Shown in pieces: positions 1 to 64,000 of a stretch of DNA of 64,000 nucleotides; position 1 is the first letter of the stretch; every line of letters begins with the position of its first letter. Location: positions 45,001-109,000 of the forward strand of contig CAJHZI010000427.1 of NCBI GenBank assembly GCA_905160935.1, read 5' to 3'. The position numbers were made by a program, and so were the translations under genes. The notes beneath the pieces were generated by a model. It ran no database searches. It was not told the DNA's origin and saw nothing but the letters and a program-made list of their open reading frames with translations. The DNA is from Enchytraeus crypticus (taxonomy: Eukaryota; Annelida; Clitellata; Enchytraeida; Enchytraeidae).

Positions 1-207
1 CAAATATATTCTAACCAACGTCAGAGAGGGCATTTGGTTGGTGAGCCCGCAGGCTCTAGAAACTGATATACAATTTTCCAAAACAAACGGAAAACTAGGG
101 GTGGGCTGATGACATGTCATGGGACAGAAAGGAGCAGAGAAGGTCTATTCGTATCCCCAACCCAAGTTAAACTGGGATTAAAGAGAAGATAATGATGATG
201 ATGACTC
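1..207 (+). mobile_element. LINE 3' end fragment, (GAT)n-tailed family
   Basis: Shares with the copy at 29697-30142 the terminal block 'GGTCTATTCGTATCCC ... TTAAACTGGGATT' followed by GATGATGATG. Only the last ~200 bp are present (5' truncation). Lies downstream of the last visible UBAP2L exon, in an intron. Confidence 0.75.
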
Positions 208-331
208 TAAATTATATAAGATATTTAATTGAAAAATATCTTAAAGATACTGAAAATGTCATTATATCTCCAAGATAATGACAAGTCATTCTACAAATAA
301 TACAGAAATATGTATTTCAAATAACACATAC

Positions 332-669
332 AATTGTTGACTTGTTGGTGCAGACGACACATTGTACGGAGTTCCTACAGCAGCGTTGCCAACAGCTGAT
401 CTATAGGAGCCCCCGTCACCAGCTGCTGAGCCAACGATACCCTGCTCCACAGGCCCGGGGTACAAGCCCTGCTGCTGTGCACCCTGCTGCAGCCCAGCTG
501 TCATCTCACTGTAGCTCTGCTCTGCAGCTGCTGCTGTGGGCAGCGTCGCCTGGCTGACTGCTGACGAGACAGCTGAGCTGATGTCAAACTTGACGCTGCC
601 CGACGAGAGTGTTGAAGTGACAGCAGAGTGCGTAGACACGCTAGGTGTAAATACACGACTCTCCTCCAA
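332..669 (-). CDS. UBAP2L: UBAP2L-like coding exon 9 (low-complexity)
   Basis: 338 bases starting LEESRVFTPS and continuing Ser/Ala/Gln/Gly-rich to TSQQL before a gtatgt donor. It ends two bases into a codon, so at least one more exon lies beyond the left edge. Confidence 0.78.
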
Positions 670-3600
670 CTGTTCAAATACGTCAAAATGAAGTAGCAAG
701 ATGTACATATAGAACACTCCTTTAATACACAAAAATACTACGGCTACGTAATATATAGCACAATGTGTTACATTTGCTAATCTAATACATAACTTATTCT
801 AGAAACACATATTGTTAAATTTTTCACAAATGATTAGCAAGGTAGCATAAGCTCATTTAAAGAAATCCTAGTTTTCTGCACTATTACAATCAAAAGATAA
901 CAACATTTAAAACTAGTAAATAGATTTTGCTAAACTTAACTTTGGATTGATTTTCTGGATTTTTGAATTTGCACCGTTTTTGGACCTTCTTTTTACTCGC
1001 TGGCTAGATTTTGTCTCAATAGTGCTTGATGTTGTCATTGATGACTGTAGCACTCTAATTGCTGTTATTATTATTATTATTAAAAAACAAGATTAATAAT
1101 ATAAATAGAAGAATATAAGAAGTGCCATGATTAGCAGGGAAGTTAGGGCAGTACTTACAGATCCAGACCATTCGTCTGCTGTCCAGTCTTCAGTCATATC
1201 ACTCCACGCTGTATAGCATGCATAAAGCTTCACATCAAACCTTCCACATCACTCACACATCACATCAACACTGCACTTCATGCTACATAGCACATACAAC
1301 TAATACATAACATCAAACCTTCCAAAGAACACACATCATATTACCGCATCATTCTCTATCTGTTTATAGGTAAACAGTGCCTTGCATCAATCAATTTATG
1401 TTATAATTACACATGATGTATATCAGCTGCCATGAGGCGTTAACATTTTCTTATTGCAGCACATATAGATACATGATTTCATAACACAAAAAAGCTACGA
1501 TTAAGTTACAACACTCCTTTATTAATTACATTATTCCATTGCTACATAATTAATTAACACTAACTCGTTATAAATTAAAATACGTTATAAATTAAAATAA
1601 TCTCTCGCTAGGTAAATGGAGTTGAGTTATACATTAAACTCTGTATGAAAACTAAAGTAACAATCAAAAGCAGGGTTTCTAAACTTTCTTTCAGAAAAAA
1701 AGAAACAACTATTCTACAATATAAGAAATTAGAAGTTCCTTTCACAGACCTCTGCTCATTTAACTGCTCATAGCCCAGACATAACAGCCATTCCAGCTCA
1801 CACTCACAATCAACTAACTGATCTACTAAGCCTTTCAGTTAAAGAGATTCCTTCCAAGAGATTGGAAGGAATGGATTATTCCAATGGATTATTCTAATGG
1901 ATTATTAAGTGATGCATCACGTTATCCATCAATCAATGTATATTGTATACAACAGCCAAAGTTTAGCTATTAAGTCGTGCCGAGTACAGCACAGTAGCAC
2001 AGTAGTACAGCACAAGCCCAATAGGCAAGTAGTCATTTAAACTTCCAATTCATCGTATGATGTGTACATCAGTTAGCAATCACACTATAAGAGTATATAA
2101 GAGTTTCGCAGTTATGCTTTCAATTGATATTTTACAGAATTTAGTATTATCATATACTATTATAGAACTTTCAGAAAAACATAAGCAATTTGAGTTTATC
2201 TCTGAAAAAAGAAAAGTCCAATTTGTGCTACAGAACCAAGCAGTCGCGCAGTACAACAGAATAAAACAGACTTGAGATCAATTAGCACAGCGTATAGAAG
2301 TACCTCCGATAGCAGTGTCTTTATCTTTACCATGTCCAGCCTCTCCGCCATTCTGCATTGAGTCATTGGTCCATGTGTCGATGTGTGTGTCAAAGTGCGT
2401 GCTGCCGTTAAATGCATTACTGCCACCTCTGTAGAGTAACCAATCAATATCAGATCATCGAGCTATCTCTCTATGAATGTGTCTCTATATGGGTGGTGTA
2501 CGTGTGTAAAAATTGATGCCAGCAAATATAATACTGACACCCCCACCATACAATAAGTACATCATTTTAAATCATTTCAGTTGCTAACTAGTCGAGACAA
2601 GTTAGCACAACAATTCAGTAGTCTACTATTTGACAAAATGCTTCTGTCACAGATCAAAACCTCTAACAATGAAGCTACCGCTTAACCTGGCAGCAAATTT
2701 ATTTGAAGGATTTGAAGTTAGAAGTTATTGGTCAGATTAGATATATTGTAATAATCTAATGGACAGCATGCATTTTTTGTAACCCTAATTTACTATCACC
2801 TAAACAAATCTGTCTGTAAATCACCTTAGCCTAAGAGCACATATAATTACCTCAAAAATTTATCATTTGTCGTAACAATTTGTCCTCTAACGATGGAAAA
2901 CCATTAACTAAAACTAGTTCAGAACTGAATTGATTAAAATGACTTAATTTAATCTGATTAATACGTACCTTCCACCACCCCTGCTTCTACCCGCACTGTT
3001 CTCACCTCCTATCAACAACAAACATCATAACCATCAACTACTACAAATATAACACGCCTTCAAATAAATATCGAATAAATCAAGCTCATCAAAAAAGAAA
3101 TTTCGCATAATAATCTACTAAATATAAATTCATACCACTATGATATAATTATATTCCTTCAATAATCTGGGTTTTAAATTTAAAACAGCCTCTTGTTCAG
3201 AAACAAAATAAGGCAAGCTAACACATTCACAATTGTCAATTATCCCAGTTAAAAACTAGCGTAAATTCAAAACATCCTATGTCTAAAACTCCAACACACT
3301 CCACTCCGATTTAATTAAGTTTACTAATTCTGTTCCTTTGAAATAATTAATTTCCATTTTAAGAAGTATTTAATACATTTTGGGTATGAAACAAATTACT
3401 CTGAATTTAAAATATTAAAATTGGCAGATTTCTTACCTCTGCGCCCACCCCGTGATCCATCAAAACCACGAGATCCTTCAAAACCATTCCCACCCTTCTC
3501 TCTGCCCACCCTGTCGCTAAAACCTCCGTTAAAATTACCGCCAAAGCCTCTTCCGCGTCCTACAAATACACACAGTATAATGCCGCGTATGTGCCGTGTT

Positions 3601-6600
3601 GTGTCTGGGGCACCGAAGAACAGACCAACTGATAATTTACCTGCACGTGTTGAAGAGGCAACAAAGCATAAACTGAGGAAAGAAATGAGAAACTTAGAAG
3701 CCCTATTTCTTCCAAGCTATAGGCTACTTGAGGTTTGGGTAAGGCATAGCCTTTGTGAAGAGATTAATTTGATCTATGGAGTGCTCTATATGGAGCGTGA
3801 CAGCAGACTCAAGAGATTGAAAATGTACTATGGACCAAAAAGTCACATTATACAATAGAAATTTAAGCGTACTAGACAAAATTTAATAATATACAAGGAA
3901 ATTCACTGGACATTAAACAGAAAACAGCAAATAGTATCACGCTGCAATATTAAGATAAAAAGAATTATATCATGTTAGAAAATTTATACAACTTCTCCAA
4001 GTCTAATGAGGCTCTTTGTTTGCAAAATGTATTCATAACTAATTATATTCAAGTACTCATTACATTTCTCACAATCCTATATTTTGAAATACGTATTTTT
4101 AAAAACTAAGAAAATTTGCAATTGAAGTGGCAGATGAAAGTGTTATAAATATATAAAGGCAGCTTAGTAAATTGGTTGAATTTTTAGAAGAGGATTATAA
4201 ACAAACCTCCCCTTTGCTGGAAACGAGGCGGGGCCCCCCTCTCTCTGTCTTTACGTCCCCCACGAGTGACACTATCGTTACGCTCTCTTTCATTCTCCCC
4301 CGCCGTCACGCTGTCCATGAAACCAAACCCTCCACCTCCCCTCTCCTCTGTGAATGTCTGATCCCCTCCACCCAGCGATGTGTTCTTACTGGCAGGCGTC
4401 TTCTTCTTCTTGCTGATCTCCTGCCACTCATTCTACCATCACAAACACAATGCAGCAGTTCATCTATGGCCACAACATCACACACATAATATGGCCACAA
4501 CATCACACACAAACACAGCAATTCATCCATGAACAGAACATCACAAACATAAAGCAGCAGTTCATACATGAACAGAACATCACAAATATAAAGCAGCAGT
4601 TCATCCATGAACAGAACATCACAAACATAACACAGCAGTTCATCCATGAACAGAACATCACAAACATAACACAGCAGTTCATCCATGGCTGCAACATCAC
4701 AAACACAATGCAGCAGTTCATTTATGCCCACAACATCACAAACACAACACAGCAGTTCACCTATGCCCACAACATCACAAACATAACAAAACACACATAA
4801 TCAGGTAATTCAACACAATAAATTAGCGGATTTTAAAATAACACTTTATGCTAAAATTTTCGACAAAATAAACCGGTCTCATCAAAAAAGAAGAAAAAAC
4901 TAATTACGAGAAATGGATGCAGTTAACTGAAACAGAGATGATCAGAACAACAATGAACAAAAAAAGCTTAGTGGAACCTCGGCATCTGGTTTCTCAAACA
5001 GTTTATCGACAGCTCTGTTGACGTCTGAGTTACAATCATAAAGAGCAATCAGTGCTTCATCCTGAGTCACACCGGTTAACTCTGTGATCTACAATCAATC
5101 AATTTATAATCAATAAACAATTATTCCTGTCAAATTAAGCGTCAACATTACTCGATTTTAATTTAACAAAATGTCTAAAAGTACAAATATTTTTAAATAA
5201 TGTTATTTCAGACAACATTATCTGCAGAAGTTAGTATTCATTTCATCCTCTTTTAAACAAAACGTCACAGTATAGATAACATTCGTTACAAATAAACAAT
5301 AAGTACTGTACCATAGGACACCAATAGACACAAGTAACTCATTAAGAAATGTTTAAGATAAATATTACCTGATTAATCTTTTTGATAGTATTCTCTTCGA
5401 TGTTGCTGTTATAAGCTCTGTCATTGCTTAACTGTGCCAAACGCAACTGTTCAGCAGTAGGCTGTAAATTTCACATTTTAAAAGAAGATAATGTAGAACC
5501 ATAAAACTAAATTGTATATATTTTTCTAAACAAATATTACATGTACTTTTAAGTGACAAATGCAAGCGATCTAAGAAAAATGAATAGCAACGTCATTATA
5601 ATATTATATAACAAATAGCTTCTTTTAACAGTTTTTCCCATCATACCATTAAAAGCAAATTGAAGATATTGAAGCAGTGAGGAAAGCTCAAACACATAAC
5701 TCAAGTGAATAGTTTTTACAAGTAGTTAGCAGAAACTAAATTACATTATGAAACAAGCTTATTTCATGTTCAAACGTTCACTAAGAATCATTGTTATGCA
5801 ACAAAAACCTAACTCTCACTCACTCTCTCTCTCTCTCCCCCTCTCAGAAAGCAGGTAGGTGGGTGTCTCTCTCTTAGTTAACTGCCTATTGGCAGGTCTA
5901 TGACATATAACTCCTCCACATATTTCTGTACTCTGCCTGTCTCTTAACAGCAACGTATGAATTGGTTATCAAATCATCTGACATTCCAAGTCTTTACCTT
6001 CCTCTAACCTCTATTCCTTCCATTCTTCCCTCAATTACCTCTTTCAGTAAACCATTCCCTCTCAGTGTATGACCAGTTCTTCTGTCTATTCTTTAAGGTA
6101 TCTGTCTATTGTCTATTTATGCCAACCCTAATTAGCACTTCGTAGTTCATGATTTTGTCAGTCCATTTGATCTTCTCTATTCTTCTCCATAGCCACATTT
6201 CGAATGATTCTATTTTTCTAATAAGTTTTCTAATACTCCTTTTTTGACGTCAGCGTTTCACAACCGTATAGTAGCGAGGTCCACACTAAAGTCTTAACAA
6301 TCTTTATCTTCATAGCTTTCTTCAAACATTTACTAGTAATTCTTTTCTCTTACAGAAGGCCCTTTTGCTTGAGCAATTCTACATTATATTTCTGTACACA
6401 TTTACCATTTTCTGTTAATGTGTGTCCTAAATATCTGAAGCTCTATCAGTTTTAACTTTGTACGCTAATCCTATTCCTAAAAAAGAAAATGCAGTAAAAT
6501 GCTTATTGTTCGGACTACAAATCAATAAGCATAATATCACAGGTATCAAAAATTGTAATACAAATAATAAACGAACACATTCAAACCAAAGCAGGAGATA

Positions 6601-6965
6601 GATGTATGTGCACGTAAATATATATATATGTACGTAAGTATGATATATGCGTATGTACATGCATGTATATGTATGCTAATTCTGTTTGAATGTGTTGTAT
6701 GTGTATGTTCTATTAGGTATACATATCAACTTATCAAGGTTTGTATTTTTAATTTTTTTCCTTTAGAATTTTAGTATGATGGGGTTTGAAATTACGACTA
6801 TGTCGACTAGACAGTGACTTACTGGATCAGTATATTAATTAAGCTAAGCTAAAGCTTAGGTACCTGATTTTTGTTGCCTGTGTGATGTGCATCTGTTTTG
6901 CCATTCTGAGAGGTCTGAACTCTTGCTACTTTATCTTTGCCTGACTTGGCCATCCTCACACTCAT
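332..6965 (-). CDS. UBAP2L: UBAP2/UBAP2L (lingerer)-like RNA-binding protein, N-terminal part, nine coding exons
   Basis: Coding exons on the minus strand: 6965-6864, 5461-5369, 5088-4978, 4432-4207, 3559-3437, 3008-2969, 2428-2304, 1208-1159, 669-332. They join in frame to 402 codons plus two bases. Residues about 50-100 form a UBA-type domain (segment ITELTGVTQDEALIALYDCN, then NRAVDKLFE), followed by a lysine patch (EISKKKK), a Gly/Arg-rich RGG box in exons 4-7, a TWTNDSMQNGG stretch, an acidic Trp segment (MTEDWTADEW) and a Ser/Thr/Gln/Ala-rich low-complexity part. This order is that of metazoan UBAP2, UBAP2L and Drosophila lingerer, which bind RNA and ribosomes and act in stress granules (family knowledge). 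The start MSVRMAK was chosen because it opens exon 1; a second in-frame Met lies four codons on. All introns are GT-AG, but the exon 3 and exon 4 donors (gttcca, gtttgt) are weak. The gene continues beyond the left edge, so the C-terminal half is missing. UBAP2 versus UBAP2L cannot be told apart, and invertebrates usually have one gene. Confidence 0.88.
940..1090 (+). repeat. Dispersed repeat with (TTA)n tail
   Basis: About 150 bp shared with 46735-46890 (very close) and partly with 15940-16035 and 23125-23235: TTTTGTCTCAATAGTGCT, then TGTAGCACTCTAATT and a (TTA)n run. Probably the 3' end of a retroelement; no coding part seen. Confidence 0.7.
1159..1208 (-). CDS. UBAP2L: UBAP2L-like coding exon 8 (acidic Trp segment)
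   Basis: 50 bases encoding AWSDMTEDWTADEWSGS with acceptor tatacag and a strong donor gtaagt; it matches the family's 'EDW..EDW' segment and restores phase 0. Confidence 0.78.
2304..2428 (-). CDS. UBAP2L: UBAP2L-like coding exon 7
   Basis: 125 bases encoding a segment with HIDTWTNDSMQNGGEAGHG. Acceptor ctctacag, donor gtactt. The Trp-Thr-Asn-(Asp/Glu)-Ser motif is typical of the family. Confidence 0.8.
2969..3008 (-). CDS. UBAP2L: UBAP2L-like coding exon 6 (microexon, RGG box)
   Basis: 40-base exon encoding GGENSAGRSRGGGR across its junctions. Acceptor gatag, donor gtacgt. Accepted because phases match on both sides and the composition continues the RGG box. Confidence 0.75.
3437..3559 (-). 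CDS. UBAP2L: UBAP2L-like coding exon 5 (RGG box)
   Basis: 123 bases reading GRGRGFGGNFNGGFSDRVG and then repeated GSRGFDG/GGRRG units, a typical RGG RNA-binding box and candidate arginine-methylation region. Acceptor tttgtag, donor gtaaga. Confidence 0.85.
4207..4432 (-). CDS. UBAP2L: UBAP2L-like coding exon 4 (Lys patch, start of RGG region)
   Basis: 226 bases. Begins NEWQEISKKKKTPASKN and ends in PPRFQQRG, one base into the next codon. A 39-bp minisatellite starts only three bases upstream of its acceptor AG. Confidence 0.85.
4437..4800. repeat. 39-bp minisatellite abutting UBAP2L exon 4 acceptor
   Basis: About nine copies of a 39-bp unit (CAGCAGTTCATCCATGAACA... core). The array starts three bases from the acceptor AG at 4434-4433. 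Because 39 is a multiple of three, both strands stay open and give spurious ORFs. Confidence 0.9.
4978..5088 (-). CDS. UBAP2L: UBAP2L-like coding exon 3 (UBA domain core)
   Basis: 37 codons, phase 0. Encodes the second and third UBA helices (TQDEALIALYDCNSDVNRAV). The acceptor is gtag; the donor GAG|gttcca is non-consensus after GT. Confidence 0.85.
5369..5461 (-). CDS. UBAP2L: UBAP2L-like coding exon 2
   Basis: 31 codons between a tttacag acceptor and a CAG|gtaata donor, phase 0. Contains AEQLRLAQLSNDRAYNSNIE, the family's conserved lead-in to the UBA domain. Confidence 0.85.
5870..6425 (-). mobile_element. LINE C-terminal fragment, family D
   Basis: Homologous along its length to 53630-54125 and in part to 26360-26650. 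The minus strand encodes a decayed LYGCET-type motif followed by Trp-Arg-Arg-rich sequence typical of the C-terminus of RTE-like ORF2. Shared end block 'CTGCCTA(T/C)TGGCAGGTC'. UBAP2L intron 1. Confidence 0.75.
6864..6965 (-). CDS. UBAP2L: UBAP2L-like coding exon 1 (start codon)
   Basis: 34 codons from ATG at 6965 to the donor CAG|gtacct; phase 0. Lys/Ser/Gln-rich N-terminus ending in HHTGNKNQ. The 5' UTR and promoter were not located. Confidence 0.8.
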
Positions 6966-8417
6966 ATCTTACTATATACAACTACAATCTGTACAAAATA
7001 TTCAAGCTATGTACAGCATAAAATATACCTGAAATGCAAAATAAAATATTCAATATAAAAACACAGAAAAAAATTATTTATTGAATATAAGATAAAATTA
7101 AACATCTATAGTTGTATGAAAAAATTAGTTTTAGCCCATCCATTACAATTTCTTAATACAGCCAGACAAGTCTTTATTTATGTTATAATGAAGGTAAATT
7201 TATCAAATACCCATTCTGTAAAGGACAGAATATTATCTCAGATAGGCCAAGTAGGATATTGAACCGCAGAGTACCCTAAAGCCAATCATTTACAAATTGC
7301 ACACATTATTTCGAAAATGACAGAGTTACTAGATTTAAAAAACTTACAGATAAGCTTTTATAACAAAAAATAAATGGATACATGTGTCAAATGAAAAGTT
7401 CCAAAAATTTAAGGTGTCCAAGCCGCAGATCTCTGAAACCTCTGAAAAGTAGAATTACTGGCTAATCTGGTAATGAGCTTATTATAAAAGTGTTCCTAAA
7501 ATTAAAATGTAAGCAATAATAAACTTACTCTAATGGTAAATTTAAAATACTATATTTACTATATTCTCTTAATATTCTTTCGAAAGGTAAATCTAGCAGT
7601 GGAAATTAATTGTCAGGTTAATTAAATTGTCAAATGCTCATGAAAGACTCAATTGACAATACATTTCGCAGATAAATTGTTTTTGCTAGCATTTAGAAAT
7701 ACCGGCTATCAAAATGTTACCAGAAAATAGTAACAAAATCCTTAAAATATAAAAATAAATAATTTCATTTACATTTTAAGTTAACTTCGGCGAAACTGTT
7801 GCCATTCTATTCTTGATACGATCAAGAACGCGTGATTTCACCTAAATATGCCGTAACATGCAAATAGCGCAGTAATAAGGAAGCCTATTAGAATAAATTT
7901 GTATAAGTCTCTGAAACTATCCAATACCGAAATTTCACTCAGCTTTCGAATCAATCTCTGCCGGACAACCGAAACTACTAAAATGCGAGAGTAGATGAGG
8001 ATTTGATTACGCTGATGAGAAATTTGGATAGAAATTAAAACGGCAACAATGAATCATTTTACCTACCTAATTTCGCTCACAATGGTTCGTCACGTGATCT
8101 AATAAGTCGTAAAGCGGCACAGTACTAAAGTAACAAAAAAATAATCATAAATGATTATATTGTACTTTAATGGATTAAAATGTACATTCTAAAGTAGTAC
8201 TATCATTGTAAAGACACAAACTCTACTGTTGTATTTAGCTAGTTTTAAAGTAATTTATAATCATATTATAACTAACCCATTAACCATTCATTTACCTCAA
8301 ATCTTGGAATTTTGAAAATAGTCCCATGTATTATTACGCATACTACGATGTTGTTGTTACAAGAGCAGTAAAGTTGCATAAAATTTTTCTTAAATTGTTT
8401 AAAATGAACTCTCGAGA

Positions 8418-8477
<60 letters not shown>

Positions 8478-9200
8478 AGTCTCTAGTGTTATTTACATCG
8501 AACGTATTCAAACTCATTATACTCTCTGGTCTGCTTTCACTCTCCACTGACACTAACTTCAAAAGTCTTCAATAACTTCAGGAACGCCAAATTTTGTAAT
8601 TCCCGAAGTTAAATCGCCGCGAAAAGCTTCTCATTCACTGTGGAAAAACTGAGCTAGCTAATTCAAAAGCAATGAAAATGGTAAGTTGGTAACTTATATA
8701 TCAATCTGGATCTAAGCAGCTATCCAAACTTAGGCCTACTTTTGTATTAATCTTGCTTGAGTGAATTGTGAAATAATATGGTAAAGCCATATGCATCGGT
8801 AAGAAGTCTGAACTCTGAGCCTAAAGCTCGACTTGGTTTTTAATAGCAGCTGTAGGTGATAATTTCAATAGTCATTATGATACTTTGCAAATTAATTAAG
8901 GCAACTTCAAAGCAGAATTCAAGTAAATTAACTAACTTACATGTAATTTACCTCTGCCCCTGAATTAATTTAAAGTCTTTCGGCCACAGTCTATAGATAC
9001 CGGTACCATAGAACTTTCAGCCACATGGGCTAAATATTGATGTTCAAGATCGTCAACACCTATATATTTTGTCGCTCACTCGTAGTGATTTTTATGCCTT
9101 CCTTTAATCAGTCATGTAATACTTGTTCATACATACATGTAGGTAATTTCAATAGTAAACGTAGGCCATACCTAGCTCTTGCATCGGCCAACATGATGCA
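6966..9200. other. Upstream of UBAP2L: no gene seen
   Basis: AT-rich DNA with a (CT)27 microsatellite at 8420-8475. It should hold the UBAP2L 5' UTR exon(s) and promoter, but no TATA box or CpG-rich block could be assigned. Confidence 0.4.
8420..8475. repeat. (CT)n microsatellite
   Basis: Uninterrupted CT dinucleotides, about 27 units. Confidence 0.98.
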
Positions 9201-9774
9201 TCTTCATTACCTCAACGATCGCTAGCATGCTGGCGAGGACTCCCGTGCTACAGCGAGGGGAACGTATTTCTCTCAACCTCAATATTGGGTCCTGGGAACC
9301 CGGGACATCGAGTTTAGCGGCCCGAATCGGGAGTGGGGACTCACTCCACATCGTCACGTTGAAGAATGCTAGTATGGATGGCCGGCAGCGATTCGATGAT
9401 AGAAGCTTACTGTTTAAAATGTTCTATTACAGGTACCGTTTGTCAGGAGGAACCGAGGGGTGCTGCATCTCGAATGGCCTAGCTTCGCTCGACTTCTATC
9501 TGTTAATTCGAGGGCCGATCCCCAAGGCTTCTTTCATAGATTCTCTTCCGTAATGTGATTCTCGGGACGAAGTGATATGGTGACCCGAACCGGGATTAGA
9601 AGCGAACTCCGCGTCTAATATATTTTAGGCAATTACTGTTAAGTGTCTGCCATGCTTCTTAGTCTTCAAACTGGTTGTAGTAGATAATTATATGATTAGC
9701 TGTTTAACTGCGACGAACTTTATTCTTCTTTACCCTATTAAAACTTCCCTATCTCTTTTTAGACTTATTCTTCC

Positions 9775-9995
9775 CTATCCTTTTAATATTGGTCTTCCCG
9801 TAGTTCCTTCTCTCGTCCATCGTTGCTGTAGTGGTGTATGGGCCTTTCGTTTAATGCAGTGAAATCCGTGGATAGTCTCCTGGTCATTGGTAATCCCGCT
9901 TCTGCATCCTTTTAATACTGGTCTTCCCGTAGTTCCTTCTCTCGTCCATCGTTGTTGAAGGTGGTACAATGGCTTCCGTGTAGTCACTATGAAAT
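9775..9995. repeat. Two tandem copies of a ~128-bp unit
   Basis: Both copies contain GGTCTTCCCGTAGTTCCTTC followed by TCTCGTCCATCGTTG and end with GTGGATAGT; the spacing is about 128-129 bp. Confidence 0.85.
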
Positions 9996-10027
9996 TCGTG
10001 GATAGTCAACTGGTCACTAATTATCCT

Positions 10028-10565
10028 GCTCCCGCCTACAGGGACGAACTCCATCCAGGCGCTTAGCAAATACCTGCAGAGACGAACTCCATCCTGGTAA
10101 TGCCGTCGCTAGCTTCCCGCCTGCAGAGACACACTCGACGCAGTCGCTTAGCAAATACCCACAGAGAAGGACTCGACCCGGGTAATGCCGTGGACTACCA
10201 GCCTCCCGCCTGCAGAGACACACTCGACCCACGCGCTTAGCGAATACCCGCAGAGACGGACTGGACCCGAGTATCGCCGTGGACTACCAGCCTCCCGCCT
10301 GCAGAGACACACTCGACCCAGGCGCTTAGCGATTACCCGCAGAGACGAACTCGACCCGGGTAATGCCGTGGACTACCAGCCTCCCGCCTGCAGAGACACA
10401 CTCGGCCCAGGCGCTTAGCAAATACCCGCAGAGACGGACTTGCCCGAGTATTGCCGTGGACTACCAGCCTCCCGCCTGCAGAGACTCACCTGACCCAGGC
10501 GCTTAGCAACTACCTGCAAAGTCGGACTCGACCCGGGTATCGCCATGGACTACCAGCCTCTTACC
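10028..10565. repeat. 89-bp GC-rich tandem repeat, about six copies
   Basis: CCCGCCTGCAGAGAC recurs at 10116, 10205, 10294, 10383 and 10471 (period 89, 89, 89, 88). Each unit contains two related half-sites (GCAGAGAC...CTCGACCC and CGCAGAGACG...CTCGACCCGGGTA), so it may be a duplicated ~44-bp ancestor. The 5'-most copy is shorter and more diverged. Confidence 0.93.
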
Positions 10566-11389
10566 TGGGCCTACCCAGGGGAAACCGAACTCTCTCGCCT
10601 CCAATTAGCCTTCGCGCTTGGGAAACTAGCTAACCTGAGGTGCCCCTTACCTATCCCGTAGGGAGTCAGTAAGAGGAAGGATCATTGAGACTCGATCTTT
10701 AATGAGAACTACACGTTGTACACCATATAGACCCATCGGAGCCGCCCTCCTGGGAACCTACTCAGACGAACCGAGTAGGCCCCCGGCCCCAATTTGCTTC
10801 TACTGTCTCTAGCTTCTCTTATATACACCGCTGTCGATCGATGTCAAACGCTTCTATCGAATCACAGCGCTTCTTCGCTTAGCTAATTTACGACGCAGCT
10901 GAGTCACTTTGGAAATACCCTATCGGAATATTGTAGCTATACCCACCTATAACCTCGGCTTATATCATCTATTATAAATCTTTGGAAAAACCCTACGTCA
11001 CTTGCTATTTATAAATAACCGCTCTATAATAACTGCATTCTATCTAAAATATATTTATTTCTTAATATATAAATTGTGAACAAGGCGTGTTCATTACATA
11101 TATATAGTCATACACTGTAGCTATATGAGTATACCAATTATTATAGTAGTCACAGTGCCTATACTACATAGTGAGTATATTAATTGACCCTCTAAATTTT
11201 CTTAATTGATGCTCTCTACCACCTGTTAGGAAATGGCCATTCATTGAAATAAATTCACTGAAATCTAATTTATCCTTCACTGAACACATCGGTGAGGTCA
11301 TTAGAAGCTGTGGCACAAATCCTTTTGCTACTCAAGTAATAATTAGGCTAAGGCAAAGATCTTTAAAATAGGTAGATATGGCATGACTG

Positions 11390-11809
11390 TTGTTTCAGCG
11401 ATACCAAGTTTGTAACAAGAGCGACTTGATTTCTAGCATGTCCCACTTAATCGTGAGGGTAAACAAAGCCCCTTTGTCATATGTATATTTCATTGTAATT
11501 TCTGTAATTTCAGATTTATTTAATGATATTCGGCCTCTAAACGGTTTCAAGATGATGTATTGTTGCGTTACAAATTCCAGAAATCTGGAAACTAAAGAAC
11601 GGGGAATATTTTTTAAGAGATTTGAAATAAAATTTGTTTGCATTTTGTATTATAAAAATATACATCCAATTAATAGGAATTCGTTTCAAATAATATTTTG
11701 TCATGACGATATATTGGATAGATGTGACGATAATCGTGCTCCTAAAGTGTTTCATTATCGTTCAAAACCTTTAAAAATGTTCAAAAACTTCATTATTTTA
11801 TACCTTTAA
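11390..11809 (+). CDS. Uncharacterised ORF, 139 codons, weak THAP-like start inside
   Basis: The longest open frame in this AT-rich stretch; non-repetitive and high in Lys/Ile/Phe. From Met at about 11552 it reads CCVTNSRN...GIFFKRFE, which resembles the start of a THAP zinc finger (C-C-V-x-x-C...FFRFP), but the second zinc Cys would be Ser and no later C-x2-H is evident. It could be a decayed transposase or chance. Confidence 0.2.
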   Translation: MFQRYQVCNKSDLISSMSHLIVRVNKAPLSYVYFIVISVISDLFNDIRPLNGFKMMYCCVTNSRNLETKERGIFFKRFEIKFVCILYYKNIHPINRNSFQIIFCHDDILDRCDDNRAPKVFHYRSKPLKMFKNFIILYL

Positions 11810-11955
11810 ATAGCGATCAGCTGATATTGTTTACCTCTGGCTAGCAAAATTAGTTGTTGGTATCTCTGCAATTCTTGAACTCAATGTTTACAATGGTTGA
11901 GATTGCCTTTGACACTTCTACGGGTTTTCTTTATTCTATGGGCTAAGGTTTAAGC

Positions 11956-12125
<170 letters not shown>

Positions 12126-13250
12126 AGAGAAAAGAGAAAGTGTGCTTTGTATACTTGCTATATTTATCTTAAAGTATGCCTTTGAATGTCTTTGAGGTGA
12201 GAAAAAGAAGGAAGTAGGTCACCATCCTCGCTAGTTGTATGGACCGCTTGAACATTTAGAGTATCTTAATTTTAGGCTTTAAATACTTTAAAAAACGATC
12301 AATACCAATATCTAGCTCTCTGAATATCAGTAAACATAATACTTAAATACAGTACTAATAGTAATACTAATAGTACTAGGCATAATAGAAATCTGATACT
12401 TAAAATTTTCTGCATTTGAGAGCAGCATATGATACACCCTCTCCTCCTCGCTATTTTATAAAGGACATCTATATTTAGTTTTACAAATTTAAGGACGGGC
12501 CGCTCTAGGGGCGGGGGCTACGGTCCCCATAGGCCCCTGGTTAATCTGAGCCTGAAGGCAGTATAATTAGTACTATACTTTCACAATGATTTGTTTGATT
12601 GCAAGCACTGCTCTATGTATAGGCCGAAGTTTCTTTCGTTGTTCCTTCTTAAACATAACACAACACAAAACAACAATTTTAGAGGCTGTCTGTTGTACAT
12701 ACATGTATATACATTCTTTAGCTTACACTATAGCCTATTAATACAAAATGTGGAGTTAAGCCTACGATTCCGTAAAACGAATATTAACTTATATTAGGTC
12801 CAGCTCAATTAGGCAGTTTAGACCCCTAGACTAAAATTGAAAGCTATTTGAATATTGATATTGACAATATATCTCGATAAGACTTAGTATTGATAAGATC
12901 GTTGTCATCTTTTCTCATCTTGAAATCTTGTAGAACAATATTTTTTACAATTCATATAACACTGAAGGACTCGACACACATCGTTATCTCTTTTGATTAG
13001 AAAAGAGTCAACCAACACTTTACACGATATTCCTATCAATAGGTTAACAGTAAATGTTAGTCGAAGCTGAGGAAAGCATAGGGACCAACCTCTTCATAAG
13101 CAGAATCCCCCAAGAATAATGGTATATGAAAAGGAATGTTATAGATGATTTGGGGATCCACACGTAAGGGGACATAAAGAGGAAAAAGGAAGTTAGAGAT
13201 GAGTGGAGGCGTTGTATGCCATGGATCTGCCGGTGGACAGTGTACTAAGA
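12126..13250. other. No gene seen
   Basis: AT-rich DNA without homology I recognise; a short GC-rich patch at about 12490-12560 may be a transposon scrap. Confidence 0.4.
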
Positions 13251-13252
13251 GA

Positions 13253-13302
<50 letters not shown>
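13246..13302. repeat. (GA)n microsatellite
   Basis: GA repeat with one interruption (GATAGA). Confidence 0.97.
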
Positions 13303-13305
<3 letters not shown>

Positions 13306-13769
13306 TAACAGGGTAGCATCGATTAACAATTAAAATTTGTGATGAGAATTGGCTGAAGAATCAGCCTGCTCGCCTCAGAATCCTCGCATGGACTTTGTTG
13401 CTTCATCATAGGCCAATAACAAAAAGCACAGCTAAGTAGTACATTCATTACCAAAACAATAGTCAAAGAAATTGATGTTAACATAATTGATTCTATACAT
13501 TTATTTTAACACATCAGATATATCAGCCCAGTTAAAATAGAGTTATACTGGTACTGTAGAATCAATTAGAATTAATTGGTTTATCATTAACTTAACTTAA
13601 CATAATTATACTAGTTAAGGAGGTCACAAAGACCTGTAACACCAGTATTAGCTGTAATTTCATACCTGTAACATAGACACCAGACCGTAAAGGGGAAAAA
13701 AAAAGATACAAACCTTGATAAGTTGATATGCTTCAAAAGAAGAACATTAGAAAAAAAACTAAACACTCA

Positions 13770-14560
13770 CCAACAAACCATACACACACATAACCAGCTC
13801 AAGTATAAACTTACACACAGGTATACAACTATGCAAAAATACACATACATACGTGCACCCATGCATATTCCCATACATGTACATGCATACACACCAACAC
13901 ACACATTTGCACATAGACAAATACAAAAATACATACACACACTCAAATACTTACATACATACATATACACACATACATATATCCAAACATACCCCACATC
14001 CATATATATATACAGATACACACAGAAATATGCACATATATACATACGTATACATACATACACATGCACGCACATACATACATACACACATATACATATA
14101 TATACACACATACATTCACATATGTAAATATATACACATATACACACATATATATACATGTACACACATATATACACACATACACATGTACATATATACA
14201 TACATATAAATATATATATATATACACATACACAATTACACATACACCTACATATATAAATATAGAATACACTCACTTGGACCTTACATCGACCTTACAC
14301 ACAAACCCACACATCGACCCACACATCGACCTTACCCACACATCGACTACCCACACATCGACCTTACAGACAAAAATATGCAAGCATGCATATAACTAGG
14401 CATATCAACAACTCGCAAAATATAGTCATACATTACATTACATACACGCATATATGCCGAAAAAAAACATAGACATACATACATGTGTACAGATATACCC
14501 ACACCTACACATACACACACATACAAGCCTTACCCACACTCGTGAATACCTAGAAACCAA
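13770..14560. repeat. Complex (CA/CATA)n microsatellite
   Basis: Nearly 800 bp of purine-pyrimidine alternating CA, CATA, TATA and CACACATA. ORFs rich in Thr/His/Tyr/Ile (plus) and Tyr/Ile/Cys/Val (minus) are products of the repeat. Confidence 0.95.
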
Positions 14561-14622
14561 ATACCCTCATGTGGTGTGCAACTAATCAGCCTATCTACAC
14601 AAAAGGGGAAAAATTTATCAAT

Positions 14623-15450
14623 TCAGTGTATTTCTTTCCAATACTTATCTAGCCTATTCTTAAAAGCATTCACTGACTCTGCCTCTACTACATACTGAGG
14701 TAACACGTTCCATATATTGACAACTCTCTGACTGAAAAAGTTTCTTCTAACCTCTAATCTGGATCTAACCTTTATTATTTTGAATCTATGTCCTCTAGTT
14801 CTAGCATAATCAGATAATTTGAAAAATTCTCCACATTCGATATTGTCAAAACCTTTAATTATTTTAAACACTTGAATTAAATCCCCTCTGGTATGTCTAT
14901 CTTCTAAACTAATTAGACCTAATACATCTAATCTAGATTCATAGCTTTGATCTCTACATTCAGCAATCATTCTAGTTGCTTTCCTTTGAACTTTTTCCAT
15001 ACATTCTACATCCTTCCTTAAAAAAGGTCTCCACGCTTGTACGCAATATTCTAATTTAGGTCTTACTAATGCTTTATATAATTTAACTATTACATCCTTA
15101 TTACGACTTTTTATAGTTCTCCTAATTAAACCTAAAGTGCGATTAGCACAATTTACTGTTGATTTACACTGCTCTGAAAATTTTAGGGTATTATCAATAA
15201 TGACACCTAGATCTTTTTCTTTAATAGATGATTTTAGTTCTTCATTGCCAAGCTTATATTGATTACAACTATTGTTGTTACCTACATCCATAACTGTACA
15301 GTTATCAACATTGAAGCTCATCTGCCAAGTAGTTGCCCAATTATGCAAACTGTCTAAATCTCTCTGAAGTGATAACATATCCTCTAGATTACCTATATTT
15401 TTTACATAATTTGGTATCATCAGCAAACTTAAAATTAACATTACAAATTT
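14623..15450 (-). pseudogene. CR1-like LINE ORF2 C-terminal part, 5'-truncated and frameshifted
   Basis: The minus strand encodes the end of a non-LTR reverse transcriptase: FADDTKL (motif C, the FADD box) at about 15430-15400 in one frame, then, after a one-base shift near 15390, DLDSLHNWATTWQMSFNV...KDLGV...LYKALVRPKLEYCVQAW. It continues to EKVQRKATRMI and a final AFKNRLDKYW stop. This is the standard CR1/jockey-group thumb and C-terminal region. The copy starts just upstream of FADD, so it is a 5'-truncated insertion. The ~270 codons after the shift are open, suggesting a fairly recent copy. Confidence 0.85.
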
Positions 15451-15733
15451 ACAATAAATTTCTGAAATAAATTAAAGTTAATATCACGATTGTGAATTCG
15501 AAAAATCAACCTAGATAGAATTTATGAATGTCACAAATCTTCTTATACTCAACATTTTACTAAACAAGTAAATCACTGTCAAAGAAATATGTTTCAAATT
15601 TATACTGCTTTAAATTTACGTTGTTTTCATTTCAGTGCAAGTCGACAAGTTGTCCATGACTGAGTTACATAGGAAGCATTCGGATAATTGATGCAGCAAT
15701 TTTTAAGCGTGAACTTGTTAAGTTCAGTTCTCT

Positions 15734-15876
15734 TTGCAATGTCGGCAAGATATTAGATCACGGATCAGTATGTGTGAGGTTCAAATCCGGGACTCGCCCG
15801 TCACTGACACCGCTTTCGAGTGAGGAAACTGATGTTAACATTAGCTTTTCCAGCTTTTTTTATAGTATTGTAAAAT
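15734..15876 (+). mobile_element. tRNA-derived SINE, copy 1
   Basis: Shares AATGTCGGCAAGATATT, a B box (GGTTCAAATCC) at about 15778 and the conserved body TCACTGACACCGCTTTCGAG with the copies at 27486, 33320, 44119, 58050 and 58629. Lacks the first bases of the family. Confidence 0.8.
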
Positions 15877-15939
15877 ATTACTATGCACACACTCTTTTCT
15901 GGCATAATTCTTGGTAAAGTACTTGAGCAACTACTTCAG

Positions 15940-16040
15940 TGTAGTCTTGATTTTGTCTCAATAGTGTTCGATGTTATCATTGAGGACTGTAGCACTCTAA
16001 TTGTTGTTATCGTTATTATTATTGTTATTGTAGTCTAACT
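15940..16040 (+). repeat. Dispersed repeat with (TTA)n tail, partial copy
   Basis: Same family as 940-1090: GATTTTGTCTCAATAGTG, then GACTGTAGCACTCTAATTG and a TTATTATTATTG tail. Confidence 0.7.
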
Positions 16041-16324
16041 GGCAATACAAAGCCCTTCAACTGGCAGCTTCCACACATATATCAGGAATGCACCCAGAGA
16101 AAAGCTTTGTGTCTACCATTTCAAAGTTCTTCTACAGATTACTGAATAATTTCAGATCTATCCACTTCTTGAGTAACTTCCAATAGAGCGTAACACTTCT
16201 GATCCTTGTGATATTTAAATATGAGTTCAATCTACTTTTAAACATTTGACGTGGTCTATTAATCATTAACGTACCTGAAACTAATTAACAATATTACTTT
16301 ATGACAGCAAACATCCGTTCCCAT

Positions 16325-16880
16325 CTGATTACATACCGAAAGCTCCTCTCCATCTGACTATATACAAAGCTTTCTATTTGACTACATACAGAAATCTTTT
16401 TTTCTAACTATCTACGCACAGAAAGCTTCTCTCCTTCTGACTACATACAGAAAGTTTCTGCAATCTGTCTACATAAAAATCTGAAAACATACAGAAGGCT
16501 CCTTTCTCTCTGACTACATACAGAAGGTTCCTTTCTGACTACATACAGAAAGCTCCTTTCTCACTGACTACACACAGACGGTTCCTTTCTCTCCGACTAC
16601 ATACAGAAGGTTCCTTTCTCTCTGACTACATACAGAAGGTTCCTTTCTTTCTGACTACATACAGAAGGTTCCTTTCTCTCTGACTACATACAGAAGGTTT
16701 CTTTCTCTCTGACTACATACAGAAGATTCCTTTCTCTCTGACTACATAGAGAAAGATTCTTCTAACTGTCTACATACAGAAAGCTTCTGTCTATCTGACT
16801 ATATACAGAACGTTTTTTCTATTGGGCTGCATCAAGAAGCTTATTTCTTAGACAGCTTACAGAAAGCTATCTCTCTTTGA
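16325..16880. repeat. ~29-bp minisatellite, about 17 units
   Basis: Unit CTGACTACATACAGAAGGTT followed by CCTTTCTCT. Central units (16500-16740) are almost identical; the edges diverge and vary in length. Confidence 0.92.
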
Positions 16881-17380
16881 CAACATCCAGAAAGCTTCTT
16901 TTTATTTGAAGTACTTCCGGTTCCCTGCTAGTAGTTTCTTTCTTAAAGCAGAATACTTTCTAAAAGATTTCTCAGCAACTTCTTAAGTTCTCAGCATAAC
17001 CAATTCATCTATATATTTTCAAAATCCTGCTTAATCTGCCCTCCCTTAATGATTTAAATTTTTATCTGAATCATGTGTGTCATTCTGTCTGTCATTTAGC
17101 AAGGCTTCTAAAAGTAACACAAAACCAATGCCAGAAGATCACTAGTGTAATACTAACTAATCTTTACTGGCTCTGACAATCAGATATTGATGCATAAACT
17201 TTCAGATACTTGTGCTTTTTACTTATTCTTGTCAATCAAAACCCCTACCTGATTTCGATGTGTTTATATGCTTATTCTTGAAAAGGCAACCAGCTTGATA
17301 TTTCAAATTCTCAACAGAGGATCTCTTGATACTCTTTGGACCGCCTATTGTCTAAAGCCACTGATCCTAGCTCTTACCCA

Positions 17381-18083
17381 CAGAGGCGGATCCAGGAATT
17401 TTTAAGGGGGGGCCGAAATCTTTGTTGAGAGAGTGTATACATTTTTTGCTTACGCCCCCCGCCTTCTTCGGGAAATGTGACACAACCAGAAAAAATGCTG
17501 TGTGGGGGGGCTCAAAATTTTTCAACGTATTGCGCTTGGCTCCTAGAGTGAGTGTATCCCCGTATCTTACCAACCCCCCACCCCCACTCATACTCGGACT
17601 AAAGTGAGAGAAAAACCTAAAATGCCTAAAATCCTACATTTGTTTAGGAAAAAGGTAGTTTAATTTTTTCACCTCTGAAGAAACTCAGCGGATCTGGACC
17701 AATTGCAAAAGTTACCTAATTTTGGCGGTGGGGGGCTTAAAGTCCCTCGATCCCAGCCAAGGCTCTTTGCATTACTGCTCCGGGACAGAGTTCACATTTT
17801 TTACTTGCACCCTATCTTCTCTTATACAGTGGTTAAAGTGAAAATCGAGAGCCAGTAAAACGGTCTGCATTTTTCGGGCCCCCTTCCATAATATGGGCCC
17901 CTATTAAATAAATTCCAGGTAGTCGGATTATTCGAGTTCCCTCTCGTACCCCCTCCTATAACGCATATTTGCAAAAACATATTTACACCTAGAAATTGCC
18001 TTAGAAACAATGAAAATATAGTTTAAAATTTTTGATCGTCAGGCCTGAGGAGGGGGCCAGGGGCCCCCCTGGATCCGCCACTG
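17381..18083. mobile_element. hAT-type MITE with terminal inverted repeats and 8-bp target duplication
   Basis: Begins CAGAGGCGGATCCAGG and ends CCTGGATCCGCCACTG, so the ends are inverted copies (consensus CAGTGGCGGATCCAGG, one mismatch). Flanks CTTACCCA and TTTACACA match at six of eight positions, as expected of an ageing 8-bp hAT target duplication. Inside are G-runs next to both ends and no transposase ORF. Family assignment rests on TIR and duplication length. Confidence 0.85.
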
Positions 18084-21000
18084 TTTACACAAGTCAGTTT
18101 TGCATTTCGCTTACGAGCGCTGTGTGCACTGCGATGACTTTCACCACATCAACCTTGGATGAAGAAACAGAAGGATTAACTATTGTTACTATTTCATTAT
18201 ATCAGATCTTTTGTTACTAATATATTTATTATATGTATTGTGCTATTAATAGCATTTTTATTTTCATATTCATCTTGATGTTGAACTTATTTGAGTTTAT
18301 TTACAATAGACTATCATTTGCTTCTGCAATATATATTGCATATTTTAACTAGTTTGTAGTGCACTCCCAATAATTCCCTATACCTAAATAGTTGACTGAT
18401 AAATTTGAACACTATATTCCATAAAATATTTATTCAGCGAAGTTACTAGTTTCACTTTTCTCTCTCACCTTTCAGCAAAGCTACTAGTTTCACTTTTCTC
18501 TCTCACCTTTCAACAAAGCTACTAGTTTCACTTCTCTCTCTCATTTTTCAGCAAAGCTACTAGTTTCACCTTCCTTTCTCATCACCTAAAATCTTTATCA
18601 ATGTAATTAATGAAGATTATTCCATTTATTAGTTCATATCGAACTTCAAAAATATTTAAGTGTCCTGTTAAAAGCTACTGTGTCTTTGTAAAGCAATTAT
18701 GGCTGTTCAACCTTAAATGATAGTGTATTTTAGAACCCCTTCAATATCTTGCTAATCAGTTTCTCGATCTATTAAAGTGCTCAGATTTAAATGTCTATAC
18801 GTAACTGGGATTCTACTGAAATTATCTCTCATTATCCCTTACCAGAATGACCATGACACATTGAAGATTAAGCTAACTCAATACACTGCTTGAACCGCAC
18901 TTATCGAAGACTCCTTCATATGAACAATGATTCCTCTATTTGATGTTATTCATTTTTGTAATGTACAAATTCTACACAGAGTTCACATTGTCTTTGCAGC
19001 CCATGACAAACATATCAGATGATCAATTTCATAAATACAGAAGTCAAGCTGCAGTTAGACAAACAATAGCAGTACATGTAAAGTTGAAATAGCTCTTTAT
19101 CAGGCAGCTTGTATCAATACATCAATGAAGCCTCATAAAGAGCCACTCCACCATTACATACTGTGCAGATGGTACAATAGTAGAGTGCTGATCTGTCATC
19201 TTCAAATCGTTTTTTGTTTGTAGAATCTTTGCTGAGCAACAAATTTTAAATTTTTCTGTCACAATTTTCAGCTCCATGCAAAGATTCATAAAGCTTTGCT
19301 GACATAAACTCATGTTAAATCTATATCGACTTAGCTCTATGAAGCAAACCTACACCACGTTTACTTAACCTGAAGCAGTAATAGAAGGAAGAGAAGTGCT
19401 GCTTTGGAGCATCCATGTCCGTTGAAACAGGAAGATCTTTAGCATCCTGAGCTGTTTTGTCAAAAACTCATCCAGCTAAATCATAACATATAAATCATTA
19501 TAGTAATTCAGGTTTTTTCCTATATATAGGTTTTGTTACTAATAGGTGCACAAGTGTTAAGAAATTATAAAATTAAAGTATATTTTAGTCAGCCTTTGTC
19601 AAGAGAGGCACTGTGTCTGTATTTCCAGAACAGGTTTATGTTTTTATGCTTATTCCTTTGGAGTAGAGTAGTGTCATTGAAGACCAATTACAAAATATAC
19701 ACAATAGTATCATCAACTTTTTATAAAAGGTTCACAATAGCAATATCCTCCATGTTGAATCAGGGTCACTGCAGAATTGACCAACAGTAAACTGTACAAG
19801 TTTACTTCTTTCTGCAAATGGAAAAATAAGCAGGGGCCGAGGAAGGGGCAAAGAAGAATCAATTTTGACGCCACATTTTTCCAAGATGAAGGCTATATCA
19901 AGGTTTGGAAAGGCTTAGCTTTTGAGATGGGTCAAACTTGTTGGTCAATAGTCAGCACATTCTTACTGAGGGTGAAAGCAGCCTGTGAGTATTGAGTAGG
20001 AATATGTATCTTAGACCTACCACTAGCAGAGCACAAGAGAAAGATGTAATAACAAAATAGACAGTAACTTTTGAATTAAATCCAACACTAAATTAAATAT
20101 TTGTGTATATACTTTGTATGATGTACTTTGGCTACTTAATTATGCTATTCAAGGTTAGAAAACAGTACCACTCACCCAGTGTGCCTACAGTAAAAAATTC
20201 TACAAATAAATAAAAATTGGATAACAATAGCAACATTCATCAGAATATCCATTTACTACGCCTCCTAATAGTTTAAAAATAACAAATATTTCTTAGCAAT
20301 ACAATTTTCTATAATGAAATGCGACCTACTTACAAGACAATTACTGTTCATCCGCATTCTCACATGACTCGTTTCGAGTGAAAGTTTAGAATTAAAATCT
20401 ATCTAAAAATAGAATTTTACACTTATTACACTTACATATAACCATTTAGCACTAATATCCATACATAAATTTTAATTTACATACCTGTGTCAAGATTTAT
20501 TTTCCATTCATAAAATCAAGCATTCCAGACATGGGTCCAGACGTTAATGATGAATCATTCATAAACATCAGCACGCCGCATTGCGAAATATGTTTCGTAT
20601 AACTTTATTTTACAAGCGATTTTTGTAAAATTAACAAATAAAATAAAACAAACCTTTGGCTACGTCGAGGTTAAATTTGGCTACGAAATTCGCTTTCTGG
20701 TCTGAGATCCGCCGCCCCAAATCTCACCTCCCACTCGAGAAGAAACTCGGCTGACTGTTACCGCATGCTCGTGTAGGCCTATTTTATAACAAGTCCATCA
20801 ATTGACTGGCGTGTGGCTGCTGTCGGAAATAGTTCACAATTTGATTAAAGAAAAGTTAGCAATTATTGAGAAAATACAGCAAAATTGTCCAAAATATTAC
20901 CGAAATATCAATTAACAGCTAACGCAGTAATTATGGTATTATTTTCACAGCATAATTATAAGTATTTTCTACAAAATGTTACATTCTTATTCCAAGTGTT

Positions 21001-21935
21001 TTTGCGGATTTTCCGAGAGAATCCCTAGCAGGCCAGATGGCGCTGCAATGATCAGCTGTTCTCTAAAGCCGGCAACTAAGCTTTAAATTCGCTGAATATT
21101 GGCATTATATTTACCAATTAATTATTTTAACCGGGCTAAGTATTCCAAAATATTTAATTTCCATGCCAATATTTGTCGTTGCTACGCAAATGTGACATAA
21201 AATCAACTTAGGCCTATTGATCGACGAAACACCTCTGAATTCTTTGAAGAAATATTCAGGTATATTTGTTGCTCAAAACTGTTTTCATGTAGATTAATTT
21301 TGCTATATTTGTTTAAATTGTTGTTATCTTTTTATGCGACTGCATGCAATAGGTCAAACTGATAATGTTGTTTATCGGAACTCAATCATATTTCTGAGGC
21401 ACAACTAGTTATTTTCTTTAGATTTAGTAGTCCTAAACCTTACCGATTCTCTGCGTCTCCACGAAACATAAGTAGCCTACAGAATTAATTGATCTCTTAC
21501 CAGTTTAAAAAATTATAATCGTAGTAGCAAACTGTCTCATCTGTCAGAATTATTATTCCACACAAGTCTATCTTAAACTTCGTTAATTACAATTATTCCA
21601 ATAGCTATAGGCCTATTTAAAATTCCATAAATTCCTACTTGAATAGGTAAGCCTAAATAGGCCTAGATATGCTCTTTTTTCGCAGCTTCCACTGCTTGTA
21701 ATTATTTTGCCACCTTAATTTCTTCGGTTCTTCCATTTTATTTTTTTGCAGCGGTCTGAAAACATCATTGGTTCCTTTGCTCATTCAAATTATCTCACCT
21801 GCATGATCTGTCTGCCTTTTCATTGGTTCAGGAAATTAAAAGATGTATGTTAATCTTTTATTAACAACATTAAATATTAAATGCAAATATTCTTCATGAA
21901 ATTTTTATTTTGAACTACAAACTATTGGTAGAATT
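18084..21935. other. No gene seen
   Basis: AT-rich; contains a ~41-bp minisatellite (18440-18575) and a slightly GC-richer patch around 20650-20780. Short ORFs (for example 19777-19995) have no recognisable family. Confidence 0.4.
18440..18575. repeat. ~41-bp minisatellite, four units
   Basis: Unit CAGCAAAGCTACTAGTTTCA followed by CTTTTCTCTCTCACCTTT. Confidence 0.9.
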
Positions 21936-21937
<2 letters not shown>

Positions 21938-21975
<38 letters not shown>

Positions 21976-21999
21976 GGAAAGAAAAAGGAAAGAAACAGA

Positions 22000-22042
<43 letters not shown>
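21938..22042. repeat. (GA)n microsatellite with internal GAAA-rich break
   Basis: Two GA runs separated by about 35 bp of A-rich sequence. Confidence 0.95.
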
Positions 22043-22145
22043 TTAAACATATCACATATGGCTATAGGCATACAGACATAGAAATAAAAAAGACAAGAGG
22101 GAAATTGACATTACTCAGATTATATTTCTATAGACAGAGGCCTAC

Positions 22146-22340
22146 GTGCTACACCGATCCCATAAATGCTACACCGATCCCATAAATGCTACACCTATCC
22201 CATAAATGCTACATCCATCCCATAAATGCTACACGATCCCATAAATGCTACACCGATCATATAAATGCTACACTGATCCTATAGATGCTACCCCGATCCT
22301 ATAAAATTAATGCTACACCGATCCCATAAATGCTACCTCG
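22146..22340. repeat. ~20-bp minisatellite, about nine units
   Basis: Unit CCCATAAATGCTACACCGAT with one- to seven-base variants. Confidence 0.93.
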
Positions 22341-22394
22341 GCAGTTTCTGGTCGCTACACCGAGTTTGGCTTTATATCACCATGCCACTCTTTG

Positions 22395-22516
22395 ACCTTC
22401 ACTGCAGGTACTTTTTGACGTTCGCGTCTCATTCAGGGCTACCGTGGCATTTAGCATAGAGTGGCGCTTTATAAATATACTTATTGATTGATTTACTGGT
22501 TGGCTGATTGATTGAT
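22395..22516 (+). mobile_element. L2/CR1-type 3' tail
   Basis: Ends in AGTGGCGCTTTATAAATATA followed by (ATTG/GATT)n, the 'GCGCTATATAAAT plus short tandem tail' signature of L2/CR1 3' ends. No coding part. Confidence 0.5.
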
Positions 22517-23124
22517 GTTTGACTATATGCATTCATAGTTTACAGAATAAATTTACTATTAGCCTACGCAATGCTAGAATGAAGTTTAATCAAGGCCATT
22601 TCATGTTGTGTCGAAGTAACAATTCGGAATCTAGATTTATCGCACGTCAGGCTTGGTTAGTACATGGTTGGGTTATCACCTTGGAATATCGAATGCTGAT
22701 AGCATTTAAAGAAAAAATCCCCAGCTAGATGTTGGAAGGTTATTCTTAAATCTCCGCCCGGGTGCAATTGACGCGTAATCAAAAGGTAACTATTACTAAA
22801 AACTTAGTAATAAGTTGTAGCCATGAAGACAAGAGAAATGAGGAAATAACGAAAACTACAAATCAGCAACCAAACAAGAGAACTCTTTAGCACTTGCAAG
22901 TGGTTGAAATTTATGTAATCATTGGAACGCAAATTGCATTCACATCACCTTCGACCATGCATTCTGCCTATTGTTATTAGTCAGTCTAGTATAAGCATTT
23001 CCTATTATAACAGTACTTTCATAGACTCAAAACTCATTCAATCCTAAATAAAATCCAAGATTCATAGTAAATAAACTACAGCTTCCATATTCTTAGTCCT
23101 GAGCTGTGAAATAATTCAATCATA

Positions 23125-23240
23125 GATTTGCACCGTTTTCGAATCTTTTTGAGTTTTGTTCCTCATCTTGGTTTTGATTCCTGAGTGCTCGATGCTGTCA
23201 TGACGACATTAGTAATTATTACTGTTGTTGTTGGTCTTTA
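23125..23240 (+). repeat. Dispersed repeat with (TTA)n tail, diverged copy
   Basis: GATTTGCACCGTTTTCGAAT and GTGCTCGATGCTGTCATGA place it with the family at 940-1090; the tail is degenerate. Confidence 0.55.
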
Positions 23241-23774
23241 AAAAGAATCTCGCAATCTCTATGGTTGCACGTCAGGCATCTGCAGACAGGATAAAGTGTG
23301 TTAGGAGGCCGATACCTCTCAGTTCTGCCGCCATTGTGTGCTAAAAAGACCTATTAAATCAGCATTGATTGATTAATTGATTGATTGAGTGATTGATTAG
23401 GTGCTATCCTATGTAGACATTGATACATTTCAATTAGGGCTACGGTTCGAAGCTGTTGAGATGCTAAGATATTAATGTGTGACGTACAATTGTACAGGTA
23501 CGTTAAAAATAGCCGACAGCCTCACACCCGTGTGGAAATATTACATACATAACTGATGGTTTAAAAATTTAAATTTGCGAGAAGTCAGGGTACATCGATA
23601 AGATTTCAATGCAGAAAATTATTTTATATTCACATTTATATTTTATTCTAGCAATAACTATTGGTCATTCATATATTTTCTAGTTTGCTAGCTAACAATG
23701 CCCACGAGAGCTCTTCAGAGCATACATGTAGATGTCTGATGGTTCTTGAAACTTGAATTTTATATATGTGTACT

Positions 23775-24030
23775 ATATGGTTACGAAACGGCTTAAAATA
23801 ACGGATATTGCTGTGAAACGACTTAAGCTAACGGATATTGCTATGAAGCGGCTTAGAACAACGGATATTGCTTTGAAGCGGCTTAAAATATCAGATATTG
23901 CAGTGAAACGGCTTAAACTAACGGATATTGCTGTGAAACAGCTAAAACTAAACGGATCGGATATTGCTATGAAGCGGCTTAAAATATCGGATATTGCTTT
24001 GAAACGACTTAAAATATCGGGTATTAATTG
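23775..24030 (+). repeat. 30-bp minisatellite just downstream of HYKK, open as KRLK-x-x-DIA repeats
   Basis: About nine units (AAACGGCTTAAAATAACGGA plus TATTGCTGTG). Unit length is mostly a multiple of three, so the plus strand reads 92 codons of KRLKITDIAV-like repeats without a stop. No start context or splice support; it lies within 70 bp of the HYKK stop and probably in its 3' UTR on the opposite strand. Confidence 0.85.
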
Positions 24031-24095
24031 AAGCCATAAAACTCATAGTGTTCAAATCGTGGGCTGACTGCGAATTAGCCTGAGCAGCTGCTTCC

Positions 24096-24580
24096 TTAAA
24101 ATAAAGTCATGTCATAAACTGCTCTCAATATCCTATCCCACCTGTGGAGCAGTTCTTGACTTGATATTTCTGCAAGAGCCCTGAGCTGTGTCCAACCGTT
24201 TTTGGCGGTTGAGAGGAGATAGACGTTGCCAGGATCCAGCGTGTAGCTGTAGTAGCCAAGGACCAGAGACTGGGCGTACCTGCCCATGATACACACCGGC
24301 AGGCAGTCGAGCTCTGACATCGAGAGCTCTCTCTTACGAAGATAGCCTGCGAGGACATGGGCTCCAACATCCATAGGATCTACTAGAGAGCTGTCTAACA
24401 TTATGTACATGATGGCTATGGCTATCTCGTATACGTAGTACGAGTTGGACATGTCGCCAAAGTCCAGGATTCCGTATACTCTATATTCCTTTAAGTCTCC
24501 GTTGTCTGCAGACTCTATATCGTTATTCGACACTGGTTCTACCAATATATTCTGCTCGTTGTAATCACCGTGTATGGCTC
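24096..24580 (-). CDS. HYKK: HYKK coding exon 5 (catalytic loop, stop codon)
   Basis: 485 bases from acceptor attccag to TAA at 24098-24096. Carries the kinase catalytic motif IHGDYNEQN and the metal-binding LDFGD, then IAIAIMYIMLDSS and the C-terminal helices. Confidence 0.92.
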
Positions 24581-25660
24581 CTGGAATATATCAAATAGTT
24601 AGTCTCAATGAATGAATGAATGAACGAACGAAAGAACGAACGAATGAATTAATGAATGAAATTCAATGAATGAATGAATGAATGAATGAATGAAATAAAG
24701 AGTCAATCAATCAATCACCCAATCTATCTCTTGATCGATCATATCGATCAAATGACAAAAGTAGAACTATCATTATGTAGAGGCTTAATAAATGTTCACG
24801 CACAATTCAGCTTATTGAGAGTTAAATAATAAATTCCTTTAATAAAACCCTGGTTCAACCTATAACTGCTTTAATCTTTCTTGCAGTTATTCGCATTGTA
24901 GGCCTAGTGTAAGTGAGCGCATACTAGAGCATTGAATTATTGTATTGAAGTTTATGCCAATTCAACCAAACAGTTGCTTCAACCCTTACATGTTGCATGT
25001 AACCGTATTCTAAGAACTTTACAGAATAAACATAAGCTTCATAATGTTAAGCAACTTTATGTGAATTATAATGTATTACCAATTTTTCAGTTATTCCAAT
25101 TACATATTGGTAAACTTGTTTTTAAATGTATCAATTTCCCCGATCTGACTATGTCAGTATCTATAAAATGTATTTTTATTGCTAATCAGATCTCGTTTGT
25201 GTATAATACAAGGCTCTCCGAGACCAATTATTTGTGTTCTAGAACAACTGGAGAATTTTATCAATCTTATGTCTATAACTTTATCAATTCTTGGAACCAA
25301 AAACCTCCTGATATCCGCAGTTCGAGGTCCCTCGCAGAATTCACTAAACGTTACAAATATATATTGTTTGATGGTTTGTAAATTACTAAATTTTGGTTTT
25401 TTGTGTAAATGCCCAGCTAGAATTGTTGCTTAGCTAAAGTGTGTATTTAAGTTGATTTTGCATTAAACATGACATTAATATAGTTGTAGACGGTGGTCAG
25501 CTAGATAAGATGTGTATCATCTTCCCTGATGGCCGTTGTTCTAGTTTCTTAAGACTGTTTGATACCCTGTGTTTCTGGGAATTTTTTATTTTACTTCTTT
25601 TAAATGTTTATTTCTATTTGTATTTGTCAGTGATTTGATGTTGATGCTGAAATAAACACA

Positions 25661-25708
<48 letters not shown>

Positions 25709-27341
25709 GAGCATAGCAGGGGTCATCAAGTGTTTAATCTTAATCAAATCATTAATGATAATTTCAATGACTGATGAGAGACCATAACAGTAACTACAGA
25801 ACAGAAGGCATTAACACTTTAGTCATTGCAGAGTCTCTGACGGTAAATTTGCCCTGATGGTAAATTAAATGTAGTTGATCTTGGCTTTGGTTGCTAAATT
25901 GATTGCTTGGACTTTGAGCTAGCGGTAACAAATTTCTAGTCATAGGTCAAGTGAAAATACAAATTTTCTTAATCCGTTTTCGATCCAGCTGTACCTTTTC
26001 ATTCTTATTTAGTTTACGAACAGAAAGTATAGTGCAATAATAAGCCTTTTGCTGTTTCAATTATTAACCAGAAAGTTAGAAAATCAATAATTTACCTTTT
26101 TTAAACAGATGCTGTTTCGCGAAAACATTGTCCTTAAAGTTCTGTACGACTTTAGTGATGAGATTAATCTCCTCAGGATCATCAAATACGTGAAGAAAGT
26201 CTACTAAATCTTTAACAGTGTTTAGGTTCCATAGAGTCTTGTAGTTCTCAAGAGATGAGTGGTTGAAGCCCTTACAAACAAAACACAGGCCCATCATGCA
26301 GCTTCAAAGCTTTAACGTGTTCTCAATTCAATTAATTAATTATAGTATCTGTATCCCTTTCTCTTAGTGCACAGCCTACTGGCATGTCTAGGGTATATAA
26401 CGCCTCCACTTTTCTCTGTCTTTCGTTTTCCTCTTCATATTCTCATATGAATGGACCTTTAATTAAATCATCTAATATTCGTAATCGTGGTCTGAAATTA
26501 CCTCTCTTTCCTTCCATTTTAACTTTAAAGACCTCTTTTAGTAGACTTCCCCCCTTAGAATGTGTCCTATCCAGCTTTACTTCCTATAGCCTATTACAAT
26601 GCAATTATCAACTGTCTATCAGTGTCAACTACCCCCAGAAATTCTTCGTTGGTAACCTTTAGCGCATTTTGAGTGCCAAGTAATAGTATAATTAATTTTA
26701 ATTACTTAGGTTTAAATAATATATAAATCTAAAAAAGCTTAAAGAGCTTTAGCATTATAAAAACTAACAGAATATCTACTTTGTCTACGTATATATATAC
26801 CTATATACATATATACCTCTTGATCATCAAACAGTTGATTTACAGGTTCAAAAAACCTTGCATGTATTGGCCATAAATTATCATTTTTAACATCACACGT
26901 TTAAACCGTTAGGCAATATAGTATATTATCCAAACAACCAATCCAGGCAATGCCCGAGATTTTACTATATGATCAGATCAGATCTTATCACTAAGGTCGT
27001 ACAGAATACCTCAATAGCATAGTGGTTAGAAGGGAGCGTAAGCTAAACGTCATGAAGTTTTAAATGACAAATTTCGAGGAAAATTGAACTCACGTGGATT
27101 CTAAGCCCAGCCGCGTTGATCTGAGAGTAATATCTCGGACATTCATTGAACAGGTTACTCGGAAAATGGACTATTAGCCTAACGGGTTAAACTTGCGGTA
27201 TCAAAAGTGATAGATATCAACATAGTTGATCATTTCACTATAATGCATGTTAACATGATATGTTGTTATTATTATCTACCCAATGCTCGACAAAAAGGTT
27301 AAAAACCTTGCTCCAATACAGCGCTATGAAGTATTTTAGCT

Positions 27342-27402
<61 letters not shown>

Positions 27403-29419
27403 ATATAACTGGGATTCAAGGGAGGTTGATGATGATGATAATGATGATATGTATATACATGTATATATATATATGCATTTTGCATTGGCTGAAGCCAGTA
27501 GCGATGTCGGTAAGATATTCGATCGTGGATCAGTATGTGCGGGGTTTAAATCCTGGGCTCTCACGTCACTGACATCGCTTTCAAGTGCGGAAACTGACGT
27601 TACAATTAGCTTTATCAGCTTTTTTAGTACAGTGTCAGCATTCTGTACTTATAGGCCTATGCCAAATCGCGTTAAGTTTCGTAAACTTAATATTTAACCT
27701 AGTCGTTACTCAGTCCCAACGCCAAGAAAAATGATCAGCTTTCAGTTGATCTCTTGCCTTTCACATCCAGCAAGAAGAAATCTAAAGCAATTTAATATTG
27801 GCATCACAGGTAAATAGTCTGACCCACCTGTAGAACATTCTGGACTGCCCCCAAGTACTGGCCGAGGTCATACAACAGTGATGCGGTGTAGGGCACATTG
27901 ACTAACATCTCACCAGGAATGTATGTCAGTAGTCGAACCACATAGAGATCAGTTTCCACTTCCTTGCCTTGCAAATGAAAAACATCTTTTCAATAAACCG
28001 AATATATAAATATAATAAAAGAAGTAACACATATATGTTAGCGTTAGTTCATTTACGGAAAAATATTTTAAACTATATTTAGTCGTATACTTCAAACTTG
28101 GAGCTACATTTATTTAACTATCATAAATTTATAGTCATTAACATAAATGATTTCGATCATGAATCTAGGCGTTTTATACTAATGATATAATGTTGAAGCA
28201 GTGCATTAATTAAAAGCAAAAAGTAGTATTAATACCAAAACTATCTCAATGTTTCATGTATCATATTCTGCAGACCGGAAAGATCCAAGAGATAACCATA
28301 AAAACTCAATCCGATAGCGACAATTTTATATAAGTATATAGAGCTGCGACTCGTTGTACCTCTCCGAGTGATACATGCAAGAACTGGCAAGCTATCGAAT
28401 TGCTTTCAAGTGGGAAATCCACAGACGACGGTTGCTCATATTGTGCCTAGTTTTATAGTAGATAACATATATTGTTTATTGTTTATATTGCTTGCTATTG
28501 CCATATTTTACTGTCACACACCCGGGTTGTTCAAGTTAGTCTGACTGAGATGTTGCTTAGTTGGAGTAGCAGTGAAAGGCTCTAGGCTTAGATCAGCACC
28601 CATCAGATTCAATACCGGCTGTGGACATTTGAATCCGCCCTCACCCAGTCTCTTCATGGCCTCATGTTCTGCTTCTAAAAATATGTTAATGAAATGTTTA
28701 AATAGAGTAATTTTAATTAACATGTAAATATAACAAGTTGACGATCTCACATATATAGGCCTACAAGCTTTTTAATCTAGCTTGTTCTTGTTGTCTGTCT
28801 TTGTATATACTCAGTCATCAAGATCGTGTGATGCGGTGGCGTTTGGTGATGTAGATTCTACTTGAGACGTCCCTGACATGGCCTTATTGCGAGAAACCGG
28901 AGGTTAAGTTATTATTGATTGATTGATTGACTGATAGATTGATTGATCCCACACGGGCTCAACTTGAGATCAATATGTTTGTTGTTTGTTGTTGCTAGTT
29001 AGCCTGTGGAAATGAAGTCTCAGAGGAGTGGACTAGCAATATGGTCAATGATCGATAATGACTGCTATACAGCTGCTAACTGATTGACTGATTAATGAAT
29101 CGATTCACTGATTGGTTAATTAATTCACAGATTGCAATATAGTGTACGTATACCCAACGATCGAGCATTTCTACGATTGGCGACTCTTAATACTTTCTTA
29201 ACACCTTTAAATTACTATCGCTATAATCAGACGGAAACCGATGTGTAAATGTGTTTATATATATATTCTAGCGTTATAAAGTTATAAATATTTACGCACT
29301 TTCAATCGTGAAATTGTTTAGAAATTTATAACCTGTGTGTGGGTGGAGTGCAGCGTGTGTGTGTTTATGTGTGGGTATTTGTGTAGCTCTGTTGTATTAC
29401 TTGTGTATGGAAGTTTAAG

Positions 29420-29475
<56 letters not shown>

Positions 29476-29573
29476 TGCGCGTTTGGATGTTTCAGCGAGT
29501 ACGATTAACGTATTGAACACTGCCATTTACAAGGAGATCTTTCCCTAGTAAGAATTCTTAATTCTTGAATTCG

Positions 29574-29623
<50 letters not shown>

Positions 29624-31716
29624 TAAAATATAATATTGCGATTTAGGTATTTTATTTTCTGTTCTATATTACATTCTGTATATTTTATTTTATAGTTCTG
29701 TGGTAAGGCCAGTAATGATGTATGGTTCGGAATGTTGGGCACCAAAAAGGGAACATTTGCAGAGTTTGCATGTGGCAGAAACGAGAATGTTGCGTCTAAT
29801 GTGTGGAAGAACTAGGACGGACAGAATGGAAAATGAATATGTGAGGATGAATTTGACTGTTGGAGGGATCGGGGATAGGTTGGCTCAGTCGAGATTGTGT
29901 TGGTATGGGTATATTGTGAGAAAGGCAGATGAGGATGTAGTAAGGAGAGTTTGGAGGGAAGAACTGGATGTTAAGCTAGAGAAAGGTAGACCACGACTGA
30001 CTTGGGATGCGGTAATTAAGAAGGACATGAAAAATAGGGGATTGACTGATGATATGGTGTGGGACAGGGAGGTCTGGAGAAGGTCTATTCGTATCCCGAC
30101 CCTGGTTAAACTGGGATTTAAGGGAAGATGATGATGATGATTGCGATTTAGGTATTTCTTATACTTATCGGATAGTCTACTAATAATAGGATAGAGTTTT
30201 AATAATAACAGAGTTTTGAAAGGATTGATTGATTTTGAGCTGAACAAATTCATTTACACTTGAGATGTTTGATAATCTCGAGTAAATTTAAACAAATGGC
30301 CTATATGATATGTCTACATACATGTACATGTATATCAACGTTTATACATGTATCGTCAGTCGAAAAAGTCGCTAATAATTATCTACTATTTTACATGTTA
30401 CCGTTCACTTGCTTTTAATGGAGAGAGTTACCGTTGGATTGACTGTACATATTTATTGATTGTATATAGACCAACACATACGATGTAAACATTATGAGCA
30501 CAATTAAGAATAAATCTTAAAGCATAGATGAAAAAAACGTTTTTTTACGTTTTTATATATTAAAAAACGCGTTTTTTACGTTTTTTATTTTTTATAAAAT
30601 AAAAAACGTAAAAAACGTAAACCATGGTTTGACGTGGACTGCACACAAATATTGAGAAATTGCCGTTAGTTTCGTGCCATAAGCATCACTATATAAAAGG
30701 TAATTCATTACATTTTTGATTTTCCTAGTTAGGCAGATGTTCCAATTTTTAAGACATTGTCTATTCTTAATTTCTTACGGATTTAAATTTTCTTGTATTG
30801 ATAATTATGAACAACTGACAGTGTGGCTGTATGTGACCTGAAAGTATTTGTTTGTATTTGTATGGAGTCTATGGACATACTTTAGAACTTTAGAACAAGT
30901 CTAGTTGTAATAAAATTGTTTAGTGCTATGGAATGAAGTAAACTAAAGTACTGACGTAATACTGAGCGTTCACCTTATCCTTGTCGCCAATGAAGTGCAA
31001 TTTGCCCATACCGTAGTAGCAAAAACCATTTTTAGGTAAAAATGGGGGTTGCTCTGCTGAAACTTCCATAATTTGCCAATCTATGTACCAAAATTGATGA
31101 AAATTGGCCACCCCATCAGAAATTAGTCCTTTAGTATTTGGTAAAAGTTTTATTTGAAAATAGTAACAATAGCCTGAGATATTCAAACTTTTTTCAGGTG
31201 TTATCACTTTTTTTACTCAGCTGTATATGCAAGCTACGTGTACGCTACTAACGTTTTTTCAAGGTTTTTTAGGTTTTTTATTTTTTGGGGGAAAAAAGTG
31301 AGTTTTTAACGTTTTTCATTTTTGGTAAGAACGTTATTTTCATCTATGTCGTATAGTAATGGCTACATGAAAGCAGCAAAATTTACAGTGTCTCCACTTT
31401 ACAGTAGGACACAATTATGCAAATACTAAATAAAGTAAATGCGTGCAAATATCAAACCACAATGATTTGTCCGAGAGTCGAGAGCATTCAGAACTTTCAG
31501 CACATATCCATGCGGCCACAAATGTGCTATATGTTTATTGCTGTGATCATCTTTCACCACCACACGATAGTTTCTGTCATCATAGCTGTTCAGCTCAGCT
31601 ATGGACTGCACTCTGAGCCCGTACAGTCTGGACACAAGCTCAGCAGCCATATCGTTAGTTACGTAGGGACGGAGCGAGCGCCCGGGATGCAGTGTTATCA
31701 CGCTGTTTGATGCCAT
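24096..31716 (-). CDS. HYKK: Hydroxylysine kinase (AGPHD1 family), complete, five exons
   Basis: Exons 31716-31458, 28674-28520, 27962-27828, 26270-26096 and 24580-24096 (stop included) give exactly 403 codons, 402 residues against about 373 in human HYKK. The family phosphorylates 5-hydroxy-L-lysine with GTP in lysine/collagen breakdown (family knowledge). Visible landmarks: an N-terminal FGL-like segment (SRLYGLRVQSIAELNSYDDRN), VLKV of the nucleotide-binding lobe, VVRLLTYIPGE, the catalytic loop IHGDYNEQN (His245, Asp247, Asn252) and GILDFGDM with metal-binding Asp281. These define the APH/choline kinase fold. The C-terminus ends WDRILRAVYDMTLF. Every splice phase is consistent and there is no internal stop, so the gene looks functional. 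Weak points are the unusual exon 1 donor (gtttga) and a two-way choice at the exon 2/3 junction. Intron 1 (2.8 kb) carries a Tc1/mariner-like element and a LINE 3' end; intron 4 carries two LINE tails. Confidence 0.93.
24605..24715. repeat. (AATG)n / (AATC)n microsatellite
   Basis: GAATGAATGAAC units in HYKK intron 4, 25 bp from the exon 5 acceptor. Confidence 0.93.
24932..25662 (+). pseudogene. CR1-group LINE 3' end, 5'-truncated, (CT)n tail
   Basis: Encodes about 149 open codons of a LINE C-terminus: YCIEVYANSTKQLLQPLHVA, then CNRILRTLQNK...LYVNYNVLPI...VYNTRLSETNY and a final SLAEFTKRYKYILFDGL. A 280-bp non-coding tail follows and ends AATAAACACATATCTCTC, running into (CT)23. The intact reading frame suggests a recent insertion into HYKK intron 4. 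Lineage within CR1/Rex-type LINEs is uncertain because the RT core is absent. Confidence 0.7.
25663..25709. repeat. (CT)n tail of the LINE at 24932
   Basis: Perfect CT run immediately after the LINE 3' end, so likely templated by or expanded from its tail. Confidence 0.9.
26096..26270 (-). CDS. HYKK: HYKK coding exon 4
   Basis: 175 bases, GFNHSSLENYKTLWNLNTVK to AKQHLFKK plus one base; acceptor tttgtaag, donor gtaaat. Confidence 0.88.
26355..26655 (-). mobile_element. LINE C-terminal fragment, family D (short copy)
   Basis: Plus-strand block CTCTTAGTGCACAGCCTACT then GGCATGTC...GTATATAACGCCTCC matches 53630 and 5870. HYKK intron 3. Confidence 0.75.
27347..27402. repeat. (AT)n microsatellite
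   Basis: TA dinucleotides, followed by ATACATGTATATATA and a (GAT)n stretch at 27427-27450. Confidence 0.95.
27486..27632 (+). mobile_element. tRNA-derived SINE, copy 2
   Basis: Starts GGCTGAAGCCAGTAGCGATG, B box variant GGTTTAAATCC at about 27542, body GTCACTGACATCGCTTTC and tail TTTATCAGCTTTTTTAGTA. Close to copy 4 at 44119. Confidence 0.88.
27828..27962 (-). CDS. HYKK: HYKK coding exon 3
   Basis: 45 codons, EVETDLYVVRLLTYIPGEML to QNVLQ, phase 0 at both ends, donor gtgggt. Strongly family-like around RLLTYIPG. Confidence 0.88.
28520..28674 (-). CDS. HYKK: HYKK coding exon 2
   Basis: 155 bases, EAEHEAMKRLGEGGFKCPQP to LNNPG. The donor is taken as gtgtga, giving phase 0 into EVETDLYVV; a donor two bases earlier paired with an acceptor four bases later would also keep frame. 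Confidence 0.82.
28795..28955 (+). mobile_element. L2-like 3' UTR tail
   Basis: ACGTCCCTGACATGGCCTTA is shared, reversed, with the 3' UTR of the L2 element at 60170-60220; ends in (GATT)n. HYKK intron 1. Confidence 0.65.
29425..29472. repeat. (AT)n microsatellite
   Basis: TA dinucleotides in HYKK intron 1. Confidence 0.95.
29577..29620. repeat. (GA)n microsatellite
   Basis: Perfect GA run 80 bp before the LINE fragment. Confidence 0.95.
29690..30142 (+). pseudogene. RTE-like LINE ORF2 C-terminus, (GAT)n-tailed family, best copy
   Basis: 143 codons open: VRPVMMYGSECWAPKREHLQ, RMLRLMCGRTRTDRMENEY, RLCWYGYIVRKADEDVVRRV, GRPRLTWDAVIKKDMKNRGL, ending in VKLGFKGR and a stop inside the GAT repeat. 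The 'YG-(S/C)-E-x-W ... W-C/R-RR ... GRP' module is that of RTE-group LINEs. About eight other fragments in the window share only its last 40-300 bp, the usual result of incomplete target-primed reverse transcription. Same orientation as neither host gene; HYKK intron 1. Confidence 0.85.
30527..31344. mobile_element. Tc1/mariner-like DNA transposon, degenerate, in HYKK intron 1
   Basis: Ends are inverted copies GATGAAAAAAACGTT and GATGAAAATAACGTT, flanked on both sides by TA (30525-30526 and 31345-31346), the mariner target duplication. Sub-terminal ACGTTTTTTACG-type palindromes lie at both ends. Inside, the minus strand at 31207-30926 encodes about 90 codons including GKLHFIGDKDKVNAQYYV, which resembles the stretch before the second catalytic Asp of Tc1-like transposases. 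The catalytic triad itself is missing, so the copy is non-autonomous. Confidence 0.7.
30926..31207 (-). pseudogene. Tc1-like transposase remnant
   Basis: Internal part only; reads through FCYYGMGKLHFIGDKDKVNA and stops after YYVSTLVYFIP. No DDE/D catalytic residues can be placed. Family call rests on this short motif together with the TIR and TA target of the surrounding element. Confidence 0.5.
31458..31716 (-). CDS. HYKK: HYKK coding exon 1 (start codon)
   Basis: 259 bases from ATG (MASNSVITLHPG) to a G|gtttga donor; 86 codons plus one base. The donor was chosen because the alternative gtggtt two bases upstream would create a stop codon with exon 2. Confidence 0.85.
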
Positions 31717-31849
31717 TTTGATTGTTATTTTTAAAAACCCTGTCATGTGAAACAATAGGCAAACAATTAGAGCGTTACAGGTAACATGTAACTGTTGTAA
31801 AGTATAGAGATGCTCAGATACCTTAGCTTGATATACTCTTCTTCTCTTC

Positions 31850-32460
31850 TCTAAGTACCGTGCCTGTTCCGAGCCTGGGCAGTCATGGTCATATTCCTCC
31901 ATATGTCTCTGTTCATTGTTGCTCTGATCATCTCTGTTTCAGTTAACTGCATCCATTTGCTAAGACTCTTAATAAACGTCATTCTTTGTCGACCCTTGCA
32001 TCTTTTTCCTTCTATTATTCCTGTCACTACGTTATTTTCAACTATTTTGTTTCGCATAATGTGTCCAAAAGATTTCATCTGTTGTCGTCGTATTCGGTTC
32101 AAAAGGTCACGACAAGTTGACATTCTTTGTAGAACATCTTCATTTTTAACGTGATCTTTATAAGATATACGTAGCATTCTTCTATAGAACAACATCTCTG
32201 TTGCCTCAAGTTTTGATTCCATTACAGAAGAGATTGTCCAAACTTACTTCCATATAACAATATTGGTTGAATATAGCATTGAAGAAGTCTTTTTTGGTAT
32301 CAATTGATAATTTATGGCTTCTAAAAATCTTTGACATTCTGCTATATGCCTCCTTAGCCATGGCTATTCTTCTGTTTATTTCCTTGTCACATTTCTGTTA
32401 TATGCCTCCTTAGCCATGGCTGTTCTTCTGTTTATTTCCTTGTCACATACAAATGATATA
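31850..32460 (-). pseudogene. RTE-like LINE C-terminus remnant (family C) just upstream of HYKK
   Basis: The minus strand encodes LEATEMLFYRRMLRISYKDH, NRIRRQQMKSFGHIMRNKIV and GKRCKGRQRMTFIKSLSKWM, the LINE C-terminal 'W/Y-RR-x-L-R-I ... FGH-x-x-R ... KG-RQ' pattern. The part beyond 32222 is frameshifted, and about 60 bp are duplicated in tandem at 32340-32450. Its 3' limit lies roughly 135 bp upstream of the HYKK start codon, in the same orientation. Confidence 0.75.
32340..32450. repeat. Two tandem copies of ~58 bp
   Basis: Both contain ATATGCCTCCTTAGCCATGG then TTCTTCTGTTTATTTCCTTG; lies within the LINE remnant. Confidence 0.9.
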
Positions 32461-32934
32461 CTCTATTAAACATTAAACATTATTACAGTCGTTAATGACA
32501 ACATCCAACAGGCCAACTAATGAAATTAAAGTCAAGCCCAAGAGCAATTCTTCTCTTCTTAAGAAACTATGCTTCCAGTCCCTGAAGGAATAAAATTATA
32601 GATTGCTTCATTGACTTTCAAAGGATTAAATTATGGCAAATCTATCTGACCTTTTATCAATCTATTTGATCTTTTATCAATCTATCAACCCTCTCGTAGT
32701 CTTGTCTCCTCCAGTAAAAGCCTACATACTGTACCAGAGATTAGGTCTGCCATTGGCAGAAGGTCCTTCATGTTTTCTGCTGAACAATATGGAACTGATT
32801 ACCAAACATTTTCGATACTGTAATTGTATTAGTACTTTTAAAAAAGGCAAGATAAACCCCATCTCTTTCCGCCATTGGTCTAAATTTAGACCCTCCTGCC
32901 TTAATTGAATCTTGGATTTGCACTGCTTTGATCT

Positions 32935-33068
32935 CGCTATCTCTTGTAGTCTTCTGTGTACTCAGTCTTCATCGTATGGTGTCTGAGTGTCTGTTTGTAC
33001 AGAGTCTGCAAGAGACTTCTCTGACAATGCCTTATAGCGAGGAACAGGACTTTAGCTTTAACTGATTG
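32935..33068 (+). mobile_element. L2-like 3' tail, diverged
   Basis: Parallels 28795-28955 (…CTTCTCTGACAATGCCTTAT AGCGAGGAACAGG… TTAACTGATTGATC). Confidence 0.5.
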
Positions 33069-33319
33069 ATCGAGCATAAAACAGAAAAGTCCATTAAAGG
33101 TGTATATCCTAAAAACTAGTTAAAAGATGAGGAATAAAAGAAGGGAGGTTTATGTGTAGGTCACTGCCCATGGGCACCAGATGGAACATAAATACGGTGA
33201 GTCGTTTGCTTAGCATAAGCTACAGTACGTAGCTGCTTCCAATGGAACTGCTCATAAGAAATCAATCTGGGTTTACAAAACAAATTAAAGCAGTTGCTAA
33301 ACCTTTTCGAGGCTATATG

Positions 33320-33450
33320 ACTAGAGCCAGTGGCGATATGGCTATGATATCTGACCGCAGATCAGTATGTACGGGGTTCAAATCCTGAGTTCGCACTGAT
33401 ATCACTCTTGAGAGATGAAACTGACGTTAACATCGGCTTTACTTTACGGC
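33320..33450 (+). mobile_element. tRNA-derived SINE, copy 3 (diverged)
   Basis: AGAGCCAGTGGCGATATGG, B box GGTTCAAATCC at about 33376, then a shortened body and GAAACTGACGTTAACATCGG. Confidence 0.8.
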
Positions 33451-33649
33451 TGTGATCTGTGATGATTAGTATAGCCCACTGCAGTACAGATAGCCGCGCA
33501 TATACTGATCTAAATGCTTAGTATATGCTCGGCTATGTGCTTATATAATGTATTAGTATATCAAGCATTACACAAGAAAGACAAGAGAAAACGATCTCTA
33601 AAGCTATATTTGTTTAAGCCAAGAGCTGTATGCATTAGTATGAATTCCT

Positions 33650-36572
33650 AAGGGAATTTATGACGCGAGTAGGGAAAATCCCACGGGAACCCCGCTAGCT
33701 GATGCCGCCCAACGAAACACAACCAGGCTGCGCTTCACTAAAACGAACAAAATTGGAACGTGGAATGTACGTGGTATGAGTACTGGGAAATTGAACATCG
33801 TGAAAAATGAAATGTGTAGACTTGGCATTGATGTTCTTGGAATTAGTGAATTACATTGGATCGGAAGCGGCTATTTTCCTTCAGATGACTACGTAGTATA
33901 CTATTCAGGGAATGACACCGTCCGAAGAATGGCGTAGCTATTATAACAAGCAAGAAACTCACTGAAACAATTGAATGCTTTCATGCCATAAATGACAGAG
34001 TAATTGCCACTCGTTTCAGGGGAAGGCCTCGCAATGTGACCATTCTGCAAGTCTACGCACCAAAGTCAGAGGCGAATGAGGAAGACATTGAAGAATTCTA
34101 CGCCACGGTTCAACAAACCATCCAGAAAATTCCTAAGAAAGACGTTATCTTTATCTTGGGAGATTTCAATGCGAAAGTGGGAGAAGGTTGTGATTAAGAT
34201 ATAGTGGGAAAGTATGGGTTAGGTGAGCGGAACGATGCAGGTGATCGTTTAGTACAGTTCTGTCAAGAAAGGCGTTTTCGTACAATGAATACTTGGTTCG
34301 AACAGCCCAAGCGGCGGTTATATACATGGACAGCATCAAATGGGATTCATCGGAATCAGATTGATTTTTTACTTGCTGCTCAAAGATGGAAAAGTTTAGT
34401 GCTCGCTGTGAAAACGTTTCCGGGAGCTGACTGTGGAACGGATCATCATGAGCTGCTACTTGCGAAAATTAAGCTTGGTTTCTGTAAAATTAAAAAACCA
34501 GGCACGCTAATATTCGATACTAACAATATCGCGCCACAGCATGCAATAGAGATAAGAAACAGATTTGAATCGCTTAACCTCTTGGATGAAAATCCAAAGA
34601 AACATGGGAAGAAATGAAAAAGATCATCACCGAGGCTGCGCAACAGTTTGTACCGCGCAGGAAACCTACAAATTTGCCCAATTGGTTGTCGGAGAACACT
34701 ATAAAAATTGCGGAAAGGAGGAGGCGGGCGAAAGCTACAGGGAAAAGAAAAGAGGTAAGATGGCTAAATGCAGAGTTTCAGCGAGAAGTTAGGAAAGATA
34801 AAGAAAAGCATTGGGATGACGAGTGCCGGAAGTTGGAAGAAGCTAATAAGTTTGGGCACACGAGAGATTTGTTTGCGCACGTGAAGAAAGTTCACACTTC
34901 ATTTGTGTCGCGCATTGCAGTTGTAAAAGGTCGCAATGGGGAAGATTTGCACGATCAACAAAGCATCAAAGAACGATGGCGCGAATACACAGAAGAGCTT
35001 TACGCCGTCAAAAATCAAGATGAACAGTTAGGAGAGCTCATCCTGCAAGATTACCTTGAACCGAGTATCCTCCAATCAGAAGTTGAAGGGCCTTGAAGCA
35101 TCTTCCATCAAGAAAGGCCCCCGGGGTGGATGGGATACCAGCGGAATTACTTCGAGCGATACCAATTCAAGCACTGACAGCCTTGTGTAAAAAGATCTGG
35201 GAAACAGGATCTTGGCCAAGCGACTAGAAACAGTCCGTCGTCATACCAATACCAAAAAAGGGCGATTCCAAAGACTGCGCAAACTACCGTACGATCGCTT
35301 TAATCCCACACGCAAGCAAGGTCCTTCTGAAAATTATTCAGCAACGCATGAGTACAAGCATAGATCGTGAAATTCCAGATGTGCAGGCGGGATTCCGTCG
35401 TGGTAGAGGCACTCGTGATCACATTGCAAATTTTCGGTGGATCTTGGAAAAATCGCGGGAATATCAAATGAAAATTTACCTTTGTTTCATTGATTACACC
35501 AAGGCTTTCGATTGCGTTGAACACAACAAACTGTGGGTATGTCTATCAGAAATGGGTATACCATCACACATAATTCGCTTAATAAAAGCACTGTATGAAA
35601 ATTAAGAGGCAACAGTAAGGACTTCTTGCGGTGACACAGATTGGTTTGGAGTCAATAAAGGACTGCGTCAGGGCTGTATTTTGTCGCCGTCTTTATTTAA
35701 TATGTACGCAGAAGCAGTATTGCGGAAGGTAGATATGATTGAATCAACTGTAGGTGTGAAAATTGGTGGGAGTAACATAAATAACCTGAGGTATGCGGAT
35801 GATACCACTCTCCTCGCGGAGAGCAGGGAAGGTCTGGAACAGTTCATATTAAAGGTTAAAGAAGAAAGCGAAAAAGCTGGCTTGTTCCTCAACATTAAGA
35901 AAACCAATCATGACAACTGATATTGCTGAAACCAAAATCAGAATTGACAATGAAGATATTGAGACAGTCAACGATTTCGTCTTTCTTGGTTCTAAAATCG
36001 TCCGTGACGGAGAATCAGGACCAGAGATAAAACTGCGGATAGCAATGGGGCGCACTGCAATGACTGGCATGATGAAAATTTGGAAGAATAAGGACATAAG
36101 CTTCGTTACCAAATGCAGGATAGTCAATGCGATAGTCTTCTTAATTGCCACATATGGATGCGAAAGTTGGACGCTAAAAAAGGCGGATAGAAGGAGAATC
36201 GACGCTTTCGAGCTTTGGTGTTGGAGACGCGTGTTACGAGTCCCGTGGACGGCTAAAGTTAACAATAGAGATGTGCTAGATCGCATAAAACCAAGTATAT
36301 CTCTTAAAGGGAAGATCACAAAGCAAAGGTTGTCATACTTTGGACATGTCATGCGAGCGAGTTCAATTGAGAAATCAATTATTCTAGGATAGGTCAGTGG
36401 AAAAAGGAGAAAAGGTCGTCAAAGAACGCGTTGGCTTGATACTGTAGAATTTGACCTGAACACCAGCATAGCGGATTTGAGGGAGGCAGTAAGAAATCGT
36501 GATACATGGAGACAGATAGTTCATAAAGTGTCCAAGAGTCGGCTTCGACTGAATGGATAACTCATCATCATC
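33650..36572 (+). pseudogene. RTE-like LINE, nearly full length, broken by stops and frameshifts
   Basis: One ORF2 spread over several frames. An AP-type endonuclease comes first (IGTWNVRGMSTGKL near 33750, FILGDFNAKVGEG near 34150, GIHRNQIDFLL near 34350, and a DHHELLLAKIKL motif near 34440), then a linker and the reverse transcriptase (KGDSKDCANYRTIALI, AGFRRGRGTRDHI, FIDYTKAFD at 35485 as motif A, GLRQGCILSPSLFN, LRYADDTTLLAES near 35790 as motif C). The C-terminal module follows (FLGSKI, YGCESWTLKKADRRR, RRVLRVPWTAKVNN, SYFGHVMR, KGRQRTRW). The end is near ...RLRLNG-stop and (CAT)n at 36545-36570. At least three in-frame stops (about 34196, 35226, 35603) and about four frameshifts make it inactive. 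Endonuclease and RT are otherwise intact, so decay is recent. Confidence 0.9.
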
Positions 36573-37621
36573 GTATGCATTATGTTTGATAAAAGATAGC
36601 CAGTTGATCGCTGGTGTGCTCATCAGTGAAAGTTCATTAAAGCAAAAGCAAATAATAAAATGAAACAGCAATAAATCCAAATAAAATTCTAAAAAAATGT
36701 CATTAAAATGTTATGACATTTCACAGACATAATAATATTAATGGACATATAATATGGGCAATATGTTATATTGCAGCCTTTTCATTATTTATACGCTTAA
36801 TTTAGTTCCAATTTTTATTATATGTAACCCCGAAGGGTGTACAAATATTTTAGTATTAAGGCTATATTCAAAAGTTTAGTTCAAGCTCAATTATTTTAAG
36901 CTGATTTAGATTAATCTAAATCAAAAGAGTAGAGCACGTGCGGTAACTAAATTGTGCTCATTGTCGCAGCTAAACTGACAATTACTATAATCTTATTCAT
37001 TGATTTGATTAAGCTAATTTAACGCTTTCAAACGATAAATATATGAACTATTAAAAAATCAATTATCGAAAACGTGTGATAATTCAAAAACGCGTGACTG
37101 ATACGATTACAATTATTTATAAGCTAGTTAACTTTAACGATTCGCTATTTTCTTTGGCTATATTAGCCTACTACTAATTAAACGAGTGGCCGCCAAGCAC
37201 GCAAGCTCAGTATGAATGCATTCGTTATATTCGTAGCTGATAAATATAGGCCATGAGCTTTGACCTGCTTAGAGATAAGCCTTCAGTGTTAGGCCTATGC
37301 AGATTATGATTGCTAAGCCAGGCTATTGCGTCAGGTCACAGATATATTTATTGTACGTACTTATTTAATTAAAAACGTTAATTATACAAGATTTATTCAT
37401 TTCTATTTTTTGCGTGTCGCAATCATTCAACTATCGTGACTGTTGAAACGATGGCCAGTATTCTCTGGCCATCGTTCTCAATTATAAGAATTATGAAATT
37501 CGGCCGACTATTCGGTTCTATTTTTGCGATAATATTTATGGCATATTTTGGCAGAGCATTGGTCCTGAGTTTTCACGTTCAATCTGTGCTCTGAGGAGCT
37601 GAGATTTTTTCAGTCAAAGCT

Positions 37622-37743
37622 GTCAACATTCCGTCTTCCAAAGTCGCCACCCACAAAGTAGGCCCTACTAACAGGGCTCGACGTTGCTTAACTTCATTCA
37701 GTTGATGCGCAGCTACACCGACTTCGCTAAATCCCACCCCAAC
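37622..37743 (-). pseudogene. 5S rRNA-derived sequence (pseudogene or SINE3-type head)
   Basis: The minus strand reads GAAGTTAAGCAACGTCGAGC (37697-37678), which I judge 19 of 20 identical to the 5S rRNA box A region. GTTAGTA follows, then, after a 7-base insertion, ACTTTGTGGGTGGCGACTTT and GGAAGACGGAATGTTGACAG, collinear with the intermediate element, box C and 3' stem of 5S. The first ~45 bases align poorly. No T-run terminator follows directly, so it is not a clean 5S gene. Confidence 0.6.
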
Positions 37744-40359
37744 TCACTTCTATGAAATCCTTTCAACCAATTTAAATTCTAGGTTTGCCTTAAAATGCAC
37801 GTACACATTGAAAAATACAGAGATATACGGAGACACAATCTACTCCAGGAAATATTTTAAACTACTTCCTATTAAATTCAGAACCTCTAGAACTATGCAA
37901 TGCAAAAATTGCATTATATTATTGGCCAGTCAGAGATTCGTGATTTCGTTATGCTGTTAAAACACAAGTTGATTTTTTTCCTTACATCAAAAGCACTAAG
38001 TTTGGAATCTGGTACTGCGTTCATAAAATCTAGCAAGTTTCAAAGAACATCTTACTATGACGCTACAATGACAAAAGTTTTTCGGCAAATACTCAGTGTG
38101 ACTTTATTAAGCATATGTGAATAACTGCATTCTTTAAACTCAAAAGACACCAACGTTAAAAATAGCTTGCACTTATACAGCATTGTCTTAGGGAGTAGCC
38201 TATTCCAGATTTCTTTTCATAATAGATTCCACTATAGCATCTTATTCAAGCGAAAAGTAGAAGTAGCACATATCAAATTGTTTATCAAAATGCACCCTAA
38301 AATTATATTTTTCTATAAATTTGTAGTCTTTTTTGGCAATTTAACGTAAGTAAACTAGAAAATTTCAGACTTTTGCTTAATGTCGAATTTTATTTCGCTG
38401 AAAGGATAAATGAAGCAAATTAAAAACAGGCTACATTTAGTGCAGCATCATGTAATACGAGTGTAATAACCACTGTAATATGAGTATAATAACAACTGTA
38501 ATATGAGTGTAGTAACCACTTTAATAGGAGCAACTAGCCGATATGAAATCCGATATCGTTTCACATAGCTATACAAAGCTCAACTGCTATATCTGGGTAA
38601 TTCGTCTCTTATTAACACATTCAGGTGTCGGCAAGGTTCAATTCTCAATTTTACCTACTCGGGAGAGAGAAGTTTTGCATCTCGAATAAAGCACCCCTCA
38701 ACGCCCAGATTTTATATTTACAGCAATTTATTTACATCACATTTAATAATACATACTAGTATGCACATACTGAATTTCCTAGTGGTCTTCAACAGCATGC
38801 AGCCTGGTAGAAAATAAACTGCAACTAAAATGAAAACGCAGTTAATCAACATTAATAGAAATATTTACATCTTAATCATAAAGTAAAATACACGTAGTCG
38901 ACAGAAAGGAGCGAGAGAAGGCGAGTGAACTGCCACAACTGCGCAGATACAAACCCGACATTCCTAGTGGCCTTCAACAGCATGTAGCCTAGTAGAAAAT
39001 AAACGACAACTAAAATGAAAACGCAGGTAATCAAAATTAACGGATATTTACATCTTTATCATATAAATAATCTCAAAAATATAAACATTAGAGCGCAAGA
39101 CATTAATGATGCTAACTAAATGCAACTAGAAGTACAATGAAACAACGCTAATATTGCTAAATATATTACACTTTATGCAAACACACTACACATAAAAATC
39201 AATACCGTTAATTAAATTCAAGTCAAAATAAACATATTACAGTATGATATATATATACCAGCACATCACTTTGTGACATCTTCTATATCACTTTTAAGAT
39301 CTTCATAGAACATTCAATTATTTAACATCAGAACACAGTTAGTCTTAGAAATAGTAGCATCGCAACAGAAGTGTGATACACCTGCCCTATCACAGATCGT
39401 TTAAATATTTTCTTTAAAAATAATTTCTACCACAATCAAATTCATTTTAACTTTTAGAAATTTCAAGCAATTACAGTGTATTCAATTATAGCATCGACTT
39501 CAGGCAGCTCACCACAATACATATCACATATAAAGTAATTTCTCACATAACTTATCCAATATTTGTGCCCCCATTTTGACTGGTGATCGGGGGACACAAG
39601 TAAAAATTGCGGAGGGGGGTGTACAGGAAGGGATAATAAATTCACTTACCATTTGTATACGATTCAATATAAAAGCTATAATCCTTGCGTGACAATATCC
39701 AATTAATGATAGATAATCATATATCCATTGATAGATAATCATATATTCCTCTTCTGACTTTAATATTCATTATGTGATTACGTTACAATAGTGTATCTAC
39801 CTTATATATCTCCATCTGCGAACAAACATAATATTATATAGTAAATGAATTATTGGTGACAGGTGCTCTTCCATTAACTAAACTAAAACGTAATCTGTTG
39901 TGAGACTTACCGCCGGTCTTATGAAGCTTCAATCAGAACGATATCGTCGCCGTAAGTCGTTTTTGCATCTTATGAACGAGATGTCGGTCGGTATCTGAGC
40001 TGATTTCAGCTACATGTGACGAAACTATATCTTGTCGAGATCGGGCGGATAATGTTACCGTTAGATTAAAACAAAAGTCGTCGCCAGGGGCTGATACTCA
40101 ACGGTCGCAGGTGGCTCCAGCCAATAGGAGAGCGCGAAATTCGCTTAAATGGTTAGAATTCTTGGAAATGTGACGTTACAAACTCAAGATAAAGGTGAGA
40201 ATAGAGAAGTTTCATAGTATGCAAAAAGCAGATTGATAGTTATCTCGCGGATAAAGTCAAATGGTAGAGATTGCTATCGGCGAGAATATCTTTCCGATAT
40301 AATATTGGGTATTAATAGGCTATATATTTGTGTTCATGTATATTGCTTGGCGTGCCGCG

Positions 40360-41050
40360 ATATGCTTGTGTCTCCTTCTAACTATTGTTGCGTATGTCTC
40401 ATTCTTGAGTGAGCCTACGATGATGTCTTCTCATATCTCTTCTTGTAACTGTCCGTATGCTTTCATTCTTTGTATTTCTTCTTATATCTCTTCTTATTAC
40501 ATCATCTATTTGTCCATATGTCTTCGTCATTTGTAGTTCTTCTTCTATCTCTGCCCATATCATCATCTATCTTTCAGTTTACCTTCCTGTCGCATTCATG
40601 ATGCCTTCTGATGCCTCAGAAGTTCATATAAAAGCAGGCACCCAGCATGCCTAGTCTCTGTGTGTATGTTATAGTTCTAGTCTTAGTTATTCAAGTGTTA
40701 AGTCCCAGTCATAGTCGTGATTACTGTCTAAGCGCTCTGGACTCTTGCTCCAGCTCGTGGTGAGAGTCACTCGTAGACTATTCTAAGTTAGCGGTAAACG
40801 CCTAACCGATGTGTACTAATAGCTAATCGTTTGTAATATAATAGTTGTACTAATCATTTATACTGCGTTCGTGTGAGTTATTCTTAGACATAACGGATTC
40901 ATTGGTTATTGTGACCTAAGTCTATCAGCAGCGTGATCTCCCGTACCTCAGCTCTAAAAGAAGCCTCGAGTGGTTCCCGAGAATTTGTTGTCACTGAATA
41001 CCGTAAACAACAGGAGAACACGGTTAATTGCACAGGGGGACAATTTTCTT
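40360..41050 (+). other. LTR-like stretch with TATA box (tentative)
   Basis: CATATAAAAGCAGGCAC at 40625 is a good TATA box, followed 30-40 bp on by AGTCTCTGTGTGTATG and a GC-richer region, as in the U3-R-U5 of an LTR. No matching second LTR, primer site or pol was found. It could also be a host promoter for an unannotated plus-strand transcript. Confidence 0.25.
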
Positions 41051-41164
41051 GACGAGTTTTGCACAAATTTTTTGAAAACACCAGTCAACCCTTCCGATGC
41101 CATTGATTAATATATAGTATATTACTTTAATAAATATATTTAGAAAATAAAATTAACTTTAAAA

Positions 41165-41400
41165 AAACTCAATATACCCTGATGGAGATGCTTCTTTGGA
41201 TCATAACTTGGTTATGGTAAAAGTTGGATTAAGATGGAAGCAATTATCGACAATAAATTCGAATAGGGAATGGAAAATGATGGAACTAGAAAAAACAGGC
41301 AGTTTAGAGAGCAGTAGAAAGAGAAATTAATATAGATCAGGCTCGCGAAATTAAGGATCAATGAGAATTGTAATAGTTTAAAGGATGCAATAGAAGTAGA
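41165..41400 (+). mobile_element. LINE endonuclease-linker fragment
   Basis: Encodes DHNLVMVKVGLRWKQLSTIN then NREWKMMELEKTGSL. 'DHNLV(M/V)xK(V/I)xLRxK' is the conserved end of RTE-type endonuclease domains. Frameshifted soon after. Confidence 0.6.
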
Positions 41401-41859
41401 TGTCAAATAAGTTTATGACATTCAAAAAACAGATAGGTTACTCATCATATATCAACACGAATGAATATTAATGAATAGCAGAACAATAAAGATCAAAATT
41501 ACAATTATAGGCCTATAAGTCATCAACAGCACTTTCTTTTACTCAATACTCTAGCCTCACAAATTCTTCATTGTTACGAATAACAATGCACAGCAGAATT
41601 AGTAGTACTTACCAAATGACTACAATTGAACAGCATATTCAAAAATGGAAACTACATGAAGAGTACGACTATTTCTATTGTGAATTAAATTAATCGTATA
41701 AATTACTTAACTACGGTAACCAAATATCAAAGCGAATATAGTACATTTACAAGAGCGACGATGCAATAAAATATCAAAAGCCCGTTATTTCATATCATGT
41801 CTGGCCTTTACAACTTCAATATTAGCGTCAGCACCAACAACAGGCACAGTAGCAACATT

Positions 41860-41965
41860 AGAGAAAAAACTCAGTATACCCTGGAGCAGATGCTTATATA
41901 TTTGGACCATAACTTAGTTATGGTAAAAGTTAAATTGCGATTGTTGGTTCAACAGCCGCAGCATA
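41860..41965 (+). mobile_element. LINE endonuclease fragment, second copy
   Basis: Repeats CAGTATACCCTGGAGCAGAT then GGACCATAACTTAGTTATGG of the copy at 41165; encodes DHNLVMVKVKLRLLVQ. Confidence 0.55.
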
Positions 41966-42417
41966 AACAAGTACTAGACAAGCAAATCTTAACTCATTTC
42001 TGTTCAGAACGGTTTCATTAGTCTCTTAAATCAAATTCAAAAATTCCTACGAGAAATTTGTCTTTATACAAGACAAATGAAAGTTCATTAAATCTCTACA
42101 CTTTTATTGTCTGCTAGTGCCAAAGTACGAAAAGTGATGAGATTTAACGGCTAGTTAAAATATACGTTAGGCCTAAAGTTCTACATGAAACTTAGAACCA
42201 AAGTAGCCTGACTATATGAGGTAGCTTCTTTAAACTGACTGAGCACACCGTCTGTTATGACTAATTTCTTCAACACATTGTGAATGTAGACTGACAATGT
42301 AAAGTCTTTACATGTACTTATGCAATATATCGGAACCGGATTTGCAAAAAGCGTCTAAATACGGCAGAACTAGCACCGCAATTTGGAAACTGTCAGTAAT
42401 TATTTCGCCCCAGTGGC

Positions 42418-42418
42418 G

Positions 42419-42469
<51 letters not shown>

Positions 42470-42558
42470 TATATATATATAATATATATATATAGATATA
42501 TATATCTATATATATATATATATTTATATATATAATATTTTTTATATATATATATTTA
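42418..42558. repeat. (TA)n microsatellite
   Basis: Imperfect TATA with GATATA and TTTATA variants. Confidence 0.96.
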
Positions 42559-43976
42559 TTTCTTGACTCTTTTAATAGAAAATAACAATAGTGGTTTTAG
42601 TCATTTATCATAATACTGAAGAATACGAATCCTACTCAAACAGATGAACAATTTACTAACATATTAGATACAATTCTGAATAACTTCATTACTAACATGT
42701 TAGATGTAATACTAAATAACTTCATGCATATCAATTATTATTGCGCCAAGGTATTTGATAAATTTATAAATTTTATCGATTAAAATATTTGTTTTTTAAA
42801 TTTTATTATTACACAACATAACTCAATTATACTGGCTGAAGTAGACATTAACAAAGATGATCAATGCCGACCTGCTGCAAAACGCCATTACAAAATACTA
42901 AAAAATTCCTTATTGAATTTAATCATAATTTTTACTTACTGCAATATTGCATTGTCATAAAATATTTCTAAATGCTAGATTAAATTTAATTATCGAATAA
43001 AAAATTTGAGTTAATTGCGAAGAAATATTTCTAAATATTGCATAAGAACTTCTCATAAGAACTTCTTATCGCTTATCTTCTTACAACTTCTTCCTATAGA
43101 ATGATACCTACCCTTGCTAAATAATATTATTTAAGACTTTAAATTAATTTTTTGTAAATAGTTTTTCTATATATTCACCGTATACTTAAGGGTATCGTAA
43201 GGATTAAGAAAAGATAAGTATTATTGTTAGGGTTATAAAATGTTAAAGTAAAATGATTGTTCAAACTGATACTGAAACAGGTGTAATTTAACAACTCGTG
43301 TCTGAAGCTACTATTCAGAGTTAAATGCGCAACTTCGGGTGATCAGCCAACAGGCTGCTAAAAGCTCGTTAATCAACGATTAAGGCTTCATGAAACACAA
43401 TTTTTCTTGATTCTGCTCAAATCAGTAGTTAATCTCTGGCGAAAAGATAACTCCTTATTAACTTATTCCTTAACTCTTCTCATGAAATGGGCTATTAATG
43501 TCGTAAATAAAGTAGAAAATAATGAGCACCAGGAGTATAAAAAGCATCATGGTTTAAGTTACATTCAAGCAATGAACACAGGCAAGCGAGAAATGCAGTT
43601 AAAAATAACGTAGAGATGTAGAGTTGATGAGAGATAGTTGAAATGAGAGATCAGATCAAAGCAGTTAGTCCAGTAGGTAGTCGAGATTCTGTACACAAAC
43701 AGAAATAACCACTCGTTCTGTAAAAGGCGCTACCAAGCAAGCGTGAATGCAAATAATTAACACTAACACTACTAACAGCTATAAAAGTCAATGCTAGATC
43801 AAATCTATCTTCAAAACTGCTACATGTACATGTATGAAGCAAACGAATATAAGAATAGAAATAACATCAGTCAAATGATTTACTAAATATATCTCAGACT
43901 GTTGGCCATAATATCATCGACAATATCATATAAAAAGTTTGGTATATATATATTTCTTTTATGTATAAACAGGAAG

Positions 43977-44087
43977 GTTTTGAATGATATTCAATCAAAA
44001 ACAGGTGCGACACCGATGAAAGTACAGTTAGGTATTGAAAAGGATGTGGAACTAGAAGTAACAGGCGTAGTGCCGGTTACATGTTAA
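43977..44087 (+). CDS. Exon-like open segment of unknown function
   Basis: Follows an acceptor-like TTTTATGTATAAACAG and reads KVLNDIQSKTGATPMKVQLG then IEKDVELEVTGVVPVTC and a stop. Its composition (Val/Glu/Lys/Gly, no homopolymer) looks like protein rather than random AT-rich DNA, but no partner exon on the plus strand and no family were recognised. Confidence 0.2.
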   Translation, partial: VLNDIQSKTGATPMKVQLGIEKDVELEVTGVVPVTC

Positions 44088-44118
44088 CATTGCTCAATCA
44101 ATTAATTATTCATTTAAT

Positions 44119-44258
44119 TGGCTGGAGCCAGTGGCGATGTCGGTTAAGATATTCGACAGCGGATCAGTAAGTACGGGGTTCAAATCCTGGACTCGCCCGT
44201 CACGGACATCGCTTTCGAGTGAGGAAACAGAAGTTAGCATTAGCCTTAGCATTAAACA
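44119..44258 (+). mobile_element. tRNA-derived SINE, copy 4 (reference copy)
   Basis: A box TGGCGATGTCGG at 44132-44143 (consensus TRGCNNAGYNGG, one mismatch) and B box GGTTCAAATCC at 44177-44187, 45 bp apart as in a tRNA gene. The body CGGACATCGCTTTCGAGTGA follows. About 140 bp. Confidence 0.9.
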
Positions 44259-44379
44259 CTTAATTTTTTAATATAGCAACAAAACAGCAAAATTTCATTG
44301 CAAAACAGATTAAACTGCATTCCCTGGATATATTAGGAAGACAGAATGTATTAACGAGTAAAGAAACAGCAGCAATTAC

Positions 44380-44466
44380 CATATTAGCGAGAGATCGTTT
44401 AACATCAGAACCAAAAAATTCAGACCACTGTAAACCAGACCTCAGCCACAATGTCTTCACAGATTC
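44380..44466 (-). CDS. EIF4G: eIF4G exon 15 of window (end of MA3)
   Basis: 29 codons, [20 protein letters not shown] then DVKRSLANM, phase 0. The acceptor (tagggtgag) has a poor pyrimidine tract; donor gtaatt. This is the last eIF4G exon I can recognise. Confidence 0.82.
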
Positions 44467-47400
44467 CTCACCCTATGTTATATTAAATACATATAATCTC
44501 AAAATTATAAAACTGATCAAGAATATAGATTTAATTTGCAATAGTTAAGATAACAGAAACAAAAGTTTTCATTATTTACATAACAATTAGAAGTTGAAAC
44601 AAAAATTAATTAAATAACTTTAGCAACAATATGGACGCATATTTTCCCCTCAATTTGGGCTTTAAAACAAACTTTAATGCACAATATAAGGGTAGCATTA
44701 TAGTTACAATAACGGATAGAAAACTAACAATTATATAAACAAAAGCACGGAAGAAAACGCCTGGATCTAAATAAGTGAATGTTGGATTGAAGATTTGGTA
44801 ATAATTGAACACAGAAAGGAAAGCATACATTAGCAGATTAGCAGTTGAACACAGCGCAAACCAAACTACAAATATAAAAATTTAAGACATAACATGAAAA
44901 AAGAGATCAATTCAGATGCGATAGGCACTAGTAGGTACTATATGAAAAGCTTAATCAATTAAAAATATGGCAAAACTTAATCAATTAAAAATAAGTAATT
45001 TTTTGAAAATTTCAAATTTTCTTCATTGTAATGTAACATCATGGAGATATCTAGTTGACATCCGTGTTGTCTAATAAATGAAAACGATTAATAAATCTGT
45101 CATAACTGAATTATTTGTCCCTTTTATTGGTTAGATATATGCTGGATTGATTGAATGTCGTGATTTGCTATAAGCTTTTAACTACTTTATACGATTTGGA
45201 TATGTTCCTTTAGGACACATGTCAGTGCTTTCATGGCCTTTATGTCTTTTTTCACTTTATCTCATGTATAACTTGCGTATGATGTAACCTAAAGTGAAAT
45301 AAATATGATTCAATTCAATTCAATAAACACTAAGATTTTTACCTGGATATTCTGACAGTCGCTCAGTATGGACAGGATAAATGAGAACGACACAGCCCTG
45401 CCACTCGAGGCAGGCAGCGCAGTCTCGCAACCATTCACCAGATGTCGTAGCGACAGGATGTCGCCTACAACTAGCGGTGAAACCATTGTGGCGAGATAGT
45501 CCCACGCTAGCGGAATATCCACTAACAGGTCTGGCATGAATGTTAGTAGTTCATGTATACTGCAATCAATGAATCAATCAATCCATCAATGAATCAATCA
45601 ATGAGTCAATGAATGAATGAAAGAATGAATGAATGAATGAATGAATCAATCAATCAATCAATCAATTAAAATAAATAGTACAGGGTACATTTCAAACAAC
45701 AAGTCAGAGCCAGAAGTGTTATCATAATGCCATGACGGTACAAATCAATCAAAGCAAATAAATCACAGCGTTTCCATCCAAATGTCAAGTAGCATCGTCA
45801 ACAGCTAATAGGCACGTTAACGTCCAAGGCAACAAAGGTACCACAACATTCAAAAGTGAAACACAGAATAGCGCATACAACTTAGTAATAATAAAATTTA
45901 CCTAAATATTGAACAGACATACAGAGTATTAATTTAAATTACAGAACCATCTAGCATAACCATGTCGCAAATCTACAAGACAATTAGAAACAGCTGTACA
46001 AGCAGTAACACCAGCAGCACTAGCAGCAGCAACAACAGTAGCAGCAGCAACACCAGCAGTAGCAGCAGCAGTAAAAGCAGTAGAAATAGCAGCAGTAGCT
46101 GTAGCAGCAACAACAGTAGTAATGATAGTAGCAGTAGCAGCATCAGTAATAGTAGTAGCAGCAATACCAGTAATACCAGCAGTAGCAGCAGCAGTAGAAG
46201 CAGCAACAACAGTTGCAGCAACATCAACAGTAGCAGCAACAACAACAGCAGTAGTAATAGCAGCAGTAGTAGTAGCAGCAGCAGCAGTAAAAATAGCAGA
46301 AGTAGTAGCAGCAGCAACAGCAGCAGTAGCAGCAGCAACAACAACAGTAGCATCAGCAACAACAGCAGCAACAGCAACACCAGTACCACAGTACCCCTGC
46401 TATAGGCTCGTAAGGAAGCCCTCACCCCCTGATCACGTCCTCCACACGGAGCAGCCTGTTCTCCACCCAGCACACGAGCAGCCCTCCCGCTGACCTCCGC
46501 TCCTCCAGCTTCTTCTCCAGAGAACAGTTGAGCAGAGAGGTGACGGCTGCGGGCAGTAGAGCAGGCTTTAGGTTCAGCTCCTTCATCGACAGGCAAGCCT
46601 CCTGCGTCACAATCAGTACAGCAGCTTCTTTACACTCAGAGCACTTCCATAGGCAGTAGAAGACCTATCTTTTCCATATCTCGTTTCCATCCAGTGTCCA
46701 TGAGTTGCGTCCAGCGCCTAAAGCTTCTTTTCTTTAATTCCCTTTACTTTCGACTGATTTTCTGGATTTTGGAATTTGCACTACTTTTGGACCTTCTTCT
46801 TGCTTGCCGGCTGGATTTTGTCTCAATAGTGCTCGATGTTGTCATTGATGACTGCAGCACTCTAATTGTTGTTATTATTATTATTACACACAAAGCACGT
46901 GCCACATCAAAATAGCCAAAAGTTAATAAACAAGAAAATAATAAAATATACAGATAACACAAAAATAATAGGAGCAAATATAATTTCAAGACTACGTAAC
47001 TAAGATTTTTGTCAGCAGATGAATGTAGGTCAAATGACGATAATTTATTAAGTACTCATAGAGAGAATACAGGATCGATGATGCTGATAAACTACTGCAG
47101 CAGAAGATCAATAACTGTTTTTAGGAAAGATAGTTGCGCGTAAGACAGAAAATAGGTAGACAGCTCAATGAAAAATATATACTTCCTTCCTGTATCATTT
47201 TCTAAACAGTGATAACAGTATCAAAGTAACTGCAAGTAAGAATAATTAACTGAAGAGTTATAATCGGAGAATTCTAATTTAGTTTTCATCTATAGTTTCT
47301 ATACAATGCTCTTCTCTTTCGATCATACTGCATAGCTCATACCTTAGAATCTTTTTCGCTCTTGTACTCTTGCAGCACATAGAGAAGCCGATGCTCTAGA

Positions 47401-49525
47401 TCAGTGGGCAGGGGGGTGAAGGCGAATGGATCAGCACTGACAGAGGGAGGAGTGGGCGTGGCTCCTCGGCTCAGACTCGACTCTCTGGAGTCTGAAGCCT
47501 TTAAGCGAGCTGAAGCTCTGAGGTCAGTGAGCAGTGAGTTGGCTCTGCTCTCCTGTGAGCCACTGGCTCCGCCCACTCTCTGAGGAGAATCTCGACCACG
47601 ACTCGACTCCCTCGACCCTCTACCTGGAGTCATCAGACGAGGAGTACCGCGACCATACCTGCGTTAAACGTATAGTAGCATTCATGACAATAGTCTAATA
47701 GAATGATTTGTAGCTGCGATGAAATTACAGCCGCATTAAATGCGCGCCCATATCTTCGTTAAATGCATAGCAGCATTCCTGACAAAAGTCTAACAGCGTA
47801 ATTTGTAGTTACGATGAAATTACAGCCGTGTTAAATTCGCGCCCATACCTGAGTTAAACGCATAATATCATTCCTGACAACAGTCTAATAGCGTCACTTG
47901 TAGTTGCGCTGAAATTACAACCGTATTAAATTAATCGTTGTCATCTTCCCTTAAACCACAGTTTAACAAGGGTCGGGATACGAATAGACTTTCTCCAGCC
48001 GTGTTAAATTAATACTAAACATAAATTAATATTAAACATGAACAGTAGTGAAATTCAAGTTTAATATTAATTTAACGTGGCTGTAGTTTAGTTTATGAAA
48101 GATATTGAAAAAATAGGGGAATGACTGATGATATGGTGTGGGACAGAGAGGAGAGGAGACGTTCTATTCGCATCCTAACCCTGGCTAAATTGGGAGTCAA
48201 GGGATGCTGATGAGATGCAGTGGTAAATTGCATGCGCTCTAAAACTAAAATAAATGTAAGGATTGAAAAAGTATTTAATTTTTATTTTAAAAAACTTTTA
48301 CTTTTTAATTCTGGAGTTTTGGGAGTATTCTTCACCAACACTGACACAACATGGGCAGAAAAAAAAACAAATGGGTAGTTCAATAGAATTATCAATTTAA
48401 AATCAATTGTAAAACTAAGATCAGAGGCGCCATAGACTGGAATATGACTACACGCGTACATATGTCATGCCGTCAATCGATTCTCATCTTTCTCATCCTC
48501 TAAATTTTGTTTGCCTAAGCTGAATCGATAACTGTTCTCACTAGAGTGTTTCATTTGCTTACAATAGTTTCATGCAGTATATTTGACTGGTTAAATATAA
48601 ATATTACAACATTTATAAATAAATCACCAAAAGTCTAACTACAGTCAAACAACTGATATTACAGGCATTATTAAAATATAGATATATAATGTTTTGTTAC
48701 AGTTTTAATATTTGGTCCGACGTTTCGAGTACTACTGCGTTAGACCATACAACAGGCTGACTCAAACAACATTAAATTTTTAACAGAAAATGTGTATACC
48801 TCCAGATTTTACGTATAAGTGTTCAGACACTTGTGATTTAGATCTGAAAACACAACCAACGACGTTAATTTAATTTACGAGGCAAGCCCGTTGAGAAGTA
48901 GAATGATCAAGAAAACATCATTACCCAGATGATGAGGGTCGCTGCTCGTCGTGATGTCTTGATTGTGGAAAACTTCTGTTCTTAGACGTTGAGTATCGTC
49001 CAGCATCGCGGTCGAGAGCTGCGTATCTAGGAACCGGAACAAGAATATATGTTTATTTAAGAAAAGAAAATGTCACACAAATTGCATAAAATCGGACAAA
49101 AAGATAATGCAAAATACACACAAAAATTATAACAAATCAACAAATCAAACCATTAATCAATACAAGAACAATAGGCCATCAAAGAGAACGCTAGTTCTAT
49201 TAAGTTGAACACCTACTATCCAGAGTTAAGCTGAACAGTCATATATGCAAGAGAAAAATAAATAAAAAGAAGGAAAAAAACAATTGTTACTACTATCTAC
49301 ATATATATACGACTTTTAGAGCTCTACCATCACTCATGATCATGTCCAGCAATATCCATCCAACACGAGATAGATATATGTAACGATGAAAATTAAATGA
49401 TAAAATACAGCATAGTGCAGAAATGACCAAAATTAAGAATTCAAATAAATTTGAGAACATTAAAATTAAAAGAGCTTAATTATTACTATTAATATTACTT
49501 TATGTATTATACATTTATATATACA

Positions 49526-49589
<64 letters not shown>

Positions 49590-49899
49590 ATCATCATCAT
49601 CATCATCATCCTCCCTTGAATCCCAGAATCCCAGTTTAACTAGGGTCGTCGGGATACGAATAGACTGCCTCAAATCCTCTCTGTCCTACACCACTAGCCA
49701 ATCCCCTATTTGAGACTTTTCCATTCGTTTAAATTTTTGTAGCAATTTCTGGAGCCTAAGCGCTCACCAACCGAATGCCCTTGCTGACGTTGGTATGGAT
49801 CTTAGTGCTTTAGTCGCCTTCTACGACAAGTGCAGTCACCAGTTGGTCAATTCTTCAAACAACCCGGACACAACAGGGGGATATGTATATATTATATAT

Positions 49900-49958
<59 letters not shown>

Positions 49959-50115
49959 CTGCGTCAAAAAAAAACTGACCCCCTACAGAAATTTTTTTAT
50001 AACTTTTGTATCTGATATCTCTTTGTCATGCAAATTTTAGCAATAATACATGATCCAATTGTACATATATGCTGCAAAAGTGATGGAAATATATGCACCA
50101 AAATTCGAGTTACAG

Positions 50116-50184
<69 letters not shown>

Positions 50185-53100
50185 ACATCACTAAAGATAA
50201 ACAGATTCCTATGTAAAGCCTGCAGACCTGTTAGAGGCTGCAGCAGTGTCAGAGTCCTGAGCTCTCAGGCTGCCACCTCGACTACCAGAGCCCCAGTTCT
50301 TGGCTCCCGGTCCCAGAGTGAGGGAATTCTCGTCCAGCATTGTCGGCTTAGATATCTTCATAAACCTGACACGTTAAGCAGCAATTATTACAATTATTCG
50401 CGCAATAGAAAAGTTAACAGTGACCCATTTTGTCAAGAGATCATAATTTTTTTAATGTTCTTAAATATTCTCAACAATCCAGCTAACAAATCCATACTAT
50501 AAGTTACACTAGCTGTACTCGTGTGCAAAAATCCACACATCTAGAAAAAAGGGCACTGGATTTTAACCTGCACCTCTCAAAAATAATGCCGTTTAAAGTT
50601 AAATATATACTCGCCATAAATTTTACTGGACAAATAACGGAGCTGTAGCGAATATTTATAATTGCTAATATTCGGCAATTATAAATATGATGCAGTGATA
50701 AAATTTAAATATATACTCGCCCTAAATTTATAACTGTCAAACGACACAGCTGTAATTAGCAGAACTATTAAAGAATTTCATCAGCTAGCGAGAGTGGAAA
50801 GCGTTAGCGTTACTTCAGACAGACAGAAAGACAGAACTGGCTCATTATATTAGTTACTAACTCTCCATTATTTCTTTGCAATTGGAATAAAAAGATTACA
50901 ATTGTACAATGCACATATTGTAGATGTTTCAGTAATTATGTTTTAAGCGCGCGTTGTTACACCGCTAAACTAGTGAAACTTCACATCTTTTCAAATTATA
51001 TGAATACACAAGCAGGTACACTAACAAGAGTCTCTAGTAAAGCAGAGAATTCAAATTCAAATCCAGACGCAAGCAACAAGAAGAAAAAACCTGGAGGGGT
51101 CAATCTTTTCTCTCACATCTCTTTTAGCTGACACGGGGGTCCAGCCGTCATCGCCCCCCGCTGACCCCGGGGCTGACCTGCCCTGTGGGGGGTGGCTCCT
51201 TCCACCTGAGGTAGGATTGGGTAGACTCTTGATCAGCTGCTCCTTCTCTAGCTTCTCGTTCTCCGCCTCCTGATGGATCTGCTCGATAGTCTTGGGATTG
51301 TTGTCAGCACGACGTGGCACCCACTTGTTCTGTTCAATGTAAGAACACAAGGTTTAATCATGACGTGCATCCCCTTGTTCTGTTCAATGTAATAACACAA
51401 GGTTTAATCATGACGGGCACCCACTTGTTCTGTTCAATGTCACTACACAAGGTTTAATCATGACGCGGCACCCACTTGTTCTGTTCAATGTCACTACACC
51501 AGTTTTAATCATGACGCGGAACCCACTTGTTCTGTTCAATGTAACAACACAAGTTTTAATCATGACGGGCACCCACTTGTTCTGTTCAATGTAACAACAC
51601 AAGGTTTAATCATGACGGGCACCCACTTGTTCTGTTCCATGTAACAACACAAGGTTTAATTAAAATATGTAAATCCAAATCATAACAAATCGCAGCAAAT
51701 AACAAAACGCACCACAGATCCCATGCAGAATCAGAATATAGCATTATCATAACTAACATAAAGGTATATAGTATAATCTAGATAGTATTTATCTATTGTC
51801 AACAGACCTGCCTAAGTTCTATAACGTTCTGAAGCATGAATCTGACCCGAGAGCTTATTGTCTGCTTATCAGAGGATAATTTCCGCAGCTCACTGAAGTA
51901 GATATCCACTCCTGAAGTCTGCGCACATAGAAATAACAAATTCGAGAATGCATCGTCAACATTATAATCTTCCCTTGAAGTTTTGCTAGGGTTGGTATAC
52001 GAATAGACCTTCTCCAATCCTCTCTGCAGGTTGGGAAATTTTTTCGATCGTTTTAGAAAATTCTGTAGCCTAGATATTTCTGAGCCTAGGCACTCATCAA
52101 CCAATTGCCCTTTTTGGCGTTGGTTTGGAGCTTAGTGCTTTGTCACCTTTTACGACACGCGCAGTCTACGGTTGGTCTATTCTTCAGCAACCCGCACACA
52201 GCACGGGTAGTTCATCTCAGGACAATAAAGCAGTATCTACACTGGGCATTAGAACGCTACAAAGATTGAAAGTTCAACAGTGCCTGACAATAAAATAACA
52301 TAGTGGTCCAAAGATTTTTCCTGACATTTACTAACTGGCATTTGTCAGATGAAAGCCAGCTCCAATATACGACCGACTAGACATCATTACTTGCCAGTGG
52401 CTAGTGGCTAATTCTAAACTGCACATCAGTTCACTTTGTCAAAATATTCGATTTAACAAGCTCAAAAATTAACTTTACAGTAGAAGGTACAGCAAAACCT
52501 AAAAACACCAGTTTAGAACAATGCTTTGCTATAACTTATCCTTTAAGAAATACCTTGGTAAATGAAAACACAGATCAGTAAACTAAACTGTCTTAGTGAA
52601 CAAAAACACGAATCAGTAAACTGCCCCGGCAAACAAAAACACAGATCAGTAAACTGTCCCAGTAAACAAAAACACAGATCAGTAAACTGTCCTGGTAAAC
52701 GAAAACACAGATCAATAAACTGTCTCCACAGTTACCACCAGATGGCGATTAGAACACGACGTACGGATTACAAACCTTCTTGATATTAGTGTTAGCGTCC
52801 ACATCGAGATCCTTGCCGATGTTCGTGAGCAGACCAGTGAGACATTCCAGGCTGTCTTCATCCCGGTTCTTCAACAGCTGCCGCACACAGCTGTGCATTA
52901 TCGACTCCGTCAGCATCTTCAGTTTAAACAACTCTGCGATAAACCTGTGACACGCAGTATCAGAGGCGATATCCACAAATATCATCAAACATCTTCAGTT
53001 TAAACAACTCTGCGATAAACCTGTGACATACAGTAACAGAGACGATAGCCACAAATATCATCAAACATTTATCAACATCTTCAGGTTAAACAACTCGTGA

Positions 53101-56100
53101 GATAAATCTGTGACATACAGTATCAGAGACGATAGCCACAAATATCATCAAACATTATCAACATCTTCAGGTTAAACAACTCGTGAGATAAATCTGTGAC
53201 ATACAGTATCAGAGGCGATAGACACAAATATCATCAACATCTTCAGATTAAATAAATCTGAGAAAAATCTGTCCCATAGAATAAAATAGAAATGATCAAA
53301 AATATATCTTATATAAGGAAGGGAGTCCTGACAATTGTAATAGGTTATATTCATAGCACTACAGTATGGTCAAAAAATGAAAGTTCAAATGTTGCACATG
53401 TACATGTTTCAATGCAGTGTGCTAACTACTCACTAGCAGTACTCCACTGACCGACAGGTTAATCCCACAAACAAAACGCTTATGCTTTTGAGATATCAAT
53501 GTAGCTAACTAAGATATCGCTCCTGAGGTGATTTACAATTGCTTTCCTCAACATTTTCTCAACTCTTGCCTAGTCATCTCTTAGGACATAGACAGCATAG
53601 ACATAACTCGAGCCATAATTATATATCTCTCTCTTAGTGCACTGCCTACTGGCAGGTCCATGGTATATACCGCCTCTGTTCTTCTCTGCCTCTATCTTTC
53701 CTCTTCATGTCCACATATCAGTGGATCTTTAAATCATCTAACATTTCTCATCTCGGCCTGCCTCTGCCTCTAATTCCATTTATTCTTCCTTCTATGACCT
53801 CTTCTAGTAGACTTCCCCTCTTAGTATGTGTCCTATCCAACTCTTCTTATTATTTCTTAATGTTCTTAATTTCTATTTGTTAAGTGTCTATTTGTGCCAA
53901 CTCTCTCCAGGACTTCCTCATTTGTAATCTTTTGAGTCCGGCTAATCCTTTCCATTCTTCTCCATATCCACATTTCCAATGTCTCTAGTTTCCTGATATA
54001 TTTCTTCCTTAAGGTCCGTGTTTCACATCCATATAATAGCGTGGTCTATACCAAGGTTTTCACTATCTTTATCTTTGTGACTTTCTTTAGACTTTTTGTT
54101 AAAAGTTCTTTCCTATTTCCGAAGGCCTATATAAAAATTTAAAATATACATGTATATTTAATAATCATCATTACAATCATCTTCCCTTGAATCCCAGTTT
54201 AAATAGGTTCGGGATACTAATAGACTGTCTCAAATCCTCTCTGTCCTACATCATATCATCAGTCAATTCCCTATTTGAGACTTTTCCATTCGTTAACGTA
54301 TATATTTAATAATGTTATATAATTATATATTTGGCTTGTATAATTTTAACTTCTATTAACATACAGAGAACAACAATAATTCCTACAGCATAAGTTTCTG
54401 CAGTAGTTTCAAAGCAATATTAAACGTCCACCCGGCAGAATTATATATAGAACTATACATAGAACTATACAGACCTTATGTTACCCAGAGATCTCTTGCG
54501 AGAACTGAAGAGAGCGCTGTCAAGTTCTTCTTTCAACAACTTCTTCTGCTCCTCCTGGTTAGTAAATCACACAATTCAGTAATGATCAAATACAACTACT
54601 TACAAGTATTCCACGCTCACGGGGACAACAAATATAATAAATACGATAGATCGGCTTAAAATGGATAGCATGTTGCTTAAGACAGCCTTTGAAAACTGGT
54701 AATGAAAAAAAGCAGGATGTTTTAAAGATATATTTAAGTCAACAAGCATTATAGTGAAATGATGAACAATGTTGAGATCTATCACTTTAAATACCACATG
54801 GTTAATTGGCGCTGCAGCCTATTATGCCAACTTGCCAACATGCCAACTTGCAACACTCAAAATATTTGGAACCTCTGCATTCAAACGATCTCTTTCGCAT
54901 TAGAAAACAGAAATCCCATAGGACAATTCAAACAGGCATGGATGCATATAAGTGATAGCTTAAATGTTGATATTACAAATAATTTAATTAACTACTTAAA
55001 TTTCAATATATGATATTATACAACGAGACAATGTACAACTGACCGATGACGTCACATCAATCTCTTTCTGTCTCCTCTCTATATCAGTACCAGATGTTAT
55101 ACAACGAGATATTTAATCTAGAACACAACTGACCGATAACGTCTCGTCAATCTCTTTCTGTCTCCTCTCTATATCAGCACCAGATGTTATACAACGAGAT
55201 ATTTAATCTAGAACACAACTGACCGATAACGTCTCGTCAATCTCTTTCTGTCTCCTCTCTATATCAGTACCAGATGTTATACAACGAGATATTTAATCTA
55301 GAACACAACTGACCGATAACGTCTCGTCAATCTCTTTCTGTCTCCTCTCTATATCAGCACCAGATGTTATACAACGAGATATTTAATCTAGAACACAACT
55401 GACCGATAACGTCTCGTCAATCTCTTTCTGTCTCCTCTCTATATCAGTACCAGATGTTATACAACGAGATATTTAATCTAGAAAACAACTGACCGATGAC
55501 GTCTCGTCAATCTCCATTTGTCTCCTCTCTAGATCAGCGTCATCCTGCTTGTCCTTCTCAAACTCCTCCTGACAGCGGTTCAGCAGAAGCTTGCGAAAGG
55601 TTCTCGTCTCACCAGAACTGCCCTCAATTGGTACCTTGACCTTGACATCAATCAATCAGCCAATCAAAACAATCAATCAATCAGCAAATCAAAATCAATC
55701 AATCAGCCAATCAAAACAATCAATCAATCAGCAAATCAAAACAATCAATCAATCAGCAAATCAAAATCAATCAATCAAAACAATCAATCAATCAGCAAAT
55801 CAAAACAATCAATCAGCAAATCAAAACAATCAATCAGTCAGCAAATCAAAACAATCAATCAGTCAGCCAATCAAAACAATAAATCAAGCAGTCCATCAGC
55901 CAATCATCAAAGGTTTCAGCAACAGCTCAAGCAACTTTATCACCTCACTAGGTTACTAGATCAGCTGTCAGCTGATTGCTTCAACCACAGCCTCAATCAA
56001 TCAGTCAGCTCAGCTATATGGGCTAATCTACCTAATTCACTGACGCATACTACTTAGATAGATTTTATAAATGCTATTTTATAGCAAAATTGTATACTAA

Positions 56101-56446
56101 ATTTTAGTTATTTCATCTAGTAGTGGTTTATAAGCAATATAATAAATAGAAGTAATAAATTACGCTTTAACATCTATTTACTCATACAATAACAATGTCA
56201 GGGACGTCCTCCATCGCATGTCACTATAAATCTATTCACCCAAAACGATTCTAAAAAACATCTACGGAAGAGAAAGAATAGAGATCTTAAACGGTGCCGG
56301 TCTGGCGATCAAAAAGCAATGTGTGTAATATATTTTAGTAATAAAAATACTATAATAGTGTACTCATATGCATAATTATGTACATTATTTCCTTAGAAAA
56401 TCCACAGCATTTACAGTTATAGACAAATGCGAATGGCTATAACCAC

Positions 56447-56486
<40 letters not shown>

Positions 56487-59400
56487 GGACTCTTATTACC
56501 ACTGGAACATCGAGTACACTACTCTATTCTCTTACGCTAGAAGTTAAAGAAGTATAGATAGCACAATGTAAAGCTAAGAAATGCACAGTGTAAAGCTAAG
56601 AACGATTAATATAGAGTGAATATTGAATCAGTCCTGCTATCTTGCTACACAATTCAAGACCTATACTTAAGATTACGTACCGAAGTCATTTTCATAGCTA
56701 GTTTAGCATAGGCAGGACAAAAGTTTGGCTCGCTGATTGCCTGAAATAACAACGAATACAAAGTATAATAATAACTATACCTCTATTAGATTAATTAAGA
56801 GATTGCACTGAAGTACATGATAAATGCTTCATTAGAGACCAGTAGTGAACCTAATGCTGCATTTGCATAAGCCTACAAAGAATGCATTTATGACATCAAA
56901 TACTAGATAGAGTTTTAAGAAAAATCAACGCCACTAACTATTAATTCATTTAGGATTTTAAAGAATGCTCTGATTTTTAAAATTTTACAATAGAACGCTT
57001 AAATTTCTATAATACAATGGCTTGGAGGCATTGTCCCTAAATAAAACAGAGTTAATAAAACTGAATATGTCATGATCAAAATCATTTGAGAAACTATTTA
57101 ATACTTTTGACAATTCTCCGATAAAAACAAAGATAATTTTGACAATTCTCCGATAATGGATACAAATCAATGCTACATAGGTAGTAAGCCTTAAGGGTAA
57201 TTTCATTTCTATAGTCTGCATCAGTAACAGAAAACACAATGCTAAACACACTGTGTAGAGACACCTATCGATGAATAATAATCTAAACTAGGTCAGTTGT
57301 CTAACATGAATTTTACAGTGCATTTATTAGAAACAATGGCCATTCAAATTTTAACTTATGCCATTGCGACACTTGATATCTGACAACGTCTGAATTAAAT
57401 AGCATTGACTTTACTTTTAGTAGAGCATTATGTAAGATATTTAAGATTAGAGACTTAGTAGAGCATTATGTAAGATATTTAAGATTAGAGAAAAAAGAGA
57501 GTATTACATTAGTGTAGAGTATCAAAGAGGCTTTAATAGCGATATTAATAATACTAATAATAACGTCACAACAACTCGATTCACCCAAGCGATTTTTAAA
57601 AATATGCGAAGAGAAAGAAAGGAGACTCGAAATGATGATGGTCCGGTGATTAAAAAAACAGTCAGGCGAGATGATATAAATTTAAGGTGCACCTACTACT
57701 GAAAGTAAAAATAGTAGAATACGAGCGAAGATCAGGCGGCAGATAATTCCCAGCTTAAAAAGAAAATGAGTGTCTACCTAATACGGTGTGGGTTTTGAAC
57801 AGGTAGGCCCAGAAGAACGAAGCTTACGAGAAGATTGATATGGGATTAAGAGTTCAGAAAGGTAGAATGGTTATCCAAAGATAAGTGTTTGAAAGTTAAA
57901 AGCCCTGAACCTCAGAAAGCCAGTGAAGATTACTAAGTAGGAAACTTGAGCTAGCCTGAACCCTAGAAAATTGACAGAGAACACGTACTAGAGCATTCTG
58001 GACACGTTGCAGGCGGATGAGAGAGGAAGGCAAGCTATATGACATTGCCACTGGGTGGAGCCAGTGGTGATGTCAGTAAGATACCCTACCATGTGCATGT
58101 GCAGGGTTCAAATCCTGGGCTCGCCCGACTATGATACCGCTTTCGAGATATGAAACTGACGCTTACATCGGCTTTACAGCCTCATAACGCAGTGAGTTAT
58201 AGTAGTCAAGTTTATGCCAGATTACAGACTTACCCTTAGAGAGCCCACTACCACAGATAGATCCTTTAACATCAATATACATTTAATAAATAAAAGCGGC
58301 ACTACAAACCAGTACACACTAAACATTAACCTGACAGTCTCAGACATTAAAACAGGAACTAAGTGTTCACATCCTACAGCAGATGATCGAACCTTCTCAA
58401 AGAGAATGTTGATGATGCCAATCAATCTCGTCTCGGTGTCTATCTCCAGGGCAAGAACTTGATCAATCAGAATGTCCAACTTCTGCGGCGTCATCTTATT
58501 CAGTATACTCCTGACAGTCTTGTACAGCGCCTAGCCAGCACACAGCAGTCAATGTTCACAAGCAATTCTCTACAAGTTTAAGTAAATAAAAGATTGAAAA
58601 AATCTTCAACACGCTAAACGGGCGCTAGATAGTAAAGCTGGCAAAGCTAAGGTTAACGACAGTTTCCTCACTCAAAAGCGATGTCAGTGACGGCCGAGCC
58701 CAGGATTAAATGGCAGCAAAAATTCACCACCAACTCTCCATAAGTTTAAGTAAAAAGAAGATTGAGGAAATCTTTAACGTGCTAAACATGCGCTGTATAA
58801 TAGTAGACAAATTGAACTTCCTCCTTCCTCTATCCATAAGATCGACTATCCACAGCTGACACTGAAAAAATTGAATCTCCAGTTAGTATTTTCAAAAATT
58901 TTGATGTAGCAGAAATGAAAGAATTGCAGCAAAAGTTGATATCATTAATTAAAAGAATTATGAACATTAACAAATTAATAGAAAAAGAAAGAGCACTGTA
59001 TTTCAGAAGAATGATATTATGTAGCACCAAAGAATATCTATAAAAAAAGATGCAAGCCGGCTTCTGCTTACAATATAGCATAGAAAAATCAAATAGAAAC
59101 TAGTAGACACAGCAAAATGCTTCCATATACTGCAAAAATATATGCCAAGCATTATATCCATGTATTTTTGTTCAAATATTTGCACTAAAAGTAGTTTCCT
59201 ATGCAATTCTCTAATATTTTCTGCAGCCGCAATTCTTCACATAATAATAATAATAATAATAAATAAACATAATAGGCTAATAGAGGTTTAAATACTATTG
59301 CACTAACTAAATATTGCTACATAACTACATCACTACCTCGCTCAATAGTATTATTGCTACATCACTACCTCGCTCAATAGCATTATTGCTACATCACTAC

Positions 59401-62400
59401 CTCGCTCTTAGCCTCGTCGCTGTCCTCAGGCTCATCCTGCTTCACGCGTGATGGAGGCTTCCAAGCGTTGTCAGCCCTCTTCAGCTCCACTTCCTTGTTG
59501 ATTGAAATCACCATTCTGTTGGGGTTGAGATCAGGCTTAGAGCTGACTGCACGCAAGCCATAATTACTGGCGCCGGGGTGGGAGCCCCCTTTCATCTGGT
59601 GGGACATGGGGCGGACTGGTCCCCCGTGGGAATGCAGAAAGTTAGGAGTGAAGTAGTCGTGGAAGCTCGGTAGGGAAGAGGATTGAGACATGTGCGAGTG
59701 ATAATTTAACCCGGCAGAAGTGCGCGATCGATCTGACGCTGTGTGAGGCTAGTTAAACAAATTAAATAAACAAATTAATTAAACACATTAATTAAACAAA
59801 TTAAATAAGCACGAGACTTACCAATGACCAAAAGCGAGATTAATTAAGCAAAGTAATTTATTGTGAATTTAAAGGAATGGAAAAGTCTCAAATGGTGCTG
59901 ATGGACGAAATGCTGTAGAGACAGAGAGGATTTGAGGCAGTCTATTCGTATCCCGGCCATAGCCAAACTGGGATTCAGGGGGAGATGATGACGATTATGA
60001 ATTAATTGTGAAGCTAATTATTAAATTTATTGAACAATTGTGAGGCTAATGAATCATATTAAATAATCAAGCATAAGGGTAATCAATCAAATTATTTCAT
60101 AGAAATAGACACTAATCAATATTCAGTAATTAATTAATAATAATAAATAATAATAATATAGGTTTAACATCCGTTTCCTTATACAAGGATGATGTCAGGG
60201 ACGTCCCCCTATCAAATGTCACTAAAAATCGATTCATCCAAACGATCTGAAACAAACACGTGCTGAAGAGAAATAAAAGAGCCTAAACAGTGCCGGTCCG
60301 GTGATAAAAAAAGCAGTCAGGCAAGATGAAATAAAATCTATGGTGGGAAGAAATGTGTTTTCAACTTACAACGGAAAGTGGAAGTAGTAGAACATGAGCG
60401 AAGATCAGGAGGCAAAGAGTTCCAAACAGTCGGAGCGGAGAAAGAAAATGAACGTCTACCTAACGAAGTGAGAATATTAGGAATTTTGAGCAGTTTGGTA
60501 TCGGAAAAACGAAGCTTACGAGAAGGTTGATATTGGATTAGGAGATCAGAAAGGTAAGAAGGTTTACCAAAAAGGAGTGTTTTGAAAGTTAAAAGAGCAA
60601 TTTTATACTTACTTCTTTGAACTACAGGAAGCCAATGAAGGTTATTAAGCAAGGAACTAGAGGTGGGCTGAAGCCTCGAGGATCGACAGACAACACGTGC
60701 TAGAGTATTCTGAATGCGTTGCAAACGCATGAGAGAAGAAGAAGGTAAACCATATAGCAATGAACTGCAGTAGTCAAGTTTAGAATGAACTATTGAGTTG
60801 GCAAGAATTACGGATGAATTTCTATCAAGAGATGACCATATCTGTCTGATTGACGAATCTGAAAGAAAGATGAACGACAGACAGATGAGATATGAGATTT
60901 AAAATCAAGATTTTCATCAAACATGACACCAAAGTTTTTAGCCTAGGGAGTAGGAGTGAGAGTAAGATTTTGAAAGTAGATGGAGGAATTGGCAATTTTG
61001 GTTCTTTGCTGGGGAGTGCCGATTAAAAGATGTTCGGTTTTAGAGGGGTTGACAGAGAGACGATTACTGCAAAACCATGAATACACTTTGTCAAGAACAG
61101 ATGAAAGGTGCTGCAATTCAAGTCAGAATCTGAGCTAGAAAATGAGATGTACAGCTGAGTATCATCAGCATAGAAATGAAATTTTATTGAAGCATTGTCT
61201 AAAACATAACTGAGTGGGGTAGTGTAGAGGAAAAAAAGTAAAGGTCCAAGTACAGATCCTTGGGGCACACCACGAAGAAGAGGTAGTTAAGGGGAGCGTT
61301 CATTGTCTATAATAACAGATTGAGTGCGACCAGAAAGATAGGAGATCAGAGAGAAAGCGGAATCAGAGATACCAAAGCACGTTTTAAGTCTACTGGTAAG
61401 AATGTTATGATCGATGGTAAATCGATCGATGGATGAATGTTATATCGAAGGCAGCCGAAAGATCAAGTAGTACAAGGGCTGATACCTTTTGAGAGTTTAA
61501 GGCTAAGCAAAGGTCATTATGAATGCTGAGTAAGGCAGTTTCAGTGGAGTGAAGCTTTCGATATGCAGATTGGAAACAAGATAGAGAAGGAAAAGATTCG
61601 AGATGGCTGCATAAGCGAGTGTAGATTATTTTTTCCAAGATTTTGGAAATGAAATTTAAGTTTGAAATGGGGCGATAGCTAGAAAGATCATCTTTAGGAA
61701 GTGATTGCTTTTTAAGCAGAGGAGAAACAACAGCATTTTTAAAAGTAGATGGAAAAATTCCTTCAGAAAGTGAAAGATTAACCAGATAGGTAATTGGAGG
61801 TAGGAGGGCATCAATGCAAGATTTAAGTAGTTTGGCTGGAATGGCATTTAGCGAGCAAGATGAATCAGTAGAGCTGAGTATTAGATGACAGATTTCTTCA
61901 AGAGAAGCCGGTTTAAAATTTAATAGCAGAGGAGGATTTGGCATAGACGGATATGAAATAGTCTCGGGAGAGGGAGGAATAGAAGAACAGAGTTTGGTAA
62001 TTTTGTCATCAAAGAAATTAAGAAAATTGATGGCAAGAGTTGACGGAGAATTGGAATTTGGAAGAGACTTAGGGATTGTGCGACCAAGCAGTGAATAAGG
62101 GTTCCCCAAAGTTTTTTGGGGCAGTTTTGATTCTGCAAGATCAAGTTCTTAAGAACTCTTGGCGGAGGAGATCATATGATCAACTAACTTACGTTAGTTG
62201 ATCATATGATCATATGTCACTCAAACATTATTACGACTTGATTAATTACACGTAATTAATCAAGTATCTGGTTAAACTGGGATTTAAGGGAAGATGATGA
62301 TGATGAATTAATCAAGTATGAGGTTAATCAATTTAGTTAATCAACTGAAAGTATACGCTAATTAATAAGTGAATTATATAGAATGTCTGGCGATCAGCCA

Positions 62401-63285
62401 CCGCAAGCAGTTTAGAATTATCAATTACTTCATAGTGCTTGTAACATCACACATATCCTGGAGATTTTTAACATAAATTTTTATATATTCATATTAAGCA
62501 AGCACTAAGCTAAGTGATACAGAAAATCGTTTATTCATTATAATCTTAAGCTTTGCTAATTACAATAATTCTTTCAGGAATTTATTTTCTCTCAATAAAT
62601 ATAACTGTCTGACTAGCTATTTATCTTTTCTTCTCAATACCTTTTAGTATATTATTTTTAAAATCATTTCTGCTTGTAAGTTATATCTAGGAAAACTCTT
62701 AACATTATTCAATTTCATTCATTCGATTACCACTTGTGTCATACAAATTGTACACCGTGTACGTGACTGTGCAGTCTATAGGGTCGCTAAATCCTTATTG
62801 GTGTCCTGAATAACTGAAATAAACATTCTAAATAAAAATAAATTTAAAAAAAAACAAGTCGACTTTACTGATCATGCATTATTGGTACAGAATGAGAAAC
62901 TGTTCAACACATCGACTGCGATCAGAAATATGGAGATGAGCAGAAGAAATCCCAGTGCTAATCTGACATTATTCATGGATGAGAAAACAATCAACTGTTG
63001 CTATTTATAATTATTATTATTACCTGTCAAACATGACGCCTTCTGCTTAAAATCTTTCACAGAATTTATTTTATCATTTTCATACTCAAAAATAATAAAC
63101 AAACGTAATTCAATACTGTTAATAGCTTCGCTCTTCACGTAGAGAACTCACCTCACTGAGAACTACTTCAGGCACGTTAGCAAGGCCCCTAGGTTTCACA
63201 CTACATTCTGGTCTGCTCCTAACTGACAGCAGGAAGTCTCTGTCATACACCTTACGACCAGACGATGAAAGCTTTGCAACACTCC
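44380..63285 (-). CDS. EIF4G: Eukaryotic translation initiation factor 4G, 4E-binding site through MIF4G and MA3, fifteen exons
   Basis: Exons listed separately join in frame to 820 complete codons without a stop. In order: an eIF4E-binding motif [10 protein letters not shown] (Y-x4-L-hydrophobic) about 13 residues in; a linker ending [20 protein letters not shown] with the conserved WKP; the MIF4G/HEAT-1 domain ([88 protein letters not shown]), which binds eIF4A and RNA; a Ser/Arg/Gly-rich hinge ([18 protein letters not shown]); and the MA3/HEAT-2 domain, which ends in [18 protein letters not shown]. The protein is the scaffold linking eIF4E, eIF4A, eIF3 and PABP in cap-dependent initiation (family knowledge). 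The N-terminal, PABP-binding part lies beyond the right edge. The C-terminal W2 domain of animal eIF4G1/3 was not found below 44380. Several exon junctions carry tandem repeats (see repeats and findings). Introns hold L2, SINE and other LINE copies. Confidence 0.95.
45343..45559 (-). CDS. EIF4G: eIF4G exon 14 of window (MA3)
   Basis: 217 bases, [20 protein letters not shown] to ILSDCQNIQ. Matches the MA3 region with DIP..W.YLA. Acceptor attgcag, donor gtaaaa. Confidence 0.9.
45562..45668. repeat. (AATC)n / (AATG)n microsatellite
   Basis: Begins three bases from the acceptor of eIF4G exon 14 (45559) and runs AATCAATCAATCC, then GAATGAAT, then CAATCAATC. Confidence 0.95.
45990..46392. repeat. 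(AGC/AGT/AAC)n trinucleotide array, about 400 bp
   Basis: RNY triplets, mostly AGC, AGT and AAC, unbroken in register over about 130 triplets, starting 35 bp past the donor of eIF4G exon 13. Gives long poly-Ser/Asn, poly-Ala/Val and poly-Leu frames that are not genes. Confidence 0.97.
46426..46601 (-). CDS. EIF4G: eIF4G exon 13 of window (MA3)
   Basis: 176 bases, [20 protein letters not shown] to RVEDVIRG, the MA3 'EA...(L/V)KEL' core. Acceptor gacgcag, donor gtgagg. About 35 bp past the donor begins a 400-bp AGC/AGT repeat. Confidence 0.9.
46735..46892 (+). repeat. Dispersed repeat with (TTA)n tail
   Basis: Close match to 940-1090: TGATTTTCTGGATTTT, ATTTTGTCTCAATAGTGCTC, GCACTCTAATTGTTG and (TTA)n. 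eIF4G intron. Confidence 0.75.
47343..47658 (-). CDS. EIF4G: eIF4G exon 12 of window (hinge to MA3)
   Basis: 316 bases, [20 protein letters not shown] through a Ser/Arg/Pro stretch to [19 protein letters not shown], the first MA3 helix. Acceptor acgcag, donor gtatga. The acceptor lies in a 95-bp tandem repeat. Confidence 0.85.
47645..47932. repeat. 95-bp tandem repeat spanning eIF4G exon 12 acceptor, three copies
   Basis: CCATACCTGCGTTAAACG-type blocks with the CATA(C/T)(C/T)T core at 47654, 47749 and 47844, period exactly 95. The unit includes CGCG(A/C)CCATAC, meaning the first exon bases and the acceptor. Confidence 0.92.
47936..48000 (-). mobile_element. (GAT)n-tailed LINE 3' fragment
   Basis: Minus-strand copy of the last ~60 bp of the family, inserted at the end of the 95-bp array; inverted relative to the copy at 48100. 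Confidence 0.7.
48100..48214 (+). mobile_element. (GAT)n-tailed LINE 3' fragment
   Basis: GGGGAATGACTGATGATATG then GTGTGGGACAGAG... and TTCTATTCGCATCC, ending GATGCTGATGAG. Confidence 0.75.
48925..49026 (-). CDS. EIF4G: eIF4G exon 11 of window (hinge)
   Basis: 102 bases, [20 protein letters not shown] to QRPSSS. Completes SNRYAAL, matching SNR(F/Y)(S/A)AL of other eIF4Gs. Acceptor ttcctag, donor gtaatg. Confidence 0.85.
49536..49590. repeat. (TA)n microsatellite joined to (CAT)n tail
   Basis: TA run next to CATCATCATCATCATCATC, the reverse-strand tail of the LINE fragment that follows. Confidence 0.95.
49588..49886 (-). mobile_element. (GAT)n-tailed LINE 3' fragment, ~300 bp
   Basis: Longer 3' UTR-containing copy: GTCGGGATACGAATAGACTG, then CGAATGCCCTTGCTGACGTT and CTTCTACGACAAGTGCAGTC, shared with 51960-52215. 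Confidence 0.8.
49888..50184. repeat. Two (TA)n blocks around a 160-bp unique segment
   Basis: TA runs at 49888-49955 and 50120-50184. The segment between opens CAGACTGCGTCAAAAAAAAA at its TA junction, resembling one end of a Tc1/mariner element inserted in a TA array. Confidence 0.7.
50228..50365 (-). CDS. EIF4G: eIF4G exon 10 of window (hinge)
   Basis: 138 bases, [20 protein letters not shown] then [11 protein letters not shown] to AAASN. The acceptor gtgtcag was chosen because it gives the conserved 'S-R-x-x-K-I-(S/T)-K-P' join with exon 9. Confidence 0.85.
51091..51329 (-). CDS. EIF4G: eIF4G exon 9 of window
   Basis: 239 bases, [20 protein letters not shown] to [11 protein letters not shown] plus two bases. 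Includes DDGWTPV of the hinge. The donor gtttttt is poor, but phase and homology support it. The acceptor and first codons are repeated about six more times upstream (50-bp unit). Confidence 0.88.
51310..51660. repeat. 50-bp tandem repeat spanning eIF4G exon 9 acceptor, seven copies
   Basis: CTTGTTCTGTT(C)(A/C)ATGT recurs at 51324, 51374, 51424, 51475, 51526, 51576 and 51626. The first copy is the real junction. Every copy repeats the acceptor (ATTGAACAG) and the first codons encoding NKWVP or close variants. Confidence 0.95.
51808..51918 (-). CDS. EIF4G: eIF4G exon 8 of window (MIF4G)
   Basis: 37 codons, [20 protein letters not shown] to [15 protein letters not shown], phase 0. Acceptor gtgcgcag, donor gtctgt. 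Confidence 0.92.
51960..52215 (-). mobile_element. (GAT)n-tailed LINE 3' fragment
   Basis: GGTTGGTATACGAATAGACC and CACTCATCAACCAATTGCCC parallel 49588-49886. Lies ~45 bp upstream of the exon 8 acceptor. Confidence 0.78.
52555..52738. repeat. ~34-bp minisatellite, five to six units, downstream of eIF4G exon 7 donor
   Basis: Unit AACACAGATCAGTAAACTGT then CCCAGTAAACAAA. Lies about 40 bp into the intron after the donor at 52775. Confidence 0.92.
52776..52944 (-). CDS. EIF4G: eIF4G exon 7 of window (MIF4G core)
   Basis: 169 bases, [20 protein letters not shown] to [10 protein letters not shown]. Acceptor gtcacag, donor gtttgt. The first 30 bases plus acceptor are repeated upstream in degenerate tandem copies. 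Confidence 0.93.
52915..53290. repeat. 75-86-bp tandem repeat spanning eIF4G exon 7 acceptor, five copies
   Basis: CATCTTCAG(T/G/A)TTAAA recurs at 52915 (real exon), 52990, 53076, 53162 and 53238. Each carries degenerate copies of the first ~30 exon bases (..[10 protein letters not shown]..) and the GTCACAG-type acceptor. Confidence 0.95.
53630..54128 (-). mobile_element. LINE C-terminal fragment, family D (longest copy)
   Basis: The minus strand decodes as [40 protein letters not shown] and WRRMERI, an RTE-type C-terminus, with breaks. Shares end block ACTGGCAGGTCCATGGTATA with the other copies. Intron between exons 6 and 7 of eIF4G. Confidence 0.8.
54165..54300 (-). mobile_element. (GAT)n-tailed LINE 3' fragment
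   Basis: CATCTTCCCTTGAATCCCAG, GGTTCGGGATACTAATAGAC and GTCAATTCCCTATTTGAGAC. Confidence 0.78.
54475..54554 (-). CDS. EIF4G: eIF4G exon 6 of window (MIF4G)
   Basis: 80 bases, [20 protein letters not shown] then RSLGNI, ending two bases into the Arg that precedes FIAELFK. Acceptor aaccag, donor gtctgt. Confidence 0.9.
55020..55560. repeat. 90-bp tandem repeat (180-bp higher-order) spanning eIF4G exon 5 donor, six copies
   Basis: GTC(T/A)C(G)TCAATCTC blocks at 55051, 55141, 55231, 55321, 55411 and 55501, period exactly 90. Copies alternate CAGTACCAG / CAGCACCAG, giving a 180-bp dimer unit. The 55501 copy is the real exon end. Each unit repeats about 35 exon bases plus the gtcagt donor. Confidence 0.96.
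55494..55640 (-). CDS. EIF4G: eIF4G exon 5 of window (MIF4G)
   Basis: 49 codons, [27 protein letters not shown], to EIDETSS. The donor gtcagt was preferred over gtcatc six bases earlier because only it restores phase 0 with exon 6. Its 3' end plus donor is repeated in a 90-bp array, and a second array abuts its acceptor. Confidence 0.9.
55641..55910. repeat. ~25-bp minisatellite abutting eIF4G exon 5 acceptor
   Basis: Unit TCAATCAATCAGCAAATCAA then AACAA, about ten variants. Starts within ten bases of the acceptor at 55641-55642. Confidence 0.93.
56165..56345 (-). mobile_element. L2-like 3' UTR fragment
   Basis: Plus-strand GTCAGGGACGTCCTCCATCG, ATTCACCCAAAACGATTC and AACGGTGCCGGTCTGGCGAT match 60190-60320. 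Confidence 0.8.
56448..56484. repeat. (GA)n microsatellite
   Basis: GA run 17-18 units. Confidence 0.95.
56681..56740 (-). CDS. EIF4G: eIF4G exon 4 of window (small MIF4G exon)
   Basis: 20 codons, [20 protein letters not shown], acceptor atttcag, donor gtacgt, phase 0. AISEPNF is near-invariant in eIF4G. Confidence 0.93.
57570..58215 (-). pseudogene. L2-like LINE fragment interrupted by a SINE
   Basis: Matches the 3' UTR and C-terminal coding part of the element at 60200-60780, with many indels. The SINE at 58050-58182 sits inside it; the match resumes with TAGTAGTCAAGTTTATG (compare GCAGTAGTCAAGTTTAGA at 60768). Confidence 0.82.
58050..58182 (+). mobile_element. tRNA-derived SINE, copy 5, nested in L2
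   Basis: GGGTGGAGCCAGTGGTGATG, B box GGTTCAAATCC at about 58106, then GCTTTCGAGATATGAAACTG. Younger than the L2 copy it interrupts. Confidence 0.88.
58393..58530 (-). CDS. EIF4G: eIF4G exon 3 of window (MIF4G start)
   Basis: 46 codons, [20 protein letters not shown] to INILFEK, phase 0. The donor gttcga is weak beyond GT. Closely matches the first MIF4G helices. Confidence 0.92.
58629..58716 (-). mobile_element. tRNA-derived SINE, copy 6 (3' part, reverse)
   Basis: Reverse complement reads TTTAATCCTGGGCTCGGCCG, CACTGACATCGCTTTTGAG and GAGGAAACTGTCGTTAACCT; the 5' tRNA half is missing. Confidence 0.82.
59325..59408. repeat. 32-bp tandem repeat spanning eIF4G exon 2 donor, three copies
   Basis: CTACATCACTACCTCGCTC at 59325, 59357 and 59389 (period 32). 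The last copy crosses the real exon end at 59401, so each copy repeats the last seven exon bases plus the gtagtg donor. Confidence 0.95.
59401..59748 (-). CDS. EIF4G: eIF4G exon 2 of window
   Basis: 116 codons, [11 protein letters not shown] to DEAKSE, phase 0. Contains [20 protein letters not shown] followed by WKPPSR, equivalent to the conserved block just before MIF4G. The exon reads upstream of the internal Met in [10 protein letters not shown] to the acceptor actag. The donor end is triplicated in a 32-bp repeat. Confidence 0.9.
59865..60000 (+). mobile_element. (GAT)n-tailed LINE 3' fragment
   Basis: AATGGAAAAGTCTCAAATGG, GAGGCAGTCTATTCGTATCC and ACTGGGATTCAGGGGGAGAT. Confidence 0.8.
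60130..62145 (-). pseudogene. L2-like LINE, 5'-truncated, with RT and C-terminal domain
   Basis: Minus strand, three open pieces. At 62109-61405: [40 protein letters not shown] and LLDLSAAFD (motif A). After a frameshift: [20 protein letters not shown] and [13 protein letters not shown] (motif C, the YADD box) at 61268-61140. At 60760-60338: [36 protein letters not shown] and [20 protein letters not shown], ending in [12 protein letters not shown] and a stop. These are diagnostic of the L2 group of non-LTR retrotransposons. The 3' UTR runs to (TAA)n at about 60130-60160. No endonuclease domain is present. It sits in the eIF4G intron between exons 1 and 2 in the same orientation. Confidence 0.9.
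62268..62312 (+). mobile_element. (GAT)n-tailed LINE 3' fragment, minimal
   Basis: Only the last ~40 bp (GGTTAAACTGGGATTTAAGG then GAAGATGATGATGATGAA), an extreme 5' truncation. Confidence 0.7.
62313..63151. other. eIF4G intron sequence, nothing recognised
   Basis: AT-rich intron DNA between the LINE tail and exon 1 of the window; no ORF or repeat of note. Confidence 0.4.
63152..63285 (-). CDS. EIF4G: eIF4G exon 1 of window (eIF4E-binding motif)
   Basis: 134 bases; the first two complete a codon from an exon beyond the window. Tyr of the YDRDFLL motif is encoded at 63247-63245. Followed by [20 protein letters not shown] and donor GAG|gtgagt. Confidence 0.9.
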
Positions 63286-64000
63286 CTAAATCAATCAATC
63301 AACGACGTGGCATTAATAAAAAAGGCTGCTCAAGCAAAATAAGTATCTGCAGATAACACAGCATCGGAATTCAATTACATTCAACTATGATCAACTAGAT
63401 TTGGCCAATGGTAATATTTTCTTTAAAATTAAATGTCTATAGTAAATTTATTAAATAGTATTAATACTGTAAAAAAACTACATACTTTGAAATACAAAAT
63501 TTATAATATCAAGATATAAAGCTTCTTATAAAGCTATAGAGCTGCTTTCATTCACATTACACTTTTATTTCATGCGTTTTTCAGAAATAGGCGAGTTTAG
63601 TAATGACCTTAATTTGGTTTGAGTTTCATTAGTCAGTGAGTTAAATAATTACTTCACTTAGTCAGTTAGCAAACTGGTAACTTAATTAGATGTGCTAATT
63701 GCAAAATAACAATGCTGAAGATAGACGCCATCGTAATAATGCTCGTAAATATGCAACAACAACAACAAATAATGTACGAATTTATCTCTACCAGTAGCGA
63801 ATGAGCTATGAATACGATCACTAACGAGCGACCCAATATTACACTAGAAACTACTCCAATGTTTACGAATTGCTTGAATTGTTAGCTAGTAATACAGCAA
63901 ATCTCATCTAAACTTGACAGATTATATTACGCTCACAACAGAAATGCTCACTCGTGCTGGCAACACAGTCTAGAGTAGATCTGCTCACAAAGGCAACAAT
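63286..64000. other. eIF4G intron to right edge, no exon recognised
   Basis: The upstream exon (phase one base before exon 1 of the window) was not found here, so the intron continues past the edge or the exon is too short to identify. Confidence 0.4.

Follow-up and report, generated by a model that had tools for sequence, protein, structure and literature searches.

Junction-crossing minisatellites in an eIF4G gene and other sampled genes of the annelid Enchytraeus crypticus

The eIF4G gene and its arrays

The window analysed here, a stretch of 64,000 nucleotides of the Enchytraeus crypticus genome, contains a minus-strand eIF4G gene. Sixteen exons with 32 junctions were placed within positions 44380..63285 (all coordinates are those of the window unless a contig is named):

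63285-63152, 59748-59401, 58530-58393, 56740-56681, minus strand: eIF4G exons 1-4
55640-55494, 54554-54475, 52944-52776, 51918-51808, minus strand: eIF4G exons 5-8
51329-51091, 50365-50228, 49026-48925, 48843-48800, minus strand: eIF4G exons 9-12
47658-47343, 46601-46426, 45559-45343, 44472-44380, minus strand: eIF4G exons 13-16

Pfam MIF4G matches the joined exons 1-10 (E 1.1e-46), and the PDB eIF4G1 chain 8huj_B (phmmer, E 5.2e-76) covers exon 3 to the start of exon 9. The latter alignment is gapless at the joins of exons 5 and 6, 6 and 7, and 8 and 9, and has a five-residue gap near the join of exons 7 and 8. The gapless joins give homology backing to the splice sites at the exon 5 donor and at the exon 7 and exon 9 acceptors. 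Exons 1, 2 and 10-16, and with them the exon 2 donor and the exon 13 acceptor, are based on open frames and splice consensus. Within intron 1, the segment 60150-62250 resembles a LINE-type reverse transcriptase remnant, as judged by eye. A long imperfect AGC-rich tract lies at 46001-46376, about 50 bp past the exon 14 donor.

According to Tandem Repeats Finder (TRF), five of the 32 eIF4G junctions are crossed by minisatellites. Two further arrays lie close to junctions of the same gene and cross none:

59325..59407, minus strand: exon 2 donor array, 32 bp x 2.6; junction 59401/59400, GAG|GTAGTG; 7 bp of exon
55035..55538, minus strand: exon 5 donor array, 90 bp x 5.6; junction 55494/55493, TCG|GTCAGT; 44 bp of exon
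52910..53237, minus strand: exon 7 acceptor array, units of 76-87 bp, TRF rows of 76 and 86 bp at 52914-53237; junction 52945/52944, CACAG|GTTTATC; 35 bp of exon
51311..51660, minus strand: exon 9 acceptor array, 50 bp x 6.9; junction 51330/51329, AACAG|AACAAG; 19 bp of exon
47648..47932, minus strand: exon 13 acceptor array, 95 bp x 3.0; junction 47659/47658, CGCAG|GTATGG; 11 bp of exon
55647..55886, minus strand: neighbour array of the exon 5 acceptor, 25 bp unit; ends 6 bp short of the acceptor
52556..52725, minus strand: intron 7 array, 33 bp x 4.3; about 50 bp into the intron

The first-pass annotation had described five arrays, each with its own unit length, at five splice junctions of this gene, and TRF recovers every one of them in its place. 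Its exon 12 is exon 13 here because of the small exon placed at 48843-48800. The five crossing arrays are mutually unrelated. Each crosses a single junction and then runs into ordinary intron, and in exons 5, 7 and 9 the protein homology with 8huj_B passes through the exon-proximal copy. Since the array units hold both exon and intron sequence, the founding duplication itself must have spanned the junction. Two of the five arrays (exons 7 and 13) lie on AG|GT acceptors.

The copies that lie in the intron, hereafter decoys, are not equally related to the exon copy. In the exon 5 array, decoys 1-4 are identical across the aligned window around the splice site, and further upstream GTACTG and GTGCTG alternate among the inner decoys; a GTCATC variant is common to the exon copy and the last copy and looks older. 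The exon 7 array repeats the exon start exactly in its nearest decoy, the exon 9 array keeps AACAG in 7 of 7 copies, and one decoy of the exon 13 array has AAG. Many multi-copy arrays in the wider sample described below have decoys with common changes that are absent from the exon copy. This is the usual picture of arrays in which inner copies homogenise and edge copies are left out.

Two arrays near other genes of the window, both of them minus-strand genes, belong to different settings. A 39 bp x 7.5 array at 4421-4788 (TRF 4499-4788; by eye to about 4437) is situated a short way upstream of the probable acceptor GGCAG|GAGATCAGC and does not cross it. At 23785-24580, a 30/126-bp array is found about 70 bp downstream of a stop codon, with the likely last exon at about 24096-24580; this is a gene end and not a splice site.

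Array starts around exon edges in the genome

The genome search covered 524,188,772 bases in 802 contigs, and exons were anchored by Pfam matches to kinesin (74 of 128 matches used), myosin (49 of 81), kinase (31 of 137) and MIF4G (8 of 9, the ninth being the eIF4G window). Outside eIF4G, splice sites are predicted sites located by homology-anchored exons, open frame and consensus. The choice of regions followed the strength of the match, the density of exons and the presence of short open frames, and arrays were not a criterion; the myosin and kinase regions were picked before any of their arrays were known, while for some kinesin regions one locus in the gene had already been inspected. Two intronless kinesins (L009, L010) were excluded. 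The final set outside eIF4G comprises 162 exons, 318 junctions, 60 contigs and 238,729 bases. A crossing array was required to have a unit of at least 20 bp, a TRF score of at least 100 and an intron overlap reaching a cut-off of 15 bp.

Minisatellites cross 38 of these 318 junctions (about 12%, or one in eight), where 4.5 crossings are expected under even seeding as calculated from the deep-intron start density and the unit lengths. Acceptors (21/159) and donors (17/159) are both affected. The suspicion that the geometry of the five eIF4G arrays goes beyond chance is thus borne out in other genes, and the junction-crossing pattern is genome-wide, judged from the sampled genes. The listed crossing arrays number 42 (31 and 6 from other genes and 5 from eIF4G, the last eight kinase loci being left out of this list); their units measure 20-142 bp and differ in sequence and length from locus to locus. 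In two related kinesin genes, L053 (contig C617) and L052 (C405), an array of 41-bp units that includes 11 bp of exon occupies the same acceptor before the last motor-domain match, with 18.7 copies in the former and 3.8 in the latter. As the units are similar and the acceptor is the same, this array may be older than the duplication of the gene.

The density of array starts peaks at the exon edge. It amounts to 1.89 per kb at -40..-20, 2.20 at -20..0 and 2.04 at 0..20 bp from the edge, then falls to 0.63 at 20-100 bp (also 0.63 at 20-50 bp) and to 0.28-0.34 beyond 100 bp. The zone -40..+20 exceeds deep intron (100-1000 bp) by a factor of 6.45 (95% contig bootstrap 4.76-8.85) and the 20-100 bp zone by 3.28 (bootstrap 1.90-6.29). 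The Poisson P of 2e-22 for the crossings ignores clustering, which the contig bootstrap takes into account. Removing C617 leaves 37 of 308 junctions crossed and a ratio of 6.35. In a set of 256 junctions, raw homology edges used in place of the called splice sites give a ratio of 5.9, and three alternative TRF cut-offs give 4.6-7.1.

The excess is present in the kinesin, myosin and kinase sets each. Starts in -40..20, counted over 302 junctions, number 24 in 8,640 bp for kinesin, 11 in 5,760 bp for myosin, 3 in 2,760 bp for kinase and 0 in 960 bp for MIF4G; beyond 100 bp the corresponding densities are 0.38, 0.33, 0.05 and 0.22 per kb. The MIF4G set, with 16 junctions, has one start in -60..-40.

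Coverage has to be read differently from start density. Arrays cover the same fraction at junctions (0.139) and in deep intron (0.137), with a ratio of 1.03 (0.73-1.47). The first-pass annotation had regarded arrays no commoner at junctions than elsewhere in introns as grounds for giving up its reading; coverage is indeed equal, but the start density is 6.5 times higher at junctions. Coverage drops to 0.02 at 60-80 bp inside exons. Exons admit arrays for a short distance only. Under even seeding, coverage should therefore be low at junctions and rise over an array length into the intron, so that equal coverage implies an excess of array starts at the junction. Coverage was abandoned as a test statistic because arrays barely enter exons, which makes its null the wrong one, and start density was used instead. 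The apparent coverage enrichment in a first sample of 70 edges was probably due to other exons among the deep positions, and coverage became equal once introns were cut at the next known exon.

These numbers bear on the view that arrays are seeded evenly in a repeat-rich genome and that five of them in eIF4G reflect luck combined with a high background. The background is substantial, with 6.9% of the window taken up by arrays at a density of 0.30 per kb, and the equal coverage at junctions and in deep intron would agree with such a view. However, the crossings exceed their expected number many times over, and junction coverage matches that of deep intron solely on account of the crowding of starts at the junction. 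We consider even seeding very unlikely.

A further explanation invokes sequence age: transposon insertion and deletion would erase arrays deep in introns and leave the survivors beside exons. Repeats make up 39% of the E. crypticus genome according to its published description (PMC8460440), and the start density at 20-100 bp is about double that found deeper in the intron. Intron DNA turnover can thus raise the near zone somewhat. As the sole cause, it is opposed by the unmasked 3.3-fold excess (1.9-6.3) over the 20-100 bp zone and by the sharpness of the peak: density drops about threefold from 0-20 to 20-50 bp, though array bodies extend to about the same depth in the intron. In addition, copy identity is the same in near arrays (88.2%, 44 arrays) and deep ones (87.2%, 60 arrays; P 0.38). 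The latter result also gives no support to a longer life of junction arrays, and the excess reads as a higher birth rate. Sequence age therefore appears an unlikely explanation, although it is better placed than even seeding.

Base composition was rejected as a cause of the peak. Exons have a GC content of 48.5% and the rest 34.1%, the published figure for the genome being 35.41% (PMC8460440), but arrays outside exons are not more frequent where GC content is high. The median copy number is lower in near arrays (3.4) than in deep arrays (5.45), which the model proposed below does not predict. Strongly coding-like flanks (score of 10 or higher) accompany arrays more than 100 bp from known exons in 8 of 57 windows, compared with a share of 5.0% among 3,520 random windows; this difference is confined to the upper tail, and taken as a whole the coding scores next to non-exon arrays do not differ from random ones (medians 3.8 vs 3.7, P 0.16). 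If the background still contains unrecognised exons, the start-density excess would be underestimated.

The decoys and the exon-proximal splice site

The first-pass annotation pictured rows of decoy splice sites beside the real ones. Such rows exist in the sequence, as GT or AG is retained in 104 of 111 aligned decoys, but they decay at about the neutral rate. The nearest decoy was compared with the exon copy in 38 of the 42 arrays, one decoy per array; both donors of contig C513 (one doubtful junction), one short unit and one unalignable copy were left out. Mismatches amount to 6/156 in the splice core, 80/851 in other intron positions and 76/812 in the exon. The splice core thus differs less than the rest (P 0.0095), as must be the case where change is open to the decoy copy alone. 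With one constrained and one neutral lineage, half the intron rate, or about 7.3/156, would be anticipated, and the 6/156 seen makes the decoys look neutral. Unit lengths show no bias to multiples of three (5 of 31 near-junction units). Neutral decay and this lack of bias suggest that the decoys are unused, and as far as the DNA sequence goes they look like neutral copies.

An alternative would be selection for duplicated splice sites, with extra copies that aid recognition and are fixed more often. It could draw on the complete splice site held in the units, on the high retention of GT and AG among decoys and on the lower splice-core variation within decoys, where P ranges from 0.012 to 0.033 over three filters with the C513 acceptor included. 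An earlier claim of selection on decoys, based on P 0.0009 for a conserved splice core, came without the C513 arrays and with an 80% filter, and is withdrawn. The neutral decay of the nearest decoys and the unit lengths unbiased to multiples of three speak against such selection. Neither do arrays sit at weak sites: the notion that they compensate for these gains no support, with donor scores of 7.75 with an array and 6.56 without (P 0.10) and acceptor scores of 7.46 and 7.85 (P 0.85). Selection for duplicates is in our view rather improbable.

The constraint appears to act on the site next to the exon. Among acceptor units, none of 19 has less than 15 bp of intron against 5.3 expected under random breakpoints (P 0.0012), a cut-off which is the same as the overlap used to call crossings and which was set after the unit list was known (smallest intron part 18 bp). 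Among donor units, none of 16 has less than 6 bp of intron against 1.9 expected (P 0.12). The shortage of acceptor units with a short intron part fits selection for a complete exon-proximal splice site. Of the two interpretations offered in the first-pass annotation, the tolerance of arrays only where one complete exon-proximal site remains is supported by this shortage; a mechanism that copies junction DNA is still a conjecture.

Its description of arrays extending only into the intron needs a similar qualification. It is correct for the five eIF4G arrays, but partly definitional as the used copy marks the exon edge; while 35 of the 42 crossing arrays have less than one unit in the exon, the other seven, none of them in eIF4G, enter the predicted exon by one unit or more. 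Some junctions may therefore be misplaced, or some arrays may be partly coding. A special case is locus L049 (C440:2791400-2795300, acceptor), where a 56 bp x 5.1 array with a 98% match consists of copies without the acceptor: in its unit, exon sequence of about 25 bp is fused to intron lying some 12 nt upstream. With decoys such as these, in which the splice site is missing, harmlessness may not hold in every case.

Origin of the arrays and comparison with known systems

We propose that these arrays are probably mirage-type minisatellites, which arise by a junction-spanning head-to-tail duplication followed by expansion on the intron side, on top of an excess at exon edges. In a first step, a tandem duplication across the junction would leave one complete site adjacent to the exon. 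The mRNA can then stay unchanged, which would make the duplication nearly neutral, whereas duplications that strip the exon-proximal site of its context would be removed. In a second step, slippage or unequal exchange would multiply the intronic copies, which would homogenise mutually and decay as neutral DNA. The third element is that exon-edge DNA would yield, or fix, tandem duplications several times more often than deep intron DNA.

The similar share of donors and acceptors argues against one particular splicing step. We favour, over the splicing reaction, some feature of the exonic DNA or of the passage from exon to intron, related to chromatin, transcription or replication. A broader and more tentative idea, to which we lend somewhat less than even weight, is that exon edges are hot spots of tandem duplication through a mutational process (exonic chromatin, transcription or the exon-intron transition) that acts independently in annelids and lancelets and supplies spare splice sites for possible new introns or exons. 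The passage from spare splice sites to new introns has been put forward as a route of intron gain (PMC3087553).

False duplication during assembly can be given next to no credence. The assembly is a hybrid of short and long reads (PMC8460440), in which such repeats are difficult; a false duplication would yield identical copies, however, and nearest copies differ by about 9%, with 38 junctions affected outside eIF4G.

The arrays could also be relics of intron birth by tandem genomic duplication, as in the AGGT model. This model has been reported for genes of other species, such as potato RdRp and ATP2A1 (PMC4974935), where the duplicated segment likewise bears splice signals, and two of the five eIF4G arrays lie on AG|GT acceptors. 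In those reported cases, the new intron forms between the copies. The eIF4G arrays instead copy an existing junction into its own intron. Each of them crosses a single junction before giving way to ordinary intron, and no new intron is seen. We therefore hold a descent from intron birth to be highly improbable. Arrays of dual-specific AGGT splice sites in UBC (PMC10809524) are alike in that each unit has an AG|GT, as in the same two eIF4G arrays. As described there, UBC consists of coding monomers that are spliced in variable number, whereas the eIF4G copies are intronic and most units are not multiples of three. Intronic tandem arrays of an annelid are known from an earthworm metallothionein gene (PMC12783039). 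These have a mean unit of about 180 bp, and the available portion of that report mentions exon 4 duplications absent from the transcript but not the spanning of junctions.

The closest counterparts are the mirages of lancelets, known from Adh3, the globins BflGb6 and BflGb9, PGBD5 and troponin C (PMC3087553, PMC3902484). Both systems consist of minisatellite-like tandem duplications of exon-intron boundaries at donors and acceptors, with unit lengths that vary by gene, many AG or GT copies and concerted evolution of inner copies (PMC3087553, PMC3902484); the globin mirages are described with the same pattern of homogenised inner and excluded edge copies (PMC3087553). Like mirages, the annelid arrays span the exon-intron boundary, occur at both 5' and 3' exon boundaries and have locus-specific units. 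The hosts of the described mirages are cephalochordates and the host here is an annelid, which concerns where mirages were described rather than their structure. On account of the mirages, a lancelet origin of the DNA was considered and rejected on mitochondrial evidence: COX1 of the mitochondrial contig gives a sensible reading under code 5, and the gene order nad3, nad2, cox1, cox2, atp8, cox3, judged by eye from translations, is that of annelids; for E. crypticus, the Lumbricus mitochondrial gene order has been published (PMC8460440). Mirages are also polymorphic in copy number or somatically unstable, whereas the annelid arrays come from one assembly. RT-PCR suggested normal splicing across lancelet mirages, as far as these reports describe it; the annelid arrays are known from DNA alone.

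Lancelet mirages have been described gene by gene in cephalochordates and appear in the literature seen here as a curiosity of a few genes. In the annelid, about one junction in eight of the sample is concerned and the excess over intron has been tested. Two questions thereby become testable: why exon edges duplicate, and how the spliceosome picks one among near-identical sites. On a practical side, gene prediction and variant calling at exon edges can be led astray by decoys in genomes of this kind. Among the literature matches listed, there is no report of junction arrays outside lancelets, of their rate or of a tested bias. With regard to these matches, the kind of array is already known as mirages, and the new elements are a second phylum, a junction rate of about 12%, the excess in start density, the filter for complete sites and the neutral decay of decoys.
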